A DNA stretch of 64,000 bases, from NCBI GenBank assembly GCA_023258955.1, contig JAHFRE010000002.1:1-64000 (forward strand), read 5' to 3'. Below are positions 1 to 64,000 of this stretch, piece after piece. The notes below the pieces were generated by a model. The model saw only the letters and a program-made list of their open reading frames with translations, did no database searches and had not been told where the DNA came from. The stretch is from Sterolibacterium sp. GTDB taxonomy: Bacteria; Pseudomonadota; Gammaproteobacteria; Burkholderiales; Rhodocyclaceae. Positions within the stretch are counted from its first letter, which is position 1. The number at the start of each line of letters is the position of its first letter. A program made the translations under genes and the position numbers.

Positions 1-2774
1 GAGGACGTCGGCGTGCCGTGGCTGCCAAAAAGGGCGTTCAGGGCTGAGATCGCCAATACCACCTCGCCAAGGACCGGAATGACCTCGGCCGCCATGTAGG
101 AACCCGCCGAGGAAATGAAGCCGTTGGTCGCCAGGTAGTCGGCAAAAGCGGAACCCACACCGCCTTGCATCGCGCCAATCGTCCCGGCGTTCGCGGCGAG
201 CATGCTCCCGGCGGCAGAGGACATAAACCCACCCGCAGCAGCGCCGCCGGCTGAGCCGGCTACCCCTGCGGCAGCCCCTGCGACAGCTCCCCCGGTGACT
301 TCCCCGACAATGGACACGACAATCTGCTGGGCGGCCATCTTGGCGAGCTGCGCTTCGATGACTTTGATGAAGTCGGAGAAGCCCAGCTTGCCTGTGGTGA
401 AGAACTTGGCCAAAAGGTCCTCCATGCCGGTCAGCGCCGCGTTCCAGAACGCCTTCGCCTGACTGGCGGCGTTCGTCGCGTTGTTTACGTAGTCCATGAA
501 CGCCTGGTTCGTGCCCGTCACCCAGTCGCGCTCTTTCGCAATCTTGAAGTTGATGAGGTCGGTGACGATGGCCTTCTGCTTTTCTGCAGATTGCTGCAGC
601 GCGCCGATCACCCGATCGAATTCCTCGGTGCCGCCCCACCCTTTGGCGCCCATGAGCTCCGAAACTTTCTCTATTTCCTGCTCGAGCGCCTTGTCGATCA
701 ACGCCATAGCCTGGGTCACGGCGCGCTCTTGAGGGCTCATGTCGATTTCCGCGATCCCGGTCTTTAGCGCATCGATGGATTCCTTTTGCTTGATCGCGAA
801 CGCTTCCGTCGACTTGGAAACCTCCTGGGTCACCTTGTCCACCGCCGCCAGAACCGTGGCCCGATCCTTGAGGGCCTTCGTGGCATCTTCCTCGGCCTTT
901 CGCTCCGCTTCCTTCTGCAGAATGTAGGCGGCGGCTGACTTCAGCAATGCCTTCATGCCGGCGTCGACCCCGACGATAGACTTTCCAAGCATGTCTTTGA
1001 CGGCGAGGTTCAACTTTTCTCCTTCGGTCACGGCCTTGTTCTGATCCACCGCCAGGGAAATCTGCGCGGCGTAGGCATTGACCCGATCGACCAACGCGTT
1101 GTACTTGGTAACTTGGTCGTCCGCCGCCTGGGTTCCCCTGGCCAGGAAGTCTGCTGCGGCTTGCGCGGCGTCCTTCTGCGCTTGGGTCAGTGTGCCCGCC
1201 GAGCCCGCGGCGGCCTTTTGCTTGGCATCGATTGCATCCAAGGCGTCTCGCTGCTGCAACAGCGTTGCCCGGGTTTTGTCCAGTTCCTCGAGCTGGCCTT
1301 TGACGAAATAGTCCTCTTGTTGGTAGAGCTCCACCTTCTTAGCAGAAATGGCCGCGAGCTGCGCTTCGATTTGCGCGCGCTCACCGGTCCCGTATTTCAG
1401 GGTCTGGTTGATCTTGTCGAGCCGCGCCTGGGCGTCGTCCGCTGAGGGAATCAGCTTGTCGAGCGCGCACTTCCCAGAGTCTCCAAAGGCAAACCAGGCC
1501 GTCGCGGCGAGCCCGAGCAAGGTGATGATGACGCCCACCGGGCCGCCGAGGAGCGTCACCGCCCCGCCTGCGGCCGCCGCGGTGACCGATGCACCCTCTT
1601 GCGCCACGACCAGCGCCTCAAGGGCGGTGACATGGGCGAGTTCTGCTGCCGTTGCCCTGGCTTGGGCAGGAATCAAGCCATTGGTGGCAATTTCCAGTGC
1701 CACTTCCCCCTCAGCGGCCAGGACCGCCGCGCGCAGTTCAGCCACGCGGGTGGCGGTGAGCGCCGCGGTGGACGCCGTCGCCGCGACATTCGCTTCGGCA
1801 GCGGCCAAGGTCGCCGCCTTCAGCGCCACGTCGGCGGTCACCTTTTCGTAGGTGGCGACAGCGGCCTGGGCGTAGCCCGTAATCAAGGGACCCAGCCAGT
1901 TTGCAATCTTCCAGGAGCCGTATGCACCGGCAACTGCCTCGACGGCTTCCTTGTGGTTCGTGAGCCACGCCACTACGTCCTTGGTGGTCGAGACGACCGA
2001 GGCGACCGACGCACCAAACTTCTCAAAGGCAGTGCCGGTCCCGCCGGTGCTATCGCGCAACGCCAAGAAATCATCGACCACACCGTTCATCGTGGGTAAG
2101 AGCGCTGCAAGCATCTGGTTGGCAAAGCCACCGGTGCCGGTCAGCTCAACCCACTTGTCGTTAAATTCCTTGGAGGACTTGGCAAGCTCCGTGTTCATGT
2201 GCGAGAGTGCCAGCCCTTTCTCCACGGTCTTTTCGATCTCCTCAGAGCCGAGCGACATCACCGGCGCCACCTCGGCCCAGGATTTGCCGAGCGCCTTCAT
2301 CGCCACGGCGTTCCGCGTCTGGATGTCCGGGATCAGGTTGAAGATGTCGGCCAGTTGCATGAAGGCCTCCATCGGATCCTTGGCGGAGACGCCCAGCGCT
2401 TTAAAATCCTCGGGGGTCTTGCCCATGTTCACGGAAAGTTTTTCAACGGCGCGCGAGAGCGAATCGATGTCGGTACCGTTTTGCTTGGCTAGGAGACTTA
2501 GGCCCGACAGCACCTCGACGGCAATGCCAGTCGCCTTCTGCAGGTTAAGCAGATGCTCCGCGGCTTCGGACGTGTGCCGCACGAACTCGGCAAACTCGGC
2601 GATGGACAGCCCAACGCCCAGCGCCTCCAGGGCGTGCATGGCGCTTTCCGCCGCTTCGCTGATTTGGCTGGTGGCCTCGGTGACCGCGTTCTTCGCCTCC
2701 CGCATGTCGGACGACAAACGGGCGACGTTGGCCGACATCTGGACCACCAGATTGCCAATCGTGATATCGCTCAT
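1..2774 (-). CDS. Phage tail tape measure protein (3' end outside window)
   Basis: This protein sets tail length in siphoviruses and is threaded through the tail tube. The minus-strand frame is open for about 924 codons from the ATG at 2774 to the window edge, so the C-terminus is missing. It begins MSDITIGNLVVQMSANVARL, the usual start of lambda-like tape measures. It continues with alanine- and glutamine-rich helical stretches, a hydrophobic stretch (GGPVGVIITLLGLAATAWFA) and a Gly/Ala-rich region near the edge. Its start overlaps the stop of the gpGT frame as ATGA, which implies translational coupling. Its place right after the two tail-assembly chaperones supports the call. Confidence 0.9.
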   Translation of the reverse strand, partial: MSDITIGNLVVQMSANVARLSSDMREAKNAVTEATSQISEAAESAMHALEALGVGLSIAEFAEFVRHTSEAAEHLLNLQKATGIAVEVLSGLSLLAKQNGTDIDSLSRAVEKLSVNMGKTPEDFKALGVSAKDPMEAFMQLADIFNLIPDIQTRNAVAMKALGKSWAEVAPVMSLGSEEIEKTVEKGLALSHMNTELAKSSKEFNDKWVELTGTGGFANQMLAALLPTMNGVVDDFLALRDSTGGTGTAFEKFGASVASVVSTTKDVVAWLTNHKEAVEAVAGAYGSWKIANWLGPLITGYAQAAVATYEKVTADVALKAATLAAAEANVAATASTAALTATRVAELRAAVLAAEGEVALEIATNGLIPAQARATAAELAHVTALEALVVAQEGASVTAAAAGGAVTLLGGPVGVIITLLGLAATAWFAFGDSGKCALDKLIPSADDAQARLDKINQTLKYGTGERAQIEAQLAAISAKKVELYQQEDYFVKGQLEELDKTRATLLQQRDALDAIDAKQKAAAGSAGTLTQAQKDAAQAAADFLARGTQAADDQVTKYNALVDRVNAYAAQISLAVDQNKAVTEGEKLNLAVKDMLGKSIVGVDAGMKALLKSAAAYILQKEAERKAEEDATKALKDRATVLAAVDKVTQEVSKSTEAFAIKQKESIDALKTGIAEIDMSPQERAVTQAMALIDKALEQEIEKVSELMGAKGWGGTEEFDRVIGALQQSAEKQKAIVTDLINFKIAKERDWVTGTNQAFMDYVNNATNAASQAKAFWNAALTGMEDLLAKFFTTGKLGFSDFIKVIEAQLAKMAAQQIVVSIVGEVTGGAVAGAAAGVAGSAGGAAAGGFMSSAAGSMLAANAGTIGAMQGGVGSAFADYLATNGFISSAGSYMAAEVIPVLGEVVLAISALNALFGSHGTPTS

Positions 2775-3082
2775 GTTTTGTCCATTGAGGTTGGCGCCGC
2801 GAGGGCGACGCAGTCCAGTTGCAAGAGGGTCTCGACTTCCCAGGGAGTGAGCTCCACACCCATGAGCTGCTGCCAGGCGACAACATCTGCCAAGGCAATA
2901 GGGGACACCCCCATGCCGTTGTTGCCGCGGCGTGCATTCAACTGCAGGAACACCGACCAGACCGCACCACACCCGGTCGGGATGGGGAGCGGAATCAGCT
3001 CTGGCGGCATCTCGCCGGTTGCCTGGGCGACGGCTTCAAGGTGCTGGCGGAAGGTGGTGCCGTCTTTATCTCGCCGGCCCAA
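2771..3082 (-). CDS. Tail assembly chaperone, T domain of gpGT frameshift product
   Basis: This frame holds the T extension of a lambda-like G/GT chaperone pair. Read alone it could start only at a TTG (3082). The frame is open further upstream, through residues reading YQGLRDGLIRHAEQQFA, to the slippery heptamer in the upstream gene at 3133-3139. I therefore infer it is made mainly as a -1 frameshift fusion spanning 3540 to 2771. It resembles small phage proteins that lie just before tape measures (WSVFLQL...LTPWEVETLLQLD). The GT product recruits tape measure and tail tube subunits during tail assembly and is absent from the virion. Its stop overlaps the tape-measure ATG. Confidence 0.75.
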   Translation of the reverse strand: MGRRDKDGTTFRQHLEAVAQATGEMPPELIPLPIPTGCGAVWSVFLQLNARRGNNGMGVSPIALADVVAWQQLMGVELTPWEVETLLQLDCVALAAPTSMDKT

Positions 3083-3108
3083 GGCGAACTGCTGCTCGGC
3101 GTGGCGGA

Positions 3109-3540
3109 TCAGTCCGTCCCGCAGGCCCTGATAAAATTTTCCTTTTCCTCCAGGGCGGCGGCGACCTGGGCTTTGAGCCAGCCTACCCGCGCGTAGAGGT
3201 CAGCTGCGGCCTGGGTCGAGAATGGAATCTGCTTTCCATCCTCGCCGATCCCGATCCAGCCCAGGGTACAGGCGGCAAGATAACTCAGGCCATCGGCCTC
3301 CTCGTCCTCCGGATCATCCAACTGCACCTTGCCGGCCTTTTGGAACTTGGCGCGCAGCTTCCGGGTGCGCGTAAAGAGCAGCTGCTTTCTCTTTGGATGC
3401 TCGGGACCGGCCAGCGTCACTAGGGCACCCGTGGGCGCACCGGTGACCGGATGCTTGATAACGACGTCTGCCTCGCTGAGCTCGCTGATGGTCGAGATGT
3501 CGAGGAGGGAATTCAATACGGTTGCCGCTGCGCTATTCAT
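3109..3540 (-). CDS. Tail assembly chaperone gpG-like
   Basis: This 143-residue protein starts at the ATG at 3540 (MNSAAATVLNSLLDISTISE). It lies between the tail tube gene and the tape measure, the fixed place of the chaperone in siphovirus late operons. The sequence has charged segments (PEHPKRKQLLFTRTRKLRAK, DDPEDEEADG) and ends EEKENFIRACGTD. The frameshift heptamer lies eight codons before its stop. An upstream extension of the frame reads low-complexity and crosses the 3569-3591 hairpin, so I take the internal ATG as the start. The shorter product is expected in excess over gpGT. Confidence 0.8.
   Translation of the reverse strand: MNSAAATVLNSLLDISTISELSEADVVIKHPVTGAPTGALVTLAGPEHPKRKQLLFTRTRKLRAKFQKAGKVQLDDPEDEEADGLSYLAACTLGWIGIGEDGKQIPFSTQAAADLYARVGWLKAQVAAALEEKENFIRACGTD
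3133..3139 (-). promoter_or_regulatory. Programmed -1 ribosomal frameshift site (A AAT TTT)
   Basis: In the gpG reading frame the minus strand reads A-AAT-TTT, a full X XXY YYZ heptamer (XXX=AAA, YYY=TTT), eight codons before the gpG stop. A -1 slip enters a frame with no stop until 2771, which is the T domain. The position between tail tube and tape measure is where lambda-like phages carry this shift. The site is read directly; its use is inferred from the family. Confidence 0.8.
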
Positions 3541-3568
3541 TCGCTTGTACTCCTGTGGGGAAAGAGAG

Positions 3569-3591
3569 GGGTCGCGTTTCAAACGCGACCC
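3569..3591 (-). terminator. Stem-loop between tail tube and gpG genes
   Basis: A perfect inverted repeat with 11-nt arms (GGGTCGCGTTT / AAACGCGACCC) lies after the tail tube stop and 29 nt before the gpG ATG. On the minus strand it is followed by TCTCTTT, a weak T tract. It may act as a partial terminator or mRNA processing element that makes tail tube more abundant than the chaperones. Confidence 0.6.
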
Positions 3592-3613
3592 TTGGTTTGG
3601 TGCTATGGATCGC

Positions 3614-4825
3614 TTAAGCGGCAGAGTCCTGCACAACGATCGTGGTCTGCTCACTGGATGTGCCAGCGCCGCCGGCGGTATTGAGAAGCGCCGTGAAAGC
3701 ATAGGTCGCGATGATTCCCTTCTCCGTATCTGTCTTGGTGCAGCTACTGAGTTTCAAGGCCGGCAGGCTGATGGCTATGAAATCGGCGGCGGCGACATTG
3801 CTGCTCGTAAGCGCCACGGAGATACCGATCACGTCCTCGTTGATGAAGTTGTCGCGGAAGGTGCCGGAATCAAAGTAGGCCGTGAATTGGCCAGTCACCG
3901 TCATCCGCCCCGGGAAGACGTAGGGCACGAAGTTCTGCCCCACCACCGGATCTCCTGACAGGGCGCCGGCGACGTTGATCGTGAGGCCCGTGCAGTTCGC
4001 CACTGGCGTGCCACTGATAAGCAAAACCCCATTAACGGCGGAGACCACACCCGTCGCTGAGGCCGCCGTGGCACCCGTGTAATAGGCGGAGGAACCTGTG
4101 GTGATGTTCTGCCCGATCAGTCCAAAGTCGATGGTCCCCATGCCGGTGGGCGGCAGGGCAATGGCCATCGTGTCGATTTTGACGCCGGTAAAGAGCTCGG
4201 AGAGACTCGTGTCGGCGTTGAAATGCTCGTAGGAAAACGACTTCGCCGTGTGACCGGTGGTCGGCATGTAGGTCTTTTTGCCCACCACGGTCACGGTCGA
4301 CGCGGCAATCGGACCTTCGGCAATGAGTGCGGTCCCATTCAGGACGATCACCGTGGCGACGGTGGCGGTCAGCGCGGTGACCATCAAGTTCTTGTTGAGA
4401 TTCGCCGCATTGAATACGCCCACGCTCAGGCGAATCACGTCGCCGACCTTCACACCATCGGTGAGAAACGACCCCGCCGCCCGGGTCAGTGTCCACGTGG
4501 GGCCGGTGCCCGCAATCGTGATCGACGCACTCGCAATAGGGCTCACCGAGGCAAAGTCGCGCCGCACGACTGCGGCGATGAAGTCGGCATAGGTCTTGGG
4601 TGAGAGTTCTCCCTTGAGCGAACCCTTGACGCGCCGCGTACCGTGGCGAAAGTCAGCCACCTGCATGTCGGTTCGGATCTCGTTCGAGCTGAAGGTATCC
4701 TTGGAAAGATCCAGGACCGATTCCACGCGCCGGATGATTTGCGCACCCGACGCACCGGGTGCGGTGCCGAAGACCGTCTCGGCCTTGTAGGTAACTTGTT
4801 TGAATACGCCAGACGACATGACCAT
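3614..4825 (-). CDS. Major tail tube protein
   Basis: This 403-residue protein starts at an ATG (4825) with an AAGGAG Shine-Dalgarno 6 nt upstream. It begins MVMSSGVFKQVTYKAETVFG and contains RVKGSLKGELSPKTYADF near residue 65, typical of phage tail tube proteins that open with an 'equivalent-to-reference' beta domain. The rest is rich in Ser/Thr/Val/Gly, as expected for beta structure, with a likely inserted domain in the middle (residues about 100-280). It polymerises as hexameric rings around the tape measure. Neighbours on the upstream side are the tail terminator and on the downstream side the chaperones. Flanking stem-loops suggest tuned expression. Confidence 0.85.
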   Translation of the reverse strand: MVMSSGVFKQVTYKAETVFGTAPGASGAQIIRRVESVLDLSKDTFSSNEIRTDMQVADFRHGTRRVKGSLKGELSPKTYADFIAAVVRRDFASVSPIASASITIAGTGPTWTLTRAAGSFLTDGVKVGDVIRLSVGVFNAANLNKNLMVTALTATVATVIVLNGTALIAEGPIAASTVTVVGKKTYMPTTGHTAKSFSYEHFNADTSLSELFTGVKIDTMAIALPPTGMGTIDFGLIGQNITTGSSAYYTGATAASATGVVSAVNGVLLISGTPVANCTGLTINVAGALSGDPVVGQNFVPYVFPGRMTVTGQFTAYFDSGTFRDNFINEDVIGISVALTSSNVAAADFIAISLPALKLSSCTKTDTEKGIIATYAFTALLNTAGGAGTSSEQTTIVVQDSAA

Positions 4826-4848
4826 GGGAGACTCCTTGGACGTAAAAG

Positions 4849-4867
4849 AGCCGCCTCACGGGCGGCT
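4849..4867 (-). terminator. Stem-loop upstream of tail tube gene
   Basis: AGCCGCC and GGCGGCT form a 7-bp stem with a 5-nt loop, followed on the minus strand by CTTTTACG. It lies between the tail terminator gene and the tail tube ATG, 24 nt from the start. It resembles a weak intrinsic terminator, or a 5' stabilising hairpin for the abundant tail tube message. Confidence 0.55.
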
Positions 4868-4889
4868 GCGGTATTGCGGTTGAAAGGTG

Positions 4890-5288
4890 CTATCGGTAGT
4901 AATGCACAAAGAAATCGACGGCTTGCTGGTAGGTGTCGACGTCCATGTCGTAATGCGAAGCGACGCGCGTGTCGACGCGAATCAAGATTACCTGCACACC
5001 GCCGATGATCCCGTTTTCCTTTTCGCAGGCGGTAATTGCCGCCTCAGCCAATCCCTTCGCTGATTCTGATGTCCCACCAAAGCAGTTCACCTGCACCCTC
5101 GCCATCCAGGGGTCCATGCCCGGCGTGGCATCGATGGGGTGTATCGGTCGGTCGCCCAGGAGGCCAAGGACGATGAACGGTTTAATCGTTCCCTGGGGCG
5201 CTGCATCCGCGTAGAGGCGGTGACCGGTCAGCGCCGCCACTCCGGCGTTGGCAGCGAGCAGCGTAAAGAGAACCTTTTCTGGTTTCAC
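4890..5288 (-). CDS. Tail terminator / completion protein (DUF3168 family)
   Basis: This 132-residue protein is read from a GTG at 5288 that overlaps the stop of the upstream gene as GTGA. The sequence KPEKVLFTLLAANAGVAALT followed by HRLYADAAPQGTIKPFIVL matches the N-terminal pattern of DUF3168 proteins (HK97 gp17-like): a short helix, then RIY/LYxxxAPQGxxxPFIV. Near the end, DVDTYQQAVDFFVHYY matches the family C-terminus. These proteins form the ring that caps the tail tube and joins it to the head. The gene lies between the HK97 gp10-like gene and the tail tube, as expected. Confidence 0.85.
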   Translation of the reverse strand: MKPEKVLFTLLAANAGVAALTGHRLYADAAPQGTIKPFIVLGLLGDRPIHPIDATPGMDPWMARVQVNCFGGTSESAKGLAEAAITACEKENGIIGGVQVILIRVDTRVASHYDMDVDTYQQAVDFFVHYYR

Positions 5289-5764
5289 AGCTTGGTAAGT
5301 TCTTTGGGCAGCCGGTCCGCCATGTAATCCGCCATGGCTTCCAATCCCTCCTGGGCCCGCCCATCCATGGCCGGGCGCATGAACGGCTTCTTCTGCGCGC
5401 CAGGGTGGCGCACGGCATCGCGCATCACGCCGCCGAAGGCGAGTGCCTTGGTGTATCGCGGCTTGATCCAATGCGCCGCGGTGCCGAACTCGACCATGTG
5501 GGCATAAAAGGGATCGCCCGGCTTCTTGTGCTTCCCTGCGATCACCTTGGCGTACACCGTCCCGTTTCTCGATCCTGTAGCAATCCGAATTGACTTCGCC
5601 AGGTCGCCCGACACGTTGTGCACGAGGCTCTTCGCTTCCTGCTGGATCGGAATAGCCATTGCGCGCAGGCCCCCGCGCAGGATATTGGTTTCGATCTTGA
5701 CCGGCACATCCTGCATCGCGGCCCACAGATCAGACAGGCCCTCAACTTTTGCCTCAGCCATCAT
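5285..5764 (-). CDS. HK97 gp10-family head-tail joining / neck protein
   Basis: This 159-residue protein shows family features: an N-terminal helix (EGLSDLWAAMQDVP), the segment AMAIPIQQEAKSLVHNVSGDLAKSI, and DPFYAHMVEFGTAAHWIKPR. The 'YAxxVEFGTxxHxIxP' pattern is diagnostic. A C-terminal KKPFMRPAMD also matches. It acts at the neck between head connector and tail. The start lies 11 nt inside the upstream gene and its stop overlaps the next start, so the connector genes are translated as a coupled block. Confidence 0.9.
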   Translation of the reverse strand: MMAEAKVEGLSDLWAAMQDVPVKIETNILRGGLRAMAIPIQQEAKSLVHNVSGDLAKSIRIATGSRNGTVYAKVIAGKHKKPGDPFYAHMVEFGTAAHWIKPRYTKALAFGGVMRDAVRHPGAQKKPFMRPAMDGRAQEGLEAMADYMADRLPKELTKL

Positions 5765-6107
5765 TCATTCCTTCGGAAGCCGACAGCACGATGATGCGAT
5801 TGCGCTCTTCCACGTTCTCGCTGTCGTGGATGTTGAAAATCCGGGCGCCGTACACAATGCGCATCGTTGCCACCACCTTCGGGTCCGAGAAGATGGCCTT
5901 CCAGCGGATCATGATGGTGTGGCTCACCGACGACTGGATCGCGGCCGCGGCCATGCGCTCGGATCCCGAGGTCGGGGTAATGGAAGCCGCTACATTGGCG
6001 ACGGTCTGCCAGGTCTTGATGCCGCCACCGATCTCGCCGGTAGCAACCACCGGGACCTGGATATCGACCCTGTGGCGAAGGTCACCTGATTTGAAGACGA
6101 CAGCCAT
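5754..6107 (-). CDS. Phage head-tail joining protein (HK97 gp9 / SPP1 gp16-like)
   Basis: This 117-residue protein opens with AVVFKSGDLRHRVDIQVPVV, the usual 'aGxLrhRv.iq' start of the Phage_H_T_join family. SHTIMIRWKAIF followed by MRIVYGARIFNIHDSENVEERNR matches the conserved core (H-x-I/V-x-x-R ... R-x-F-x-I). It serves as a stopper or adaptor at the portal-tail interface. Its gene follows the gp6-like connector by three bases and overlaps the gp10-like gene, the standard order in HK97-like phages. Confidence 0.9.
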   Translation of the reverse strand: MAVVFKSGDLRHRVDIQVPVVATGEIGGGIKTWQTVANVAASITPTSGSERMAAAAIQSSVSHTIMIRWKAIFSDPKVVATMRIVYGARIFNIHDSENVEERNRIIVLSASEGMNDG

Positions 6108-6110
6108 GGC

Positions 6111-6959
6111 TCACCAGGTCGTGTAGCTATCAAAGAGCGAATCGACGAAGGGCAGGTTCTCAATCTTGCCGCGGCTCATAGCAATAGCCTCTTCCCGAAA
6201 CACATCCAAGGAGCCCACGCGCATCCGTATCCAGGCGAGAATGTCGCCAGGCACCTCGCCGATGAAACTCTGGCCGATGCCGCGGTCAGTAATATCAATA
6301 GCCGCGGCGCCAGCCGCCAACGCGACCTGAAACACGCCGTCCGCCAGGACAGAAACCAGGGTGTAGTCGGTGTTGATTTGCAGTGGTGCGGGCGGAATGC
6401 CCCCGCTGTTCGAGAACTGGACCACGTCGCCCACGGCGAGCGGCCGCCAGATTTTGACTGACACCGTATCGGCCACCGGATCTGCCACAATCGGCGAAGC
6501 GAAACCCGCGCTGAACGTTACCCACGCTGCGCCGATCTGCGGCAGCGGAATCGGCCAAATCTTGCCGAAGAGCGGGGTGATCCGGCACGGCTCGCAGGCG
6601 TAGTCCACCGTATAGTCGGCCGCGGGCATTGTTTGCGTGCTGCCATCCATGGCCAGGTACTGGATCGACTCGACATGCAGCACCGGCGCGCGATCCATGA
6701 GGATGGCATTGCTCGGTAGCATGAAGGGGTAGCCCCACCGGGTACCGAACTCCCCCATCCCCGGAAAGCTGTCCAGGACCTGCCGGTAGCGCGCTGAGAC
6801 CAGCTGCCGCCAGGTCCGATTCTCGACCGATTTCCTCGCCGCCACGATGGTGGCCAGGATATGGGCGTCATCGATCCCGGCGTCTTGCTTGATGTGGGCG
6901 ATCGCATCGTTAAGATGCAATGGCTCAGCCGCCGGCGGTGTCAGAAGCTGGAGGGGCAT
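6111..6959 (-). CDS. Head-tail connector protein (gp6 / phiE125 gp8 family)
   Basis: This 282-residue protein starts MPLQLLTPPAAEPLHLNDAI. The N-terminal part (LNDAIAHIKQDAGIDDAHIL ... AARKSVENRTWRQLV) is the helical gp6-type adaptor, which forms a ring under the portal. Residues about 80-210 hold a beta-rich section not found in the shortest gp6 proteins. The C-terminal half (GDILAWIRMRVGSLDVFREE) is typical of phiE125 gp8-like proteins. A stem-loop sits 20 nt upstream of the ATG. The gene begins the head-tail joining block after the long fibre insertion. Confidence 0.85.
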   Translation of the reverse strand: MPLQLLTPPAAEPLHLNDAIAHIKQDAGIDDAHILATIVAARKSVENRTWRQLVSARYRQVLDSFPGMGEFGTRWGYPFMLPSNAILMDRAPVLHVESIQYLAMDGSTQTMPAADYTVDYACEPCRITPLFGKIWPIPLPQIGAAWVTFSAGFASPIVADPVADTVSVKIWRPLAVGDVVQFSNSGGIPPAPLQINTDYTLVSVLADGVFQVALAAGAAAIDITDRGIGQSFIGEVPGDILAWIRMRVGSLDVFREEAIAMSRGKIENLPFVDSLFDSYTTW

Positions 6960-6971
6960 GGAATTCCCAGT

Positions 6972-6992
6972 AAAAAGAGCGCCCGGAGGCGC
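6972..6992 (-). terminator. Intrinsic terminator-like hairpin upstream of connector gene
   Basis: GCGCC-CGGA-GGCGC forms a stem at 6979-6992, followed on the minus strand by TCTTTTT. It lies between the fibre-adaptor gene and the connector gene. Full termination here would silence the tail genes, so read-through or antitermination must occur if the operon is one transcript. Confidence 0.6.
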
Positions 6993-7018
6993 CCTGGCTT
7001 ATCAGATTCGACAGTCCC

Positions 7019-7336
7019 TCAGTTCAAGGAACGGACCGGTAGCACGGCGGAAAGCGCGAGGACCTTAGATGCGCTCGTGGTCGCGCAGACCACTTTGATC
7101 AAGTAATCGCAGCCTTCGTTGCCGGCCTGGACCGGCAGATAGACGCGCGTCGATGTGCCGTCTATCGCCGGCGCGCCATTCAAGAGGCCGGCGGGACCAG
7201 GATCCCGCCCAATAAGGACGGCCACTGTCACGGTCGGCGTGCCCGTCAGAAGATCGTCTGCGCCAAGTCCCACCGAGAAGTCAAAGGTCAGGGTGAGCTC
7301 TTCCGCCGGGTCCTTGGTGTCCAGGCGCGCGGTCAT
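7019..7336 (-). CDS. Phage fibre-tail adaptor-like protein
   Basis: This 105-residue protein has the layout of small phage adaptor proteins. Near the N-terminus is KDPAEELTLTFDFSVGLGADD. In the middle is a strand-rich stretch with TPTVTVAVLIG. Near the end comes STRVYLPVQAGNEGCDYLIKVVCATTSASKVL, where 'V-x-x-x-G-x-x-G-x-x-Y-x-I/V-x-x-x-x-x-T' is the family signature. Such proteins link fibres to the virion. Its place between the giant adhesin gene and the connector fits that role. The match is by eye, so the name is tentative. Confidence 0.6.
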   Translation of the reverse strand: MTARLDTKDPAEELTLTFDFSVGLGADDLLTGTPTVTVAVLIGRDPGPAGLLNGAPAIDGTSTRVYLPVQAGNEGCDYLIKVVCATTSASKVLALSAVLPVRSLN

Positions 7337-7373
7337 CGGGACCTCTCAAAATCTCTGGCGACTATCGCTTCAC

Positions 7374-10300
7374 TCATGTCGTGCCGGCCTCCGTCACCTC
7401 AAAATGCCTTGGCAGCATCGCGACCGGCGAAATGCCGCCGCGCTGAACCGAGAACGATCGACCGGCGCCGGAGACGACGAATCGGTGGTCAAAGACCCAC
7501 AGAACGCCGGTCCAGAGATCGACTGCCATGACGTACTCGACCGTGCCAACATGAAAATTCACGTTCGCCAGGACCAAGTCGGTGGTGCTGACGTCCTCCA
7601 GTCCGAATGCCAAGCGCGCCAGTTCCACTATCCCGGACTCAGTCGCCGACACGACCTCGTAAATCCCCACCCATTGGCCAGCCTCGCCGCCGGTCGCATC
7701 TAAGGCCACTACCGCTTCAACCGCCGCGGCGTCCGCCACGGTCGTGGCACCCAACCAATCCGCTGCGGTTACCCCAACGACTATTTCTGCTGCGGCGCTC
7801 AACACCACCACCTGCCAGTCAACTCCAGCGATAGCCTCGAGGGCTGCCGCCACGGCGGAGAAGGTAGCTATTCCACTGTCGGCTGCCCCTCCCGACTCAG
7901 CCACCACGAGGGTGAAGGCAACGGTGCCTGCCGAAGTATCTGCAGCAAATGCCGCTTCGCCGGTCGAAGCCACAGCGGCCATTGTGCTCAACTCGGCATC
8001 CAGAGCATTGGCAGGCTCACTGTTGGCACCAATAGCTGCCAGTTGCCCTGCCTTGCCATCGCCAGCCGTGGTCACCTCGGCAATAGCTTGCGGCGAGGAA
8101 AAAAGGGCAGCAGCGCCATCGGCGCCAGACACTGCCTCAGTCTCCACAACTGGCATTGTGCTGGCCCCAGCCAACAAGTCGTTCGAAGCGCTCACTTCAA
8201 GCTGCGTGGCAGCACCCACCATCGTGGCAGATCCTGCATCGATCCCTGCGACAGCTTCGACCATCGCCCGCGTCACACCGGTCCATGCTCCCCCGATATC
8301 GGCTCCGATCGCAGCTTCTGCCACTGCGCCCACGAATTGGCCCATCAGTACAATCGCATCGGCGACCGCACTGGACTCAGTAAGCGAGGCGTAGGCAACC
8401 CAGAATGCGGACACCGTATCGACACCTGATGCATTTTCGACAGCGGCGCCAACGAACGCTGCAACTACTCCCGCAAGGTCGGTCGCCATCGTAGCGCCTG
8501 CGGCATCTGCCACGAACACTGCAGTTGCAGCCGGGACGTCCGCGCCTGTTGCAGCTTCCGTCAGCACCGCAACGAATAACGCCAGCGCAGCCGGGGCGTC
8601 CGTTGCTGTCGCCACCTCAGACTGCAGTGCAACGCCGCCCACATTGGCAGCATCGGTCGCGTCCAGGGCAACCACGGCTGCGGTCGCCGCAGCAATAAAT
8701 TCAGCCGCCGCGACCTGTAGATCAGATCCGGCAGCGACCTCGCTGACTGTAACGCCCTGTGGCCCGACGCCGTACGTGGCATACCCAGCGGTTACAGCCT
8801 CCATAATGGCACTGACCAACAGCCCGGCGACGGTTTCAGCATCAGCGCCGTTCACCGCCTCAGCGATAGCGCTAACGAACGCCGCTGCGGCAGTGATTGC
8901 ATCCGCAGAGGATGACGATTCTGCTTGAGCTCCGGCGAACGCGGCCGCAGCGGAAAGAACATCAGCGGCTGTCGCGCTCTCGGTCACTGCGCCGCTAGTC
9001 ACATTCCCGCCAGTTGCAGCGTCCGACGCAATCGTCGCGTCTGTTCCCGCAGAGGACGTGACATTCTGGCCAACAGGTGAATCCGTAACACTTGCGGCTT
9101 CCGATCCCGCTGCCGCAGTAGCATTTGCACCAGCAGGTGCGTCAGCGCCGGTTGCCGCCTCCAACTCCACGGCGCTTGCGACACATGTCGAGGAAGGATC
9201 ATCGGCCGCAGCTGCTGGTTCTGGGATAGATACATGCTGCGCACCTGAAGTCGCACCCGCATCAGCCGCAGTGACCGCTTCCGCAATCACCGCAAACTCA
9301 GGCCCAACTCCGCCTGTTGTGTCTGCGAGCGCCCCCGACTCGGTGAGTGCACTGGCAAAGGTCGCCGACGCCACTAGCGTGTCACTTCCTGCTGCAGCCT
9401 CTGCATCAGCAACGCCAAGCGTAAACTCGGACGTATTGGAATCAGCCGCGCTACCTCCTTCTGATCCAGTACCAACAACGACCGTTGCCGCTACGGGTGA
9501 GTCCCAACCTGTCGCAAGCTCTGTGTCGGACGCTGCCACAACATAGGTCGAGTCCTTCGCGTCAGTGCCGTTTCCGGCCTCGACTATCGCCTGCGGCGAA
9601 GTGAACATACCCACTGGTGCGTCAGCGCCTGTAGCACCTTCATAGTCAGCAACAGGGAACGCTGCGGCTGATGCTGGCAAGTCGGCACCTGTTGCCGATT
9701 CTGGCATCGCGACCGTGTAACCGCCAGCAAGAGCATCGGCCGCAGTTGCTACCTCGGTGTCTGATACAGGTGTCGCCAAGTTCCCCACCAGCGTATCGGC
9801 ATTGCCGGCTAACTGCGCCGTCATCTGTATGTTGGTATTGGTTATCCACCAGGTACCCGCACTGCAGTACATCGCAGCGGACAACGCGGGATTGGGACTT
9901 CCGTTGCAATAGCGCACATACAGGTTTCGGTTTGTACCGTAGATCCAATCCGTCCCTGTTCTTACGCCAATGTAGTACCCGCTCCCTGCCGTGATCGCAA
10001 TGTTCTGTGAGGTGAAATCAAAGACGTAATCCGCACCCGTGTAAGGAAGCGCGTTGATGTCTAGGGAGATGGAGCCAAGCAGCGACACAGGCGCGTAGGT
10101 TGGCCCTGCTCCCGCCAGCGAATAGACCTCGACGGCACCCAAAGTCGACGGTGCCGGCAGGCCGCCTTGATTCTGCCCACCATAGAAACTCACCCAGCCG
10201 AGTGTGCCGCTGGCACTGGCCATGAACGTCACGCCATGTTGCAGCGCTTCGGTGATCACCACATTCGCCGCACCGATGCGCGCGATGAACTGCCGCTCAT

Positions 10301-13139
10301 CGAGCTGCATCAGGGCATGAACAGACTCCGCTTGGTCCCCGTAAAGCCATGGCGTAATCGACGCCGCATCCGACGCGGTAACCGTCTCAGTGAGATACCC
10401 ATTGGATCCACCTGGGATCCAAGCGAAGTCTTGGCCATCAGCCAGCGTCACCGCCTCGGTCGCCGTGTTGCTGATTAGCGGCGTAATGGTGTCGCCATTG
10501 CCCTCCATCTGCACAGTAAATAGGGTGGTGTAGTCGTTCCAATACCACGTGCCACCCACCGCTTGATAGGCCAACTGCGTCTGGGTCGGCGCAATCTGTC
10601 CCTGGGTCATCAGCGGTTGCACGATGTTCTGATTCGCGCCACCCCAATCCGACCCGGTACGCAGGCCAATCCAGTACCAGCTTCCCGCCGTAACCACCGC
10701 CCCCGACACGCCCGAGAAATCAACCGCCACAAACTGCGGCGACGTCGGAATGGTCATAAGATCAATCGTGACCGACGCAGCCAAGGACGTCGGCATCGCC
10801 CCTACACTGGCACCACCCGCCCAGAGTTCTACCGCACCGGGCGTCGCTGGTATCGACCCGACATTCCAGCGGTACAGCCAGACCTGCACGATGCCGATCT
10901 GACCCGACGATGTCGCTTGAAACGTATTGCCTTGCCGGCCGTTGGCGCCCGTAGAATAGTTCGTAATACCCACACGGCTGATGGCTGGATACCAGCTGTG
11001 CTGGACAGGTCCATGCACAGACTCGGCCTGATCGCCATAGAGCGCAGGCGTAAGCACTGGCGTATCCGTCGCCGTCAGATGATCTTCCAGCAGCATGCCG
11101 ACGATGCCATTCGTGGCGTCAGCCACAGCGTAGCCGGCCATCGTCACTTCAATCAGCGAGCCGTAGACCGTATTGACAGACCAAGATGACAAATAGAATG
11201 TAATGCATGACAGAGTGCCAAATGGTGCGGCCGGCGGCCCGACCTTGCCGGAAATCTCAACCGCCGCCGTCGTCGGATAGTTCCAATCGGAACCTCTGGC
11301 AACCACAAGGGCGTACCCAACGCCGCTCATCACTGAGAAGTTCGCTGCCCCGCTCAAATCGAACGAGACCTTCCCCCCCGTGCTTGCAGGGAACACGGTC
11401 GGCATGATCCCTGACAGCGTAGCGATCAAGGACGACGGCGGCGATGTGACACTGTTACTGGATAACTGCCACAGCTCTACCGAGCCCGCCACAGTCGGTG
11501 CCGGTCCCGTGGCGCAATCGCCAAAGAAGGTGACCGTACCCAGATGTCCGGTCGCATTGGCAATGAAGGTGCTGCCGGCCTTCAGATAGGACGAAGTCGA
11601 AAGTAGGGTGTTGTAGTTGCCACCGGTCGCGACAGCCTCGTAGCCAAATGTGGACACCACTAGTCCACCGGCTTCGGTGAGGTATTGATACTCCATTGTG
11701 GTCGATGCCGACACAGCCGACGCGCCGTAGCCGGCCATCGTCAACGCCATATCAGGGACGTTGGCGGACGACCACGCGGATCCGCCGTATTGCTGCATCC
11801 CCATCATGCCATTGAACGGATACGCGTACTGAAAATACATCCCCCCTGTATGCGTGACCCCGTTATTCCAATCGGACCCGGCAAAGAAGCCAATGAAGTA
11901 CCCCGTACCGGCGGTGACGCTCATACCAGATACGCTACTGAGGTCAAACGTGATCCACGCCGTACTTGCGGGAAGATTCGCGGGAAAGATCCCGGGCAAT
12001 GTGCCCAGCAGCGTATTGGGCTGTCCGGTGCTAATGTCGTTCGTCGACAGCTGCCACAGTTGAATCGACCCACCGACGGTTGGCTCCCCGCTACCGGTCA
12101 TCGTTTGGTTCATTCGGAACGACACCTTGCCCAACTGCCCGCTACTGGTCGCAACAAAGCCGTTGCCATAGGAGTGCATCCAATTGGATGCGCCGGTCAC
12201 ACTGAAGCTGCTGCCTGCGGCATTTGGGACGCCAAAGTCGCTGACGACAAGTCCACCGGCCTCATGTTGAAGAACGGACATCGGCAGAGCGCCCATCGGC
12301 GCATCCGATGGCGATGCCGTCTCCGTTCTATCACCTGAATACGCAAAGCCTCCAGTACTTGCATCACCGGCCATCGTCATCAGCGGCGCTGTGGGCGGCG
12401 CAAACCCGGTCGTCGGAAACCTCGCAGTTCTCGTGAGGCTCAGTTCGCTGACGTAGAGCGTGTCCAGTGGGTTGGAGGTGATCTCACCCCCAATGCTGCA
12501 CGTTCCGGAGAGCGAGTAGTCCGTGGTCCCGCCCGTGCAGGTGATCACCGCACCATTGACAAAGGCGTAGAGCGTGCCGCCGGTGTATTGCAGGCAGAAG
12601 TGATTCCACGCATTTAGCGTTGGAGCCAGGATATTTCCGGTGCTGAAGCCCTTGGTGCTTAGCCAACCTGCCGTATTCGTGCCACCGGCCTGTGGATTGA
12701 AATACCAGCCGCCTGTGACGTTATTGTTCTTGATGTCCAACTGGATGAACATCGCGTCAGCGACCGTGGGATAGAACCAGCCCTCGAGCGTCCATGTCGT
12801 GATCGATGGGCTTGCCGTGAAGTTCGGGCTGGTGACGCTGCCGGCAACGCCAGCCGGAATGATGACGCTTCCCGCGCTGAATTCCCCTGCCAGCCCCGAT
12901 GCGGTAACGCCCGCCCCGGCATAGGTCGCTGGCGTGCCTAAGGCCAGGTCCAGTCCGCCCGAGGAAGTCGAGCAAGGGACATACGAGACAATCACGGGAT
13001 TGATCCCCGCATCGCTCACCGTGGCACTGCTGATCAAGCCTCCCTGGTTCAAATCAAGCAGTGGCGAGCTCTCGATTTGCCCGATGAAATGGACGTTGTT
13101 GCTCGATAGTCCGCCCTCCAGTGCCAGAAGCAGACCCAC
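7374..13139 (-). CDS. Giant phage fibre/adhesin: LamG-like domain, beta-sandwich repeats, about 38 20-residue repeats
   Basis: This is a 1921-residue protein. Residues about 60-250 look like a LamG/concanavalin-type lectin domain (TTWTLEGWFYPTVADAMF, NAWNHFCLQYTGGTLYAFVN). Residues about 300-1100 hold four copies of a roughly 150-residue beta-sandwich unit. Each runs from 'F-x-A-x-(S/T)-G-x-(L/I)-G', through '(V/I)-(E/Q)-L-W', to 'TAGxGYxIGxxxGSDW'. Residues about 1120-1870 are consecutive 20-residue repeats with an acidic residue, Ala/Ser/Thr and Asp (E-x-A-x-x-x-D). There is no signal peptide. I infer a surface fibre or decoration with a carbohydrate-binding tip. The start lies three bases after the previous stop. 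Confidence 0.7.
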   Translation of the reverse strand: MGLLLALEGGLSSNNVHFIGQIESSPLLDLNQGGLISSATVSDAGINPVIVSYVPCSTSSGGLDLALGTPATYAGAGVTASGLAGEFSAGSVIIPAGVAGSVTSPNFTASPSITTWTLEGWFYPTVADAMFIQLDIKNNNVTGGWYFNPQAGGTNTAGWLSTKGFSTGNILAPTLNAWNHFCLQYTGGTLYAFVNGAVITCTGGTTDYSLSGTCSIGGEITSNPLDTLYVSELSLTRTARFPTTGFAPPTAPLMTMAGDASTGGFAYSGDRTETASPSDAPMGALPMSVLQHEAGGLVVSDFGVPNAAGSSFSVTGASNWMHSYGNGFVATSSGQLGKVSFRMNQTMTGSGEPTVGGSIQLWQLSTNDISTGQPNTLLGTLPGIFPANLPASTAWITFDLSSVSGMSVTAGTGYFIGFFAGSDWNNGVTHTGGMYFQYAYPFNGMMGMQQYGGSAWSSANVPDMALTMAGYGASAVSASTTMEYQYLTEAGGLVVSTFGYEAVATGGNYNTLLSTSSYLKAGSTFIANATGHLGTVTFFGDCATGPAPTVAGSVELWQLSSNSVTSPPSSLIATLSGIMPTVFPASTGGKVSFDLSGAANFSVMSGVGYALVVARGSDWNYPTTAAVEISGKVGPPAAPFGTLSCITFYLSSWSVNTVYGSLIEVTMAGYAVADATNGIVGMLLEDHLTATDTPVLTPALYGDQAESVHGPVQHSWYPAISRVGITNYSTGANGRQGNTFQATSSGQIGIVQVWLYRWNVGSIPATPGAVELWAGGASVGAMPTSLAASVTIDLMTIPTSPQFVAVDFSGVSGAVVTAGSWYWIGLRTGSDWGGANQNIVQPLMTQGQIAPTQTQLAYQAVGGTWYWNDYTTLFTVQMEGNGDTITPLISNTATEAVTLADGQDFAWIPGGSNGYLTETVTASDAASITPWLYGDQAESVHALMQLDERQFIARIGAANVVITEALQHGVTFMASASGTLGWVSFYGGQNQGGLPAPSTLGAVEVYSLAGAGPTYAPVSLLGSISLDINALPYTGADYVFDFTSQNIAITAGSGYYIGVRTGTDWIYGTNRNLYVRYCNGSPNPALSAAMYCSAGTWWITNTNIQMTAQLAGNADTLVGNLATPVSDTEVATAADALAGGYTVAMPESATGADLPASAAAFPVADYEGATGADAPVGMFTSPQAIVEAGNGTDAKDSTYVVAASDTELATGWDSPVAATVVVGTGSEGGSAADSNTSEFTLGVADAEAAAGSDTLVASATFASALTESGALADTTGGVGPEFAVIAEAVTAADAGATSGAQHVSIPEPAAAADDPSSTCVASAVELEAATGADAPAGANATAAAGSEAASVTDSPVGQNVTSSAGTDATIASDAATGGNVTSGAVTESATAADVLSAAAAFAGAQAESSSSADAITAAAAFVSAIAEAVNGADAETVAGLLVSAIMEAVTAGYATYGVGPQGVTVSEVAAGSDLQVAAAEFIAAATAAVVALDATDAANVGGVALQSEVATATDAPAALALFVAVLTEAATGADVPAATAVFVADAAGATMATDLAGVVAAFVGAAVENASGVDTVSAFWVAYASLTESSAVADAIVLMGQFVGAVAEAAIGADIGGAWTGVTRAMVEAVAGIDAGSATMVGAATQLEVSASNDLLAGASTMPVVETEAVSGADGAAALFSSPQAIAEVTTAGDGKAGQLAAIGANSEPANALDAELSTMAAVASTGEAAFAADTSAGTVAFTLVVAESGGAADSGIATFSAVAAALEAIAGVDWQVVVLSAAAEIVVGVTAADWLGATTVADAAAVEAVVALDATGGEAGQWVGIYEVVSATESGIVELARLAFGLEDVSTTDLVLANVNFHVGTVEYVMAVDLWTGVLWVFDHRFVVSGAGRSFSVQRGGISPVAMLPRHFEVTEAGTT
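7480..9770 (-). repeat. About 38 tandem degenerate 60-bp units coding 20-residue repeats
   Basis: In the C-terminal part of the giant fibre the protein repeats every 20 residues (sometimes 19 or 21), with consensus E-x-A-x-x-x-D-x(5-8)-A/F-V-x-A. I counted about 38 units by reading the translation. The DNA units have diverged, so the pattern is clear in protein but weak in DNA. A related unit (TETVTASDA, TATEAVTLADG) also separates the upstream beta-sandwich domains. Confidence 0.7.
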
Positions 13140-13142
13140 GAC

Positions 13143-13778
13143 TCAGTACGCCGGCACTTCGGCCCAGGCCATGTTGATCGTGTACTGGTACACGCCCGCG
13201 GTAATTGCAGTGACGTTCTGGAACACAATGCCTTCATTCTGTGCGAGCACGATCGGGTGATCGCCAGGGCCGTCGATGTCGAGGATTGCCGTGCTGTTGG
13301 AACCCAGCGCGATATTCGTCGTCGTCGTGATGAAAGGCGCAGCATCCAAGGTGCGCGTGCCGGCAGTCAGGGTGGCGGCAGCGGTATAGCGCAGATCGCC
13401 CAAGGAGGTCCCGCCGTGGCTGGTGCGCTTCTTGAAGCTGTTGCCCGAAAGTGTTGCCGCCGTGCCACCCGTGTCTGTCACGGTGTAGGCGCGTGCGACA
13501 TAGCCCGCGAACTGCGGCAGGCCTGCGGTAGACGCGGTACTCACGTTGATCGTGATCTGCAGGTAGCGGATCAGCATAAGGAGCGCGCCGGATGTCCAGC
13601 GCAGGGACACGAGATTGGCACCGGCTGCCGGGGCGGCAGCGGTTAGCTGGGAGATCGCGGTTCTGTAGTAGCCGCCAGCGCCGAACTCGGTTGGACGGTC
13701 GGTGACCCGCAGAGCACGCCACGTGGTGCCGTCGACTTCTGCAACCGTGCCGCCATTGCCAATGATCTGGATCGCCAC
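13143..13778 (-). CDS. Phage structural protein of unknown function
   Basis: This 212-residue protein is read from a GTG at 13778 (VAIQIIGNGGTVAEVDG), one base after the stop of the preceding small gene. The middle and end are rich in Thr, Ala and Gly with short strands (TTTTNIALGSNSTAILDIDG, VFQNVTAITAGVYQYTINM). This resembles beta-structured phage virion proteins. It carries no motif I recognise. It sits directly before the giant fibre, so it is probably part of the same appendage. A longer reading to 13868 would run through the small upstream gene. Confidence 0.65.
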   Translation of the reverse strand: MAIQIIGNGGTVAEVDGTTWRALRVTDRPTEFGAGGYYRTAISQLTAAAPAAGANLVSLRWTSGALLMLIRYLQITINVSTASTAGLPQFAGYVARAYTVTDTGGTAATLSGNSFKKRTSHGGTSLGDLRYTAAATLTAGTRTLDAAPFITTTTNIALGSNSTAILDIDGPGDHPIVLAQNEGIVFQNVTAITAGVYQYTINMAWAEVPAY

Positions 13779-13779
13779 T

Positions 13780-13953
13780 TCACTGCTCCTGTCTGTGCGA
13801 ACGGTCTTCTTGGCGTGGTTCAACGGTAAATTGCCCACCAGCAGGCAGTCCGTTGCGGGTGATGCCAATGAACACCAAATCGACTTGATATTTTTCGAGT
13901 ACAGCTTGGATCTCAGCTTCTGCCGCGTCCTTCACGAAACTCTTCTGGCTCAT
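13780..13953 (-). CDS. Small phage protein, unknown function
   Basis: A 57-residue protein read from the ATG at 13953, which overlaps the previous stop as TGATG; an in-frame ATG at 13962 is also possible. The sequence (KSFVKDAAEAEIQAVLEKYQ, then VDLVFIGITRNG) suggests a helix followed by a beta hairpin. It ends charged (EPRQEDRSHRQEQ). Tight packing between two structural genes supports it being real. No function recognised. Confidence 0.55.
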   Translation of the reverse strand: MSQKSFVKDAAEAEIQAVLEKYQVDLVFIGITRNGLPAGGQFTVEPRQEDRSHRQEQ

Positions 13954-14285
13954 CAGTTCCATACCCAGGCGATGTTGTACCCACCATAGGTATCTGCCTG
14001 TTGGTCAGGCAGGCCACCATAGGCGGTCTTCGAACCGAACACTTGGACGTCGCCGGGGTAACCATAGATCGTGAAACCGGTACCGGCCACGATGTTTCCG
14101 ACGGCTACCCGAATGGGGTCGACGCGCATCTCATCCGAAGAATGGTCAGTGCCATCAGCCGGCAGAACCCACGCGTCGACCAGCGAACCCGCCGTGATTC
14201 CCGTCTGACCGGTGACAGCAACGCTCGCTTCTTGAGCACCGGGAAAACTCCCGAAGTTGAGCGTTGCTGTGCCTTGGGCGCCCAT
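13953..14285 (-). CDS. Small phage structural protein
   Basis: This 110-residue protein (MGAQGTATLNFGSFPGAQEA) is rich in Gly, Val and Thr. It contains TGQTGITAGSLVDAWVLP, a pattern often seen in small phage virion proteins near head genes, and ends in an aromatic stretch (YGGYNIAWVWN). It lies three bases after the preceding gene and overlaps the next. I infer a virion component of the appendage module; no motif gives a precise role. Confidence 0.6.
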   Translation of the reverse strand: MGAQGTATLNFGSFPGAQEASVAVTGQTGITAGSLVDAWVLPADGTDHSSDEMRVDPIRVAVGNIVAGTGFTIYGYPGDVQVFGSKTAYGGLPDQQADTYGGYNIAWVWN

Positions 14286-14288
14286 GCG

Positions 14289-14546
14289 CTAGACTGCCGG
14301 AGCGGCGGGAGCAACAGGCGGGGCCAGCGCCGCCTCCACCGGCGCACCGACAGTTTCAACCGTCGAATCCGCGGCAAGTTCCGATTCAATGAAGTAGCGG
14401 CTGTGGATATTGCCCTCCGGATCAACCCATTCGACGCAATACTGCACGTCGCCGGACTCCTGATCGACCGAGAAGGACTGCACCTTGCCGGAGAGCACCT
14501 GCACGACCTGATGGACAATCGTGCCTTTGGGGAATTTTGAGGCCAT
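14289..14546 (-). CDS. Small phage protein, unknown function
   Basis: This 85-residue protein begins MASKFPKGTIVHQVVQVLSG. It reads as a short beta domain with alternating strands (GKVQSFSVDQESGDVQYCVE) and the segment EWVDPEGNIHSRYFIESEL. An Ala/Pro-rich tail follows. The 'G-D-V-Q-Y-x-V-x-W-x-D-x-x-G-x-x-H-x-R-x-F' pattern looks like a small SH3/KOW-like barrel, an impression only. It sits in the coupled structural run. Confidence 0.6.
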   Translation of the reverse strand: MASKFPKGTIVHQVVQVLSGKVQSFSVDQESGDVQYCVEWVDPEGNIHSRYFIESELAADSTVETVGAPVEAALAPPVAPAAPAV

Positions 14547-14574
14547 GATGTTCTTCCTTGAATGGGACGACGCG

Positions 14575-15159
14575 TTACATCGACGCGGTGTAAGTAACGT
14601 TCAATGTGTCCCCGTTGGAGACCGTCTTGCTGCCGCCCGTAAAGGCGCCACAGGAATACAAGACACCCGCCGTCGAGTCGATGGTGGTCACCGCACCGGA
14701 GCCAAAGACCAGGAAGCAGCCGCCGACCGTACCGCTCGAGGTGATCGCAAAGGCGACAGCTGCGCTTGTGGCCTTGGAGCCAGCCGCGGCACTCGACCAA
14801 CTCGGGGTCTTGCGCGGGCTGGTGTAGGTCGGCGCGTTGGTAGCACCGACTTCCAACCAGGTGGTCTTTGACGCCATCGTGTCAGAGACGGTGCAGCTTG
14901 AGGCGGAGCCATTGGCCAAGCCCATATAGACGGCGGCGGTATAGGCGGAGCCGGCGAGAAATGTGTCCAGCGCCAGGTTCTTGCCAACGTTGGTAACGAT
15001 GTTGTCGGCGGTGTCTTCCCACTTCACCTGGCCATCGGGGCCAACGCATTGGACGTTGTAGACGCCGATGACACCGGCCGTCTCAACCACGCTACTCTGC
15101 GAGGCAATAGCGCTGTCTGTCGCCGCGTTGCCGGCGGCGATTCCATTATGAGTCTGCAT
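14575..15159 (-). CDS. Phage structural/tail-fibre-like protein
   Basis: A 194-residue protein starting at the ATG at 15159 (MQTHNGIAAGNAATDSAIAS). It has a domain seen in small phage structural proteins: VYNVQCVGPDGQVKWEDTAD, then NIVTNVGKNLALDTFLAG, then YMGLANGS. The 'DxxxNxVxxxGxxxLLdxxL.g....YxGL' pattern is common in proteins encoded beside phage capsids. The C-terminal half is beta-rich (GGCFLVFGSGAVTTID). I infer a head or fibre accessory protein. The longer upstream frame would overlap the previous gene and is less likely. Confidence 0.65.
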   Translation of the reverse strand: MQTHNGIAAGNAATDSAIASQSSVVETAGVIGVYNVQCVGPDGQVKWEDTADNIVTNVGKNLALDTFLAGSAYTAAVYMGLANGSASSCTVSDTMASKTTWLEVGATNAPTYTSPRKTPSWSSAAAGSKATSAAVAFAITSSGTVGGCFLVFGSGAVTTIDSTAGVLYSCGAFTGGSKTVSNGDTLNVTYTASM

Positions 15160-15169
15160 CTCGTTTCTC

Positions 15170-15400
15170 CTAGGGGGTAGCAGTCGACTCGGCAGCGACT
15201 TTGCCCTGCGCGCGGTCGGCCTTTTCCGCGGCGGGTTTCTCGGCCGCGCGAACATCAATGACTTCGGCGATGCCGAGTGCTACGTGGCGCTCGGCATCCT
15301 CGTGAAGTGGATAGGTTTGGCCTGCCTGGTACTTGGCATAGCTGGTTCCGCCCGCATCGCAGTCAAACCAGGTCTGCGAGTACATCAAAGCCTTGGGCAT
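15170..15400 (-). CDS. Small phage protein, unknown function
   Basis: This 76-residue protein reads from the ATG at 15400 (MPKALMYSQTWFDCDAGGTS). It has AKYQAGQTYPLHEDAERHVA, then LGIAEVIDV, then a charged Ala/Glu/Lys tail. The layout 'YxAGxxYPL.e..a...v..G.A..V' is common in small head-proximal phage proteins. A stem-loop (15421-15440) lies 21 nt upstream of the start. Function unknown. Confidence 0.65.
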   Translation of the reverse strand: MPKALMYSQTWFDCDAGGTSYAKYQAGQTYPLHEDAERHVALGIAEVIDVRAAEKPAAEKADRAQGKVAAESTATP

Positions 15401-15420
15401 GTCGGTCTCCAAAATGGATC

Positions 15421-15440
15421 GGGGCACCAAGAGGTGCCCC
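15421..15440 (-). terminator. Stem-loop upstream of 15400 gene
   Basis: GGGGCACC-AAGA-GGTGCCCC is a perfect 8-bp stem between two structural genes, 21 nt upstream of the next start codon. On the minus strand GATCCATTTTGGAG follows, containing a short T4 run and then the Shine-Dalgarno. It could be a weak terminator or a 5' stabiliser. Confidence 0.55.
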
Positions 15441-15467
15441 GGATTCGGTTACAAGGTGTGGCGCGGC

Positions 15468-15914
15468 CTAGACGATTTGGACGACACCGGCCTGGTTGAA
15501 GGCGTCCGCCGTGGCATAGCGCGGGGTGAAGCCAAGAACTTGCGCCGCCACTTGGCTTGCCGCCGTGCCGACCGTGATTGACAACCGCACATAGGCAAAG
15601 CCATTGAGGTTGTCCAGGTCTTCACCTCGAAAATTGATCAGCGCCTGCTTGTTGTCGCCAGAGGCCTTGACGATCTGGGTGATCGCCTTGCCGGTGACGT
15701 CCTTCACACCGGTACCGCTGTTGTCTTGCGCCTGCTGGATCTTGGCGTCGACCGTAGCACTCGTTCCCAGCACGCCAGCCTCAACGGCGGCGAGGAAGTT
15801 GTGGAAGTTCGCCACCGGAAGCCATCCAGTGGTAGCACTCCCGGCAGCTTGGCTGACAGGATCGATGGTGGCGAGAACAGTAACAATCTCGCTCGGTTTT
15901 GCATTCGGGTACAT
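15468..15914 (-). CDS. Probable head decoration/accessory protein
   Basis: A 148-residue protein (MYPNAKPSEIVTVLATIDPV) encoded just after the major capsid gene. The series TGWLPVANFHNFLAAVEAGV, TVDAKIQQAQDNSGTGVKDV and NFRGEDLDNLNGFAYVRLSI is familiar from many siphoviruses. A protein with 'VDAKxxQAxDxxGxGxKdi.GKAITQ' follows the capsid there. The exact role is not established; decoration or head-tail work are both possible. A stem-loop precedes it by 30 nt, as for other abundant structural genes here. Confidence 0.6.
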   Translation of the reverse strand: MYPNAKPSEIVTVLATIDPVSQAAGSATTGWLPVANFHNFLAAVEAGVLGTSATVDAKIQQAQDNSGTGVKDVTGKAITQIVKASGDNKQALINFRGEDLDNLNGFAYVRLSITVGTAASQVAAQVLGFTPRYATADAFNQAGVVQIV

Positions 15915-15943
15915 GGCGTATCTCCTCTAAAGTCTGTCGAGAC

Positions 15944-15962
15944 GGGCACCTGCGCGGTGCCC
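15944..15962 (-). terminator. Stem-loop downstream of capsid gene
   Basis: GGGCACC-TGCGC-GGTGCCC forms a 7-bp stem in the gap between the capsid stop and the next start. It has no T tract. A second inverted repeat (CCCGCTA / TAGCGGG, 15977-15995) covers the capsid stop codon. Together they may protect the capsid mRNA 3' end or mark a processing site. Confidence 0.5.
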
Positions 15963-15987
15963 ATCTAAATTGCCACCCCGCTAGGGG

Positions 15988-17331
15988 TTAGCGGGAGCCG
16001 AGTTGGATGAAGGGCGAGAGGGTGCTGCTACCCTTGGCCGGGTTGATGGGGGCGACGATCTTCGGTTGGCCGTCCATGCGGAAGGTCGTGCGGAAGGCAG
16101 TCAGGTCCGCATCGAAATAGAGATGCATGGAGGTGGCCGTCTGCATCCCACCTGCCTTGGTGATGGTCTGGTAGTAGGAGAGGTCGGCCAGGATGACGTC
16201 GCCTTGGCTGGAGAAACTCGCCGCGTGCTGGGAGACCACGATCGGGCGACCGAGCAGGATCCCGTACGGGTTGCCTTGGATGCCGCCGCCACTACCGGTC
16301 ATGCAACCGCAGGGGAGGTAGATCGGGTAGTTCCCCAGCGTGAGGGTGAAGAGTGCGGGCAGAACATCGTTGTTGATGATCCACACCGCCTTGTTGTAGG
16401 AGCCGGCCGGCAGGCGGGAGACCATCTTGGCGAGGTTGGCCGGCAGGAGGGTTGCCGTGGCCTGGCCGGATTCCTTGGCGACGGTGACGATTGCCGGGCT
16501 GGAGATGCAGCCGATGGGTACGCCAGCGCCGGCGCCAAAGAGGATGGCCTCATTGGTCTTCCAGCGGATCGAGTCGGCGATCTTGCCCGGGAGGTAGCTT
16601 GCCAGGGCGTTGGCATCTTCGAGCAGTTCATCGGTGGTGGGCACCAACGCCATGAGCTTTTTGAGGCGGAGCGTTGCAAGACCCAGGGCGAGTTTGGTGG
16701 AGACGGCGGTAGCCGCTTCTCCCTGCCAGAAGGCCCGGATGCCGTTGGTCCCCCAGGGCGTGGTCTCATCCTTGGGGAAGGCCATGCTGTTGCCGTTGAT
16801 CTCGACTTCGTCGGTCAGCGGCAGGAGGGAGTCTTCGCCCAGCGAGAGTGTGAAGATATCCTTGGAGAACTCCGGCGGCACGAAGAACCCACCATCTTGG
16901 CCAGCACCTTCGTTGCTGAAGTTTGACGGGGCGGCGGCACCGATCAAGAGGCGCGCATCAGGGGTCTGACCGAACTTCTCGGCGCGATAGACGGCCTGCA
17001 TGAATTCGCCGACGGACTTGAAGCCGCGCTTGGGATCGGACTCGACGTTCTCGGTGATGATGATGCCGATGGCCTCCTGCACGCCGATCTGCGCTTGCGC
17101 CGCAATGAGTTCCTGCTCGACATCGATCTGGGCCTGAATGCGCTCGATCTCGTTGGCGCGACCGCTGGCCTCGAGGCGGCACTTGTCGAATGCGGCTTGC
17201 TCGTCGGTCGACAGGTCACGGTTTTCTGCAGCAGCGGTATCCAGCAGGCTGCTTGCTTGTTTCAGGGACTCGGCCTTGTCAGTCACCAACGCCGACTTGC
17301 GGGCTTGCAGCTCGCGGAGTTTCTTGCTCAT
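15988..17331 (-). CDS. HK97-family major capsid protein
   Basis: A 447-residue capsid precursor. Residues 1-115 are a charged helical delta/scaffold domain (KKLRELQARKSALVTDKAES ... DKCRLEASGRANEIERIQAQ), normally removed by the head protease. The HK97 fold follows: GAGQDGGFFVPPEFSKDIFT, LPLTDEVEINGNSMAFPKDE, then LMALVPTTDELLEDANALAS, and near the end GRPIVVSQHAASFSSQGDVI and LYFDADLTAFRTTFRMDGQP. These are recognisable capsid landmarks. Length is normal for the family plus scaffold. The S49 protease gene lies upstream, with a stem-loop and a terminator-like element between. Confidence 0.95.
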   Translation of the reverse strand: MSKKLRELQARKSALVTDKAESLKQASSLLDTAAAENRDLSTDEQAAFDKCRLEASGRANEIERIQAQIDVEQELIAAQAQIGVQEAIGIIITENVESDPKRGFKSVGEFMQAVYRAEKFGQTPDARLLIGAAAPSNFSNEGAGQDGGFFVPPEFSKDIFTLSLGEDSLLPLTDEVEINGNSMAFPKDETTPWGTNGIRAFWQGEAATAVSTKLALGLATLRLKKLMALVPTTDELLEDANALASYLPGKIADSIRWKTNEAILFGAGAGVPIGCISSPAIVTVAKESGQATATLLPANLAKMVSRLPAGSYNKAVWIINNDVLPALFTLTLGNYPIYLPCGCMTGSGGGIQGNPYGILLGRPIVVSQHAASFSSQGDVILADLSYYQTITKAGGMQTATSMHLYFDADLTAFRTTFRMDGQPKIVAPINPAKGSSTLSPFIQLGSR

Positions 17332-17351
17332 CGTGGATCTCCAAATCTATA

Positions 17352-17370
17352 ATCCCGCCGGTGGCGGGAT
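17352..17370 (-). terminator. Stem-loop upstream of capsid gene
   Basis: ATCCCGCC-GGT-GGCGGGAT forms an 8-bp stem 21 nt upstream of the capsid ATG. It has no clear T tract on the minus strand. It fits the set of start-proximal hairpins in this late operon. Confidence 0.5.
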
Positions 17371-17380
17371 CGATGGACGT

Positions 17381-17410
17381 AAGAAAACCGCCAGCAGATA
17401 GAAGGCGGTT
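17381..17410 (-). terminator. Intrinsic terminator between protease and capsid genes
   Basis: AACCGCC and GGCGGTT pair with an 11-nt loop (17386-17410). On the minus strand the stem is followed by TTCTTACG, making GGCGGTTTTCTT, a recognisable intrinsic terminator. It lies downstream of the protease gene and upstream of the capsid gene. Capsid expression would need read-through or a promoter in the 17,411-17,500 gap. Confidence 0.6.
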
Positions 17411-17500
17411 CGATTCACTGCAGCGACCAACGGGTCGCGAGATGCTGCTGATCAGACTCGACGGAGCCTGATCATGATTACAAGGCGGGAAATCATTCCT

Positions 17501-18664
17501 TTACAGAAGCAGGGCGAGATCGTTCTTCCGCGCGCTTAGGCGATTGACGGGCGCAGCCAGCGCAATGTCACACGTCTGCTCTGATGCTTCTTCCGCCACA
17601 GCGTCTGCGTTGGGCTCGGCCTCAACATCGGTGACCGCTGCCACTACCTCGTGCGCAGCATCTGCCACCGCTTCAGGCGCCGGCTCGGCGGGTGCTTCGA
17701 CAGCCGACGCGGTCGCCACGACTGATGGTTCCAGTTCCATGACCGCGGCCTCTGCAACCAGCGGAGGCATGTCGATAGCCGCGCCAGCGCTCCTGGTTAC
17801 GCGTGCGGACTTCTGCATCTTTTTTACGAGATCATCAAAGGACATCACACCGTCGACCATGTCTTGCGCCAGCGCATCCGTGGCAGACAGGCACCTGCCC
17901 TGCCCCATGCCATCACGGACCTGCGCCACGCTCACTCCTCTGCCGCGACTGACCGCCTTGGTGAACATGCCGTAGTAACCATCCACCGATTGCTGGATGG
18001 CGGCGCGGGCCTCGTCTGACAAGGGTCCATAGGGGCTGCCTTCGGTCTTGAATTTCCCGGCGGAGATCAACTGAACATTAATGCCTTCCGCCTCGAGCGC
18101 CTGGCTGATGTCCTGGTGCGCCGCATAGACGCCGATGCTGCCTACTTCTCCGCCGGGCGTGACATAGAGTTCCGACGCGGCTGAGCCTATCCAGTAGGCG
18201 GCAGAAGCTGCGAGGCTATTGGCAATGGCGACGATGGGCTTCTTGCCGCGCGCCTGGTAGATCTGGTCGGCAAGTTCGCTCACCCCATAGACGGAGCCGC
18301 CAGGGGAGTCGATGTCGATCAGTATCGATCCAACGGTGTCGTCGTTCAACGCATCCTGCAGGGCGACCGCAAACGATTGCGTGCTGACACTGCCAGGCCC
18401 GGAGACGTCATCGACCATGTTGCCGCGCTGCGTCACCACACCGTACAGCGGCAGAACGGCAATGCCGCCGCCACCGGCCCGGCTGTTCGACAAGGCGCGG
18501 GCGGCTCTGGCCTCACGGTCGGCGGCGATGCCGCCCATGACCTCGTCGGTGGGCTTGAGGTCCTGCGACCAGCGCGAGATGACGCCGGAGAAGACTTGAA
18601 GCCGCTCGGGCGTCAACGCCCAGGGGGTGTACAGGAACTCGGAAACCAGGAGTGCGTGTTTCAT
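17501..18664 (-). CDS. S49-family (SppA-like) phage head maturation protease
   Basis: This 387-residue protein resembles lambda gpC-type proteases with the ClpP/crotonase fold. Residues about 65-270 carry the peptidase: GGGIAVLPLYGVVTQRG, then ILIDIDSPGGSVYGVSEL, then PIVAIANSLAASAAYWIGSA, where the first Ser of SLAASAAY is the expected nucleophile. VQLISAGKFKTEGSPYGPLS supplies the general-base Lys. The C-terminal 90 residues are Ala/Glu-rich and probably act as scaffold. It processes the capsid delta domain during head assembly. It lies between portal and capsid, as usual. Confidence 0.9.
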   Translation of the reverse strand: MKHALLVSEFLYTPWALTPERLQVFSGVISRWSQDLKPTDEVMGGIAADREARAARALSNSRAGGGGIAVLPLYGVVTQRGNMVDDVSGPGSVSTQSFAVALQDALNDDTVGSILIDIDSPGGSVYGVSELADQIYQARGKKPIVAIANSLAASAAYWIGSAASELYVTPGGEVGSIGVYAAHQDISQALEAEGINVQLISAGKFKTEGSPYGPLSDEARAAIQQSVDGYYGMFTKAVSRGRGVSVAQVRDGMGQGRCLSATDALAQDMVDGVMSFDDLVKKMQKSARVTRSAGAAIDMPPLVAEAAVMELEPSVVATASAVEAPAEPAPEAVADAAHEVVAAVTDVEAEPNADAVAEEASEQTCDIALAAPVNRLSARKNDLALLL

Positions 18665-18667
18665 CTT

Positions 18668-20251
18668 TCAACCTCTCAAGTGGGTGCCGACCGCGATGAG
18701 GCTTGCCAGTGCGCGCGGCTCAATGCAGGCCAGCGCCGCCTCAATGCCGTCAACGATAGGCGTGGCAAGCATGTAGTCACAGTGCGCCCGTGCCGCATCA
18801 AGGCTCACGCCCAGCGATTCGGCAACATATGCTGCATGGTCTGCATAGAAGGCCCACGCGGTTTCGGTGACGTTGCCGCCTCTTTCGTGCGCGCGAACCA
18901 GAGCCGCCGCTTCCTTCCGGGCGATCCGGGTCGCCACCGCGGTAACGACAGCCAACAGGCGCTGATCGGTGGCGGCTTCTTCGTCATCTGACGGTGGCGG
19001 CGCTGAATTGCCTGGCACAGCCGACGGAATAGCTGGCGGCGCAGCCACTTCTTCCTCCTCGGCCCAGGATTCCTCGACCATATTGAGCGGCCGCAGGGGT
19101 TCATCCAGGCCGTCGAGCGGATTCATGTTCTCCGCCAGGCGCGCTTCGTTCCGCGTGAGCCAGCCATCCAGAATCCCGGAGTGGTAGTAGGCGGCCCGAG
19201 CCGCGCGGTCACCGCGCAAGAGGTTGGCGAAGTCGAATTCGACCTCCAGGCCTTCCTCGTCAAAGAGCAGGTCGGCCTCAATCGCTGCTTCCCACCGCTC
19301 CGCCCACGGCGTCATGCTGCTCATGATGAAGTCGAGCGACTGCTGCTCAATGTTGCTGAAGGTCGCCCGATCCAGATCCGCGATCATGTGCGGTGGCACG
19401 CGAAACACCCGGGCCACGTCGGTGATCTGGAATTTCCGTAGCTCGAGGAACTGGGCGTCCTTGTTGGTGACACCCACCTCGTGATACTTCATGCCGTTTT
19501 CCAGGACAAGGAGTTTGCCTCGGTTGGCCCCTGATTGGGCTGCCTGGAATCCCTCGCGGAACACCTCTTTTGCGGGCTTGTCCTTGAAACTGCCCGGGAA
19601 CTCCACCCAGCCGCCCGTTGGTTTGGCATCGTTGGCGAAGAACCGAGCGCCGTAGTCCTGTGCTGCCAGCGCCATGCCAAAATTCTCCCGCGCAAGCTCA
19701 ATGGGGCTCAGGCCCAGGAGCCCATCGCTGGACAACCCCTTCAAGTGCCAAATCTCGCCGCGCGGCACAGGGCGCGCAATACCCTGCCGGTCGGTGAGTC
19801 GGTAGCGGTAGTCACCGTTGTCCAGGAGTTCAATACTGATCTTGTCCGGATGCACCGGGATCAGCTCAGTAATCTCGCCGCGGCTGTTAGCCACGATTTG
19901 GTTGTAGGCGTTGCCGCGCAAAGCCAGGTGGCCTTGCATCATCTCCCGCCACTCGAAGGCGTTTTGCCAGCGGTTGGGACGCTTGGCCAGCAGCGTGTAG
20001 AGCCAGTGGTCAGTGATCCGGTCTTTGCCCCCATCGGGCCGCTGGCGGTAGAGCACGAAGGGCAGCATGGCCAGGGTCTCGGACAGAATCCGGACACAGG
20101 CATAGACAGCCGACAGGCGCAGCGCGCTGTCTGCCGAGACCCGGATGCCGCTCGCGGTGCGCGCCGTGACCGGCGTAAACCAGAAATCGCCCCATGGGGA
20201 GCGATCGTCGGCTGAGGCCCGGAACGGATTGAGGAAGCTCAGGAGCCCCAT
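18668..20251 (-). CDS. Phage portal protein (HK97 family)
   Basis: A 527-residue portal subunit. It starts MGLLSFLNPFRASADDRSPW and has portal landmarks: ADSALRLSAVYACVRILSET, MQGHLALRGNAYNQIVANSR, GEIWHLKGLSSDGLLGLSPI, then FRVPPHMIADLDRATFSNIE and WAERWEAAIEADLLF. The last 110 residues after the portal core include a Pro/Ala linker and a helical domain (VATRIARKEAAALVRAHERG) of the type found fused to some portals. Twelve copies form the DNA entry ring. The start overlaps the TerL stop as TGATG. Confidence 0.95.
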   Translation of the reverse strand: MGLLSFLNPFRASADDRSPWGDFWFTPVTARTASGIRVSADSALRLSAVYACVRILSETLAMLPFVLYRQRPDGGKDRITDHWLYTLLAKRPNRWQNAFEWREMMQGHLALRGNAYNQIVANSRGEITELIPVHPDKISIELLDNGDYRYRLTDRQGIARPVPRGEIWHLKGLSSDGLLGLSPIELARENFGMALAAQDYGARFFANDAKPTGGWVEFPGSFKDKPAKEVFREGFQAAQSGANRGKLLVLENGMKYHEVGVTNKDAQFLELRKFQITDVARVFRVPPHMIADLDRATFSNIEQQSLDFIMSSMTPWAERWEAAIEADLLFDEEGLEVEFDFANLLRGDRAARAAYYHSGILDGWLTRNEARLAENMNPLDGLDEPLRPLNMVEESWAEEEEVAAPPAIPSAVPGNSAPPPSDDEEAATDQRLLAVVTAVATRIARKEAAALVRAHERGGNVTETAWAFYADHAAYVAESLGVSLDAARAHCDYMLATPIVDGIEAALACIEPRALASLIAVGTHLRG

Positions 20252-21783
20252 CAGACGAGCATCAACTCATAGCTGCTATCGATCACGACCGTGTCCTCCT
20301 GCTTTCCGATAGCCACACCCATCGCCATGGCTAGGGCAACCAAGCCGTCGATGCGACCTGTCGCCTTGTGCTTGTCCAGTTTCCGGTTGCCGGCAGGATC
20401 CTTCGCCACAATGGCGTTCGATGCGCACATGCTCAGGACCGGGTGCATGCCGTGCGCGAGGCGGCCGTTCAATAGCTCGGACTCCAGTGCATCGAGTGCC
20501 GGGCTCATGTCCTTGAATCCCTGCCCGTACTCGACCAGCGGCAGGGTGATGCCCAGGCTGTCGAGTTCCTTCTGCAGCAGGGCGATACGCCAGCGGTCGT
20601 AGGCAATCGCGCGCACGTCCAGCATGCCGAGGATGTTCCCGATGTCCTGGGCGACGAATTCGTAATCGACGGTTGCGCCGGGCGTTGTGTGCAGAAAACC
20701 CTGCCTCACCCAGACGTCGTAGGCATTCCGGTCGCGCTTGGCGCGCTCCGCCAAGCCCTGCTCTGGGGTCCAGAAGTGTGGCGTGACGTGCCACACGCCA
20801 TCGATCCGACCAACGATCACCAACGCCGTAAGGTCCGTCCGTCCGGAGAGATCCAGACCACACCAGACAGGTGCAGAACCGTAGTCGGCCACTGGCGCTG
20901 AGCAGGACTTCCACACATCGACCGAGATGAAGGGGCTGACAATCGAAACCCGCTGATTCAGGCACAGATTGCGAAACGTGTTCTCCGCACTCGGCATCCG
21001 GGAGGCCTGCTTCGCCTGCTCCGCCAGGTCGTCCAGGTTGCGGAAGATGCCCAGCGCCGGGTTCGCCGCGCGCCAGGCTTTCTTGTCCAGTAGGCCGGCA
21101 TCCTTCGGCGCGGCATAGACGTGCGATACGATCCGCGGATCTGCAGATCGCTCGGCATCATCGAGCCACTGCGAGAACAGGTCAGCGTCGTCCGCCGCCT
21201 GCGTGCTGATCGCGATCAAGAGCGGTGCCGAGTGCGCGCCCTGCGCTGTGGTGATCGCATCGATAAAATCGTCCTGCGGGCCCTTGACCTGGCCCACCTC
21301 ATCAAGGATCGCAAGGATCGGACTCAGGCCATGCGCCGTAGTGCCCTCGGCAGATAGAGCCCGGTACTCGACATTGCGCGCCAGGCCGATCAGGCGCTTG
21401 GCGGAAGGCACGATGCGCACGAGGCCAGACAGGGTCGGCGACAACTGCACCATTTTTGCGGCGTAGTTGAAGACCTGCCCCGCCTGCTCGCGGCTTCGGG
21501 CGCCGCTCACGATCTGGCTGTTCTGCTTCGCCTCAGGCCCCACCAGGTGCGCCAGCATGATGCCTGCGATCAGGTTCGTTTTCCCATTTTTTCTCGAGAT
21601 GCTCAGGTAGCCGCGGCGCGTGCCACGCGGATTGTCGTAAATCTCCCGGATGAACCGCTTTTGGAAGGGTGCGAGCACGATCTTCTGACCGACGTGCTCG
21701 CCCTCCGGAACTCTGCAAAATTCAGAAATGAATCGGCAGACCCTATCCCCGCGGCTTTCCTTCCGCTTCTTGGGACTGGCCAT
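20251..21783 (-). CDS. Terminase large subunit (TerL)
   Basis: A 510-residue DNA-packaging motor. The ATPase half carries an adapted Walker A motif (LSISRKNGKTNLIAGIML, about residue 68) and a Walker B/DExx box (LSPILAILDEVGQVKG, about residue 155). ALLIAISTQAADDADLF is a motif III-like coupling segment. The nuclease half has WCGLDLSGRTDLTALVIVG (first acidic residue) and VRAIAYDRWRIALLQKEL, with further acids near the end. It cleaves concatemeric DNA and pumps it through the portal. Its partner TerS is unusually far away, with five genes in between. Confidence 0.95.
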   Translation of the reverse strand: MASPKKRKESRGDRVCRFISEFCRVPEGEHVGQKIVLAPFQKRFIREIYDNPRGTRRGYLSISRKNGKTNLIAGIMLAHLVGPEAKQNSQIVSGARSREQAGQVFNYAAKMVQLSPTLSGLVRIVPSAKRLIGLARNVEYRALSAEGTTAHGLSPILAILDEVGQVKGPQDDFIDAITTAQGAHSAPLLIAISTQAADDADLFSQWLDDAERSADPRIVSHVYAAPKDAGLLDKKAWRAANPALGIFRNLDDLAEQAKQASRMPSAENTFRNLCLNQRVSIVSPFISVDVWKSCSAPVADYGSAPVWCGLDLSGRTDLTALVIVGRIDGVWHVTPHFWTPEQGLAERAKRDRNAYDVWVRQGFLHTTPGATVDYEFVAQDIGNILGMLDVRAIAYDRWRIALLQKELDSLGITLPLVEYGQGFKDMSPALDALESELLNGRLAHGMHPVLSMCASNAIVAKDPAGNRKLDKHKATGRIDGLVALAMAMGVAIGKQEDTVVIDSSYELMLV

Positions 21784-21923
21784 TCAGACGTGCTCCTTCG
21801 AACCGGCGCGCTGTGCCAGAAAAATGATCATGAAATGAATCGGCGAGTTCAAGCAGATAGCGCTTGACTATCAATCGGAACGAAGCGTTCATGGCACTGT
21901 CATCAACTAGCCAGGAGCTGCAA

Positions 21924-22190
21924 ATGACCCACACCACCGACCCGATTGATCGCCTGGGCAAGAAGCTTGGCCACGACGCGCTGACCGCCCTGGTGCGGCT
22001 CTACCCGGCCATCCGCACAGAAACGGACGAGCGGATGAACGCCGCCTGCGCAGCGATGCGCGCGGTCTCCAAAACGGTCTGCAGCGAGTTACTCGACGAC
22101 GCCCAAGCGGCGCCAGGGATTGGGCATATCGCCTACCAGGCGGCGGTCCTGACCTTGGCCAACGCCGGCCTCAAGGCCCTCCAGGTCTAG
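21924..22190 (+). CDS. Small plus-strand phage protein, unknown function
   Basis: This 88-residue protein starts at an ATG (21924) with AGGAG seven bases upstream (MTHTTDPIDRLGKKLGHDAL). It is Ala-rich and mostly helical (ERMNAACAAMRAVSKTVCSE, AYQAAVLTLANAGLKALQ). It is the first of three plus-strand genes inserted against the direction of the late operon. An upstream in-frame ATG at 21864 lacks a good ribosome site. No family recognised. Confidence 0.65.
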   Translation: MTHTTDPIDRLGKKLGHDALTALVRLYPAIRTETDERMNAACAAMRAVSKTVCSELLDDAQAAPGIGHIAYQAAVLTLANAGLKALQV

Positions 22191-22255
22191 GCAACTCGCC
22201 CAGACCGCGTGACAGGCGGCCTCCACGAGTTGTCCAACCACAAAGGAGCAGCAGA

Positions 22256-22780
22256 ATGACCGCCACCAGCAACCTGTCTGAGACCCAAATCGAAGTCCTG
22301 ACCCAGGCCACCTACCGGCCCAGCGGAAGCATCGAGCCGATGCCGGCGCGCCTGAACCGCCTGCTGCGCGCCAAGGTTACCGCCGGCCTGCTCGCGCGCG
22401 GGCTCATTTGCGCGGAGGGCGACGAATACGTGATCAACGACGCCGGCTACGCGGCCGTTGGGCGTACGCGCAGGGATCCTGCCGTTGCCCCTGATCCCGA
22501 AACGGAAGCCGCGGCGGCGGTCACAGAGGCCGCAGTGGCCCAAGATAAGCCTGCTGCCAAACCGACGATCCGCTCGAACACAAAGCAAGCACAGGTGATC
22601 GCGATGCTCAGCAGCCCAAGTGGCGCGACCATCGCTGACATCTGCGCAGCAACAGGCTGGCAAGTTCACTCGGTTCGAGGCGCGATCGCAGGGAACTTCA
22701 AGAAGAAGCTCGGGCTGGCTATTACCTCAACGAAGGAAACCGGCGCCGTCCGCGTATACCGTGTCAACCCGGGGAGCTGA
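22256..22780 (+). CDS. DUF3489-domain protein
   Basis: A 174-residue protein with an AAGGAGCAGCAG ribosome site. The N-terminal 70 residues look like a winged-helix unit (LSETQIEVLTQATYRPSGSI ... GLICAEGDEYVINDAGYAAV). After an Ala/Pro linker the C-terminal part matches DUF3489: SNTKQAQVIAMLSSPSGATI, ADICAATGWQVHSVRGAIAG, KKKLGLAITSTKETGAVRVY. DUF3489 is a helix-turn-helix-like domain found in many proteobacterial prophages and islands, role unknown. It probably binds DNA. Confidence 0.85.
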   Translation: MTATSNLSETQIEVLTQATYRPSGSIEPMPARLNRLLRAKVTAGLLARGLICAEGDEYVINDAGYAAVGRTRRDPAVAPDPETEAAAAVTEAAVAQDKPAAKPTIRSNTKQAQVIAMLSSPSGATIADICAATGWQVHSVRGAIAGNFKKKLGLAITSTKETGAVRVYRVNPGS

Positions 22781-22782
22781 AC

Positions 22783-23103
22783 ATGCACAAGAATGCACTT
22801 ATCCCAAAGATGAGGTATCCAGCAAGCACGCCTCTCGCCTTTACCGGGGCACCGACCTTCGTCACCAACTTCGGCAACGAGGTATGGTTCGAGCTCTGCG
22901 ATACGGTTCCAACAGACGAGTATTTCAATGTGACCGACGTAGCCAAGAAGCTCAACAGCCTTAAGCTACATCGTCAACCGGAGCGCCACCTCCGCGCCGT
23001 CCTTGCAGCCATCATTGCCGACTACAACGAGCGTCCCGACGATTACGAGTTCAAGTGCCCAATCAAGCTTCGCGGGCAGCGCATGGACTACGTGGCAATC
23101 TGA
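22783..23103 (+). CDS. Hypothetical protein in plus-strand cassette
   Basis: A 106-residue protein that starts two bases after the DUF3489 stop (GGGGAGCTGAACATG) and is surely cotranscribed. It contains FNVTDVAKKLNSLKLHRQPE, RHLRAVLAAIIADYNERPDD and YEFKCPIKLRGQRMDYVAI, compatible with a small alpha/beta domain. No family recognised. It is followed at once by a strong terminator, so the three plus-strand genes form a closed unit. Confidence 0.65.
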   Translation: MHKNALIPKMRYPASTPLAFTGAPTFVTNFGNEVWFELCDTVPTDEYFNVTDVAKKLNSLKLHRQPERHLRAVLAAIIADYNERPDDYEFKCPIKLRGQRMDYVAI

Positions 23104-23118
23104 GCGCCTCAGATGTAC

Positions 23119-23156
23119 AGAGGCCGGATAACATCATCCGGCCTCTGTTTTCTTTT
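23119..23156 (+). terminator. Strong intrinsic terminator of plus-strand cassette
   Basis: AGAGGCCGGAT and ATCCGGCCTCT form a perfect 11-bp stem with a 6-nt loop, followed by GTTTTCTTTT. It ends the three-gene cassette and separates it from the convergent HU-like gene. Confidence 0.9.
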
Positions 23157-23207
23157 ATCGGCAGCAAGCAAGTTAAGCCGCCCTCGTCTCCTCCATGCTC
23201 TCCGGCA

Positions 23208-23537
23208 TTATTTCTTCTTGGGTGCAGCCTTCTTGGCGGCTGGCTTCTTCGTCGCGGCCTTCTTGCCAGAGACAGCCGCCTTGAAGACGGCGCCCGCCTT
23301 GAACTTTGGCACGGTGCTCGCGGCGATCTTCATTGCGGCGCCCGTGGCGGGATTCCTGCCGGCACGCGCTGCGCGCTTGGCTGCCGTGAAAGTTCCGAAG
23401 CCGACCAGTGACACATCGCCACCCTTGGCAACCGTCGCGGTAATGATCTCAACCAAGGCGTCAACTGACTGCCCCGCAGCTGCTTTGCTCGAGCCGGTCC
23501 TCATCGATAGGGCTTCGATTAATTCGGATTTGTTCAT
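23208..23537 (-). CDS. HU-family DNA-binding protein with Lys/Ala tail
   Basis: A 109-residue protein. Residues 1-88 are HU (MNKSELIEALSMRTGSSKAA, ISLxGFGTF-type core SLVGFGTFTAAKRAARAGRN, ATGAAMKIAASTVPKFKAGA). The last 20 residues are a histone H1-like Lys/Ala/Pro tail (KKAATKKPAAKKAAPKKK). HU bends and compacts DNA and helps replication, recombination and packaging. It lies in the late block between the plus-strand cassette and the methyltransferase. The tail is known from some betaproteobacterial HU homologues. Confidence 0.9.
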   Translation of the reverse strand: MNKSELIEALSMRTGSSKAAAGQSVDALVEIITATVAKGGDVSLVGFGTFTAAKRAARAGRNPATGAAMKIAASTVPKFKAGAVFKAAVSGKKAATKKPAAKKAAPKKK

Positions 23538-23570
23538 CTTGGGAGTCCCCCCTCTGTTGGAAAAGCGCGA

Positions 23571-24836
23571 TTATGGCACCGTAACCAGAGAGTCAAAAGG
23601 GCTTCCGTCGCTTCGCGTCGCTTTCTTTCCCGTCCAGTCCTGCCAACGCTTGACGATTACGTCGCAATATTTTGGGTCCAGCTCCATCAGCCGGGCGTGG
23701 CGGCCGTGCTTCTCCGCCGCAATGGCGGTGGTCCCGCTCCCGCCAAAGAGGTCCAGTACGACATCCCCGCCCTTGGTATTGTTGAGCATCTGGTACTCGA
23801 ACAGGGCCACGGGCTTCATCGTCGGATGGACGTCATTGGTCGAGGGCTTGTCGAACTCGAGGATGGTGGTCTGCTTGCGATCGGCCGCCCACAGGTGCCC
23901 TGCCCCATCCTTCCAGCCGTACAGGCACGGCTCGTGTTTCCACTGGTAGTCCTGCCGGCCCATGACCAACTGCGACTTTTTCCAGATGAGGCACTGCCGC
24001 ACGGTCAAGCCGACGTCCCTGCAGGCGCCGCGGAAGTTGTAGCCTTCGGAGTCGCTGTGCCAGATGTAGAACACGGCGCCGGGCTTCAAGACCGTGGTTG
24101 CCGTCACCAAGGCGTCCCGCAGAAACTTGCGGAAGGCGTCGTCAGACATGTCATCGTTCAGGATCGTCTGGGTATTGCGCTTACCCCCGTCGACCTTGTT
24201 CTTGTTTGCGGCGTTGCCGCCGGCACCGCCGTAGGCCACGTTGTAGGGGGGATCCGTGATCAGCATGTCCGCCTGGGCGCCATCCATAAGTGCGTTAACC
24301 GCATCGACGCTGGTGCTGTCCCCACACATCAAACGGTGCTTGTCGAGGATCCAGACGTCGCCCAGGACCGTCACTGGTGTCTCTGGCGGCGCCGGTGTAG
24401 CATCCTCGTCGGTCAGGCCGGCTGGCACTTCCTGGGTAATCAGTGCCGCAAACTCCTCTGCGGTGAAGCCGGTCAGCTCGACGTTATAGCCAGCAGCCAT
24501 CAGGTCGGCGAACTCGCACGCCAGCATGGCGTCGTCCCAGCCGGCGTTGAGTGCGAGCTTGTTGTCTGCAATGATGTAGGCGCGCTTCTGCGTCTCGGTC
24601 ATGCCGTCAAGCCGGATGCAGGGCACCGTCGCCATTCCAAGTTTGCGCGCGGCTGCTAGCCTTCCATGCCCGGCTACAATTCCCTTATCACCATCGATCA
24701 GGATGGGATTGGTGAAGGAGAACTCCCTGATGCTCGCCGCGATCTGCGCCACCTGCTCATCGCTATGGGTCCTAGCATTTTTCGCGTAAGGAATTAACGC
24801 ATCGACCGCCACGTACTCGATGTTGAGATCTGCCAT
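23571..24836 (-). CDS. DNA methyltransferase with N-terminal ParB-like domain (beta class)
   Basis: A 421-residue protein. Residues about 8-100 form a ParB/Srx-like domain (VDALIPYAKNARTHSDEQVA, GIVAGHGRLAAARKLGMATV). The methyltransferase follows: motif IV is DPPYNVAYGG near residue 195, and the SAM motif I comes late as LDLFGGSGTTAIAAEKHGR near residue 385. That order (IV before I) marks the beta class of N6-adenine or N4-cytosine enzymes. It may shield phage DNA from host restriction or act in packaging. No cognate nuclease is adjacent, so it is an orphan enzyme. The target site cannot be read from the sequence. Confidence 0.9.
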   Translation of the reverse strand: MADLNIEYVAVDALIPYAKNARTHSDEQVAQIAASIREFSFTNPILIDGDKGIVAGHGRLAAARKLGMATVPCIRLDGMTETQKRAYIIADNKLALNAGWDDAMLACEFADLMAAGYNVELTGFTAEEFAALITQEVPAGLTDEDATPAPPETPVTVLGDVWILDKHRLMCGDSTSVDAVNALMDGAQADMLITDPPYNVAYGGAGGNAANKNKVDGGKRNTQTILNDDMSDDAFRKFLRDALVTATTVLKPGAVFYIWHSDSEGYNFRGACRDVGLTVRQCLIWKKSQLVMGRQDYQWKHEPCLYGWKDGAGHLWAADRKQTTILEFDKPSTNDVHPTMKPVALFEYQMLNNTKGGDVVLDLFGGSGTTAIAAEKHGRHARLMELDPKYCDVIVKRWQDWTGKKATRSDGSPFDSLVTVP

Positions 24837-24840
24837 CGTC

Positions 24841-25098
24841 TTAGAGCTCGATGGCGTCGGTCAGACGATTGATTCTCCCGACCTCATCTGCCAGCCGCCC
24901 AGCCACGTCCGACAGCCAATCAGCCATTTGAACGCCTGTGGCGTCAAGGGACGGGCGGGCCTGGCAAGGCACGACCGGCTTCGAGATCGGAGCACACGCG
25001 CCGATCTGCGCGTCCACAGCGACGCCCAGCGCAGTGAGCGCGACTTCAATTGCTCCTGCCGCGGCCGGGATGGACCCGCGGCGTTTGAGTTGGGACAT
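24841..25098 (-). CDS. Small phage protein, unknown function
   Basis: An 85-residue protein read from the ATG at 25098, which has GAGAGG six bases upstream. The sequence (MSQLKRRGSIPAAAGAIEVA) is Ala-rich and ends in a helical segment (VAGRLADEVGRINRLTDAIE). It lies between TerS and the methyltransferase with a 4-base gap, so it is probably cotranscribed. No function recognised. Confidence 0.55.
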   Translation of the reverse strand: MSQLKRRGSIPAAAGAIEVALTALGVAVDAQIGACAPISKPVVPCQARPSLDATGVQMADWLSDVAGRLADEVGRINRLTDAIEL

Positions 25099-25151
25099 GA
25101 TTTACCTCTCCAGAGTGATGGTTGGCCGTTCGACCAACTTCGAATACCTGA

Positions 25152-25610
25152 CTACCGCGCAATCAAATCGTCGGTGCCATCGATCAGCGACCGAAACCCG
25201 GTCTGCGCAAAGCCTGCCGCGTTCTTGGTACGAGGGTCCGTTTCCGTCTGCGCCAGGCTCAAGCTGCGGATGATCGCCAGCTGCATCCGCTGCAGCGTGT
25301 CGATGATCGAGATCAGCGGGTTCGGGATGAACCCGCCTCTTTGGTTCGTGATGACAGGCCCGCTTTTATCAAGCGAAATTTGATGACCGCGAATGTCCGA
25401 CTCAATCCGCACTGCCTTGGCCAACAAGATCAAATCCAGGTCCCGCCAGTCGCTGCTCAAGCGCGCATGCGTAAATTGCCGCCAGATGATCATCTCGAAC
25501 TCGTCCCGCAGGATCACCCCTTCGGGCAACGGCACGTCCCTCGAAACCTCGCCGGCGGCGGCAACCGCCGCAACTACCGAGTTCCGTCCGAGCCGTTGAT
25601 TTTTTGCCAT
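25152..25610 (-). CDS. Terminase small subunit (P27-like)
   Basis: A 152-residue protein from the ATG at 25610 (MAKNQRLGRNSVVAAVAAAG). The second half, DLILLAKAVRIESDIRGHQI, then GPVITNQRGGFIPNPLISII, then DTLQRMQLAIIRSLSLAQTE, follows the P27-type small terminase pattern 'a.. ..A....e...l...G.v.....G....NP......a...m...a..LGL'. Small terminases recognise the packaging site and load TerL. The HNH gene just upstream is the usual partner of this type. An upstream extension to 25715 overlaps the neighbouring gene and looks non-coding. Confidence 0.75.
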   Translation of the reverse strand: MAKNQRLGRNSVVAAVAAAGEVSRDVPLPEGVILRDEFEMIIWRQFTHARLSSDWRDLDLILLAKAVRIESDIRGHQISLDKSGPVITNQRGGFIPNPLISIIDTLQRMQLAIIRSLSLAQTETDPRTKNAAGFAQTGFRSLIDGTDDLIAR

Positions 25611-25804
25611 TTCTGATCGACCACTCTTTGATTTGCGCTGCGCGTGTCGAGATACCTGACCAGATCGTCGTACCCTGCCCCGCGTTCGATCATGACTTCC
25701 ATCGTTGCCGTCCATCGGTGCTTGAGTCGGTCGGCGACAACCTGGCCTGTGGCGTGCGCCATTTTGTTGATCCGTGATCTAAGGTGCGCCGCCACTTTTT
25801 CCAT
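25574..25804 (-). CDS. Small protein upstream of TerS
   Basis: A 76-residue protein from the ATG at 25804 (MEKVAAHLRSRINKMAHATG), with a GAGG ribosome site upstream. It is helical and charged (QVVADRLKHRWTATMEVMIE, RGAGYDDLVRYLDTRSANQR). It overlaps the TerS start by 37 nt. The position suggests a packaging helper, but no family was recognised. Confidence 0.55.
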   Translation of the reverse strand: MEKVAAHLRSRINKMAHATGQVVADRLKHRWTATMEVMIERGAGYDDLVRYLDTRSANQRVVDQKWQKINGSDGTR

Positions 25805-26069
25805 TTGCGAAGACCTCGCGCGAGCGCGCACGGGTGTACACGCGGGTGAAGGGGCGAATAAATTCCGCCCAAACACCCCTTTCGGCCGGTCTATCCGGAC
25901 TATCGCTGTGCGGGCAACACCCCGCCAACGACGGTGGCAACCTCGATTACGCCATTCCCTGTAGTGCCAATGTGTTTTCGGCGTTTTTCCGTAAGTTTTT
26001 TAACTGTGTTGGTCGAGCGCGGTCTAGCGCCGTCAAACTGTGGCTATTCAACGCCCCCCGGGTCCTGGC
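25805..26069. other. Non-coding gap between HNH and TerS genes; candidate cos/packaging region
   Basis: These 265 nt carry no convincing gene. They hold short inverted repeats (GGGCGAAT...ATTCCGCCC near 25853-25871, CCGG/CCGG near 25886-25899). In HNH-terminase siphoviruses the cos site lies beside these genes. The assignment is by position only; the cut site cannot be read directly. Confidence 0.35.
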
Positions 26070-26453
26070 TTAGCCGTGCGGCTTGTTCCAGTGGTGATTT
26101 GGATCGGTCGGATGTCCGCTTACATCGCACCCCGGTCGCTTGCCCGTTGCTTCCTCCCGACGCTTCGCGGAATCGTGACAGGGCTTGCAAAGCGGCTGAT
26201 GATTTTCCATATTCCAGAACAGCTCCATGTCGCCGCGGTGCGGCACGATGTGGTCAACAACGCTCGCTGCGGTGAGCCTGCCGATCTGCTCGCAGTAGCG
26301 GCACAACGGATGCTGACGCAGGAACCAGACGCGGTACTTCTGCCAACGCGCGCCGTAGCCGCGCTCCGTTGCGCCACGGCGATCATCAGTGGCTCTGGGC
26401 TGAGTCATAGCCAAGGCCTTGCTGCCACGCTGTCGAGGTGTCGGTTTGATCAC
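26070..26453 (-). CDS. HNH endonuclease (phage packaging type)
   Basis: A 127-residue nuclease. It has a zinc knuckle CRYC (about residue 51), the catalytic VVDHIVPHRGD, the ENHQPLCKPCH segment with the HNH asparagine and histidine and the second CxxC, and KRREEATG. Such nucleases stimulate specific cos cleavage by TerL in HK97-like phages. The start is uncertain; MTQPRATDD at residue 16 is an alternative. It lies upstream of TerS, as in other HNH-TerS-TerL-portal modules, though here TerL is displaced. Confidence 0.85.
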   Translation of the reverse strand: MIKPTPRQRGSKALAMTQPRATDDRRGATERGYGARWQKYRVWFLRQHPLCRYCEQIGRLTAASVVDHIVPHRGDMELFWNMENHQPLCKPCHDSAKRREEATGKRPGCDVSGHPTDPNHHWNKPHG

Positions 26454-26512
26454 GGTCTTCCGTTCATGAAAATGGATGTCGCCACAGATCTACGCTAGGG
26501 CGCAGGCCAAAC

Positions 26513-26558
26513 TTGACGAGAGAAGGTATTAGCGGATAATGTAGTGTTCAACACTACA
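26513..26558 (+). promoter_or_regulatory. Promoter and operator of toxin-antitoxin pair
   Basis: TTGACG (26513) and GATAAT (26535) are spaced 16 nt and form a sigma-70-type promoter. A perfect palindrome follows at once, TGTAGTGTT-C-AACACTACA (26540-26558), just before the antitoxin gene. Autoregulation by Phd-type antitoxins bound to such palindromes is well known; use here is inferred. Confidence 0.7.
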
Positions 26559-26571
26559 ATATGAGATCACC

Positions 26572-26808
26572 ATGAAGACCGTGACTGCTGCCGACGCCAA
26601 CCGCCAGTTCTCCAGCGTGCTACGTGAAGTCGCCAAAGGCGAGATCTTTACCGTGCTCTCGCGTGGTCGGCCCGTTGCAACCATTACCCCCGCACGCTCA
26701 GAAGACGATCAACGGCAAGCGCCGCGGCTCAGCCTACTCAAGAGGCTGCGCAAGCAAAAGGCGCTTGGCGCGCGCAACTGGACCCGTAGCGAGCTGTACG
26801 CGGAATAG
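26572..26808 (+). CDS. Type II antitoxin, Phd/YefM family
   Basis: A 78-residue antitoxin. MKTVTAADANRQFSSVLREV followed by AKGEIFTVLSRGRPVATITP is the Phd/YefM DNA-binding fold almost to the letter ('a....FS..l..v..Ge...it..G.pva.l.p'). The C-terminal 30 residues (LSLLKRLRKQKALGARNWTR) are the toxin-binding tail. The gene lies two bases before the PIN toxin gene, with a promoter and palindrome upstream. Confidence 0.9.
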   Translation: MKTVTAADANRQFSSVLREVAKGEIFTVLSRGRPVATITPARSEDDQRQAPRLSLLKRLRKQKALGARNWTRSELYAE

Positions 26809-26810
26809 AG

Positions 26811-27266
26811 GTGAGAGCCGCACTCGACACCAACATTCTGGCCTATGCCGAAGGGGTCGGAGACAAGGAGCGTTGCACCGCTGCGCTTAAGCTCATTGAG
26901 CAACTGCCAGGCCAACTGATCTTATTACCAGCGCAGACGCTCGGTGAACTCTCGCGCGTGCTTACCGGGAAAGCGAAGCGCTCCCCAGAAGCTACCCGCG
27001 ATGCAATTTTCGGCTGGGCCGATAGCTTCGAGGTGGTTGACTCGACTTGGCCTGCGTTTCAGTCGGCCTTCGACCTCACCGTTGACCATGGCTTACCCAT
27101 CTGGGATGCACTGATTATGGCCGTGGCAGCTGAGAACCGCTGCCGACTACTTCTGAGCGAGGATTTCCAAGACGGGTTCACCTGGCGAGGCGTGACCGTG
27201 GTCAACCCGTTCGCAGACCAACGATCCCCGCTACTCGAGGACTTGCTGGCTCGGTCCAACACATGA
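26811..27266 (+). CDS. Type II toxin, PIN domain (VapC-like)
   Basis: A 151-residue PIN ribonuclease from a GTG at 26811. The acidic set is present: Asp in RAALDTNILAYAEG, Glu in LGELSRVLTG, Asp in LPIWDALIMAVAAENRC and Asp in LLSEDFQDGF. These bind the metal ions that cleave RNA. The GTG start two bases after the antitoxin stop gives coupled, lower expression of the toxin. As a prophage-borne pair it may stabilise the element or act against other phages. Confidence 0.9.
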   Translation: MRAALDTNILAYAEGVGDKERCTAALKLIEQLPGQLILLPAQTLGELSRVLTGKAKRSPEATRDAIFGWADSFEVVDSTWPAFQSAFDLTVDHGLPIWDALIMAVAAENRCRLLLSEDFQDGFTWRGVTVVNPFADQRSPLLEDLLARSNT

Positions 27267-27408
27267 ACAAACATACGCTCTCGCCGCTTACGGCTGGCGC
27301 CTGCGCCCGGTCAGTGGGCCGCCGGATTACCGTATGGCCGATCAGAGCTACCCTATCCGGATGCAGGCTCGGTAAAGCCTGCTGCTCAGACCAAGCGCCA
27401 TGCGTAAG
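27267..27408. other. Gap between toxin and next gene
   Basis: These 142 nt lie between two convergent genes. I see no gene, T-rich terminator or clear repeat. Confidence 0.4.
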
Positions 27409-27693
27409 TCAGTCTCTGTAGTACGCGGCATAGTCCTCATCGAAGTCGCCGATCGAGTCGGGCAACGCTACGTCCCCGTAGTCAAAGATCGGTCCGTACG
27501 ACTCGCCACAGGTAATCGGCCCCTGCGCCAAGAGGCGGGCTAACCACACCGGGTCGAACGACTCAAAGGGATACGGCGTCGCGACGAGCACCTCTGCTAC
27601 ATCAATTCCGTAGCGACGAATCATCTCCTGCGCCCGAAACGCCGCCCGTCGATGCGCACGATACGCATCTGAAAATGGCGACAGAGGGAGCAT
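27409..27693 (-). CDS. Hypothetical protein at end of early region
   Basis: A 94-residue protein (MLPLSPFSDAYRAHRRAAFR). It contains AQEMIRRYGIDVAEVLVATP and an acidic, Tyr-rich end (DSIGDFDEDYAAYYRD). It lies beyond the terminator-like hairpin and the GTAATGGTT repeats, so it probably has its own promoter there. The ribosome site is weak. No family recognised. Confidence 0.5.
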   Translation of the reverse strand: MLPLSPFSDAYRAHRRAAFRAQEMIRRYGIDVAEVLVATPYPFESFDPVWLARLLAQGPITCGESYGPIFDYGDVALPDSIGDFDEDYAAYYRD

Positions 27694-27705
27694 GGGGCAC
27701 CAATG

Positions 27706-27738
27706 AAAAAGCCCCGCGACCTTGAGGGTGGCGAGGCT
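27706..27738 (-). terminator. Terminator of the early operon
   Basis: AGCCCCGCGACC and GGGTGGCGAGGCT pair into a 12-bp stem with two mismatches and a 4-nt loop. On the minus strand it is followed by TTTTCATT. It lies downstream of the last early-operon gene. Confidence 0.6.
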
Positions 27739-27774
27739 TACGAATCATACGGACGCAACTTTGGAGCCCCTATC

Positions 27775-27820
27775 GTAATGGTTTTCGTAATGGTTGTGGC
27801 AACATCATGTAATGGTTTTG
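27775..27820. repeat. Three direct GTAATGGTT repeats
   Basis: GTAATGGTT occurs at 27775, 27787 and 27809, spaced 12 and 22 nt, close to one and two helical turns. A degenerate fourth copy (ATTGGTTAC) follows. The gap has no gene. The pattern suggests an operator or iteron-like site next to the 27,693 start. Confidence 0.5.
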
Positions 27821-27911
27821 GCATTGGTTACGCGCACCAACTGATCAAGTATTTCCGCTACTGAACACCAAGGGCAGTAAGACGCCAGTGCGCGCCAAGC
27901 CATCGCAGGAT

Positions 27912-28139
27912 TCACCTCCATCTATAGGTCGCGTATCCACCATTTGTCCTGCGACGCTGCGCAATAACAGCGCCTGCGGCCTCAAGTTCCTTTACGGCTC
28001 GCCATACGGCGACATGGACGGCACTCCGAAGCATTTGTGATTTTGGAGAAGGGCACACGTACCGAATCAGTTCAGACATCCGCCATTCACGATCTGGATG
28101 CACGGCCATCAACTCGATGATCTCTTTGACGTACTTCAT
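27912..28139 (-). CDS. Small winged-helix-like protein
   Basis: A 75-residue protein from the ATG at 28139 (MKYVKEIIELMAVHPDREWR), coupled to the previous gene by an ATGA overlap. The series MSELIRYVCPSPKSQ, then VAVWRAVKELEAAGAVIAQR, then GGYATYRWR looks like a winged helix: two helices, a recognition helix and a wing. It may be a regulator at the end of the early operon. No named family assigned. Confidence 0.6.
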   Translation of the reverse strand: MKYVKEIIELMAVHPDREWRMSELIRYVCPSPKSQMLRSAVHVAVWRAVKELEAAGAVIAQRRRTNGGYATYRWR

Positions 28140-28585
28140 ACCGGATCCCTCAATGCATCCCACACCCGACCGATGGCAACAGACAGCGCAGCCTCATACT
28201 CAGCCAGTCGCATATGCAGGCGCCGCGCCGCGCCAATCTGGCCGTGTTCTATCCTGCCGCTTGACCACCGCTGCGGATACTCGGCGCGCAGGACGAGGCG
28301 CGGCGCACCGACCATCCGCTGCCAAGCAGCGTCGACCATCATGGCGCGCGCGGCAATGGGTGCCAGCGGCCTGGCAGGTATTGGCTCGCTCTCTTCTTCC
28401 TCTTCGAGGTGGTGCCCAACGTACTGGTGCTCAACGCTGTAGCAGTGACTGGGCCGCAGTGGATGCGGATAGGGCCCCTGCCAGCACCAACGCGACCAGT
28501 TCAAAAGCTCCTGATGGATCCAGTCAGGGTAGTGTCGATAGTCGCGTCCCTGGCGTTCCAGCGGCCGATTGGCTTTCATGCTCAT
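28136..28585 (-). CDS. Phage protein, possible late-gene regulator
   Basis: A 149-residue protein from the ATG at 28585 (MSMKANRPLERQGRDYRHYP). It has HQELLNWSRWCWQGPYPHPL, an acidic run (EEEEESEPIP) and a C-terminal part ARAMMVDAAWQRMVGAPRLV ... LRAEYPQRWSSGRI ... MRLAEYEAALSVAIGRVWDA. The last section resembles antiterminator/late-regulator proteins at the ends of phage early operons, by eye only. Position and overlaps on both sides support a real gene. The longer upstream frame runs through the neighbouring gene. Confidence 0.55.
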   Translation of the reverse strand: MSMKANRPLERQGRDYRHYPDWIHQELLNWSRWCWQGPYPHPLRPSHCYSVEHQYVGHHLEEEEESEPIPARPLAPIAARAMMVDAAWQRMVGAPRLVLRAEYPQRWSSGRIEHGQIGAARRLHMRLAEYEAALSVAIGRVWDALRDPV

Positions 28586-28878
28586 GACTGCCCTTTCTCT
28601 GGTTCTGGTTGTGAGGCGACAGAGCTTCTTCCTAGGTCGGTCACCTTCCGTTCCTGCGAACGTGTCCTCTTGGGATTTTTCTGATTGCGCGCACCATAGA
28701 GCCTGGTTGCTATGGCGGCGAGGAACACCTGGTCCCACTCGTCGCGTATTTCGTCGAGGGGGACCACCACGATGCCCTGCTTGTGCCATACGGCGGCGCG
28801 CATTGATCGCAGCTCGCCTGCAGAGGCCCCCACAACCGGGACCAATCTGCCCAACGCGCAAGGAATAGAAGTGGCCAT
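28582..28878 (-). CDS. Small phage protein, unknown function
   Basis: A 98-residue protein from the ATG at 28878 (MATSIPCALGRLVPVVGASA), overlapping the next gene as ATGA. It has GELRSMRAAVWHKQGIVVVP followed by LDEIRDEWDQVFLAAIATRL and a basic, Ser/Pro-rich tail. It starts one base after the RuvC stop, so it belongs to the same operon. No family recognised. Confidence 0.55.
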   Translation of the reverse strand: MATSIPCALGRLVPVVGASAGELRSMRAAVWHKQGIVVVPLDEIRDEWDQVFLAAIATRLYGARNQKNPKRTRSQERKVTDLGRSSVASQPEPEKGQS

Positions 28879-28879
28879 G

Positions 28880-29344
28880 TCAGGTCTCCTGGGTATCAAT
28901 TGCCCAGTGCAGTAGCGCCAGGGCGTCGGCTTCGTTGTAGTCAGATGGGCTGCAACCACGATCAATCGCTGCCGCCATCATCTCGTCCTTGCTGGCATTG
29001 CCTTTGCCGGTAGCGTGCTTCTTGATCGTTCCCACCGGAACACCTTGGTAAGGAATCTGGTGGTGTTCGCACCAGGCCGTCAGCGTGGCCAGAAATCCAC
29101 CGTAGGCGTGGGCCGCATCGACGCCAGCGTGGCGACGGACCTCCTCGAAGAACAGGGCATCGATGCCGCCCGCAGCCTGCTTGATCTCAGTCAGCCAACG
29201 CTTGAAGCGCAGATAACGCATGCCACCGCCTTCGAAGCGCTGCGGCTTGAAGGATTCGGTTCCACTTGTGATGCTACCGTCGCGGGTGGCCAGCGCCCAA
29301 CCCGTTTGGGTACCCAGGTCGAGGGCAATCGTCGTCACATCCAT
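28880..29344 (-). CDS. RuvC-like Holliday junction resolvase
   Basis: A 154-residue protein from the ATG at 29344, with AAGGAG eight bases upstream. MDVTTIALDLGTQTGWALAT carries the first catalytic Asp of the RNase H fold. IDALFFEEVRRHAGVDAAHA gives the catalytic Glu. KKHATGKGNASKDEMMAAAI followed by DYNEADALALLHWAIDT gives the C-terminal Asp pair. This fits the phage RuvC family that resolves branched DNA before packaging. It follows the primase gene after a gap with a large inverted repeat. Confidence 0.9.
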   Translation of the reverse strand: MDVTTIALDLGTQTGWALATRDGSITSGTESFKPQRFEGGGMRYLRFKRWLTEIKQAAGGIDALFFEEVRRHAGVDAAHAYGGFLATLTAWCEHHQIPYQGVPVGTIKKHATGKGNASKDEMMAAAIDRGCSPSDYNEADALALLHWAIDTQET

Positions 29345-29371
29345 CGTTTCTATCTCCTTGATTATTAGCAC

Positions 29372-29468
29372 TGGTGACCGATGGTGACTGGTCTGCTGGT
29401 TTACCGCGTATACACGTGCGTACACGTCTACAGACGTCATACTGCAAGCCGGTCACCATCGGTCACCA
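29372..29468. repeat. 20-bp inverted repeat with internal GGTGAC boxes
   Basis: TGGTGACCGATGGTGACTGG (29372-29391) recurs inverted at 29449-29468 with one mismatch. Each arm holds two GGTGAC boxes 10 nt apart. The 57-nt spacer contains a second hairpin (ACGTCT-AC-AGACGT) and further ACGT palindromes. It lies between primase and resolvase genes and could be an origin, operator or processing site. Confidence 0.65.
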
Positions 29469-29474
29469 CAACAC

Positions 29475-31748
29475 TCAATCCGGGTCGGTGTAGCTATGGT
29501 TGTAGGGCTTTGGTTGGAGCATCATTCCTTTGAATGCCTTTGCTCCTCCGTGCATACGTGACTTCTCGAAACCGCGGGCAATGAGTAGTTCTGCAAAGCG
29601 TTTGATCGATCCCACAAACTCACCCGTCTTCTCTGTCCACTCGCGCCAATCACCATACAAATCCGCAGTCAGCGTCTTGGCCTCAGAATGTAAGTTGCAG
29701 CGCTCTTCCATCCATTGCCCCATGGCATCTTCGTTCTCGAAATACTCATCAGTTGCATCGATCACTATTTTTGGTTGCTTCAATCCCTGCAACTGCCACA
29801 GACGGCATCCTTCAACTGCCCAAGCCATAATCCCGTCACGTTCTTTCAACAGCTTTTCGGTGAGCTTTCCGTCGCGCTTCTCCGGTGGCACCGTCACCGT
29901 GAAGGGAATCAGGTGCAACCGGCGCTTCATTGCCTCATCGACGTTGCGAATTGATGGCTTGTGGTTACCGGCGATGACCAACTTGAACTGAGGCAAGTAG
30001 TCGAAGAAATCCTGGCGCATGAAGCGCGCCGATACCTTATCGCCACCGGTGATGGCTTTCACCTTGGATTCATTCCAGCGTCGCCCTTGTTCAGTTTCGA
30101 CAGAGGACACGAAACGCGCGCCGCGCAGTCCGGCTAGATCGGTCGGATGACGGTCACCACGGGTTTCCATGAAGGTGTCCATGGGCGCATTGGCGGCGTA
30201 GTCGCCTAAGATCGTGGTGATTACATTGACAAACACCGACTTGCCATTGGCGCCTGTGCCGTACAAGAAGAACAATGCATGCTCAGTGGTCACACCGGTG
30301 AGGCAGTAGCCAATCACCCGTTGCAGATAGGCCATCAAATCCGTGTCACCGCCTGTGACATCCGCCAGGAATGCGAGCCAGCCTGGGCAGGCACCCTTAG
30401 GCGTCGCCGTCGTGATCTTGGTCATCCGGTCGGCGCGACTGTGCGGGCGCACCTGCCCAGTGCGCAGATCGATGACGCCACCAGGCGCATTGGCGAGCCA
30501 GGGATTTTGGTCCCATTCCTCCGCGGTGGAGGCATGTTGGCGATCGCTACGCGCGAGGCGCTCGACACCGCCGACAGTGCTGCTGGCTGACAGCTTGGCG
30601 GCGAGGCGGTGGGAGTCTGCCTTGATAGCGGCTTCACGGCAGATGTGACGCATCAGGTGCGTGACCATCAAGGTGCCGTCAGGCTGCCAGTGGTTGCCAG
30701 TCCACACCAGCCATTTTCCCCACGCAGCGCAGTAGCGCCAATCCTCGGCATAGCGATGTGTGAAAGAGAGTGCGAGTGCATCATCAGTCGCCCAGACGGC
30801 TCTTTCACCGGGGATGTCAGGCTCCTCCTCGGCTGGCGGCCTGAGGGTCATGCGCGGACTGGAGGCCAAAAATCCCGGCACATCGAAGCCTTGTGCCAAG
30901 GCATCGGCCACATCCCAGCCTTCGGGCGTATCCTTTGGCGGCATCAGAGCAGCGCAGGAGAAAGCGCCGGCGTTAAGCGCGGCGGCGCCTGCGGCCATGG
31001 CGTACTCCCAGCCGGGATCGTCACGATCTGGCCAGATCACGACGTGCTTGCCTGCCAGGGGTGACCAGTCGGTCTTGTCGATCGGGGCATTCGCACCATG
31101 CATGGCGGTGGTCGCTTGAATACCAGCGTCGATCAAGGCCTGCGCGCACTTCTCCCCCTCGACGAGGACCACGTGGGTGGTAGTAGTGATCCCCGGCTGG
31201 TTATAGAGCGGCCGAGGAGTGGGCGGCGAATTCTTGCCTGTCTTTGGGTTGTAGGGTCGGAACTCCTTGCGCCGTCCCGGCGGGTCGTAGCGATACACGC
31301 ACGCAATGAGTTGCCCGTCGGCCGCGAAATAGTCCCACTTGGCGGTGGCAGGACCCAGATCGTCGATCAAGACTTCTTTCTTATGGGCTTTCGGTGGTGC
31401 TGCGACAGCCCGTCCTGCCAGATCCCGCGCCAGTCGAATCACCTCTGGAAATTCAGACCTCACATCGATACCGTAGTGGCTCGCAATCACGGCATAGATA
31501 TCGCCGCCGTCGCCAGTTGCCCGATCTGTCCAGAGCCCGGCCTTGTCGCCCTCGAGCACTATTTCGAGGCTGTCGCCGGGACTGCCCAGCACGTCACCAA
31601 TGAGAAAGACGCCGTTGCGCACCTTGCCTGCGGGAAAGAGCGCGAACAGCACGCTCTCGATGCGGCTTAGCAAATCAGCGCGCAGCGCTTCGCGCTCTCG
31701 GTCCAGGTTGTGTGGCGCGCTATCTGCTACATCGTTGAAATCCATCAT
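29475..31748 (-). CDS. Phage primase-helicase (Toprim plus P4/D5-type SF3 helicase)
   Basis: A 757-residue replication protein. Residues about 1-250 include a primase-like section with a Toprim-like core (VVLVEGEKCAQALIDAG, HVVIWPDRDDPGWEYA). The later half is a D5_N/SF3 helicase: AWGKWLVWTGNHWQPDG, APGGVIDLRTGQVRPHSRAD, then Walker A LYGTGANGKSVFVNVITTIL (about residue 500), and LVIAGNHKPSIRNVDEAMKR with sensor residues. It ends in a winged-helix-like stretch. It primes and unwinds the phage origin. The ATG overlaps the sigma-like gene's stop. Confidence 0.9.
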   Translation of the reverse strand: MMDFNDVADSAPHNLDREREALRADLLSRIESVLFALFPAGKVRNGVFLIGDVLGSPGDSLEIVLEGDKAGLWTDRATGDGGDIYAVIASHYGIDVRSEFPEVIRLARDLAGRAVAAPPKAHKKEVLIDDLGPATAKWDYFAADGQLIACVYRYDPPGRRKEFRPYNPKTGKNSPPTPRPLYNQPGITTTTHVVLVEGEKCAQALIDAGIQATTAMHGANAPIDKTDWSPLAGKHVVIWPDRDDPGWEYAMAAGAAALNAGAFSCAALMPPKDTPEGWDVADALAQGFDVPGFLASSPRMTLRPPAEEEPDIPGERAVWATDDALALSFTHRYAEDWRYCAAWGKWLVWTGNHWQPDGTLMVTHLMRHICREAAIKADSHRLAAKLSASSTVGGVERLARSDRQHASTAEEWDQNPWLANAPGGVIDLRTGQVRPHSRADRMTKITTATPKGACPGWLAFLADVTGGDTDLMAYLQRVIGYCLTGVTTEHALFFLYGTGANGKSVFVNVITTILGDYAANAPMDTFMETRGDRHPTDLAGLRGARFVSSVETEQGRRWNESKVKAITGGDKVSARFMRQDFFDYLPQFKLVIAGNHKPSIRNVDEAMKRRLHLIPFTVTVPPEKRDGKLTEKLLKERDGIMAWAVEGCRLWQLQGLKQPKIVIDATDEYFENEDAMGQWMEERCNLHSEAKTLTADLYGDWREWTEKTGEFVGSIKRFAELLIARGFEKSRMHGGAKAFKGMMLQPKPYNHSYTDPD

Positions 31749-32350
31749 GCCGAAGTTCCTCCAATACCGAATGTGTGAGCAATTTCCTGCAGGCCAACCG
31801 ACCGGCGACGCAACTTGTACAGCGCATTGGCTTCGATCTGCCGAACCCTTTCGCGGGTGAGGCCTTTGGCCTTGGCAATCTCGTCGAGAGTCTGTGGCGC
31901 TCCGTCGAAGCCAAACCGGGCGCGCAGCACGTCGGACTGTTTCGGATGGATCGTGTCGAGTCGCGCATCCACTTCGCCCAGCATTTCCCGCCGCTCGAGG
32001 ATCTCCAGGGGGTCGCAACCCTGGGCCTCGTTGCCCGCCAGCAATCCCTGCACCGCCGCAGCGGTGAGCTCGACTTCCGCGGAATTGGTCTCCAGCGGGA
32101 ACTGCTGGTCCTCCGACCACAGTTCATCTGGCATCTTGTGCAGGAACACGCAGAGCTTTTCGGCGCAGGGACGCAGATCGCCGATCTCATCAAACGGCAT
32201 TCGTGAAAGATTGAGATAAGCCAGAAGATGCATTGCATAGCTGATGCCAACCAGGTCGGCAAACTTGCCGCCAGCTCGATATCCCGCTTCCTCAATAGCG
32301 CGCAGCAGACGCGCGTTGCGCACCTTGATATTGACGCGGTAGTCGCTCAT
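31745..32350 (-). CDS. Sigma-70 region 4 protein
   Basis: A 201-residue protein from the ATG at 32350, with GGAG six bases upstream. The last 70 residues match sigma region 4: DTIHPKQSDVLRARFGFDGA, then QTLDEIAKAKGLTRERVRQI, then EANALYKLRRR. 'LTRERVRQIEANAL.KLR' is the -35-binding helix-turn-helix. No region 2 motif is visible in the first 110 residues (NARLLRAIEEAGYRAGGKFA ... AMHLLAYLNLSRMPFDEIGD). It may redirect RNA polymerase or act as an activator that copies the sigma -35 contact. Confidence 0.85.
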   Translation of the reverse strand: MSDYRVNIKVRNARLLRAIEEAGYRAGGKFADLVGISYAMHLLAYLNLSRMPFDEIGDLRPCAEKLCVFLHKMPDELWSEDQQFPLETNSAEVELTAAAVQGLLAGNEAQGCDPLEILERREMLGEVDARLDTIHPKQSDVLRARFGFDGAPQTLDEIAKAKGLTRERVRQIEANALYKLRRRSVGLQEIAHTFGIGGTSA

Positions 32351-33102
32351 GACAGACTCCAGCAGCGGCTCGACCAGGAGCAGTACTTGCATTCGTAGTA
32401 GCTCGATTCGGTGGCGATGCGTGGCAACTGCTCGCCAGCTTCGGTGGCCTGGATTACCCGCACCGCGCGATCTGACATGCGCTGCGCGAGACCGCCATCG
32501 AACGGAACGAGCTCGAACAAGAGTTCCTGCGTGTTCTTGTTGATGGCAGTGAATAGCGCCGGATTGCTGGAGATGCCGGGAATCGACGCCTCCATGTAGG
32601 CTTGATAGGTAGCGATCTGGGCGGCGTAGACCGGCTTCGTTGTCGCCATGCCCTTCTTGGCGGTGTCTTTCCAGTTCTTGTCGTTCATCGTCTTGCATTC
32701 CCAGAGCATCGGGAAGCTCAGACCAAGCTCTGGTGGCGCAGCTGATATGATTCCATCGACGTGGCCCTGAATACGGCCATCGGCGACAGAGAAGCCAAAC
32801 TGGCCACCGCCCTTGCGCTGGGTATAGAGCTCGAAGCCGGCCAGGCGTAGCCAACGGATGGCGAGGTCCTCCAGAGAATGGCCGACTTCGAAGATGCGCA
32901 GTGTCCGGCCAGAAAACTCCGAGCCAGGATCCACAGCAACATCCGCGTACTCGAACTGGAGGGCCCGCTCGCAGGAAACGCCCAGGCGGGACGCGCCAAG
33001 ATAGCGGCGCTTCTGGCGGGCAGCATTTTCCGTCTGCAGGGCCGTATCCACGAGGGCTGTCACCCGCTCGAGGAAATTGGGTTGGTGGTTGAGATCAATC
33101 AT
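32347..33102 (-). CDS. Cas4/RecB-like PD-(D/E)XK exonuclease
   Basis: A 251-residue protein from the ATG at 33102, in a TGATG junction. The nuclease core shows a conserved His (FEVGHSLEDLAIRWLRLAGF), then IQGHVDGIISAAP (the D), and MLWECKTMNDKNW (the E-x-K). A Cys early on (GVSCERAL) and three at the end (YECKYCSWSSRC) give the four ligands of a Cas4-type iron-sulfur cluster. It probably resects DNA ends for recombination, along with the Sak4-like ATPase and helicase nearby. Confidence 0.85.
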   Translation of the reverse strand: MIDLNHQPNFLERVTALVDTALQTENAARQKRRYLGASRLGVSCERALQFEYADVAVDPGSEFSGRTLRIFEVGHSLEDLAIRWLRLAGFELYTQRKGGGQFGFSVADGRIQGHVDGIISAAPPELGLSFPMLWECKTMNDKNWKDTAKKGMATTKPVYAAQIATYQAYMEASIPGISSNPALFTAINKNTQELLFELVPFDGGLAQRMSDRAVRVIQATEAGEQLPRIATESSYYECKYCSWSSRCWSLS

Positions 33103-33542
33103 CAAAAGGGCATCCTTGTGGTTGAGCCTGTTGGCTGTTGTTGGGCGGCAAGACCTTGTTCAAAGAAGGCGCGGTCCTTGGTCGCCATGCGCTCGTGTTC
33201 ATCGAGCATGTGGGCCTGGTAGGCATCGATGACGACTTCGATCAAGCGCAGGATTTCCTCCTTGCGGTAGTCAGCCAGAGGCCGGTCCATGCCGATCGAG
33301 GTGACGTAATCGCCCAAGGGAATAATTGCTGCGCCTATGGCGGCGATTTCCATATCGGATGGGTCAATCACGGGGTTCTCCTGCAGGCTGGTGATCCGAT
33401 CCATCAACCGGGCGTACGCGGTCATGCACCGCATCGAGCAGAAGACCCATCGATCGGAGTAGCGGCGTGGGTTGGTACGAGGAAGCGCTGGGTTGTAACA
33501 GCCGAATCCCCGCGCCTGGCGAGAGCAGATCGCGCATTTCAC
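33102..33542 (-). CDS. DUF6511-like zinc-binding phage protein
   Basis: A 146-residue protein from a GTG at 33542, overlapping the helicase stop as GTGA. The first 40 residues have paired cysteines (KCAICSRQARGFGCY, WVFCSMRCMTAYARL) fit to hold zinc. The remainder is helical: DPSDMEIAAIGAAIIPLGDY, VTSIGMDRPLADYRKEEILR, and IDAYQAHMLDEHER. This matches a short phage family often found beside recombination nucleases and helicases. The role is unknown. Confidence 0.75.
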   Translation of the reverse strand: MKCAICSRQARGFGCYNPALPRTNPRRYSDRWVFCSMRCMTAYARLMDRITSLQENPVIDPSDMEIAAIGAAIIPLGDYVTSIGMDRPLADYRKEEILRLIEVVIDAYQAHMLDEHERMATKDRAFFEQGLAAQQQPTGSTTRMPF

Positions 33543-35209
33543 GCAGCCTCCTGATATGTTTGATTGGCGGCGTGGACCACCCGCTTGATGGCGTTCTTGT
33601 TGAACTGGAACGTGAGGAGTGCGGACGCTTGATAGCGGGTCATTCCAAAATCTGCCCGTGCCGCCGGCGGCAGGTAACGCAACTGACCCTCTGTGGGAAC
33701 CTCGTTTAGCCAGCGACGGGATTTGTGCGCAGCGTCATCCGTTTCCTGCTCGTTCAGCCAGTCGTTGGCTTGCGCCAGGCACACCGTCCGCTCGCCCACA
33801 CCCAGAAGCCGGAGCGACGTCTTTTCCAGGCCGCCGACGGCATACCAACGACCTTCCAGGAAGAACACCCCGGACCAGGCTTTGAAGCCGGCTGCCAGCA
33901 ACGCGCAGTCATCGCCAAAAAGATCACACCACGCGAAGTTCGAGCGCTTCAGAAGATCGATCTCGGACATCACAAAATCGACGAGTAACTGCTTGTCCTC
34001 CACGTCTTCCTGTTCCATCAAATACCCACAGATGGGGCATTCACGAGACGCCAGGGGGATCTGCGCGAGGCAGTTTGGGCACTTCCTTATGGGCGCCTCG
34101 CCATTTCCCTCATAGCCGTCAAGGTCAACTTCCTGCTCGAGGCTGCCGTGGACCAGGGATGCCGTACCGAAATCAAGAACAAAGCAGTCCGATTTGACGA
34201 CGGAGGGATACTCAGCCGGTTCGACCGTGCGCAGGCCGCGGCCGATCATCTGGATAAGCGTGGATTTGTAGGAACTCGGGCGCAGCAGGATGATGCAGGA
34301 GGTCGGGGTGTAGTCGTATCCTTCGGTTAGCACCGCAACGTTGACGATGACGGTAATGATGCCGGTCTCAAACGCCGCCAGCGTCTTCTTGCGTTGGTGC
34401 TCGGGCATATCGCAATACACGACAGCGGCGGGCACACCTTCGGCGAGAAACGCTTCGCACACCGCATGGGCATGCGCTACGGTGGCGCCGAAGGCGATGG
34501 TCTTGCGACCCGCGGCGCGTTCTTTCCAGTGGCGAACCACCGCAGCATTGACGGGCGAGGTGTTCATGATCGTCGCCACGGCGCTCATGTCATAGTCCTC
34601 GGCCAACTTCTTCACACCTTCGAGCGCTTCCCGCGTACCAACATCAATCACGAACGTGCGTGGAGCCACCAGATGGCCTGAGCGAATAAGCTCGCCCAGC
34701 CGGATCTGGTCGGCGACGTTGGAGAAGACCTCCCGTAGGCCTTTGCCGTCACCACGGTTGGGTGTAGCGGTGACCCCATAGATGAGCGCACTGGGGTTCC
34801 TGGCCAAGGTCGTGTCGATCACCTGCCGATAGGTCGTTGCCGCGCAGTGATGCGCTTCGTCGATCACCAGGAGATCAAGCGTCGGGATCTGGGCCAAGTT
34901 GCGGGCTAGGGTCTGGACCATCGCGAAGGTGGCCTGACCCGCCCAGGATTTTTGACGTGAATCGAACACCGACGTACTGATGCCGGGATTCACCCGAGCG
35001 AACTTGGTACGGTTCTGCTCGGTGAGTTCGTCGCGATGGGCCAGGACACAGGCCTTGGCATCCGGATTGAAGAGAAACTCGCCGGCAGCACCGGACAGGC
35101 AAATCGTCTTACCACTACCTGTTGGAGCCACCCCTAAGGTGTTGCCATGAGCCTTAAGCGCCCCGACACAGCGTGTGACGAACTCGCGTTGGCGTGGTCG
35201 AAGAATCAT
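33539..35209 (-). CDS. SF2 DEAD/DEAH-box helicase
   Basis: A 556-residue helicase. Motif I is GVAPTGSGKTICLSGAAGEF (residue about 27), motif II LLVIDEAHHCAATTYRQVID, motif III IYGVTATPNRGDG, and motif VI LIQMIGRGLRTVEPAEYPSV. After the motor core there is a zinc ribbon (RKCPNCLAQIPLASRECPIC) and a C-terminal domain of unknown role. This is the type III restriction/UvsW-like helicase found in phage replication modules. It probably aids fork restart or recombination. Confidence 0.9.
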   Translation of the reverse strand: MILRPRQREFVTRCVGALKAHGNTLGVAPTGSGKTICLSGAAGEFLFNPDAKACVLAHRDELTEQNRTKFARVNPGISTSVFDSRQKSWAGQATFAMVQTLARNLAQIPTLDLLVIDEAHHCAATTYRQVIDTTLARNPSALIYGVTATPNRGDGKGLREVFSNVADQIRLGELIRSGHLVAPRTFVIDVGTREALEGVKKLAEDYDMSAVATIMNTSPVNAAVVRHWKERAAGRKTIAFGATVAHAHAVCEAFLAEGVPAAVVYCDMPEHQRKKTLAAFETGIITVIVNVAVLTEGYDYTPTSCIILLRPSSYKSTLIQMIGRGLRTVEPAEYPSVVKSDCFVLDFGTASLVHGSLEQEVDLDGYEGNGEAPIRKCPNCLAQIPLASRECPICGYLMEQEDVEDKQLLVDFVMSEIDLLKRSNFAWCDLFGDDCALLAAGFKAWSGVFFLEGRWYAVGGLEKTSLRLLGVGERTVCLAQANDWLNEQETDDAAHKSRRWLNEVPTEGQLRYLPPAARADFGMTRYQASALLTFQFNKNAIKRVVHAANQTYQEAA

Positions 35210-35221
35210 CGCCTCGAACTC

Positions 35222-35863
35222 CTACTGTGCCCAAGCCGGGCGAGTGGGTACGCCGGGTGCTGCGGGCTGGGCCACGGGAGCCGCCGGTTCAGCGGGAGCG
35301 GCACCGGAAAACCCGCTCGGCGCAGTCGCCGCGCGTGGCGCCGCACCCATAAGCGCCAGATAATTCTTTTTGTCCGGCTGGATGGCTGACTTGACGACAT
35401 TCTTCTCTTCGCCGTTCTGGTCCTTCTCGACATCGATGCGAGCGACGAACTCGATGCCGTCAAGATCGTTGAAGCCACGGATACGGCGAGCGGTTTGTGC
35501 CTGCGGCGACTGATCTCCAGGCTGAATGCCACGGGCCGAGTTGAGAATGGCGCGCAGGAAGCTGCGGCCCATGTTGGTCCAGTCCGGGCCCTTCGGGCTA
35601 TACAGACCGATCAGACCGAAGACCACGCGCTTGGCGAACGGTCCCTCAAGGATCGTGAACTTGCCATTGAGATACACGGCATCGGTCTTGTCCGAGCGGG
35701 TGGCATAGCCACCGGTCCACCCCTGGCTCGGGTCGTCGTAGCCACCCGGGCGGATGGTCATGACGACCTTGGCCAGCGTCTTGGGCGGGATCAGGCCGAA
35801 GTCGCGCTGATCCTCAGCATCGTTGAAGTCGTTCCAGGCGGCGTTATTGGCATTGCTGTTCAT
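35222..35863 (-). CDS. Probable ssDNA-binding phage protein
   Basis: A 213-residue protein from the ATG at 35863, which has AGGAG seven bases upstream. The core (DFGLIPPKTLAKVVMTIRPG, QGWTGGYATRSDKTDAVYLN, FTILEGPFAKRVVFGLIGLY) is beta-rich, followed by MGRSFLRAILNSARGI and GFNDLDGIEFVARIDVEKD. The end is an Ala/Pro-rich linker. This resembles conserved phage proteins that lie next to Sak4-type ATPases. An SSB-like role fits the beta core plus disordered tail but is inferred. Confidence 0.65.
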   Translation of the reverse strand: MNSNANNAAWNDFNDAEDQRDFGLIPPKTLAKVVMTIRPGGYDDPSQGWTGGYATRSDKTDAVYLNGKFTILEGPFAKRVVFGLIGLYSPKGPDWTNMGRSFLRAILNSARGIQPGDQSPQAQTARRIRGFNDLDGIEFVARIDVEKDQNGEEKNVVKSAIQPDKKNYLALMGAAPRAATAPSGFSGAAPAEPAAPVAQPAAPGVPTRPAWAQ

Positions 35864-35883
35864 CAAATTTCTCCTGTGAGTTG

Positions 35884-36684
35884 TTACACGCGGGGCGCAG
35901 TGATTTTGGAAATGAGGCGGCCGAGATGCGGCTCTTCGACGACGTCGAGCCGACCGGAGCGGTCCTTGGCGGGATAGCCCCAGGGATTCATGTGCTGGCA
36001 GACGAAGGCGCGATACGGTATGCCGTCCTCGGCCTTAAGGACGACCATCGAGATGACCTGATCGAGAATGCCGGGCAGTTCGAGCGAAGCCTTGGAGCCG
36101 TCGATCTGCGGCGAGAAAACCTTGCGGTTGAAGTCGTCCAGCTTCTCGTCCAAGATGCCGACCAGCCACACATCCTTGCTGCGGATGTGCTGCCACTGGG
36201 TGAGCCAGGCGATCAGCTCGCTGCCATGCAGGCCGTACGCGCCGCGGTTGTCAGGCTTGCCCGTCTTGTCGCTGTAGGCTTGCGGCTGGCCCTTGGACCA
36301 CTGCAGGCACAGGCGGCCGGCTACGGTGATCGAGTCAACGAAGATCAAGGCGTACTTGTCGAGAATCGCCGGATCGCCGTACTGGGTGCAGACGCGCTCG
36401 TAGTGCGCTTGGCTGTAGGCCTGGTCGTCGCGCAGCGCCGGATTCGGGCCGCCGATGAAGCAGGCGAGATCCCGGCACTCCGGCCAGGTCCGAGGACGAA
36501 CGGTGTCGCAGGGCCAGTCGCGCACAGCGAGGTCACCATCCTCCATATCGACGAACAGGGCACTGATGGCCTCGGTCATCCTAAGCAAGGTGGTCTTGCC
36601 AACACCTGCTGGGCCCAGGATGACGCCGGAGGAACGACGGTTTTCTGCCAGGCGCTGCTCGGCAGTAATAATGGGGAAGGCCAT
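35884..36684 (-). CDS. Sak4-like RecA-fold ATPase
   Basis: A 266-residue protein from the ATG at 36684, with GGAGG seven bases upstream. It has Walker A GPAGVGKTTLLRM (residue about 25), then AISALFVDMEDGDLAVRDWP, and Walker B YALIFVDSITVAGRLCLQW. This is the P-loop layout of phage nucleotide-binding proteins of the Sak4/AAA_24 type. Those work as minimal RecA-like annealing proteins. The neighbours (SSB-like protein, helicase, Cas4-like nuclease) form a recombination module with it. Confidence 0.8.
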   Translation of the reverse strand: MAFPIITAEQRLAENRRSSGVILGPAGVGKTTLLRMTEAISALFVDMEDGDLAVRDWPCDTVRPRTWPECRDLACFIGGPNPALRDDQAYSQAHYERVCTQYGDPAILDKYALIFVDSITVAGRLCLQWSKGQPQAYSDKTGKPDNRGAYGLHGSELIAWLTQWQHIRSKDVWLVGILDEKLDDFNRKVFSPQIDGSKASLELPGILDQVISMVVLKAEDGIPYRAFVCQHMNPWGYPAKDRSGRLDVVEEPHLGRLISKITAPRV

Positions 36685-37214
36685 CACGCCACCTCCGTTT
36701 CAGAGACTGCAGTGCGGCTGAGGAAGGCCATCACGCAACTGGCTGCAGTTGCACCGGCGGCCCGCGCTAGGTCGCGCAGTTCCTTGATTGCTCTGTGGCG
36801 CCGGGTGTCTGCCGCAATCTGGGTGGCCAGCAATGCCAGGTGCACCTCGACCTCGGCGAGCGTGGCCTGGGACAGGGGCTTGTAGATCACGCCCTCCTCG
36901 TCGCCAGCGTCAGCGCCTTCCTGCGGAATGCTGATGGCTGTGGGTAGGCTGGTGGCGAAGTGCTCGCGCAGCCCAGGCAACTTCAACTGGGTCACGACGT
37001 CCTGGTCCTGCGTGGCTTTCTTGAGTTCCCGGCGAGCGACATCGGTCAGCGCGTCCTCTGCCAGACGGCTGCCGACGGTTTGAACGTCGTCGGGATAGGT
37101 CGCGCAGACCAGGCGTGCGATGTCGCGCGGCCTGGCGTGGCCGGTTACTGCGAAGGCGTGCGAGATTTCGTCGCGCACGGCCTCCCGCAAGTTTGTCATA
37201 GAGGGACTACGCAT
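36684..37214 (-). CDS. Phage early protein, unknown function
   Basis: A 176-residue protein from the ATG at 37214, eight bases inside the ParB-like gene, with GGAG eight bases upstream. An ATG at 37199 is an alternative. It includes VRDEISHAFAVTGHARPRDI, ARLVCATYPDDVQTVGSRLA and a helical end (SQATLAEVEVHLALLATQIA, ADTRRHRAIKELRDLARAAG). Mostly helical; the first part may be a helix-turn-helix. No named family. Confidence 0.65.
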   Translation of the reverse strand: MRSPSMTNLREAVRDEISHAFAVTGHARPRDIARLVCATYPDDVQTVGSRLAEDALTDVARRELKKATQDQDVVTQLKLPGLREHFATSLPTAISIPQEGADAGDEEGVIYKPLSQATLAEVEVHLALLATQIAADTRRHRAIKELRDLARAAGATAASCVMAFLSRTAVSETEVA

Positions 37215-38226
37215 GGCTTTGGCTCCAGTTCTGGTAAAAGGCGTTGAGGAAGGGCACGGCGCGGCCCAGCCACAGACGGACGTTGGCGTGCTGGTAATCG
37301 GGAATGGCGGCAAGCGCTTCGTCGATGTCGAAATCCAGCGTGCCCAAGGACTCCAGCCCTTCGCGCAGGCGCAGCCAGTGTTCGCACTTGATGGCGTCCT
37401 CAGGATCTCCGGGGGCCATGTGAAACTGACCGTCTGTCGCGCGCACCATCAGGCCCGGCTCGCCGGCGATGGCAATGCGGCGCGCTTCGGCTGGCGTGGG
37501 CAGGGGTGGCGCGTCGGCCTTGATGACTTCGACCACCGCGCACTGCTCACTGCCGGTAAGACCTTGTTCCTGGGCAACCTTGTCAAAAATGCGCACCGCC
37601 GAGGGGCCGCACACACCGGCTTCGCGGATCCGTCCCTTGACCTCACGGGCGATGACGCGAATCTCATCAGGGGAGCGAGATAGCACTTCGCTCTGGATCT
37701 CAGCCGGCAATTGGGCGATACGGGCGGCAGTTGAGACCGCCAATTCTCCAGAGTCGACGGCCTCAACTAACTCCGGCACCCCTGTCGCTTGTACCTGCCT
37801 TGCCTGGCGCACGAGGCGCTCGGAGACATTGAGCGTTTCGGCCGCTTGTTCCTGCGTGAAGGATGACGCTGTCTGGAAAACCGGCAAATTTGCCGGTTTA
37901 TCCGTTGGCCTACCCTGCGGCAGGGTTGCCAGCCTGGTTGCCACCATCGCGCGCTGACTTTCGGTCAGATGCCGGCGATGAAGGTTGAGCGAGATGACCA
38001 GAGTGGTCGGGTCGCCTTCGCCGGCACCAACTTCGCGCACCAACGGCTCGATGCCCAGCTGCTCGCAGGCGCGAAGGCGGTGGCGGCCGTCGATCACTTG
38101 CCCATCCCTTACCAGAATGGGCTCTACCTGACCGTTGAGCTCGATATCGCTCACCAGGGCGGCGAAGGAGGCCTCGTCCATGATCGGAAAGATCTCGGTG
38201 GCCGGGTGGAGCGTGTAGGCCGCCAT
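37207..38226 (-). CDS. ParB-like partition/regulatory protein
   Basis: A 339-residue protein from the ATG at 38226, in a TGATG junction with GGGGAGG seven bases upstream. Residues about 10-110 are the ParB/Srx nuclease-like domain (FAALVSDIELNGQVEPILVR, GQVIDGRHRLRACEQLGIEP). A helix-turn-helix follows (SFTQEQAAETLNVSERLVRQ, ARQVQATGVPELVEAVDSGE, AARIAQLP). The C-terminal third is unassigned. Such proteins occur in phage early operons as DNA-binding factors. No ParA is present, so partition is unlikely. Confidence 0.85.
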   Translation of the reverse strand: MAAYTLHPATEIFPIMDEASFAALVSDIELNGQVEPILVRDGQVIDGRHRLRACEQLGIEPLVREVGAGEGDPTTLVISLNLHRRHLTESQRAMVATRLATLPQGRPTDKPANLPVFQTASSFTQEQAAETLNVSERLVRQARQVQATGVPELVEAVDSGELAVSTAARIAQLPAEIQSEVLSRSPDEIRVIAREVKGRIREAGVCGPSAVRIFDKVAQEQGLTGSEQCAVVEVIKADAPPLPTPAEARRIAIAGEPGLMVRATDGQFHMAPGDPEDAIKCEHWLRLREGLESLGTLDFDIDEALAAIPDYQHANVRLWLGRAVPFLNAFYQNWSQSHA

Positions 38227-38702
38227 CACTTCGCCTCCCCAGCGCTGAGCAACGTGTACTTCGCCTTACCGGTTGTGACGGTACGGGCGGGGGCGAACTG
38301 GGCTTTCAGAGATTCCTGCCAGGCCTGGTACTTGGTCTCGCTAACGCGATAGGCCGTTTCGACGAACTCGGCGGGGTTGTCGCCGGCGGCAGAGATACGG
38401 GCAATGAGTTCGGCCAGCTGCTTCTGGTCCCACTCGACCTTCTTGGGCAGATCGGCGCTCACGCGAACATCGCCGTCATCGAAATGCACGATGCCGGTAT
38501 CCTTGCCTTGGGCCAGGCGCAGCGCCTTAGCCTGCTGGGCGTAGCGCAGGTCGATAGCCTTCTCGATGTGCGCCAGCTGATTTTTGGCGCTCGCGAGCTC
38601 TGTCATGGCCGCGTCCAGCGCCTTCTGCAGAACGTCGGCGGGCGCCTTGGACAACTCGGCGGGTGGCATGGCAGCGATTTGGGTCAGGAGTTGGGCGCTC
38701 AT
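38226..38702 (-). CDS. Conserved early phage protein
   Basis: A 158-residue protein from the ATG at 38702 (MSAQLLTQIAAMPPAELSKA), overlapping the HTH gene. It starts with a coiled-coil stretch (LDAAMTELASAKNQLAHIEK, AIDLRYAQQAKALRLAQG), then DTGIVHFDDGDVRVSADLPK and KVEWDQKQLAELIARISAAG. The last part (VETAYRVSETKYQAWQESLK) is helical. It reads like phage early proteins of unknown role encoded beside the excisionase-type HTH protein. No catalytic motif seen. Confidence 0.65.
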   Translation of the reverse strand: MSAQLLTQIAAMPPAELSKAPADVLQKALDAAMTELASAKNQLAHIEKAIDLRYAQQAKALRLAQGKDTGIVHFDDGDVRVSADLPKKVEWDQKQLAELIARISAAGDNPAEFVETAYRVSETKYQAWQESLKAQFAPARTVTTGKAKYTLLSAGEAK

Positions 38703-38920
38703 GCCGGCACCTCCGACAGATCGCGCACCGAGGTGCTTATACGCAAGCACTTCCCCTCGTAGGCTTCAACATCCGTCAGGCGGTAGCGAATGTACCCACC
38801 AATCCGCATCCACCGGCAGCCATGGCCTTCACTGCGCCACCGAGCCAGGGTCTCCCCGCTACAGTTCCACCTTTCCGCAAGTTCTTCTGCGGTCAGATGC
38901 TTCACGTTGCTCACGATCAT
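38699..38920 (-). CDS. Excisionase/AlpA-like HTH protein
   Basis: A 73-residue protein. KHLTAEELAERWNCSGETLA, then RWRSEGHGCRWMRIGGYIRY, then RLTDVEAYE is the MerR-like helix-turn-helix and wing of the HTH_17/excisionase family. The first ATG touches an AGGAG sequence with no spacing, so the GTG at 38914, six bases from it, may be the true start. As the first gene of the early operon it may be a regulator or excisionase. Confidence 0.8.
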   Translation of the reverse strand: MIVSNVKHLTAEELAERWNCSGETLARWRSEGHGCRWMRIGGYIRYRLTDVEAYEGKCLRISTSVRDLSEVPA

Positions 38921-38993
38921 CTCCTATCAAACAGCCACAATTGGCGTAGGCGGAGCTTCCTGCGCCAAAGTGGTGACGAACATGCGATGGATT

Positions 38994-39016
38994 TGGTGAA
39001 AAATCTGGTGAAAAAT
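38994..39016. repeat. Direct repeat TGGTGAAAAAT upstream of early operon
   Basis: TGGTGAAAAAT occurs at 38994 and 39006, 12 nt apart, with a partial TGGTGACGAA at 38971. It lies 75-100 nt upstream of the first early gene, where the early promoter and operator should be. I could not place a convincing -35/-10 pair. Confidence 0.5.
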
Positions 39017-39023
39017 TGAGACG

Positions 39024-39048
39024 AAAAAAAACCGCCCTAAGGCGGTTT
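39024..39048 (-). terminator. Intrinsic terminator of the 39-41 kb cassette
   Basis: AAACCGCC-CTAA-GGCGGTTT forms a stem at 39029-39048. On the minus strand it runs directly into a tract of T residues (39024-39031). It ends the two-gene cassette and insulates it from the early operon. Confidence 0.9.
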
Positions 39049-39065
39049 GAATTCATAGACGGCAC

Positions 39066-40034
39066 TTATCGTCGTAACAATCGATGGCGCCCGTGACTTA
39101 CCTGCTCGAACCAATCATCCAGTTGGAAGGCACCACCAGGTTTCTGCCCCATTGCATTAGCAAGGGAATCTGATCTCGACTTAACATCGACCTTGACATC
39201 GACCCAGGCAAAACCAGCGGCATCATGGTTTTTGCGCTGCCAGAACAAGGCAATGATGGCCTTTTGCTTGCCTTTGAAGCGTTTTGACCTGGATCCAATT
39301 GTCAGTGTGCCCGACTCGTCGAAATTAAAGGTCGAATCGATCGCGCTTCCTGGTTTCTGCGTTACAAGACGATCTAGCAAGACGCGGTTAATGACCAGTT
39401 TCTCCTCTCCAGTGACCCAGATGTTGTCGAGGGAAACCGTCATATGCCCCGACGGCATGGCGATTCGTGCATCTGGTGACTTCCCAGTAAAAAGAATCAC
39501 ACCATTTATCAGATCTGGTCTCTCATCTAGGTGAGCAATGACGGCATCAAGGTTCTTGCGAAGGTTGCGAACCACAAGAACGGGCATGCGCATCGATCCA
39601 ATCCTGGCCTCGCCAAGAAACCAAAATAGATTCCCAAGTAGCGGGCTCTTGATGCCTGACCTAAAATGCGAGGGAATCTCGAGTTGATCGGCAATCAATA
39701 TCCAGAGTGCCTCTGGGATCAATCGATAAATCGCGATTTCGTCGAGTGTGACGGCAATCTCACGGCCGGATCGCGGACAAACATAATGTGCACACTTGGA
39801 CTCCGTGTCGTACTCGACGTCGACCTCAACTGGCTCCTGATTTGCTACGATATCAACAACAGTCGAGGACTCGTACCGTTCGAACATCAGCAAACCAGCC
39901 CCTTCCAGCTTCTTACCGATGCCTCGATTTCCCTGCAGGTCACTGCCCAGTACGAAGCGATCACGCATAGCCAACAATTGCAGGAATTTGGCGCCTGCTT
40001 TCGCTGAAATGCTTACCCCGTCATCAGAATTCAT
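39066..40034 (-). CDS. Unknown protein, second gene of two-gene cassette
   Basis: A 322-residue protein from the ATG at 40034 (MNSDDGVSISAKAGAKFLQL), overlapping the previous stop by 11 nt. It has a possible strand-rich middle: VVDIVANQEPVEVDVEYDTE, CAHYVCPRSGREIAVTLDEI, IYRLIPEALWILIADQLEIP. It then reads IGSMRMPVLVVRNLRKNLDA and VILFTGKSPDARIAMPSGHM. No Walker, nuclease or transmembrane motif was found. Gene overlap and a shared terminator tie it to the 422-residue partner. I do not recognise the family. Confidence 0.75.
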   Translation of the reverse strand: MNSDDGVSISAKAGAKFLQLLAMRDRFVLGSDLQGNRGIGKKLEGAGLLMFERYESSTVVDIVANQEPVEVDVEYDTESKCAHYVCPRSGREIAVTLDEIAIYRLIPEALWILIADQLEIPSHFRSGIKSPLLGNLFWFLGEARIGSMRMPVLVVRNLRKNLDAVIAHLDERPDLINGVILFTGKSPDARIAMPSGHMTVSLDNIWVTGEEKLVINRVLLDRLVTQKPGSAIDSTFNFDESGTLTIGSRSKRFKGKQKAIIALFWQRKNHDAAGFAWVDVKVDVKSRSDSLANAMGQKPGGAFQLDDWFEQVSHGRHRLLRR

Positions 40035-41292
40035 TGATGATGCCCCAGTGCCGCAGCATCCGGTCACGAAGTTCCCGTTCCTCGTTGCTCATCCTGCCGT
40101 TCGAGCATCCGCCGGGTTGCTTGATTTGTACTGGTAGCCCATGCTTCCGTCGTTCGCCTTTCTTCGGAATGTCTATCAGTAGTTTGATCTGCGTGATCTC
40201 ATAGGGTGTCAGATCATCGATGCCGAAATCCCCGAGAGCAGCAGCCCATATCGTACGTCCCTCATTACGATTAACTCTGATATCGAGGTAGTTGGAAAAC
40301 GCGCGCTGCCGTGATTCGGAGCCTTCGGCCGCGAAGTGCTTCTGCTCCACCCTGATATGTGTAACAAGCACGGATCCAATGGGTTCGCCTTGAGAAGGGA
40401 AATCCCGAGGCTTCTTGAACGAATCGAGGTCGAATGACCTGATCGGGAGCCGATCGCCTGAAATATCCAGGCCCATGATCGCATCGGCAAACGCGCGACA
40501 GATATCCTTGTGCAGATTGTATATCTTGAAATAGACCTCGATGAAACCTGAGGCTGGCTCATAGGTCAGACGAATACGTTCGCATGGCACGATATACTTT
40601 GTCTTGATGGTTCCGTCGACAACCGTTTCATAGCTGTCTGCATCCTTGTTGATCGCCACTGTAAACTGATACAACGTGACCGCTACGGCTGCGGATTCCA
40701 CCTCATCTTCATCTTCACCTTCATCTTCATCTACCACGAAGTTGGTCTGTGCAACGCGCACAAAGTCTGTAACAGCGATATCGCTTGATTTCAACTGCAT
40801 CAGCGACGCAATGTGATCAGCGAGCTTTGCCTTGGATTCCTCAGTGACGACCAACACAATACCTGGCTTCCCGGTAAACCCGCTATAGACTTTGGGTGCC
40901 ATGCGATACTCGATGGCATAGCGCGCCTCCTCTGCTTCGCAAAATACCATCGGGTATTCAACATAGAGCCACAGCATCCTCGCAATGTTGTCAGGCAACA
41001 CTTTCAGGTCCGGGAATTTCACGGATGCGCCATGCGATCTTGCCGCCTCCAATCCTGCATCGCGGGCCATCAGGTGGATTCTTTCCGAACGATCCTCGAA
41101 TTGCTTGCGCGCATTTGCCGCTGCCGAATTCATTACAGCTTCGATGCTTTCACGAACCTTTTCGATCGGTTCTGTCCAGTCAATCACTGCAGCACTTACC
41201 GCATCACAGCCGGCCATGAATTTCTGCAGCAGCGGCAAGGTATTTTTCTTCGTCTTCTGAACGAGCCGGGTGAAGTTCTCCATATCTTTCAT
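40024..41292 (-). CDS. Unknown protein, first gene of two-gene cassette
   Basis: A 422-residue protein from the ATG at 41292 (MKDMENFTRLVQKTKKNTLP), with GGGAG ten bases upstream. Residues 1-90 are helical (VSAAVIDWTEPIEKVRESIE). The middle (MLWLYVEYPMVFCEAEEARY, GFTGKPGIVLVVTEESKAKL) is mixed. An acidic run DEDEGEDEDEVESA splits the protein near residue 190. The last part (HGLPVQIKQPGGCSNGRMSN, ELRDRMLRHWGIINEF) is charged. The frame stays open upstream to 41493 but reads as low-quality sequence. The family is unknown to me. Confidence 0.75.
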   Translation of the reverse strand: MKDMENFTRLVQKTKKNTLPLLQKFMAGCDAVSAAVIDWTEPIEKVRESIEAVMNSAAANARKQFEDRSERIHLMARDAGLEAARSHGASVKFPDLKVLPDNIARMLWLYVEYPMVFCEAEEARYAIEYRMAPKVYSGFTGKPGIVLVVTEESKAKLADHIASLMQLKSSDIAVTDFVRVAQTNFVVDEDEGEDEDEVESAAVAVTLYQFTVAINKDADSYETVVDGTIKTKYIVPCERIRLTYEPASGFIEVYFKIYNLHKDICRAFADAIMGLDISGDRLPIRSFDLDSFKKPRDFPSQGEPIGSVLVTHIRVEQKHFAAEGSESRQRAFSNYLDIRVNRNEGRTIWAAALGDFGIDDLTPYEITQIKLLIDIPKKGERRKHGLPVQIKQPGGCSNGRMSNEERELRDRMLRHWGIINEF

Positions 41293-41407
41293 TTTTTGGT
41301 AGCTCCCTGTTACCAAATAATTCCCAAAGCCCCAACTGGAACTCGAGGTATTGCTTCCACAACGGTAGATTGCCCCTGTGGTCGATAGCGTCAAACGGCA
41401 TTGCCAC
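41204..41407 (-). CDS. Possible small leader ORF overlapping cassette start
   Basis: A 67-residue frame from a GTG at 41407 (ATG at 41401). Its first part, MPFDAIDHRGNLPLWKQYLE followed by FQLGLWELFGN, reads like real protein. Its end, which overlaps the first 89 nt of the 422-residue gene in another frame, reads as an overlap artefact. It could be a short upstream gene, or the original N-terminus of the 422-residue protein lost through a frameshift near 41310-41330. Confidence 0.3.
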   Translation of the reverse strand: MAMPFDAIDHRGNLPLWKQYLEFQLGLWELFGNRELPKNERYGELHPARSEDEEKYLAAAAEIHGRL

Positions 41408-41932
41408 AGGAATATGAGCAATTCGGGTGGTGTAGCTCGGCGATCTTGATTCTCCTTCGCATTCTCCAGCGCTGCTCGGATCCTACAGATCACGAAAATG
41501 CTCTGGAGCTGCTACTTGAGTCCATGCTACTGATGCAATGGCTCACCAGCTGAGCCTATCTCGTCTCCCAAAAAATAATTTGCGCCCGGCGCTATGCAAC
41601 CGGCTGGATCTAGAAATTTGCCGAGGATGGGAGCTGACCTGCCTGCGGTGGTTACTGGGACCCACTGTGGGAGATGGGTGCTGCAGGCCACGGAGCTGCT
41701 ACATGGAAATACGTCCGCCGCGAATGGCCTAAACAACCTCGCGAGTATGGCGCCGATTCGCTCTGGCGTTGGGAAGCAAGGTTTCTTTGCCGACGGAAGT
41801 TGGCGCTATATGTTGCCTTATGCGTTCGGCTGTCATTGCATCTCGCCTCCTTACTACGCCCTCGTGGCGCGCCACAAAGGAAGTTGCCAGAATCTCCATC
41901 ATCATTTCTATTTGCGATATTGCACACCCGCG
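41408..41932. other. Gap between cassette and plus-strand run
   Basis: About 525 nt with no convincing gene. Longer plus-strand frames through it are broken or read as low-complexity. It should hold the promoter of the minus-strand cassette and that of the plus-strand run. I see no clear promoter motif, and no CI-type repressor gene, although this is a usual place for an immunity region. Confidence 0.4.
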
Positions 41933-42250
41933 ATGGCCCACGACCCGTATCTTTGCAGTGCAGATAACGTATCGACGGAACCTGATCGCCCCTTTCCGCA
42001 CAAAGGCAAGCGCAAGAAAGCCCAAGTCACCTGCACCTGCGCCGGTTACTCCTTCCCCCACCGCATCGGTAGCGGCAACTGCATCGCCGAAGACCCGGAT
42101 GCGGACGACGACAGCTATTGCGGCCACTGCAGCGGCACCGGCATGGGCGAACACGACGGTTCTTCCTGTTCCTGCTGCGGTGGGTCCGGGACATTCCGTC
42201 GCCAGCCCGAGTACGACGATCGCCGCGACTACGAGAGGGACGGCTGGTGA
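41933..42250 (+). CDS. DnaJ-like zinc-finger phage protein
   Basis: A 105-residue protein from the ATG at 41933 (MAHDPYLCSADNVSTEPDRP). It carries paired cysteine motifs of the DnaJ type (YCGHCSGTGMGEHDG and SCCGGSGTFRRQP), preceded by TCTCAGYSFPHRIGSGNC. The C-x-x-C-x-G-x-G repeats should bind zinc. The role is unknown; small proteins of this kind occur in delayed-early phage regions. It is the first of a run of overlapping genes towards the integrase. The frame is open upstream but not protein-like there. Confidence 0.65.
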   Translation: MAHDPYLCSADNVSTEPDRPFPHKGKRKKAQVTCTCAGYSFPHRIGSGNCIAEDPDADDDSYCGHCSGTGMGEHDGSSCSCCGGSGTFRRQPEYDDRRDYERDGW

Positions 42251-42396
42251 TCCGCCTGATCTACAAATTTCTGCTGTTCTGGACCCGCTTCAAATTGGCG
42301 GTCTTCGCAGACGCCAATCCTCACTACCGCATGCACCTTCGCAACCTCGAGGTCCGCTACCTGCGCGCCCTCTACAAAAAGGAGTTTGGACTATGA
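42247..42396 (+). CDS. Small phage protein, 49 residues
   Basis: Read from a GTG at 42247 that overlaps the previous stop as GTGA. The sequence VIRLIYKFLLFWTRFKLAVF is hydrophobic and then basic (NLEVRYLRALYKKEFGL). It may be membrane-associated. It overlaps the next gene as ATGA, which supports it being translated. Confidence 0.5.
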   Translation: MIRLIYKFLLFWTRFKLAVFADANPHYRMHLRNLEVRYLRALYKKEFGL

Positions 42397-42506
42397 ATAA
42401 CAGCAAGACGCCCCGGGTGCGCAAGCCCGGCCCCGACCGCCCGGCCGGCAGCAAGCGCTCGCGCATGGCAATCGAGGCGCCCACCATTGAAGGAGACAAG
42501 AAATGA
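42393..42506 (+). CDS. Small basic protein, 37 residues
   Basis: Read from the ATG at 42393, which overlaps the previous stop (ATGA), with AAAAGGAG upstream. The sequence (MNNSKTPRVRKPGPDRPAGS) is basic and Pro-rich. Its stop overlaps the next start as ATGA. Too short for family assignment, but the double overlap suggests a real coupled gene. Confidence 0.45.
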   Translation: MNNSKTPRVRKPGPDRPAGSKRSRMAIEAPTIEGDKK

Positions 42507-43252
42507 GCCTATCCCAACAAATCATCGCCGCCATAGGTACTTCGCCTGGTGGTACCGTTAAGCAAATAGCAGCTGCGGCCGGCATATCGGAAGCCCGAGT
42601 AGGCCCTGCGATTTCACGGTTGCACGCTCGAGGGCGGCTTACCCGCACCAAAGCACACACGACGCCCAGCGGTAGCATTGCCTATGCATATAGCCTAGGG
42701 TCGTCCCAGCCAAGTATAGATAGGGCAAAACCCAAAAGTGCAAACAACTCAAACAACACAAACAACACAAACCTGACCAGTCTCATCGACCAGATGAGCC
42801 GAGCCCTGGCCAACCAGATTGCCAGTGGTATCGGCGCGCACTTGATGGTGGAGCTTTCCAAGATGGCGCCTGACGCATCAACCCGGGTTGCGCTGCCCAC
42901 TGCGCAGGATTTGATCGCTCGAGTGCCGCTGGCCCTTCCCGCCCCAGCGGCAAGGAAGCTGACGAAGGTGGTCATCGTCGGCATGAATTCCAAGCAGGCC
43001 GGTGCGATCCAGAACCAGTTCCACGACACGCTGCACATTGACTTCTGGAACGACAAGGACGGTCATTCGCTGGAAATGCTCAAGCAATTCAGCCGTCACG
43101 CCGAGCACGTGTTTTTCAACATGAGCAACTGTAGCCATACGGCTGTTGCAATGTCTCAGAGCGTCGGCGCCACTATCACCCGAGTATCTGGCGGCACGAC
43201 AGCCATGGCCGATGCGCTCACCAAGTTCTACGTTGAAGAAGTTACATCCTGA
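42503..43252 (+). CDS. Winged-helix protein with DUF2325-like C-terminal domain
   Basis: A 249-residue protein. The first 65 residues are a winged helix (MSLSQQIIAAIGTSPGGTVK, QIAAAAGISEARVGPAISRL, HARGRLTRTKA). An Asn-rich linker (NNSNNTNNTN) follows. Residues about 150-249 resemble DUF2325: KVVIVGMNSKQAGAIQNQFH, DTLHIDFWNDKDGHSLEMLK, AEHVFFNMSNCSHTAVAMSQ, TITRVSGGTTAMADAL. DUF2325 is a Rossmann-like domain of unknown role, often in island-borne proteins. It may sense a ligand and bind DNA. Confidence 0.7.
   Translation: MSLSQQIIAAIGTSPGGTVKQIAAAAGISEARVGPAISRLHARGRLTRTKAHTTPSGSIAYAYSLGSSQPSIDRAKPKSANNSNNTNNTNLTSLIDQMSRALANQIASGIGAHLMVELSKMAPDASTRVALPTAQDLIARVPLALPAPAARKLTKVVIVGMNSKQAGAIQNQFHDTLHIDFWNDKDGHSLEMLKQFSRHAEHVFFNMSNCSHTAVAMSQSVGATITRVSGGTTAMADALTKFYVEEVTS
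42742..42768 (+). repeat. Tandem 9-bp repeat in coding sequence (Asn linker)
   Basis: Three near-identical 9-nt units (AAACAACTC, AAACAACAC, AAACAACAC) encode the Asn-rich linker. The period is a multiple of three, so length change here would alter linker length without shifting the frame. Confidence 0.65.
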
Positions 43253-43325
43253 CTCGCACGTCGATCGCGGCAATGAATGACGCAATCCGCCAGCGGGCTA
43301 CTGTCCATTTCTTGAAGGAATATGT

Positions 43326-43754
43326 GTGATCTGCAAGCCCAGCAACCCGAAAGACATTGTCGCCGTCGGCAAAGCCCCTATGAGCACCGTCTCCGCGCCA
43401 GTCATGGCCGAGATCGGCGTCGCCATGCTCGAGGGCGCGTGCAAATATGGCTTCGCCAATTATCGCGTCGTTGGCGTGCGCGCCAGCGTCTACTACGACG
43501 CCACCATGCGCCACCTGTTTTCCTGGTGGGAGGGTGAGGATGTCGATCCTGACAGCGGTTTGTGCCACGTCACCAAGGCGATCACGAGTTTAGTGGTCCT
43601 GCGCGACGCAATGCTGCACAGCATGGTCGAGGACGACCGGCCTCCAGGAGCGCTGAAGCCATTCTACGTCGGGCTCAACGCCAAGGCCGCAGCAATCGTC
43701 GAGAAATACAAGGCCGTTCAGCCGAAGCACTACACAAGGGCGGACATGAAATGA
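43326..43754 (+). CDS. DUF5664 protein (dATP/dGTP diphosphohydrolase N-terminal-like)
   Basis: A 142-residue protein from a GTG at 43326, with AAGGA seven bases upstream. It matches a common phage family: NPKDIVAVGKAPMSTVSAPV, MLEGACKYGFANYRVVGVRA, SVYYDATMRHLFSWWEGEDV, CHVTKAITSLVVLRDAMLHS, DDRPPGALKPFYVGLNAK. 'EGAxKYGxxNxRxxGVRASVYxDAxxRHLxxWxxGExxD' is the family core. It is probably an all-helical nucleotide pyrophosphohydrolase linked to the phage nucleotide pool; the activity here is inferred. Confidence 0.85.
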   Translation: MICKPSNPKDIVAVGKAPMSTVSAPVMAEIGVAMLEGACKYGFANYRVVGVRASVYYDATMRHLFSWWEGEDVDPDSGLCHVTKAITSLVVLRDAMLHSMVEDDRPPGALKPFYVGLNAKAAAIVEKYKAVQPKHYTRADMK

Positions 43755-43993
43755 ACCAGAGCAAACTCGGCAGCTTCATCGAAGCCTGGTTCAACGTGCT
43801 TATTGGCTTCGGCATCAACTTCACAGCGAACATGGTGATTCTGCCGCTCTTCGGATTCAACATCACGCTCACAGACAATTTGTTGATCGGTATGGTCTTT
43901 ACCATCATCAGCGTGATCCGCTCGTACGCCATCAGGCGCTGGTTCAACACAAGGCTTCATGAGACAGCAATGCGCCTTGCTGGGGGCAAGTGA
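43751..43993 (+). CDS. Small two-helix membrane phage protein (DUF7220-like)
   Basis: An 80-residue protein from the ATG at 43751 (ATGA overlap). It starts MNQSKLGSFIEAWFNVLIGF and has two membrane helices, the second being LLIGMVFTIISVIRSYAIRR. The short family 'S..gS..Ea..N...GF.in...N...LP.fG' is frequent in phages and islands. It sits in the inner membrane; the role is unknown. Confidence 0.75.
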   Translation: MNQSKLGSFIEAWFNVLIGFGINFTANMVILPLFGFNITLTDNLLIGMVFTIISVIRSYAIRRWFNTRLHETAMRLAGGK

Positions 43994-44020
43994 AATGAGC
44001 CACCGCAATAGTCACAAACC

Positions 44021-44332
44021 ATGCAACTAAAGAGAGCCTTTAGCCGCCTCATGCACCCAGGCTGGCGCTTTTCCAGGCGCCATATGCTGCCGACCGCGGG
44101 CCAGCTATGGCTTTGGGCGCTCGTCGCCGTCATGGCCGTCGTCATTGCGCTCGGTGTGGCCAACCAGCTCTTGATCATATCCATGTTCGACGAGATGCGT
44201 GACGCAATTTCCATTGCGAACCGAGCGAAGCAGTGCCTGGAAGGACGGCGTACCCTTGGCAGTCAGGTGATGGAGGACGGCAAGACTTGGGACATTCTTT
44301 GCACGATCAAGTATGTGCGGCCGCCGCAATGA
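44021..44332 (+). CDS. Membrane-anchored hypothetical protein
   Basis: A 103-residue protein (MQLKRAFSRLMHPGWRFSRR) with a basic N-terminus, one membrane helix (LWLWALVAVMAVVIALGVAN) and an outside part of about 50 residues with two cysteines (AKQCLEG, DILCTIK). The ribosome site is weak. Its stop overlaps the next start as ATGA. Possibly a superinfection-exclusion-type membrane protein, but nothing proves this. Confidence 0.55.
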   Translation: MQLKRAFSRLMHPGWRFSRRHMLPTAGQLWLWALVAVMAVVIALGVANQLLIISMFDEMRDAISIANRAKQCLEGRRTLGSQVMEDGKTWDILCTIKYVRPPQ

Positions 44333-44562
44333 GTAGCACCATGTTCCTCACCCCCGACGAAATCGCCGATCTGTCTGGCTACAAGCCGCAGTCAGTGGCA
44401 CATCAGTGCCGCTGGCTTGATCGCCACGGGTTCCCGTTTGAGCTCTCTGCAACCGGCCGGCCGAAGGTACTGCGATCCTACGTTGAGCGCCGAATGGGAC
44501 TTGCTACGCAGGCGAAGAAGAGCCAATGTGAGCCTGACTTCAGCAAGTGGGAGGACAGGTAG
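44329..44562 (+). CDS. DUF4224 protein
   Basis: A 77-residue protein from the ATG at 44329. MFLTPDEIADLSGYKPQSVA, then CRWLDRHGFPFELSATGRPK, then VLRSYVERRMG is the DUF4224 pattern ('lT.eEia.ltg......Q..wL...gip....a.GrP.V.r'). It is usually found directly before phage integrases and may regulate or assist recombination. The integrase starts one base after its stop. Confidence 0.9.
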   Translation: MSSTMFLTPDEIADLSGYKPQSVAHQCRWLDRHGFPFELSATGRPKVLRSYVERRMGLATQAKKSQCEPDFSKWEDR

Positions 44563-44563
44563 G

Positions 44564-45592
44564 ATGGCGGGGAAACGGAAATTCCCATCACGCTTGCCGC
44601 CGCGATTGTATATGACCAAGGGCAAGCTGGTGACAAGCTATTGGACCATCTTGCCTGGGAACAAATGGGCGGGGCTGGGTCACGACCTTATCGCTGCCAA
44701 GCGGATGCTTCTGTCCCTTCAAAGCAACGTTCCTTCGGTCGGGTCCATTGGGGAACTGATTGACGACTATCTGCGCGACGAGCTGTGCCCACTGGTTGCG
44801 CAGGGCAAGCGCGCACAGCGCACCCTCGACGACCGCGAGGCGCAGTCCGTTGAGTTGAAAGCGGCCTTCGGAAAAATGGCCATTGCCGATCTCACTCCAA
44901 ACCACGTCTGGAAGTACCTGCACAAGTTCCGCGGCACGGTGGCGCCCGTGCGCGCAAACCGGGAAATCACGTTCCTGAAAGCTGTATATTCCTGGGCGCG
45001 CGACCAGGGACTGATTCGCGACAATCCCTGCACCGGCGTCAAGATGAACGAAGAGGTGCCGCGCGATCGATTGGTCAGTGACAAGGAACTAGCAGCCTTC
45101 CTCAAGCTCGCTCGCGAGAGCGGCGACATCAGCACCCGGGCGGCGCTGGCATTCCATATCGCTTACTTGACCGGCAAGGGTCAGGGTCAGATTTTACGGC
45201 TGTCGCGCAGCCAGATGTCCGACCAGGGCATTGAATTCGGCAAACGCAAGGGCGGCGCCTGCGTTCTGGTCACCTGGTCAGACGAATTGCGCGCGGCCAT
45301 CGATGAATCACTAGCCATGCCTTCACGGATCTCGCCGATGTTTGTCGTCCACACGCAAACCGGCTCGCCGTATAGCAGTGACGGCTTCAAGAAGGGGTGG
45401 CAGCTACTGATGCGTAAATGGGTTGCTCAAGGTGGCGAACGCTTTACCTTCCACGATTCCCGCGCAAAGGCGACGACCGATGTGATCGAGCAGGGCCGCA
45501 AGGCGAGCGAACTGACAGGGCACAAGCTGGAATCGACGGTGACCAAGATCTACGATCGGCGGCATATCCGAGTATCGGCGCCGGTAAGGTAA
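44564..45592 (+). CDS. Phage tyrosine integrase, first catalytic Arg replaced
   Basis: A 342-residue recombinase from the ATG at 44564 (GACAGGTAGG upstream). The arm/core-binding half includes AVYSWARDQGLIRDNPCTGV. In the catalytic half the Lys (EFGKRKGGACVLVTW), HxxR box (FTFHDSRAKATTDVI), GH (ELTGHKLESTVTK) and nucleophile Tyr (KIYDRRH) are present. Box I reads AYLTGKGQGQILRL: where the family has TGxR, a Gly codon (GGT, 45179-45181) stands, one base from CGT. Without this Arg the enzyme may be inactive. It normally cuts att sites; the attachment site should lie just to the right. Confidence 0.85.
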   Translation: MAGKRKFPSRLPPRLYMTKGKLVTSYWTILPGNKWAGLGHDLIAAKRMLLSLQSNVPSVGSIGELIDDYLRDELCPLVAQGKRAQRTLDDREAQSVELKAAFGKMAIADLTPNHVWKYLHKFRGTVAPVRANREITFLKAVYSWARDQGLIRDNPCTGVKMNEEVPRDRLVSDKELAAFLKLARESGDISTRAALAFHIAYLTGKGQGQILRLSRSQMSDQGIEFGKRKGGACVLVTWSDELRAAIDESLAMPSRISPMFVVHTQTGSPYSSDGFKKGWQLLMRKWVAQGGERFTFHDSRAKATTDVIEQGRKASELTGHKLESTVTKIYDRRHIRVSAPVR

Positions 45593-45635
45593 GGTGGCTA
45601 TCGTTCAGTCGCAGCAACGGGCTGGAACGCTCCAA

Positions 45636-45977
45636 CTATTTGTTGTTATAGCCACGACTGACCATCATTTCGGACACCACCTTAGAAAACTCAGCTCGTG
45701 ATGTGTTCCGAATTTCAGAAATTTCACTTGCCGCATCTACTAAGGTCTGCATCGTGGCCATGGTATGTTGCGAGCGCAATGTTAGAGCCCGCGTCGGATC
45801 GTTGGCCGAAGTAATTGCCTTGACGTTATCCACACTGGCCTTGAATAGAATCTTGGCAAGATCTATCTGGATTGAGACGATCCGTTGCGAACTCTCTATT
45901 GATTCTTTGACAAGGTGCATCGCTGCTTCCATATTCTTGCGATGCAAATTGCCAAGATAGTCCGGCTTCAAGTCCAT
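45636..45977 (-). CDS. Phasin-family protein
   Basis: A 113-residue protein from the ATG at 45977 (MDLKPDYLGNLHRKNMEAAM). The helical pattern HLVKESIESSQRIVSIQIDL, then AKILFKASVDNVKAITSAND, then PTRALTLRSQHTMATMQTLV follows phasins ('nleAa..l...siE..qri..lq...ak.l...g...akal..akdp.eal'). Phasins coat polyhydroxyalkanoate granules. It is the first gene outside the prophage. Confidence 0.75.
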   Translation of the reverse strand: MDLKPDYLGNLHRKNMEAAMHLVKESIESSQRIVSIQIDLAKILFKASVDNVKAITSANDPTRALTLRSQHTMATMQTLVDAASEISEIRNTSRAEFSKVVSEMMVSRGYNNK

Positions 45978-46064
45978 GCAATTTTCACGAGGATGACGAA
46001 GATATAGAGTTTGCCACAATAACCGGGGTCGGTCAGTGTCGATCTGAGATCGGGCGAAATAATT

Positions 46065-46508
46065 TCAGCGTGAATTGAACTTTTCGACCAGCATATTGAG
46101 CTTCGCCTGCTTCTCCCTGGCGGCTTGTTCTTCCCTTACCCTATCCGCCTGCTTATCCCTGCTGGCTTGCTCCGCCCTCAGCCTTTCGGCTTGTTTCTGA
46201 AACCTCTCACGGAGCGCCTGAAGAGCCTGCTGCCGCTGCTCTGCTGTAACGTCACCCGCTGGCAGCCCGTCAAGGTCAAACCGAGTTGCCGCCGCTGACA
46301 ACACCTTGAGGTAGCGCGTCGACGTCGTGTGGAGCCTCATGGCTACTCGCAATTCCTGCATAGGAAAATCTGGCAGCCGCGCCTTGATCGCCTTATGAAC
46401 GCCGAGTGCGAGAGGCTGACAGTCACGAAACACGCTGAAGCTTTCGGCAAGCTTATCGAGAACAGGATTTCGCGGACGGCGCGGCTCCTTCGACTTGGTA
46501 CGTGTCAT
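46065..46508 (-). CDS. ProQ/FinO-family RNA chaperone
   Basis: A 147-residue protein. The core NPVLDKLAESFSVFRDCQPL, ALGVHKAIKARLPDFPMQEL, RVAMRLHTTSTRYLKVLSAA fits ProQ/FinO ('l...fP.aF......pLaiGi...l......s...l..al...t....Yl..l..g..R.dLdG'), with TRFDLDGLPAGDVTAEQRQQ after it. A coiled-coil tail rich in Glu/Arg/Gln follows. These proteins bind structured RNA. It could be host- or mobile-element-borne. Confidence 0.85.
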   Translation of the reverse strand: MTRTKSKEPRRPRNPVLDKLAESFSVFRDCQPLALGVHKAIKARLPDFPMQELRVAMRLHTTSTRYLKVLSAAATRFDLDGLPAGDVTAEQRQQALQALRERFQKQAERLRAEQASRDKQADRVREEQAAREKQAKLNMLVEKFNSR

Positions 46509-46573
46509 CGACTATTGGCGTGACTAAATTGGTGTGGCAAGCATAGCGCATCTGCGAATGCTCGAGGGCCCTT

Positions 46574-46876
46574 CTACTTCGGCCTTCCCATGGATAGCAC
46601 TCCCCGCCTTGCGACCAGGTCTTCACATACGGACATGAAGTCTTTGTCGTTCTCTCCGTGTCTGCGGTAGTGCCTAATGAGCTCGATGGCAATTTCGAAA
46701 TAGTGCTGATCCAACGAACCAAGCTGGCTGACATCAAACGGAAAGGTACGGCCGCTGTAGAGGGACAGCACGAGGTCACGCAACTTCTGGGCGCCACTGT
46801 GGTCTGCAAGCAGTATGTCACGGTGTTGCAAGAATGGGGACGGGGTTGGCCCAGCTTCTGCTATGTCTTGCGTCAT
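46574..46876 (-). CDS. Hypothetical protein (DUF7673-like)
   Basis: A 100-residue protein (MTQDIAEAGPTPSPFLQHRD). It contains HSGAQKLRDLVLSLYSGRTF, PFDVSQLGSLDQHYFEIAIE and LIRHYRRHGENDKDFMSVCE, a helical layout seen in short proteins on proteobacterial islands. It lies between the ProQ-like gene and a frameshifted small gene on the same strand. Function unknown. Confidence 0.6.
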   Translation of the reverse strand: MTQDIAEAGPTPSPFLQHRDILLADHSGAQKLRDLVLSLYSGRTFPFDVSQLGSLDQHYFEIAIELIRHYRRHGENDKDFMSVCEDLVARRGVLSMGRPK

Positions 46877-46929
46877 TGCCTGACCTCCTTAACAAGCGTA
46901 CGGCTGAGTATCCATCGTGACGCCCTAGC

Positions 46930-47179
46930 TCAAGCCTTCCGATCATGAACCTCAGCATATACCGCAAAGTACAGGATTGCCTTCTCTATCTGATCGATCA
47001 CACTATCCGAGTTATTGGTCTCCAGAAAGAAATCTCGAGACTTCTCCGCTGATTCCTTCAGTGCCGCAGCCAGCTGCCGATTTATCGGGGTGCGTTTCGA
47101 TCAAAGCCAACACCACACTATGCAGCGCCTGTATGGCGCAGTAAGCTTTTTCTTCTGTGAACGGCTCATCTTTGGACAT
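46930..47179 (-). pseudogene. Small gene broken by a +1 frameshift
   Basis: From the ATG at 47179 one frame reads MSKDEPFTEEKAYCAIQALH and SVVLALIETHP, then loses sense and stops at 47012. From the CCCC run (plus-strand GGGG at 47087-47090) the +1 frame reads INRQLAAALKESAEKSRDFF, then LETNNSDSVIDQIEKAILYF, and ends at 46930. Removing one C joins both into an 82-residue protein. Each piece is too short to be called alone. It may be a true mutation or a sequencing error in the homopolymer. Confidence 0.65.
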
Positions 47180-47187
47180 CTGCTTCC

Positions 47188-48054
47188 TCACCTATCCTGC
47201 ATGTAGCGCGCGAATACGACCGGATTTGCCTCACGCAACTTCCTCCGATTATCAACCAACTCGGCATGGCGCCCTTTGCGTTCAAGCCACAACAAGTCCA
47301 GCACAAGACGGGCGCAATACTCCTGTCGAGTGTTTGCACCCTTCTGGGCAAGCCGCAAGCCGTTGGCAAGCCGGCTGTCACAGGTAACCGCCCACGCCGG
47401 GAACCAGGCAAAGTAGTCCACCGTGCCATCCCCTTCAAAATCCGTATCGAAGCTTCGCATGGCTCTTTCCAACTCTAGCAGGCACAGGCGTTCAGAAAGA
47501 TACTGTGCACGCTTCCCATCCATCCAGGCGAGTTCCGCCAGTAGTGGCCAGATCCCGTCAAAGCCGGCAATCTGGTACCGGGCTTCAATCATCCAGGCCA
47601 TCGGCGCCGGCTGGCGCCGCCACGACTCGATACCTTCTATGCGCGGAATTGCGTCTGCCCAGCGTTCAGCGCGCAGCAGCAATGGCGCTGCGTGGAGATC
47701 CTCGCAGGCGGAATCGAAAGGGTAATCGGAGATAGACGCCGCCAGATCTGACCAGAGCGGTGAAAGCCAGCCTTTTGAAGCCGGCCCGAACACGGCTTGC
47801 GCTGCTGCCGCAACAGTACCTTCGATTTCTTGCAGGAGCGCCATAGCAGCCTCTGGCTGAAGAGGCTTAGGAACTGCTGAGTGCAAGTTCTCGCACAGCC
47901 GGGTGAACGCCGGCATTAGCGGATCTGCGCTATATTCAGCGGCAAGGGCAGACACGGCGCGCGAACATTCGCCGGCATCACGCCTGCGCAAGGCATCGAT
48001 GGCCGCGTTGCGCAAAATGACGTCGCGGCTGTGCTCGAAGATATCGAGTTGCAC
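47188..48054 (-). CDS. Conserved hypothetical protein
   Basis: A 288-residue protein (MQLDIFEHSRDVILRNAAID). It is largely helical and repeat-like: ALRRRDAGECSRAVSALAAE, GWLSPLWSDLAASISDYPFD, ACEDLHAAPLLLRAERWADA, with many Trp and Leu. It may be a TPR-like scaffold. Similar proteins starting 'MQLDLFEHSRDV' are seen in betaproteobacteria; no function is known to me. It lies nine bases before the frameshifted gene, so the two may share an operon. Confidence 0.7.
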   Translation of the reverse strand: MQLDIFEHSRDVILRNAAIDALRRRDAGECSRAVSALAAEYSADPLMPAFTRLCENLHSAVPKPLQPEAAMALLQEIEGTVAAAAQAVFGPASKGWLSPLWSDLAASISDYPFDSACEDLHAAPLLLRAERWADAIPRIEGIESWRRQPAPMAWMIEARYQIAGFDGIWPLLAELAWMDGKRAQYLSERLCLLELERAMRSFDTDFEGDGTVDYFAWFPAWAVTCDSRLANGLRLAQKGANTRQEYCARLVLDLLWLERKGRHAELVDNRRKLREANPVVFARYMQDR

Positions 48055-48074
48055 TGACGGTTCTGGTGCGAGCC

Positions 48075-48392
48075 TCAGGAACTGCCAGCGTCGGCAACAC
48101 TCGGCGACATAGCCCTGAGCACGACATTCCTCAATTTTGGGCCTGCGTGAAACGTAACGACGCGGCGCGCAGTGATCAGCGCTTCCTTCCCCGTCTTCGG
48201 ATTACGCCCAGGGCGCGCCGGCTTGTCCCGCGACTGGAAGTTGCCGAAACCTGAGAGCTTTACGGCATCGCCGCTTTCCAGGGCAGCGCGCATCTCCTCG
48301 AAGAAGTTGTCAACCATGTCGCTGGCCTCGCGCTTGTTCAGGCCAACGGTCTCGACAAGAAGGACGGCAATATCGGCTTTGGTCAGTGTCAT
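48075..48392 (-). CDS. ihfA: Integration host factor alpha-like protein
   Basis: A 105-residue protein from the ATG at 48392 ([20 protein letters not shown]). IHF-alpha features are [40 protein letters not shown] and [20 protein letters not shown], with the beta-arm NPKTGE-type tip and the 'GFGNF' turn. The end is a short tail ([10 protein letters not shown]). It bends DNA at specific sites. IHF-alpha normally follows pheT; here it lies among island-like genes, so this may be an extra copy. Confidence 0.85.
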
Positions 48393-48421
48393 GGGCGGAA
48401 CCTTATGATTATCCACGAGAA

Positions 48422-48640
48422 TCAAGCCGCATTATCCAACTCCGCGCGAACCAACTCGGCGCCATGACCTTCGTCCATCGAGTAGCTGCGGGAAGCAAGT
48501 CGCCAACCCTGACGCTTCTCAACCTCAATCCGCCGATCGAGTTCAGATTTGTCGGTCGTGAGCAAGCGCAGACGATCGGGCAGCATGCTCCCTGCCCTGC
48601 GCTGTGCCGCTGTCGCGGCAACTAGGGTTCTCTTTACCAT
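48422..48640 (-). CDS. Small hypothetical protein
   Basis: A 72-residue frame ([20 protein letters not shown]). It continues [20 protein letters not shown] and [20 protein letters not shown], a pattern like small 'GWxLxSxS' domain proteins. It ends 29 bases before the IHF-like gene. Real or not is hard to tell; codon pattern and motif make it plausible. Confidence 0.45.
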
Positions 48641-49274
48641 GAAGGGCCGTTCCCAAACAGACCATTTTACGAGCCGGCTACTGGGCTATCAAGGTTTATC
48701 CCTGCAGGTGACCGGGATCTCAGTGTGCATCCGGTCTACAAACCATTGCCGACCCTCGCGGCACGCGGTTGGCAGCTAGTGCGGATGCAAAATGAGCGTC
48801 TGGTCCTCGAAAACTTGGGTGCCCGCAACCGACCCATTCCGGCCGCCGACGAAATTCTCGACCGGACACCGGCGCGAATCCAATGAAAGAGGGAAGCGGT
48901 CGCCAAGTAAATGCGACGCGCATTTTGGCGCCAAGGTCAGGAATGCGACGGCTTGCAGCCGAAATGCCCTGGCCAAAGGTACTTCAGCACTCTGCAAACA
49001 TCGGTCACCAACCGCTCGGTAGTTGCCACAGATCTATCGACCGGTGCTTACCGCATTGCTGGCATTGGGATTGAGGCTCGTATGAAATATACGTCTTCCA
49101 GCGGGAAGACGTGTCACCCAATCGTCAAGCTAGTTAAGCCGATCAATATGGCAGCTGCAATTCCCATCGGGAAGTGCCACGGTGAAAAATTGCCACTCCA
49201 GTCTTGGTGGCGTGCCCTCTAATATCGGGTTGCATCAATTGGGGACATACCTCATACCAACAACAGGAGATGAC
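48641..49274. other. Gap with no convincing gene
   Basis: About 634 nt between the small hypothetical and the metallo-hydrolase gene. Frames in both strands are short, Arg/Pro-rich and do not look like protein. A decayed gene may lie in 48,740-48,900, but I cannot identify it. The right end holds the ribosome site (CAGGAGATGAC) of the next gene. Confidence 0.4.
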
Positions 49275-50240
49275 ATGAACCTTTTAGTAATGAAGCGATT
49301 TGTATTCGCACTCTTGTGCAGTACCTTCGTCCATGCTGCCAGTGGCGCTGGTCAGGAGACAACACAAGCGATTGCAAAGGACGCGGGGCTCGACTTCCGA
49401 TGGACTGGAAATGCGGGCTTCGAAGTGGTCCTACCGACGGGCGACCATGTGCTGGTCGATCCATGGCTCGACTCGGCGCCATACAACAAGCTGACGCTCG
49501 ATAAGGTGACGCGAGCCGATTACATCTTGATAACCCATATCCATGGCGATCACGCGGACGACGTGAAGAAGATCCAAGAAAAGTTTCCGAAAGTCCGCAT
49601 CTTCGTCGGTGCGCTGTCGGCAGAACCGCTCACAAAGTGGCAGAACCTGAATATTGCCAAGCTCTATAAAGTCATCGACAGACAGGAGTTCGAGTTCGAC
49701 GAGCTAAAGATCCAGGCCTTCGCTGGTCGCCATACGGAATCAACTTTCGGCAACTATTGCCACTGGGACGAACAAGGCGAAATGACGCATCAAAGTTGGG
49801 GGACGATGGATCTCTTCCACTACCTCATCACCGCCAAAGATGGAACCAGGTTCATGGTCTGGGCTGGCACACCTTCGGTGGACACCGCCTACCAGCTGAG
49901 AGGGCTAAAGCCAGATTTGGCCGCGGTCCACATTAGTCCGAAGCAGGACTTCAAGATCCTGTCACGAATAATGAATAGTATGGAAGTTGGCGTCATGATG
50001 CCGCATCACTACGATGCGTGGCCGACGATACTGCGCAAAATGCCGGCAGAGATTGGCAACTTTCCAACAGAAGTGCAGCCGCTCACGCCAGAGAATGTCA
50101 TAGAGAAGATGATGGCCTATGTGCGCAAAACGCTCAGCGACGCCGGAACAAAAGCCAGCTTCTTCACCCCTGAACCGCACAAGTGGTACCACTTCGATCG
50201 TGCTACGAGAAAGGTGAGTCCCACCGGGGCACCTGCCTGA
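49275..50240 (+). CDS. Secreted metallo-beta-lactamase-fold hydrolase (UlaG-like)
   Basis: A 321-residue protein from the ATG at 49275, with AGGAG six bases upstream. Residues 1-25 are a signal peptide (MKRFVFALLCSTFVHAASGA after MNLLV). The fold shows LDFRWTGNAGFEVVLPTGDH, VLVDPWLDS, then the metal motif ILITHIHGDHADDV and later FAGRHTES, FMVWAGTPS and GVMMPHHYDAWPT. This matches the UlaG-like group of MBL-fold enzymes. The substrate is unknown. It is probably periplasmic. Confidence 0.85.
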   Translation: MNLLVMKRFVFALLCSTFVHAASGAGQETTQAIAKDAGLDFRWTGNAGFEVVLPTGDHVLVDPWLDSAPYNKLTLDKVTRADYILITHIHGDHADDVKKIQEKFPKVRIFVGALSAEPLTKWQNLNIAKLYKVIDRQEFEFDELKIQAFAGRHTESTFGNYCHWDEQGEMTHQSWGTMDLFHYLITAKDGTRFMVWAGTPSVDTAYQLRGLKPDLAAVHISPKQDFKILSRIMNSMEVGVMMPHHYDAWPTILRKMPAEIGNFPTEVQPLTPENVIEKMMAYVRKTLSDAGTKASFFTPEPHKWYHFDRATRKVSPTGAPA

Positions 50241-50315
50241 ATGATTTCCGGCACAGTCTGAGGAGCCCATCAGTGCGCCGCTCACTTTCACTGTGCCGGT
50301 ATCCGCGCCCCCTGG

Positions 50316-53300
50316 TTATGATACGGGACGGTTCTCCTGCCATGTCGCCAACAATTCCGCTTCACGTTGTTTGGCGTGCACCAGATGCTTGCGCTTGACG
50401 TGGCCGTACCCGCGAATCAGCTCTGGTAGCGAGGCGATCTCGATGGCAGTGCTTAGGCGCTGCTGGTCGAGGTCGTCCAGTATCCTGCCCATGAGGTGCT
50501 CGTAGTCAGCGACCAACTGGCGTTCCATGCGCCGATCTGCTTGATAAGCGAAGATATCGAAGGGCGTGTTCCGCAAAAATTTAAGTTTCGCTAGCGCCTT
50601 TAGTGCGTACAACATCCACGGCCCAAAGCTGCGCTTGGCCACTTCACCGGTAACCGGGTCGGTCCTGGCGAGCAGCGGCGGAGCGAAGTGGAATGTGACC
50701 CGGTAGCCGCCCTCGAAGGAGGCATCGATGCGATTGAGAAAGTCTGGATCGGTGTGCAAGCGGGCGACTTCGTATTCATCCTTGTAGGCCAGCAGCTTGA
50801 AGTAATTGCGTGCTACGGCCTCGGTCAGTTGCGTACCGTCGACCAGGGCAGCTTCGATTCGCCGCACCCGGTCGATAAGTGCCGCGTATCGTTCGGCGTA
50901 GGCGTCATTTTGATAGGCGCTCAGGTATGCGGATCGCCTTGAAACAATCTGATCCAATCCTTGAGATGCGGATTCCTGCCCAATGTCCATCGCCATCGCG
51001 GCGGCGGCCCGCTTCACGGTGTCCAAGTCATGAGCAGCATTGCGGCCCCAGAGAAAGCTGCTCTTATTGCTGGCCACGGCGGTGCCGTTGAGTTCGATGG
51101 CCTGCAAGATGGATTCCGCTGCGATGGGCACCATCCCTTTCTGGTAGCTGTAGCCGAGCATGAACAGATTGGTGGCGATGGCGTCTCCCATCAGCGTGGT
51201 GGCCAGTCGCGAGGCATCGAGGTAGTCGGCATTGCCCGCGCCAATCGCTGCATCTATCCTTTGCTCCAATTTGGCGATAGGGAAGCCTAGATCAACATGC
51301 TTGTTCAGGTCGCCACTAGCAGCCTGATCGGCGAAGTTGCGGACGAACTCGCCCGTAACCGACGCGTTGCTATTGATCACCGCCCGAGTCTTGTCGAGGC
51401 GTACCCTGCTCAGGCTTTCCTCACTGGCCGTCACCACGATGTCGCAGCCAATCACGGCATTGACTTCGCCAATCCCTATCCGTGGTGCATGGAGCTGACT
51501 GGAGTCCCAGCCTATGCGGACGTGAGAGGAGACCGCCCCGCCTTTTTGCGCCAGGCCGGTCATGTCGAGCACGGTGACACCTTTGCCATCGATGTGTGCG
51601 GCCATGCCCAACAGAGCACCGATGGTGACGACGCCTGTGCCGCCGATGCCCGTGATCAAGATGCTGTAGGGTTCATCTAGAGCGGGTAAGCGTGGCTCTG
51701 GGAGGTCAACGGGTGGCTCGCAGGGCTTTTTGCGCCGCAGTTGCCCTCCCTCGATGGTTACGAAACTTGGGCAAAAGCCGCTGATGCAGGAAAAATCCTT
51801 GTTGCAGGAAGACTGGTCGATGGCGCGTTTCGAGCCAAACTCGGTCTCCACCGGCACCACCGACAAGCAGTTGGACTTGTTACTGCAGTCCCCGCAGCCT
51901 TCGCAGACCGCTTGATTGATGACAACGCGACGCGCCGGATCGGGAAGGGTGCCACGTTTGCGGCGACGACGCTTTTCTGCGGCGCAAGTCTGGTCGTAGA
52001 TCAATGCCGAGACCAAGGGATACTGGCGCAACTCACGCTGAATCACGTCCAACTCGTCGCGATGACGCACCGGCACGCCAGGCGCTAGGTCTTTCTCGCC
52101 TGCAAATTTGCCAGGATCGTCGCTGACGACAACGATTTTCTGGACGCCTTCGGCGGCCAATTGCCTGCTCAGCATCGGGACGGTGAGTAGGCCGTCGACG
52201 GGCTGACCACCGGTCATGGCCACCGCGTCATTGAACAATATCTTGTAGGTGATTGGCACTTTTGCGGCAATCGCCGCGCGGATAGCCAGGATGCCAGAAT
52301 GGAAGTAGGTGCCGTCGCCGAGATTGGCGAAAACGTGTTTGGTTTCAGTAAAGGGCTGCTGCCCAATCCAGGCGGCGCCCTCGCCCCCCATCTGGCAAAA
52401 CAGCTTGTTTGCGGGATAGATGTTGGCCGCCATGCCATGGCAGCCGATACCTCCAGTGGCACGGCTACCCTCGGGCACCTTGGTCGATCTGTTGTGCGGA
52501 CAGCCAGAGCAAAAATAGGGCACCCGCTGCAGCAAATCCTGGGCAGGCAACTTGGCGCTTTCTCGATTCTCCGCCTCAGTTAGCAGGGCGATGATTCGCT
52601 CAGAGCGGTAGAAAGGCGCAATTCTCTGAGCGATCACTGTTGCGATCGTTGTGTGGGACAGATCGACAATCGGTGGCAATAGCCACTCGCCAGGGCCCGC
52701 CGCAACTTCTCCGGCGTCGCCGAATTTGCCGAGTACTCGGGGGCGCTTGCTATCTGACAGGGTGTAGAGCTGCTCCTTGAGCTGTGCCTCGAGCACGGAT
52801 CGCTTTTCCTCGATCACCAGGATCTCATCCAGGCCCTCGGCGAAACGGAGAATCCCGAGAGGCTCGAGCGGCCATACCATTCCCACCTTGAATACGCGCA
52901 AGCCGATTGCTGCCGCTGTCGGCTCGTCTATGCCCAACGAAGCGAGGGCTTGTCGCACGTCGAGGTAGGATTTGCCGGCCGTGAGGATGCCCAGACGCGC
53001 AGCCGGACTGTCCATGACCATGCGATCGAGGGCATTTTCTTTCGCATAGGCTTGCGCTGCCAAGAGCTTGTGCTTGAGCAGCCGCTCTTCCTGCGCTAGG
53101 AATTGATCGGGGCAGCGGATGCTGAGTCCATCAGCGGGCAGGATGAAATTCGCTGGCCGCTTGATCTGTACGCGCTGTAGTCCGATATCTACAGTCGCCG
53201 AGCTTTCGACCGTGTCTGTGGCCACCTTTAGCGCTATCCAGCAACCGGAATAACGAGACATGGCCCAGCCGTGGAGGCCATAGTCAAGAAACTCCTGCAC

Positions 53301-53822
53301 GCCGGCCGGAGCAAGGATGGGAATGCCCACCGCCTGAAATATCTGTTCGCTCTGGTGGGGTAGGGTCGACGACTTGCAGGCGTGATCGTCTCCCGCGACA
53401 GCGACAACGCCGCCGAAGGGAGACGTGCCCGCGGCGTTGGCGTGGCGCAGTGCGTCGGCGCTCCGGTCAACGCCGGGGCCCTTCCCGTACCACATTCCCA
53501 CTACACCATCGTGTCTGGCGCCCGGAAAGAGACTGACCTGCTGCGAACCCCAAATTGCCGTGACGGCCAACTCTTCGTTTATGCCGGGTACGAACTTGAT
53601 ACCGTGCCTGGCCAACTGCTTTGCCGCACGCCATAACTCGCTATCCAGCGCACCCAGGGGCGAACCGCGATAGCCTGAGATGAAGCCGGCGGTGTTCAGA
53701 CCTTGGGCCTGGTCGCGCAAGCGCTGCATCTGCGGCAAGCGCACCAAGGCCTGAGTCCCTGTCAAGTAGGCGCTGCCCTCGATCAGTTCATATTTGTCGG
53801 AGAGCGAAACCGATGGCGTCAT
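50316..53822 (-). CDS. Fused indolepyruvate ferredoxin oxidoreductase
   Basis: A 1168-residue fused enzyme that oxidatively decarboxylates 2-oxoacids to acyl-CoA, reducing ferredoxin. Order: the N-terminal pyrimidine half (GTQALVRLPQMQRLRDQAQG, AGFISGYRGSPLGALDSELW); the TPP site (ATGGIGCHGMAANIYPANKL, ANLGDGTYFHSGILAIRAAI, FNDAVAMTGGQPVDG); 4Fe-4S cysteines (VCEGCGDCSNKSNC, SCNKDFSCISGFCP); the gamma domain (ILITGIGGTGVVTIGALLGM, DMTGLAQKGGAVSSHVRI); and a C-terminal DUF6537-like part. The start overlaps the dehydrogenase stop (TAATG), so translation is coupled. Indolepyruvate is the family name; the true oxoacid here may differ. Confidence 0.95.
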   Translation of the reverse strand: MTPSVSLSDKYELIEGSAYLTGTQALVRLPQMQRLRDQAQGLNTAGFISGYRGSPLGALDSELWRAAKQLARHGIKFVPGINEELAVTAIWGSQQVSLFPGARHDGVVGMWYGKGPGVDRSADALRHANAAGTSPFGGVVAVAGDDHACKSSTLPHQSEQIFQAVGIPILAPAGVQEFLDYGLHGWAMSRYSGCWIALKVATDTVESSATVDIGLQRVQIKRPANFILPADGLSIRCPDQFLAQEERLLKHKLLAAQAYAKENALDRMVMDSPAARLGILTAGKSYLDVRQALASLGIDEPTAAAIGLRVFKVGMVWPLEPLGILRFAEGLDEILVIEEKRSVLEAQLKEQLYTLSDSKRPRVLGKFGDAGEVAAGPGEWLLPPIVDLSHTTIATVIAQRIAPFYRSERIIALLTEAENRESAKLPAQDLLQRVPYFCSGCPHNRSTKVPEGSRATGGIGCHGMAANIYPANKLFCQMGGEGAAWIGQQPFTETKHVFANLGDGTYFHSGILAIRAAIAAKVPITYKILFNDAVAMTGGQPVDGLLTVPMLSRQLAAEGVQKIVVVSDDPGKFAGEKDLAPGVPVRHRDELDVIQRELRQYPLVSALIYDQTCAAEKRRRRKRGTLPDPARRVVINQAVCEGCGDCSNKSNCLSVVPVETEFGSKRAIDQSSCNKDFSCISGFCPSFVTIEGGQLRRKKPCEPPVDLPEPRLPALDEPYSILITGIGGTGVVTIGALLGMAAHIDGKGVTVLDMTGLAQKGGAVSSHVRIGWDSSQLHAPRIGIGEVNAVIGCDIVVTASEESLSRVRLDKTRAVINSNASVTGEFVRNFADQAASGDLNKHVDLGFPIAKLEQRIDAAIGAGNADYLDASRLATTLMGDAIATNLFMLGYSYQKGMVPIAAESILQAIELNGTAVASNKSSFLWGRNAAHDLDTVKRAAAAMAMDIGQESASQGLDQIVSRRSAYLSAYQNDAYAERYAALIDRVRRIEAALVDGTQLTEAVARNYFKLLAYKDEYEVARLHTDPDFLNRIDASFEGGYRVTFHFAPPLLARTDPVTGEVAKRSFGPWMLYALKALAKLKFLRNTPFDIFAYQADRRMERQLVADYEHLMGRILDDLDQQRLSTAIEIASLPELIRGYGHVKRKHLVHAKQREAELLATWQENRPVS

Positions 53823-54913
53823 TATGCGAGGTCACCCTCGATCGCATCTACAATGGATGCTCCCATCTCGGCGGTGCCGACTTTGCGCGTATGCGGCTGG
53901 TAGATATCCGCAGTTCGCAATCCGCTTTTCAAGACCTTGTTGATCGCGGATTCAACGCGTGTCGCGAGGTCAGTGCGGGCAAGCGAGTGACGCAGCATCA
54001 AGGCGACGCAGCGTATGCTGGCAATGGGATTGGCGACATCTTTACCCGCGATGTCGAACGCAGAGCCGTGGCCCGGTTCGTAGAGTCCGAGCCCTGCCTC
54101 ATTGAACATCGCGGATGCGGGCAGTCCAACCGAGCCTGTGAGCACTGAGGCGACGTCGGAAAGTATGTCGCCGAACAGATTGGCAGTGACGATGACGTCA
54201 AAGTATTTTGGCTGGGTCACCAACCTCATGGCGACGTTGTCGGCAAACACGTGGGTCAGTTCCACGTCCGGATATTCCTGCCCCACCTCGCTGACAACGC
54301 GACGCCAAAGGCGAGACGTTTCCAGGACGTTAGCTTTGTCGGCGCTGCAGAGCCTGCGGCCACGGCTTCGGGCGACCTTGAACGCGATGTGGGCGATTCG
54401 GCGGACTTCGCCATCGGCGTAGCGCATGGTATCGAATCCTTCTGCCTCGCCTAGGAACGGACCGTCGGCTGCCGTGCGCTGACCACGGGGCTTGCCGAAG
54501 TAGACGTCTCCACCGAGCTCGCGCACGATGACGACGTCGAGGCCGGACACCAATTCCGCGCGCAGCGGCGACATGGCAGCCAGGTCGCTGTCGATCTGGA
54601 TCTGGCGCAGGCTGGAAAACAGCCCAAGCCCCTGGCGCAAGCCGCCGATCGCGGAGTCCGGACGCAGGGGGCCGAGGTGGTCGTATCGGGCGTCACCGAC
54701 GGCACCAAACAATATGGCATCGGCAGCCTTGGCAAGAGCGAAGGTGGATTCGGGCAGGGGATGGCCGCATTGTAAATAGGCCGTGGCGCCAACCGGTGCT
54801 TCGTGCAGCTCTGCCTCCAAACCACGGGCGATCAGGGTCTGCAAGACCTTTACCGACTGAGCGACGATTTCGATACCAATGCCGTCACCGGGCAATATTG
54901 CGATCTTCTTCAC
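53822..54913 (-). CDS. 3-isopropylmalate dehydrogenase-like enzyme
   Basis: A 363-residue beta-decarboxylating dehydrogenase (MKKIAILPGDGIGIEIVAQS). Substrate-side motifs are LRQGLGLFSSLRQIQ (LeuB-type LRKxLxLFANLRP) and DVVIVRELGGDVYFGKPRGQ. The metal Asp cluster sits in VELTHVFADNVAMRLVTQPK and FGDILSDVASVLTGSVGLPA. The NAD-type segment is EPGHGSAFDIAGKDVANPIA, where Asp after GSAF points to NAD rather than NADP. It converts a 3-substituted malate to a 2-oxoacid. Lying between an aconitase-family enzyme and an oxoacid oxidoreductase, it may be catabolic rather than for leucine. Confidence 0.95.
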   Translation of the reverse strand: MKKIAILPGDGIGIEIVAQSVKVLQTLIARGLEAELHEAPVGATAYLQCGHPLPESTFALAKAADAILFGAVGDARYDHLGPLRPDSAIGGLRQGLGLFSSLRQIQIDSDLAAMSPLRAELVSGLDVVIVRELGGDVYFGKPRGQRTAADGPFLGEAEGFDTMRYADGEVRRIAHIAFKVARSRGRRLCSADKANVLETSRLWRRVVSEVGQEYPDVELTHVFADNVAMRLVTQPKYFDVIVTANLFGDILSDVASVLTGSVGLPASAMFNEAGLGLYEPGHGSAFDIAGKDVANPIASIRCVALMLRHSLARTDLATRVESAINKVLKSGLRTADIYQPHTRKVGTAEMGASIVDAIEGDLA

Positions 54914-54955
54914 GAGGCATGGTCCTTCGGTAGTTGCGCACTATGCGCTCAATCA

Positions 54956-56902
54956 TCAAGCGCCGTAGCGTTGGCGCAGCTCGCTGAAGGAGACCAACTC
55001 GCCGGCGATGGCGCTGGCGGCAACTGTGGCAGGACTCGCCAGCCACACCTTGCCGGGCCCTGAGCGCAGGGGAAAATTGCGGTTGATGGCGCTGACCGTG
55101 ATCTGATCCGCTCGCGACGAGGCACCGGGACCGCCGCCTGCGCAGGCGCCGCAGCCGGGCATCAGCATCTCGGCCCCCACCTTGTCGAAGGCGTCCAAAT
55201 AGCCTCGCTCGATACAATAGTCGCGCACCGCCAACGTGCCGTATTGGAGATACAGTTCGAGTCCCTCGGGCACCCGCAGCTTGTTCTTTGCTGCCCAGGC
55301 GAGGACCTCGTGGTACTGATCGAAATCCTCGCGCTTGCCGGCCGTGCACGAGCCTCCGTACGCGATGTCGAGCTTCGGCCGCTCTTTCAACGAAGACAGG
55401 GGCATGCCATTGCCTGGGTCGCCGGGGGCAGCAACCATGGGGCTGAGTGTGGAGCAGTCAACCTTTATGGTGAACGCGTAGTGGGCCCCTGGGTCGCTGG
55501 TCATCCAGGGCGCGATTTCGAAGTCGATTCCGCGGCGCTCATGCAGGAAGCGTCGCGTTTCCTGATCGGGGACGACGATGCCGGTGAACCCGCCCAACTC
55601 GGCGACCATATTGGTCAGTGTCGTGCGCTCATCGGTGGAGAAATTGTCGACCGCAGTACCGACAAATTCGAACACCTTGCCCAGGCCGCGGCCAGCCTTG
55701 ATCTCGGGCAGGGCCAGGAGATGCAGCACCACGTCCTTGGCGCTGACGCCGGCCGGCGGTATACCCGACAGTTCAATGCGAAGCGACTCCGGCACCGTCA
55801 GACGCACAACCCCGCTGACCATGCTGCAGGCCATATCCGTCGAGCCCACGCCAAAGGCAAGGCAGCCAAGGGCACCACTGTGCGGTGTGTGCGAATCGGT
55901 CCCGACCACGACCTGCCCGGGTAGCGCGTAACGCTCCACCATCATGGCATGGCAGATCGCTTCCGAGCCTTCGAATCCCGGTAGGTAGCCGTGATTACGA
56001 ATACCGTATTCCTGGCCAAACTTTTCGTGCTCTTCAGACAAGCCGCGTACCCCAGGCAACAGGTTGTTGGCCAGGTGCACCGGGCTGCGATGGGCGTATG
56101 TGAGGTGATCTTCGAACAACAGTATCGTGTCCTTATCGTGCAGGGGAGCGGGACGACCAAAATTGTTGTGGATCAGGTGGGAAATCATCCCGGTGTAGTA
56201 CTCGTGGGAGAATCGCCAGTCGCTGCGAATAAAGCCCCCCTCGCCGCTCTTCAGCGGCTGTGCGCCATCGACCGCGTGGCGCTCCAGAATCTTCTCAACC
56301 AGGGTCTTGGGGCCGGACGCCGTCGCGGTGGTGGCGCAGCCTGCCGCTGCACTGAGAAAGCCTCGGTTCTTGCCGTAGCGCAACAGGCCGCCATTGCGTA
56401 GCAGATCGGCTGCGAGTGCGTCTCTGTCGCGCACCAACTCCTCGATCGATATCGGATCGCCGCTGCGGATGCGCTCGATCAGACCATAATCGCAGGAGGT
56501 GAAGATGCCAAGGTTGTCGCAGTTCTGCCGAAAGATTCTTTCGAAGCTCTCTGCAACGATAAGCTTGATTCCAGCGTACAAGTGCGCCAAGGGGCTATGC
56601 TCGCGAGAGGAGCCCTTGCCGTAGCGCGTGCCGCCGACGACCACCGAATAACCGCCATTCTTGATCGAATCCTTCTTGATCGGATGGCGCTCTCCGACCT
56701 TGAAAGCGATCAATACGATTCCACCAAGACGCTCGTCATACATGGTCCCGGTGGTCTGCGGCGTCATTTCATCGGTCGAGATGTCATCCCTTAGCGTGCC
56801 CGCTTCAGCAAGGGAGAGATCACCCCCGGCCAGCTGGGCCTCAATGACCCCCGGGTCGTTGCACAGAAACAGGATCCGCCTTGATAGGGCCAGTGTATTC
56901 AT
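54956..56902 (-). CDS. Fused aconitase-family hydratase, small domain first
   Basis: A 648-residue protein in which the swivel (LeuD-like) domain comes first, residues about 1-190 (GGTRYGKGSSREHSPLAHLY, GIKLIVAESFERIFRQNCDN). The LeuC/aconitase body follows (FEDHLTYAHRSPVHLANNLL, VVVGTDSHTPHSGALGCLAF, VVPDQETRRFLHERRG). The 4Fe-4S ligands are in AYGGSCTAGKRED and PGCGACAGGGPG. This order is the reverse of aconitase A, where the swivel is C-terminal. It isomerises 2- to 3-hydroxy acids such as isopropylmalate. The gene heads a three-gene operon with the dehydrogenase and the oxoacid oxidoreductase. Confidence 0.9.
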   Translation of the reverse strand: MNTLALSRRILFLCNDPGVIEAQLAGGDLSLAEAGTLRDDISTDEMTPQTTGTMYDERLGGIVLIAFKVGERHPIKKDSIKNGGYSVVVGGTRYGKGSSREHSPLAHLYAGIKLIVAESFERIFRQNCDNLGIFTSCDYGLIERIRSGDPISIEELVRDRDALAADLLRNGGLLRYGKNRGFLSAAAGCATTATASGPKTLVEKILERHAVDGAQPLKSGEGGFIRSDWRFSHEYYTGMISHLIHNNFGRPAPLHDKDTILLFEDHLTYAHRSPVHLANNLLPGVRGLSEEHEKFGQEYGIRNHGYLPGFEGSEAICHAMMVERYALPGQVVVGTDSHTPHSGALGCLAFGVGSTDMACSMVSGVVRLTVPESLRIELSGIPPAGVSAKDVVLHLLALPEIKAGRGLGKVFEFVGTAVDNFSTDERTTLTNMVAELGGFTGIVVPDQETRRFLHERRGIDFEIAPWMTSDPGAHYAFTIKVDCSTLSPMVAAPGDPGNGMPLSSLKERPKLDIAYGGSCTAGKREDFDQYHEVLAWAAKNKLRVPEGLELYLQYGTLAVRDYCIERGYLDAFDKVGAEMLMPGCGACAGGGPGASSRADQITVSAINRNFPLRSGPGKVWLASPATVAASAIAGELVSFSELRQRYGA

Positions 56903-57178
56903 CGGGTTGATGCGACAGTGTTTCGAATTGCCCTAGTCTAACCATCTCAGCACCGGGCGCGAGTCAATTTGGGAAGGGCAAGGTTGCCAAAGAGGAATCT
57001 TTGCTCGGCGCGCCCAGAGCGCTCGCCTTCCAAACGGGAACGGCTGCCCTTCTTATTGATCAGCCGTAGCGCGCATTTGAGAACCTAGAATCGTCCCTGG
57101 GGATTCAGTTGGAGCTGGATATCGTTAGTCGCAACCTTGCCGACAAATGAAGCAAGGCAATCGCAGCTGGAGACAGGA
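56903..57178. promoter_or_regulatory. Divergent promoter region of metabolic operon and TonB receptor gene
   Basis: These 276 nt separate the minus-strand operon from the plus-strand receptor, so they must hold promoters in both directions. I could not pick a clear -35/-10 pair. A LysR site (T-N11-A) might be expected because a LysR gene follows the receptor. Confidence 0.4.
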
Positions 57179-59947
57179 ATGAAGAAGAGAAAGCAAAGCA
57201 ACATACCTAGGCGATATCGGTGGATCCGCTATGCGAGCATAGCCACGACCTCGACGATGTTGGCGATGGGTGCGGAGATGGCGCAAGCACAAGGTGCCCC
57301 TGAAGCGAAAGAGGATGCGGGAACCATTGTCGTTTCGACCTCGCGCATCAAACGAGATGGATACAGTGCGCCAACTCCTGAAACGGTAATTGGTGCCGAC
57401 GTGCTAGCGGCCGCCGCTGCGCCAAATATTGCAGACGTCGTCAACTCAATGCCTCAGGTTTTGGGCTCGGCTACGCCACGCGTGGCCACGGTCAGCGTCT
57501 CAAGCGGCTCCTCTGGCTCCAATTTCTTGAATTTGCGCGGGCTCGGCAATAACCGCTCGCTTGTATTGCTCGACGGTCGACGGGTCGTTGGCGCCAACGT
57601 CGACCAACGAGTCGATATCAATACACTTCCATCAGCACTGATTTCACGCGTTGACATTGTGACCGGCGGCGCATCCGCAGCCTGGGGCTCCGACGCCGTG
57701 GCCGGCGTAGTGAACTTTATTCTTGATAAGAAATTCACCGGATACAAGGTAGATGTCCAGGATGGCGTCAGTTCCTATGGGGACGATAAGAACCACAAGA
57801 TCGATGTTGCAGCTGGAGTGCCTTTCGCGGACGGGCTGGGACATTTCTTGATCAGCGCCAGCGAATCGAAGACAGACGGCGTAGCGCGTTCAGATTCGCG
57901 CGCTTGGTATAGCGGTGCAAAGATCATTTCCAATCCTGCCTTCAAAGCAGGTAACGGCCAGCCGCGACTGATCGTTGTCCAAAACGCCAACCTATCGGGA
58001 TCGTCGTTGGGCGGCTTGATTACAACCGGCCCGTTGGCCGGTACCGATTTTGGCGCAGGGGGGACCTATCGATCCCATGTGTTTGGACAGAACACCGGTA
58101 TCTACTCAATCGGTGGTGAGCGAAATGATCTAGGCGCCTACGTTGCACTCGACATTCCGGTCAAGCAAGATACAGCGTTTGCACGGGCGAGTTATAAGGT
58201 CACACCAGATACCGAGCTATTTGCTGAGTTCAACTATGGCAAATCGGTGGCGACCGCCGACGCACCCTATAATTTTCATCTTGCCAACCTATCGATCAAG
58301 GCGGACAACGCGTTCTTGCCAGCAGCGCTCGCCTCCCAGCTTACCCCTGGCTCAAGCTTCACCTATGGCACATTCAATGCCGACCTAGGCCAGAATAGCC
58401 CGGATAACGAGAGAGAACTGCTGCGTTATGTCATCGGCGCTAACGGCAAGTTTGGCGGCGGCTGGCGTTGGGACGCATATGCCCAATATGGCCGTACGCA
58501 CGTATTGGTCAAGGTCAACAATGTTGAGGTAAGCGCGAATTACAAGCTGGCCATCGATGCGGTCAAGAACCCAAGTGGCACAATCGTCTGCCGCTCGACG
58601 CTGACGAATCCGACAAACGGGTGCGTCCCCTACAACCCCTTCGGAATAGGCGTAAATCAGGCGCCAGCGATTGCTTATGTTACTGGGGTGCCAACCCTTG
58701 ATCTCACCCTCGAGCAGACGGTGGGTGCCGGGTCGATCCAGGGCGAACCATTCTCCACCTGGGCCGGTCCGGTTTCGGTCGTCGCAGGCGGGGAATATCG
58801 CACGGAAAAGGTCAGCGGAACTTCAGATCCGCTTTCTCAGCTCAGTGGCTACAATTCGGGCAATTACAGGCCAACGAATGGACAATTCGATGTCTACGAA
58901 GGCTTTGTCGAAGCCCTCGTTCCTCTGCTGCGAGACAAGTATCTGGCGAAGTCGCTCGACTTCAACGCCGCGTATCGGGATACGCATTACAGCACCAGTG
59001 GCACCATCGGCAGCTGGAAACTGGGGGCAACCTATAAGCCCATCGCCGATCTCAATGTTCGCACCACACGCTCTCGTGATATTCGAGCACCCAATCTGAA
59101 TGATTTGTACCAGGGCGGCGTCAGCTCAACGGCTCAAGCAGTATTCGATCCGCGAACAGGTGTTCAAAATGCCAATATCGCAGGTCTTCTGGTGGGGAAT
59201 CCCACTTTGAGGGCCGAGACCGCGAATACGATCAACTTCGGCATCGTCTATCAGCCGAGTTGGCTGCCGGGCTTCAATGCGTCGGTCGACCACTACGACA
59301 TCAGGATCCACGATGCGATCGCTGTACTGACCAATCAGCAGATCGTCGATCGCTGTTATGCCGGAAACGCAATGCTCTGTGGGTTCGTCACTCGCAACGC
59401 TTCGGGCATCATCACCAACATCACACGCAGCGGGATCAACGTAGCGGAAGAAGCTACACGCGGGTTCGACCTCGAAGCAAGTTACAAGCAGAATTTGTCA
59501 TCGAACTCACGCCTGACATACCGCGCGTTGGCAACACACACTATCACACGCACCGTCAATGATGGACAGGTGATATCGGAACAGGTTGGGATGAATACTG
59601 GCGGTATTCCCAACTGGCGTACGATCGGTTCGGTGAGATACGATCACGGACCCTACATGGGCATGGTCACCGTACGGCATGTCTCATCGGGCGTCTATGA
59701 CAACTCGTATACCCAAGCGGACCTTGCCAACAACTATCTTCCGGGCGCGACCTATTACGACTTGGCATTCGCGTACAAGACGGCAATGGGGAATAGTGAT
59801 GTCGAGTTCTATCTCAAGATCGATAACGTCTTGAATAAGGATCCAGTCCAGGTGGCCGGCCTAAACCAAATCGCCTCGCCACAAAATCCGCAGCTCTATG
59901 ACACGCTCGGCCGCTTGTACCGCGCAGGGGTTCGATTGGCGTTCTGA
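57179..59947 (+). CDS. TonB-dependent outer membrane receptor
   Basis: A 922-residue protein from the ATG at 57179, after GGAGACAGGA. Residues 1-35 are a basic signal peptide (RWIRYASIATTSTMLAMGAE, AQAQ). The plug follows: TIVVSTSRIKRDGYSAPTPE, VVNSMPQVLGSATPRV, LNLRGLGNNRSLVLLDGRRV, SRVDIVTGGASAAWGSDAVA, GVVNFILDKKFTG. The barrel occupies the rest and ends RLYRAGVRLAF, with terminal Phe. It resembles the large TonB receptors with 'GLGxNRSLVLLDGRR' plugs that import bulky organic compounds. It may bring in the substrate of the adjacent operon. Confidence 0.95.
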   Translation: MKKRKQSNIPRRYRWIRYASIATTSTMLAMGAEMAQAQGAPEAKEDAGTIVVSTSRIKRDGYSAPTPETVIGADVLAAAAAPNIADVVNSMPQVLGSATPRVATVSVSSGSSGSNFLNLRGLGNNRSLVLLDGRRVVGANVDQRVDINTLPSALISRVDIVTGGASAAWGSDAVAGVVNFILDKKFTGYKVDVQDGVSSYGDDKNHKIDVAAGVPFADGLGHFLISASESKTDGVARSDSRAWYSGAKIISNPAFKAGNGQPRLIVVQNANLSGSSLGGLITTGPLAGTDFGAGGTYRSHVFGQNTGIYSIGGERNDLGAYVALDIPVKQDTAFARASYKVTPDTELFAEFNYGKSVATADAPYNFHLANLSIKADNAFLPAALASQLTPGSSFTYGTFNADLGQNSPDNERELLRYVIGANGKFGGGWRWDAYAQYGRTHVLVKVNNVEVSANYKLAIDAVKNPSGTIVCRSTLTNPTNGCVPYNPFGIGVNQAPAIAYVTGVPTLDLTLEQTVGAGSIQGEPFSTWAGPVSVVAGGEYRTEKVSGTSDPLSQLSGYNSGNYRPTNGQFDVYEGFVEALVPLLRDKYLAKSLDFNAAYRDTHYSTSGTIGSWKLGATYKPIADLNVRTTRSRDIRAPNLNDLYQGGVSSTAQAVFDPRTGVQNANIAGLLVGNPTLRAETANTINFGIVYQPSWLPGFNASVDHYDIRIHDAIAVLTNQQIVDRCYAGNAMLCGFVTRNASGIITNITRSGINVAEEATRGFDLEASYKQNLSSNSRLTYRALATHTITRTVNDGQVISEQVGMNTGGIPNWRTIGSVRYDHGPYMGMVTVRHVSSGVYDNSYTQADLANNYLPGATYYDLAFAYKTAMGNSDVEFYLKIDNVLNKDPVQVAGLNQIASPQNPQLYDTLGRLYRAGVRLAF

Positions 59948-60006
59948 TCAGGGGGACTGCCTGCGCTACTGAAGCTGCAGGCAATCTCGCTCTGATGCTT
60001 CACTAT

Positions 60007-60041
60007 CGGCTCCAGACCACCACTTTGGTGGCCTGGAGCCG
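60007..60041 (+). terminator. Stem-loop downstream of TonB receptor gene
   Basis: CGGCTCCAG-A-CCACC pairs with GGTGG-C-CTGGAGCCG into a long stem (one mismatch) about 60 nt after the receptor stop. It is followed by ATTTGCCATT, a poor T tract, so it is a likely but not ideal terminator. Confidence 0.6.
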
Positions 60042-60178
60042 ATTTGCCATTACCGGTGAATGGGTCGCAAGGGTGATCGCAGATTGGCTATTGATTGGCT
60101 ATTGATTGCCGATCGGGCTAGCTTTGGCAATGCGTGCTGTTGGTGGCGTTTTGCGCAGATTGTTGCTACGATCGCCCC

Positions 60179-61096
60179 ATGAGAGATTTGGACTTGACCT
60201 CATTGCGACTATTCGTCGCTGTCTGCGAAACGCGGAACATCGCTCGCGCTGCCGAGCTGGAAAACATCGTTGGCTCGGCTATCAGCAAACGTTTGGCTTA
60301 CCTTGAAGAAGTGGTTGGGACAACACTTCTGGTGCGACAACGTCATGGCGTGACGCCCACGCCGGCGGGAGAGACTTTGCTGGAGCACGCACGGACCATG
60401 CTGTCGACTTCAGAGCGCATCTATCGGGATATGGCCTCCTATAGCAAAGGCATTCGAGGCCATATTACCTTGTTGGCCAATATTTCTGCGATCGCGGAGT
60501 CAGTGCCCGACGATGTTGCCGAGTTTTTGAAGAATCCAGCGCACCGCGGCATCCAAATTGACATCGAAGAGCGCAATAGCAAAGATGTGGTGCGCTGTGT
60601 AAGAGATGGCAGTGCTTCGATCGGGATCTTCTGGGATGCGATAGACCATGAGGGTCTGCGGACGCGCCATTACAGCGAGGATCATCTGGCCGTCGTGACC
60701 TACGAGGGCCACCCATTGGCCAGTCTGGATAGCGTCAGCTTTGAGCAGACGTTGGACTTTGACCATGTGACGCTGCCTTCGACAACGTCGGTGCAGGCGA
60801 TGCTCAACCGTGCGGCAGCGATCATCGGCAAGCCGATGAATTGCAGGAGCGTCGTTTCTACGTTCGATGCTGCTCTGCGCGTTGTGCGCTCTGGGCTGGC
60901 GATCACCGTGATGCCGTTTGAAATGGCCCGTCCCTGGGCCGCTATCTTTGGACTACACATTATTCCCTTGACTAGCAATTGGTCGAAACGCACATTTTCG
61001 ATCTGCTATCGAGACGAGTCTCTCTTGTCTCCTGCCGCCCGACTGTTGATGGAGCACTTGGCGGCTAAGCCGCCCCAGGACGCGCTCCCGTCCTAG
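60179..61096 (+). CDS. LysR-family transcriptional regulator
   Basis: A 305-residue protein from the ATG at 60179 (MRDLDLTSLRLFVAVCETRN). The helix-turn-helix is IARAAELENIVGSAISKRLA, YLEEVVGTTLLVRQRHGVTP and TPAGETLLEHARTMLS, close to the family standard. The effector domain includes FLKNPAHRGIQIDIEERNSK, GSASIGIFWDA and VVRSGLAITVMPFEMARPW. It presumably controls the receptor, the oxoacid operon to its right or the operon to the left. The ligand is unknown. Confidence 0.95.
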   Translation: MRDLDLTSLRLFVAVCETRNIARAAELENIVGSAISKRLAYLEEVVGTTLLVRQRHGVTPTPAGETLLEHARTMLSTSERIYRDMASYSKGIRGHITLLANISAIAESVPDDVAEFLKNPAHRGIQIDIEERNSKDVVRCVRDGSASIGIFWDAIDHEGLRTRHYSEDHLAVVTYEGHPLASLDSVSFEQTLDFDHVTLPSTTSVQAMLNRAAAIIGKPMNCRSVVSTFDAALRVVRSGLAITVMPFEMARPWAAIFGLHIIPLTSNWSKRTFSICYRDESLLSPAARLLMEHLAAKPPQDALPS

Positions 61097-61245
61097 CCTG
61101 CTTGTCGCCAAGCTGGAATGCGCTCTCGAATGGGATCGCGCGATGTTTCCATTCTGGAAAGTCTACGCTTCCTCAATTGATTTTGAGAACCAAGTGTCGA
61201 CCTCTACACTTCTCGTATTGACCCGTTTGGCAATGTGTCTTCATT

Positions 61246-62367
61246 ATGCAAATAAAAGCATCAGCAGAGCTTCAGGAGGACGTGCTGCAGAAGGGCCTGT
61301 GTGTTGACTGTGGCGCCTGTGTCGGTATATGCCCCTACTTCAAGAGTCACGCCGGAAAGATCGCCATGCTCTTTTCCTGCAATCTGCCGCAAGGGCGCTG
61401 CCATGCACACTGCCCGAAAGTGGAACTGGACCTGGAGCGAATCACTCAAGCGACATTCGGAAAGCCTTACGATGGCTCTCCGCTCGGCCACTACAGCGAG
61501 ATAAAAAAGGCCCGGGCGGGAGCGCGGCTGCAAGGACGGGGGAGATTTCAGAACGGCGGTTCGGTTACGGCGCTGATCGCCTTTGCGCTGAAGAGCGAAA
61601 CGATTGCCGCTGCTGCCCTAACTGGCAGCTTGGGATTGACTCCAGTTCCGGTGCTGGCAACGAGCGAAGCTGAAGTCATCGCTTGCGCGGGAACCAAGTA
61701 CATGGCGGCGCCGTCCGTCGCCAGCGTAAACGACTATTTGCGCAGCGGTATTGGAAACCTCGGTGTGGTCGGCACCCCCTGCCAGATCGCCGCGGTGGCG
61801 CAGGCGCGGCTCAACCCGCTGAACAAACCAGGCTTTCGCGACGTCGTGGCATTGACCATCGGCCTATTTTGCACCTGGGCCGTCGATACGAGAAGCTTTG
61901 GCGCTCTCGTCGGCGACAAGACCGATGCCTGCGCGGTGACGGCGATGGACGTGCCGCCGCCACCAGCGTCCGTCATGGAAATCACGACCACCAGTGCAAG
62001 CTATGCGATCCCGCTCGACGAGATTCGCAAGACCATTCCCGGTGGCTGCGCGATTTGCCCCGACATGACCGCAGAGTTGGCCGACGTTTCGGTGGGTGCC
62101 ATGGAGGGCGAACCGACTTGGAATACCTTGATCATCAGATCGGCCCGAGGCGCGGCGCTGGTCGAGCAGGCGGTGCGCGGCGGCTATCTCGAGCTTGCTG
62201 ACCTGCCGCTGGCAAGCCAGGAGAATCTGGCCAGAGGCGCGGCGGGTAAGAAGAAGAGAGCACTGTTGAAGGCGCGCGAAGACCGCCTATTGAATGTCGA
62301 TCCAGCCTCGGGTCGCTCGGCCATGCTGATCGACGACAGCGTCGTCCAAAGAATACTGGCCGGTTAG
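61246..62367 (+). CDS. FrhB/FdhB-like iron-sulfur flavoprotein
   Basis: A 373-residue protein (MQIKASAELQEDVLQKGLCV). A 4Fe-4S motif opens it (CVDCGACVGICPYFKSH), followed by SCNLPQGRCHAHCPK. The FrhB_FdhB domain then appears: QNGGSVTALIAFALKSETIA, CAGTKYMAAPSVASVNDYLR, GNLGVVGTPCQIAAVAQARL, then GLFCTWAVD and GGCAICPDMTAELADVSVGA. Despite the name, non-methanogens use such subunits as flavin/FeS electron partners. It is 17 nt upstream of the IorA-like gene and probably carries its electrons. Confidence 0.9.
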   Translation: MQIKASAELQEDVLQKGLCVDCGACVGICPYFKSHAGKIAMLFSCNLPQGRCHAHCPKVELDLERITQATFGKPYDGSPLGHYSEIKKARAGARLQGRGRFQNGGSVTALIAFALKSETIAAAALTGSLGLTPVPVLATSEAEVIACAGTKYMAAPSVASVNDYLRSGIGNLGVVGTPCQIAAVAQARLNPLNKPGFRDVVALTIGLFCTWAVDTRSFGALVGDKTDACAVTAMDVPPPPASVMEITTTSASYAIPLDEIRKTIPGGCAICPDMTAELADVSVGAMEGEPTWNTLIIRSARGAALVEQAVRGGYLELADLPLASQENLARGAAGKKKRALLKAREDRLLNVDPASGRSAMLIDDSVVQRILAG

Positions 62368-62384
62368 ATCCCCAAGGAGAAGAG

Positions 62385-64000
62385 ATGTCGCAATTGCATC
62401 GTGCCCAAAAGGGAAGCCGGCACCTGCTCATGGGAAATGAGGCCATCGTTCGCGGCGCTTTGGAGGCTGGCGTAAACGTCGCAGCCGGCTATCCCGGTAC
62501 TCCCTCGTCGGAAATCATCGAGACCCTTGCCGAACTCGCAACGGAGCTGAATCTCTACGTCGAATGGTCAGTCAATGAAAAGGTGGCGCTCGAGGTTGCC
62601 GCGGCGGCCTCCTTTGCCGGCCTCAATGCGCTGGCCGTGATGAAGCAGCCCGGGCTCAATGTGGCTGCAGATTTCCTCATGCAACTGTCGGCGACAGGAA
62701 CTCGCGGACCGATGGTACTCATAGCCGCCGACGATCCCGGTGCGCTCTCCAGCGTCAACGAGGGCGAGTCGCGGCCGTACGCCAAGCTGATGGAAATTCC
62801 CCTGCTAGAACCCGGTGACTTTCAGGAAGCGATGGACATGACACGCTGGGCGTTCGAACTGTCCGGCGCAATCGGCAACGTGGTCCTGCTTCGCACCGTC
62901 ACGCGACTCTCGCATGCGAGTGGCAATGTCGTGTTCCACGAATTGCCGGAGCGCGAAAGCGTTGCCCAGTTCCAATACGCCGCTGGCGGTGGGCCGCTGC
63001 TCAGTTTGCCCGTAAAGGCGAGGCACGAGCAGCAGCAGGAGAAGCTGCGGCAAGCGGTAGCACTTTTCGAAGACTCGCCATTCAATACCTATAGCGGGCC
63101 GGACAATCCCGAAGCGCTGATCATTACCAGCTCGATATGTACGCTGTACAGCCGGGAAGCCGTGGAAATTCTCGGACTCACCGAGCGCGTCGGTATCTTG
63201 AAGCTGGGAACCACCTGGCCGCTACCGAACAAGCTAGTCGAAAGACATCTTGCCCGCGCCGACAAGATTCTGATCGTCGAGGAAGTCCGGCCGTTCCTGG
63301 AGGACGAGATCAAGGCCTTGGCGGCGGAGTCGGCCGCGAGGATAGGTATAAAGTCCTTCTACGGGAAGCGCCAAGGTCTAATGTCTTCCGTTGGAGAAAT
63401 GAATCCGGACAAGGTTGTACAGGCGCTGAGCCATGTCCTGGGATTGCCTCTGCCGAATACCGAGAGCCCCTATGAGAAGCGGGTAACCGAGATCGCCATC
63501 GAAGGTGCGCCCAACCGCGAGGGGACATTCTGCGCCGGTTGTCCGCATCGTGCCTCCTTTTGGTCTATCAATACCGCCCTCTCGATGGATAACCGCGGTG
63601 GGTTCGTCTGTGGCGATATCGGTTGCTATTCGCTTGCGGCCACACCAGCCGGGTTCACCACGATCAAGACCCTGCATTCGATGGGTTCCGGGACAGGTAT
63701 CGCGAGCGGCTTTGGCAAGCTGGGCCAGTTTGGCATGGACCAACCGGCAATTGCGGTCTGCGGAGACAGCACCTTTTTTCATTCAGTGCTACCCCCTTTG
63801 ATCAACGCCATTCACAATCAATCGAACCTAATTCTGGTCGTGTTGGACAATGACGGAACCGCGATGACCGGTTTCCAGCCCCACCCAGGTTCGCCGGTAA
63901 ATGCCATGGGTGGTGGTGTTGTGAAGGTAGATATCCCTGCCATCTGCCGTGCGCTGGGGGCGGAGGTAGTATTGGGCGATCCGTTCGATGTGGAAGGGAC
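62385..64000 (+). CDS. iorA: Indolepyruvate oxidoreductase alpha-like subunit (3' end outside window)
   Basis: 538 codons from the ATG at 62385, which has AAGGAG six bases upstream, to the window edge. N-terminal: LLMGNEAIVRGALEAGVNVA, AGYPGTPSSEIIETLAELA. The middle includes KLGTTWPLPNKLVERHLARA and ILIVEEVRPFLEDEIKAL. TPP site: FCAGCPHRASFWSINTALSM, VCGDIGCYSLAATPAGF, AVCGDSTFFHSVLPPLINAI, VVLDNDGTAMTGFQPHPGSP. This fits IorA of the two-subunit type. It forms acyl-CoA from a 2-oxoacid. It pairs with the FrhB-like protein; an IorB may lie further right. Confidence 0.9.
   Translation, partial: MSQLHRAQKGSRHLLMGNEAIVRGALEAGVNVAAGYPGTPSSEIIETLAELATELNLYVEWSVNEKVALEVAAAASFAGLNALAVMKQPGLNVAADFLMQLSATGTRGPMVLIAADDPGALSSVNEGESRPYAKLMEIPLLEPGDFQEAMDMTRWAFELSGAIGNVVLLRTVTRLSHASGNVVFHELPERESVAQFQYAAGGGPLLSLPVKARHEQQQEKLRQAVALFEDSPFNTYSGPDNPEALIITSSICTLYSREAVEILGLTERVGILKLGTTWPLPNKLVERHLARADKILIVEEVRPFLEDEIKALAAESAARIGIKSFYGKRQGLMSSVGEMNPDKVVQALSHVLGLPLPNTESPYEKRVTEIAIEGAPNREGTFCAGCPHRASFWSINTALSMDNRGGFVCGDIGCYSLAATPAGFTTIKTLHSMGSGTGIASGFGKLGQFGMDQPAIAVCGDSTFFHSVLPPLINAIHNQSNLILVVLDNDGTAMTGFQPHPGSPVNAMGGGVVKVDIPAICRALGAEVVLGDPFDVEG

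Follow-up and report, generated by a model that had tools for sequence, protein, structure and literature searches.

The two overlapping minus-strand genes described here, P1 and P2, precede the early operon of a prophage in the window (the whole stretch of 64,000 nt of Sterolibacterium sp. DNA that was analysed), and they probably encode an immediate-early, two-protein activator of that operon. We favour an on-switch over a weapon because in many relatives the pair precedes a three-part site that changes together with one of the proteins. The pairing of the genes, their natural fusion, their position, the terminator that follows them, the geometry of the box of repeats, its covariation with P2 and the exchange of the whole block were all computed here. 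More tentatively, P1-P2 may be a portable on-switch, an activator of two proteins that brings along its own three-repeat site, exists in many mutually distinct versions, is exchanged within the immunity block and, in one case, is plasmid-borne before a ubiquitin-like operon.

The gene pair and its position

P1 (40024..41292, minus strand) encodes 422 aa and P2 (39066..40034, minus strand) encodes 322 aa, with the stop codons counted in the coordinates. Both are real ORFs, as originally stated, and they overlap by 11 nt. The strong terminator that had been noted is also present, at 39029..39048 (minus strand; 8 pairs followed by TTTTT), and closes the P1-P2 unit. When strict criteria were applied to 100 non-redundant relatives, a terminator was found 3' of P2 in 33, compared with 0.0 in shuffled sequences, and eight other gene ends had between 0 and 2 each, so the terminator at this position is not due to chance. 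The end originally given for the cassette, 41407, lies 115 nt past the P1 ATG, where an ORF of 67 aa starts for which the family libraries gave no matches. A 9-of-12 match to a sigma-70 promoter was found at the P1 promoter in 28 of 83 relatives (8.9 % in shuffles), and this promoter appears to agree in part with the sigma-70 type.

P2 was found directly 3' of P1 in 222 of 237 loci. The contig ended in 6 and the remaining 9 were scored as lacking P2, though five of these contain a tandem P2 that was hidden by the ORF start rule and in L302 it is about 850 bp away. The loci without P2 are L099, L247 and L299, the last of which has no P1 match in the architecture table. In two loci (L077 and L078), P1 and P2 are fused in a single ORF of 724 or 721 aa that matches both profiles.

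The usual gene order in the relatives is a serine recombinase module, repressor genes, P1, P2, AlpA, gp156, Sak4, SSB, helicase, nuclease and primase. Gene calls in loci without annotation came from a simple script, and neighbours are tentative unless matched by a profile. The nearest profiled gene upstream of P1 in 267 loci was a divergent XRE gene in 95, an ImmA-type gene (either orientation) in 82 and a DUF2188 gene in 38; 35 loci had none of the profiles, and the remainder had DUF2924, XRE, LexA, WYL or DinB. Pfam confirmed XRE, Peptidase_M78, LexA/S24 and WYL in one example each. In the window prophage, no XRE or ImmA match was found beside P1. Its tyrosine integrase is at 44417-45592. 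The first gene of its early operon, and the proposed first target of P1-P2, encodes an AlpA/excisionase-like HTH_17 protein (38699..38920, minus strand; PF12728, E 1.8e-7). The remainder of the replication and recombination operon (29475..38750, minus strand; assigned by profile or Pfam), which would be expressed after activation, encodes gp156-like, weakly ParB-like, AAA_24 (Sak4-like) ATPase, SSB-like, helicase, weakly PDDEXK_1-like and D5 primase proteins. The SSB-like protein has no Pfam match.

Family searches and distribution

Neither of the window proteins belongs to a Pfam, NCBIfam or PADLOC family, and the PADLOC models gave no match to either at E-values up to 10. They also matched no P-loop or HNH family, in agreement with the absence of these motifs noted from the sequence. 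The best Pfam E-value for P2 among 13 relatives was 0.18, to unrelated families. P1 matched phrog_37634 (E 1.2e-26), which is listed with unknown function, has no name, and for which no mention was found in the open-licence literature. Profile searches of the PDB gave nothing convincing, and a tblastn search of 50,697 phage records with P1 of four subfamilies and one P2 gave no match. A description of such a pair was likewise not found in the open-licence literature. The claim that this is an undescribed two-gene cassette, with genes that belong together, is supported by the lack of a curated family, the tandem arrangement and the fused ORFs.

Using a profile, P1 was found in at least 32 of the 398 genomes sampled from the phylum, a lower bound because at most 4 candidates were scored per genome (L319, for example, was missed). 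A search with a single sequence found it in 9 of 369 genomes of the class. Scans of viral contigs with P1 queries gave 3, 77, 80, 62, 0 and 14 loci, where 77 and 80 derive from the best 80 of 84 and the best 80 of 160 matches, respectively, and a scan with P2 gave zero loci. The relatives sit mostly in one prophage lineage. The genome that contains the window holds three P1 genes, in the window and in contigs C103 and C97. The C103 protein is 27 % identical to P1 of the window and is adjoined by its own P2, and the C97 gene, found by profile, also has a P2.

A three-repeat box upstream of the early operon

Short direct repeats were found between the terminator and AlpA in relatives. In the window, two copies of TTTTTCACC, R1 (39007..39015) and R2 (38995..39003), are 12 bp apart and a third, R3 (TTCGTCACC; 38972..38980), is 23 bp from R2, all on the minus strand. 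A weak, tentative -10-like element, GAAGCT (38954..38959, minus strand), was placed by eye and by analogy with the relatives. After filtering for non-redundancy (235 regions reduced to 87), repeats spaced by 11-12, 22-23 and 34-35 bp numbered 41, 46 and 37, compared with 7.1, 6.3 and 5.0 in shuffles. Three copies at approximately 0, 12 and 35 reached a score of 20 in 30 of the 87 loci, where 0.1 is expected. A slightly narrower control scorer found 27, and with it five other spacings gave 0 to 2, while two control spacings into which these repeats enter again reached 9 each. In other regions of the loci this score was reached 0 or 1 times, except upstream of gp156, where it was reached in 10 of 72 and is taken to represent the same box.

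When the search region was lengthened and a different threshold applied, a box was found in 131 of 238 loci including the window, and 107 had no box at that threshold. The non-redundancy filter reduced the 131 arrays to 113. In all 131, 283-363 nt separate the start of the box from the AlpA stop downstream, whereas the distance of the box from P2 ranges from 1 to 1462 nt. As the distance to AlpA is narrow and that to P2 varies, the box appears to be part of the early-operon promoter. Among 133 matches in the box scan, 26 were beyond the distance limit and 21 of these were still upstream of gp156. The others include L075 (upstream of a Sak-type gene) and L031, and L183, L226 and L281 have a box beyond the limit and no AlpA or gp156 profile match near. 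No box away from an early operon was seen among the 133 matches, with the exception of that in L031, which precedes a ubiquitin-like operon. The loci with fused genes, L077 and L078, have no significant box, and L302 reached P 0.07 only.

That the repeat might be the operator of the neighbouring repressor was considered and rejected. The repeat unit occurred 3 times in 104 loci at the P1 promoter, compared with 7.0 in shuffles, and this lack of enrichment counts against such a role.

A fixed -10 offset was established for one repeat family alone, the GTAC-type: counted from the first position of R3, the A and T of a -10-like element are at 19 and 23 nt in 14 of 15 non-redundant boxes of this type, and no other offset exceeds 9. 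In these loci R3, the last repeat, ends about 10 nt short of the element and no good -35 was seen by eye, though some have a partial -35 (TGAC) just before R3, also by eye. This arrangement bears on the best-surviving alternative, that P1-P2 is a Cro-like repressor or a two-way regulator that uses the same box to shut down or time the early operon. The box, the predicted winged helix of P2 (see below) and the position of the pair would fit equally, and a box that overlaps the promoter region could serve repression. However, Cro-type operators are usually inverted repeats, and we regard this alternative as unlikely. The arrangement in the GTAC-type loci, with R3 ending about 10 nt before the -10-like element and no good -35 by eye, resembles that of class II activated promoters (PMC4344509).

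Covariation of the box with P2

The repeat units differ widely and include GCCCGTACA, TTCCTACCT, ATTTCTCCC, TTTCAGTAA, ACCATAAAT and TTTTTCACC. Boxes were compared between pairs of loci, which are not independent because ancestry is shared. When the similarity of full-length P2 was <0.15, the unit similarity was 0.42-0.49 in four classes of AlpA similarity, and 0.67 in the fifth, which contains a single pair. With P2 similarity >0.6, it was 0.94-0.98 in the three AlpA classes with pairs, all of which have AlpA similarity ≥0.6. In the comparison with the repressor genes, the unit similarity for low P2 similarity was 0.42 both with XRE at 0.4-0.7 (777 pairs) and with ImmA <0.4, whereas for high P2 similarity it was 0.88 with XRE <0.2 (18 pairs) and 0.92 with ImmA <0.2 (71 pairs). 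In the intermediate range (P2 0.3-0.6), box similarity also rises with that of XRE (0.73 to 0.93), ImmA (0.81 to 0.94) and AlpA (0.81 to 0.92). In these comparisons the sequence of the box follows P2 more closely than it follows AlpA, XRE or ImmA. As P1 and P2 are inherited together, the covariation cannot separate one from the other.

In 105 pairs of a table based on the P2 C-termini only, the C-termini were dissimilar but AlpA and the boxes were alike (means 0.81 and 0.91). Part of these are due to truncated P2 ORFs (L101 in 51 pairs and L170 in 14), and others involve P2 that look intact (L215 in 15 and L070 in 10). In the table for full-length P2, 6 such discordant pairs were left, with box similarities of 0.44-0.67.

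Exchange of the block between prophages

One chromosome (G125) carries two prophages, L024 and L030, that share 92.4-98.3 % DNA identity on both flanks of a segment (8519-12588 in L024 and 8165-12205 in L030) in which the repressor, P1, P2 and the spacer between P2 and AlpA cannot be aligned. Their AlpA regions are 93.9 % identical in DNA, but the repeats differ, in agreement with the covariation of box and P2: GCCCGTACA in L024 and TTTGCCC(G/A)CC in L030. The latter recurs, as two copies 12 bp apart by eye, in L080, which has a backbone about 80 % identical to that of the window. The three prophages in the genome of the window have the repeats TTTTTCACC, TTTGCCCACC and ATAGGCTA. L026 and L302 show the same pattern of replacement as L024 and L030, and among pairs with an SSB score ratio >0.75 the P1 ratio was <0.25 in 488 of 2994. 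Judged from these alignments and scores, the repressor, P1-P2 and the DNA that follows are swapped as one block.

The place of the pair can also hold other genes. The SSB-like early gene was found at 52 places in the 398 genomes, with P1 within about 8 kb in 13 when compared with the P1 profile search. Inspection of 20 other SSB places revealed P1 in 2 more (L319 and L326), and the remainder contained different cassettes, a P2-like protein lacking a clear P1 partner, or no genes that were recognised; of L324 there is only the 1.7-kb end of a contig. P1 was therefore rejected as a core gene of the lineage. One genome, G373, has seven SSB copies without a P1 match in the profile search (at most 4 candidates per genome), and three of the four of its SSB loci that were inspected contain another two-gene cassette. 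No significant 12/23 box was found with the alternative cassettes in L314, L322, L323, L328, L333, L320, L321 and L331. A nominal value of 0.03 was obtained for L327, and for L318, which has the P2-like protein, 0 of 100 shuffles scored as well. Exchange of the accessory slot between prophages is supported by the L024/L030 replacement and by these other cassettes.

Pairs outside prophages

P1-P2 are not always in prophages, as L031, L354 and L364 rule this out. L031 is on plasmid CP013100 of Candidatus Tenderia electrophaga, where P1-P2 are followed by genes for Multi_ubiq, a weakly JAB-like protein and ThiF. In this defence-like setting the same kind of box precedes the neighbouring operon. 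The gap between P2 and Multi_ubiq contains a 12/23 array of TTCACACC, TTCACACC and CACACACC, which was equalled in 0 of 100 shuffles. It is followed by CATAAT at the offset seen in the GTAC-type boxes (our own count, in one case). In L354 and L364, P1 and distant P2-like proteins are beside restriction-modification genes and no significant box was found. The next large gene after the pair is primase-like by eye in both, and that in L364 has no Pfam match.

These loci bear on two further alternatives. The first is that P1-P2 is a replication initiator and the repeats are iterons belonging to an origin that adjoins the replication operon. Helically phased direct repeats, predicted DNA-binding folds, the primase in the operon and the primase-like gene in L354 and L364 could all be read in this way. 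It is nonetheless improbable, given the narrow distance between box and AlpA, the -10-like element, the box directly before the ubiquitin-like operon of CP013100 and the lack, by eye, of AT-rich sequence adjoining the box where regions were inspected.

The second, a module for defence or superinfection exclusion, is the role that the original prediction had suggested. The pair does form an exchangeable cassette with its own terminator, and L031, L354 and L364 are beside restriction-modification, Abi_2 or ubiquitin-like genes. However, the window proteins have no PADLOC match, the pair recurs in the early/immunity region, at the head of the early operon and beside the repressor in relatives, P2 has a predicted winged helix and the box covaries with P2. 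We therefore consider a defence role highly improbable and prefer the reading of P1-P2 as an activator.

Predicted structures

AlphaFold models of P1 and P2 were confident, with mean pLDDT values of 91.8 and 91.4. P1 is predicted to have a helical N-terminal part followed by a mixed fold that is CENP-N/RdgC-like, and the acidic linker described earlier corresponds to a loop of low confidence at approximately residues 181-200. The P1 model matched CENP-N/Chl4 (Z 8.3, 163 residues, rmsd 5.3), RdgC (Z 6.1, 202 residues, rmsd 8.1) and RnlA (Z 5.1, 82 residues, rmsd 3.4). For P2, residues 232-322 matched YycF (Z 6.6, 81 residues, rmsd 3.1), and the first 23 structural matches of the C-terminus were DNA-binding domains of the OmpR/PhoB type or of CosR, ToxR or CadC. 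P2 is thus predicted to end in an OmpR/PhoB-type winged helix (approximately residues 232-322), the effector-domain fold that has an N-terminal beta sheet. The fold predicted for the part before residue 232 or so is uncertain, and no receiver was found there in Pfam or in the list of structural matches. Residues 4-226 are weakly like Can2 (Z 5.2), Bax1 (Z 4.5) and Ecl18kI (Z 4.1). The absence of a PD-(D/E)XK motif had been noted from the sequence; this stands in that inspection of the alignment by eye revealed no catalytic D...(D/E)xK, but must be qualified by this weak likeness of P2 to such nucleases. Foldseek searches of the PDB gave no match at E 1e-3. Overall, the fold matches of the two models are middling, and the Z values show no function.

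That P1 is an RdgC-like modulator of recombination that acts together with the recombinase of the phage and is regulated by P2 is suggested by the structural likeness of P1, by the viral structure library, which returned proteins named RdgC or recombination-associated (E 7e-4 to 8e-3), and by the adjoining Sak4-like and SSB-like genes, but is very doubtful, as the TM-scores of those matches were about 0.2, hhalign against 19 RdgC proteins gave a probability of 0.2 % and hence no sequence relation, and RdgC (PF04381) was neither matched by P1 nor among the 8 families listed for 14 P1 relatives.

Proposed mechanism

If P1-P2 is an activator, the steps might be as follows. In a lysogen, the neighbouring repressor (in relatives, XRE with an ImmA-like protease, or of the LexA- or WYL-type) would keep the promoter of P1-P2 silent. 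Once DNA damage has led to loss of the repressor, P1 and P2 would be made from the overlapping pair that ends at its own terminator. We infer that P1 binds P2 and that the complex would bind the three direct repeats, with their 12 and 23 bp spacings, via the winged helix of P2. The box would then lie immediately before a promoter whose -35 is poor, and P1-P2 may recruit RNA polymerase and so activate the early operon, with its AlpA-like, recombinase, SSB, helicase, nuclease and primase genes. Because the pair and the box are swapped together, related prophages in one cell would have separate switches.

Comparison with known systems

AcaCD of IncA/C plasmids is reportedly an FlhDC-type activator and is grouped with SetCD of the SXT/R391 ICEs. 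SetCD has a 19-bp site near the -35 of its targets, in a class II position, and the setCD genes are repressed by SetR, which is thought to be inactivated after DNA damage (PMC4344509). The likeness to these systems consists of two neighbouring genes for a putative activator complex, a lysogeny-type repressor and a box near the target -35. A two-gene operon by a repressor, with a box near the target -35, was found by sequence in relatives, and the window lacks a repressor match. However, P1 and P2 have no FlhC or FlhD family match in Pfam; P2 has a predicted OmpR-type winged helix and P1 a predicted CENP-N/RdgC-like fold; the P1-P2 box is made up of three direct repeats spaced by about 12 and 23 bp; and the carriers are mostly prophages. 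The best reading, by analogy, is that P1-P2 may be SetCD-like in logic and unrelated in sequence.

OmpR/PhoB regulators bind direct repeats, and those bound by PhoP are 7 bp long and separated by a 4-bp spacer (PMC4832192). P2 shares with them the predicted winged helix at 232-322 and the helically phased direct repeats nearby, which have the phase of about 11 bp seen with that family. It differs in lacking a Pfam match, in an N-terminal domain that is not recognised as a receiver, and in having three copies in a 12/23 layout rather than a simple tandem pair. The structural likeness of P1 to RdgC and to CENP-N/CENP-L is middling (Z 5 to 8), and P1 differs from RdgC in context and in having no sequence similarity to it.

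The ImmR/ImmA switch of ICEBs1 and related prophages consists of an XRE repressor and an ImmA/IrrE-type protease. Relatives of P1-P2 also have these two genes beside the early operon, but with a further two-protein layer between repressor and operon. The activator reading gives a widespread, unnamed gene pair a testable function which, if correct, would add a layer to prophage control, from repressor to activator to early operon. Natural pairs of proteins and boxes could then explain the coexistence of close relatives in the same cell, and they could be put to use as orthogonal switches for expression. Should the portable switch also prove correct, co-resident prophages would carry separate switches, and the three prophages of this genome do have three repeat sequences.

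Gene content around P1-P2

XRE and ImmA genes, which encode the repressor and protease in relatives, were not found between P1 and the integrase of the window. As they are not found at that place, the plus-strand gene located there (42503-43252), with a weak MarR_2/AbiEi-like HTH, is a possible regulator. In L361 and L365, relatives of the window prophage, P1-P2 are surrounded by LexA-like and DinB-like genes and one RecA, identified by Pfam in L365 and by eye in L361.

The P1-P2 slot, between the repressor genes and the early operon, is occupied by a different two-gene cassette (413 and 369 aa) in L314, L316, L317 and L322, representing three prophages in one genome and one in another. No Pfam family was found for the two cassette proteins of L314. 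The L327 slot (7993-12153) includes a LexA-like gene, the gene for a 434 aa protein whose match to the P1 profile is weak, and genes for one DUF3800 and one P2-like protein. The surroundings of P1-P2 at 2688-14652 of L031 (plasmid CP013100) are possibly a plasmid defence island, and include weakly DUF499-like and PglZ-like, DUF3800 and ubiquitin-like genes.

P2 residues and the box repeats

Any correspondence between a P2 loop residue, K or S, and the box sequence upstream of the early operon would be anecdotal, based on sequence comparison of four loci. The residue lies in the loop that follows what is presumed to be the recognition helix, and is S in most relatives shown. K is common to the P2 of L106 and L116, both with CCCCCACA boxes. 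L139 P2, close to that of L106, retains S and the L139 box is CCCATACA. L151 P2 also has K, yet its box differs from CCCCCACA. In L101 and L170, the box is still present though the P2 ORF is apparently truncated.
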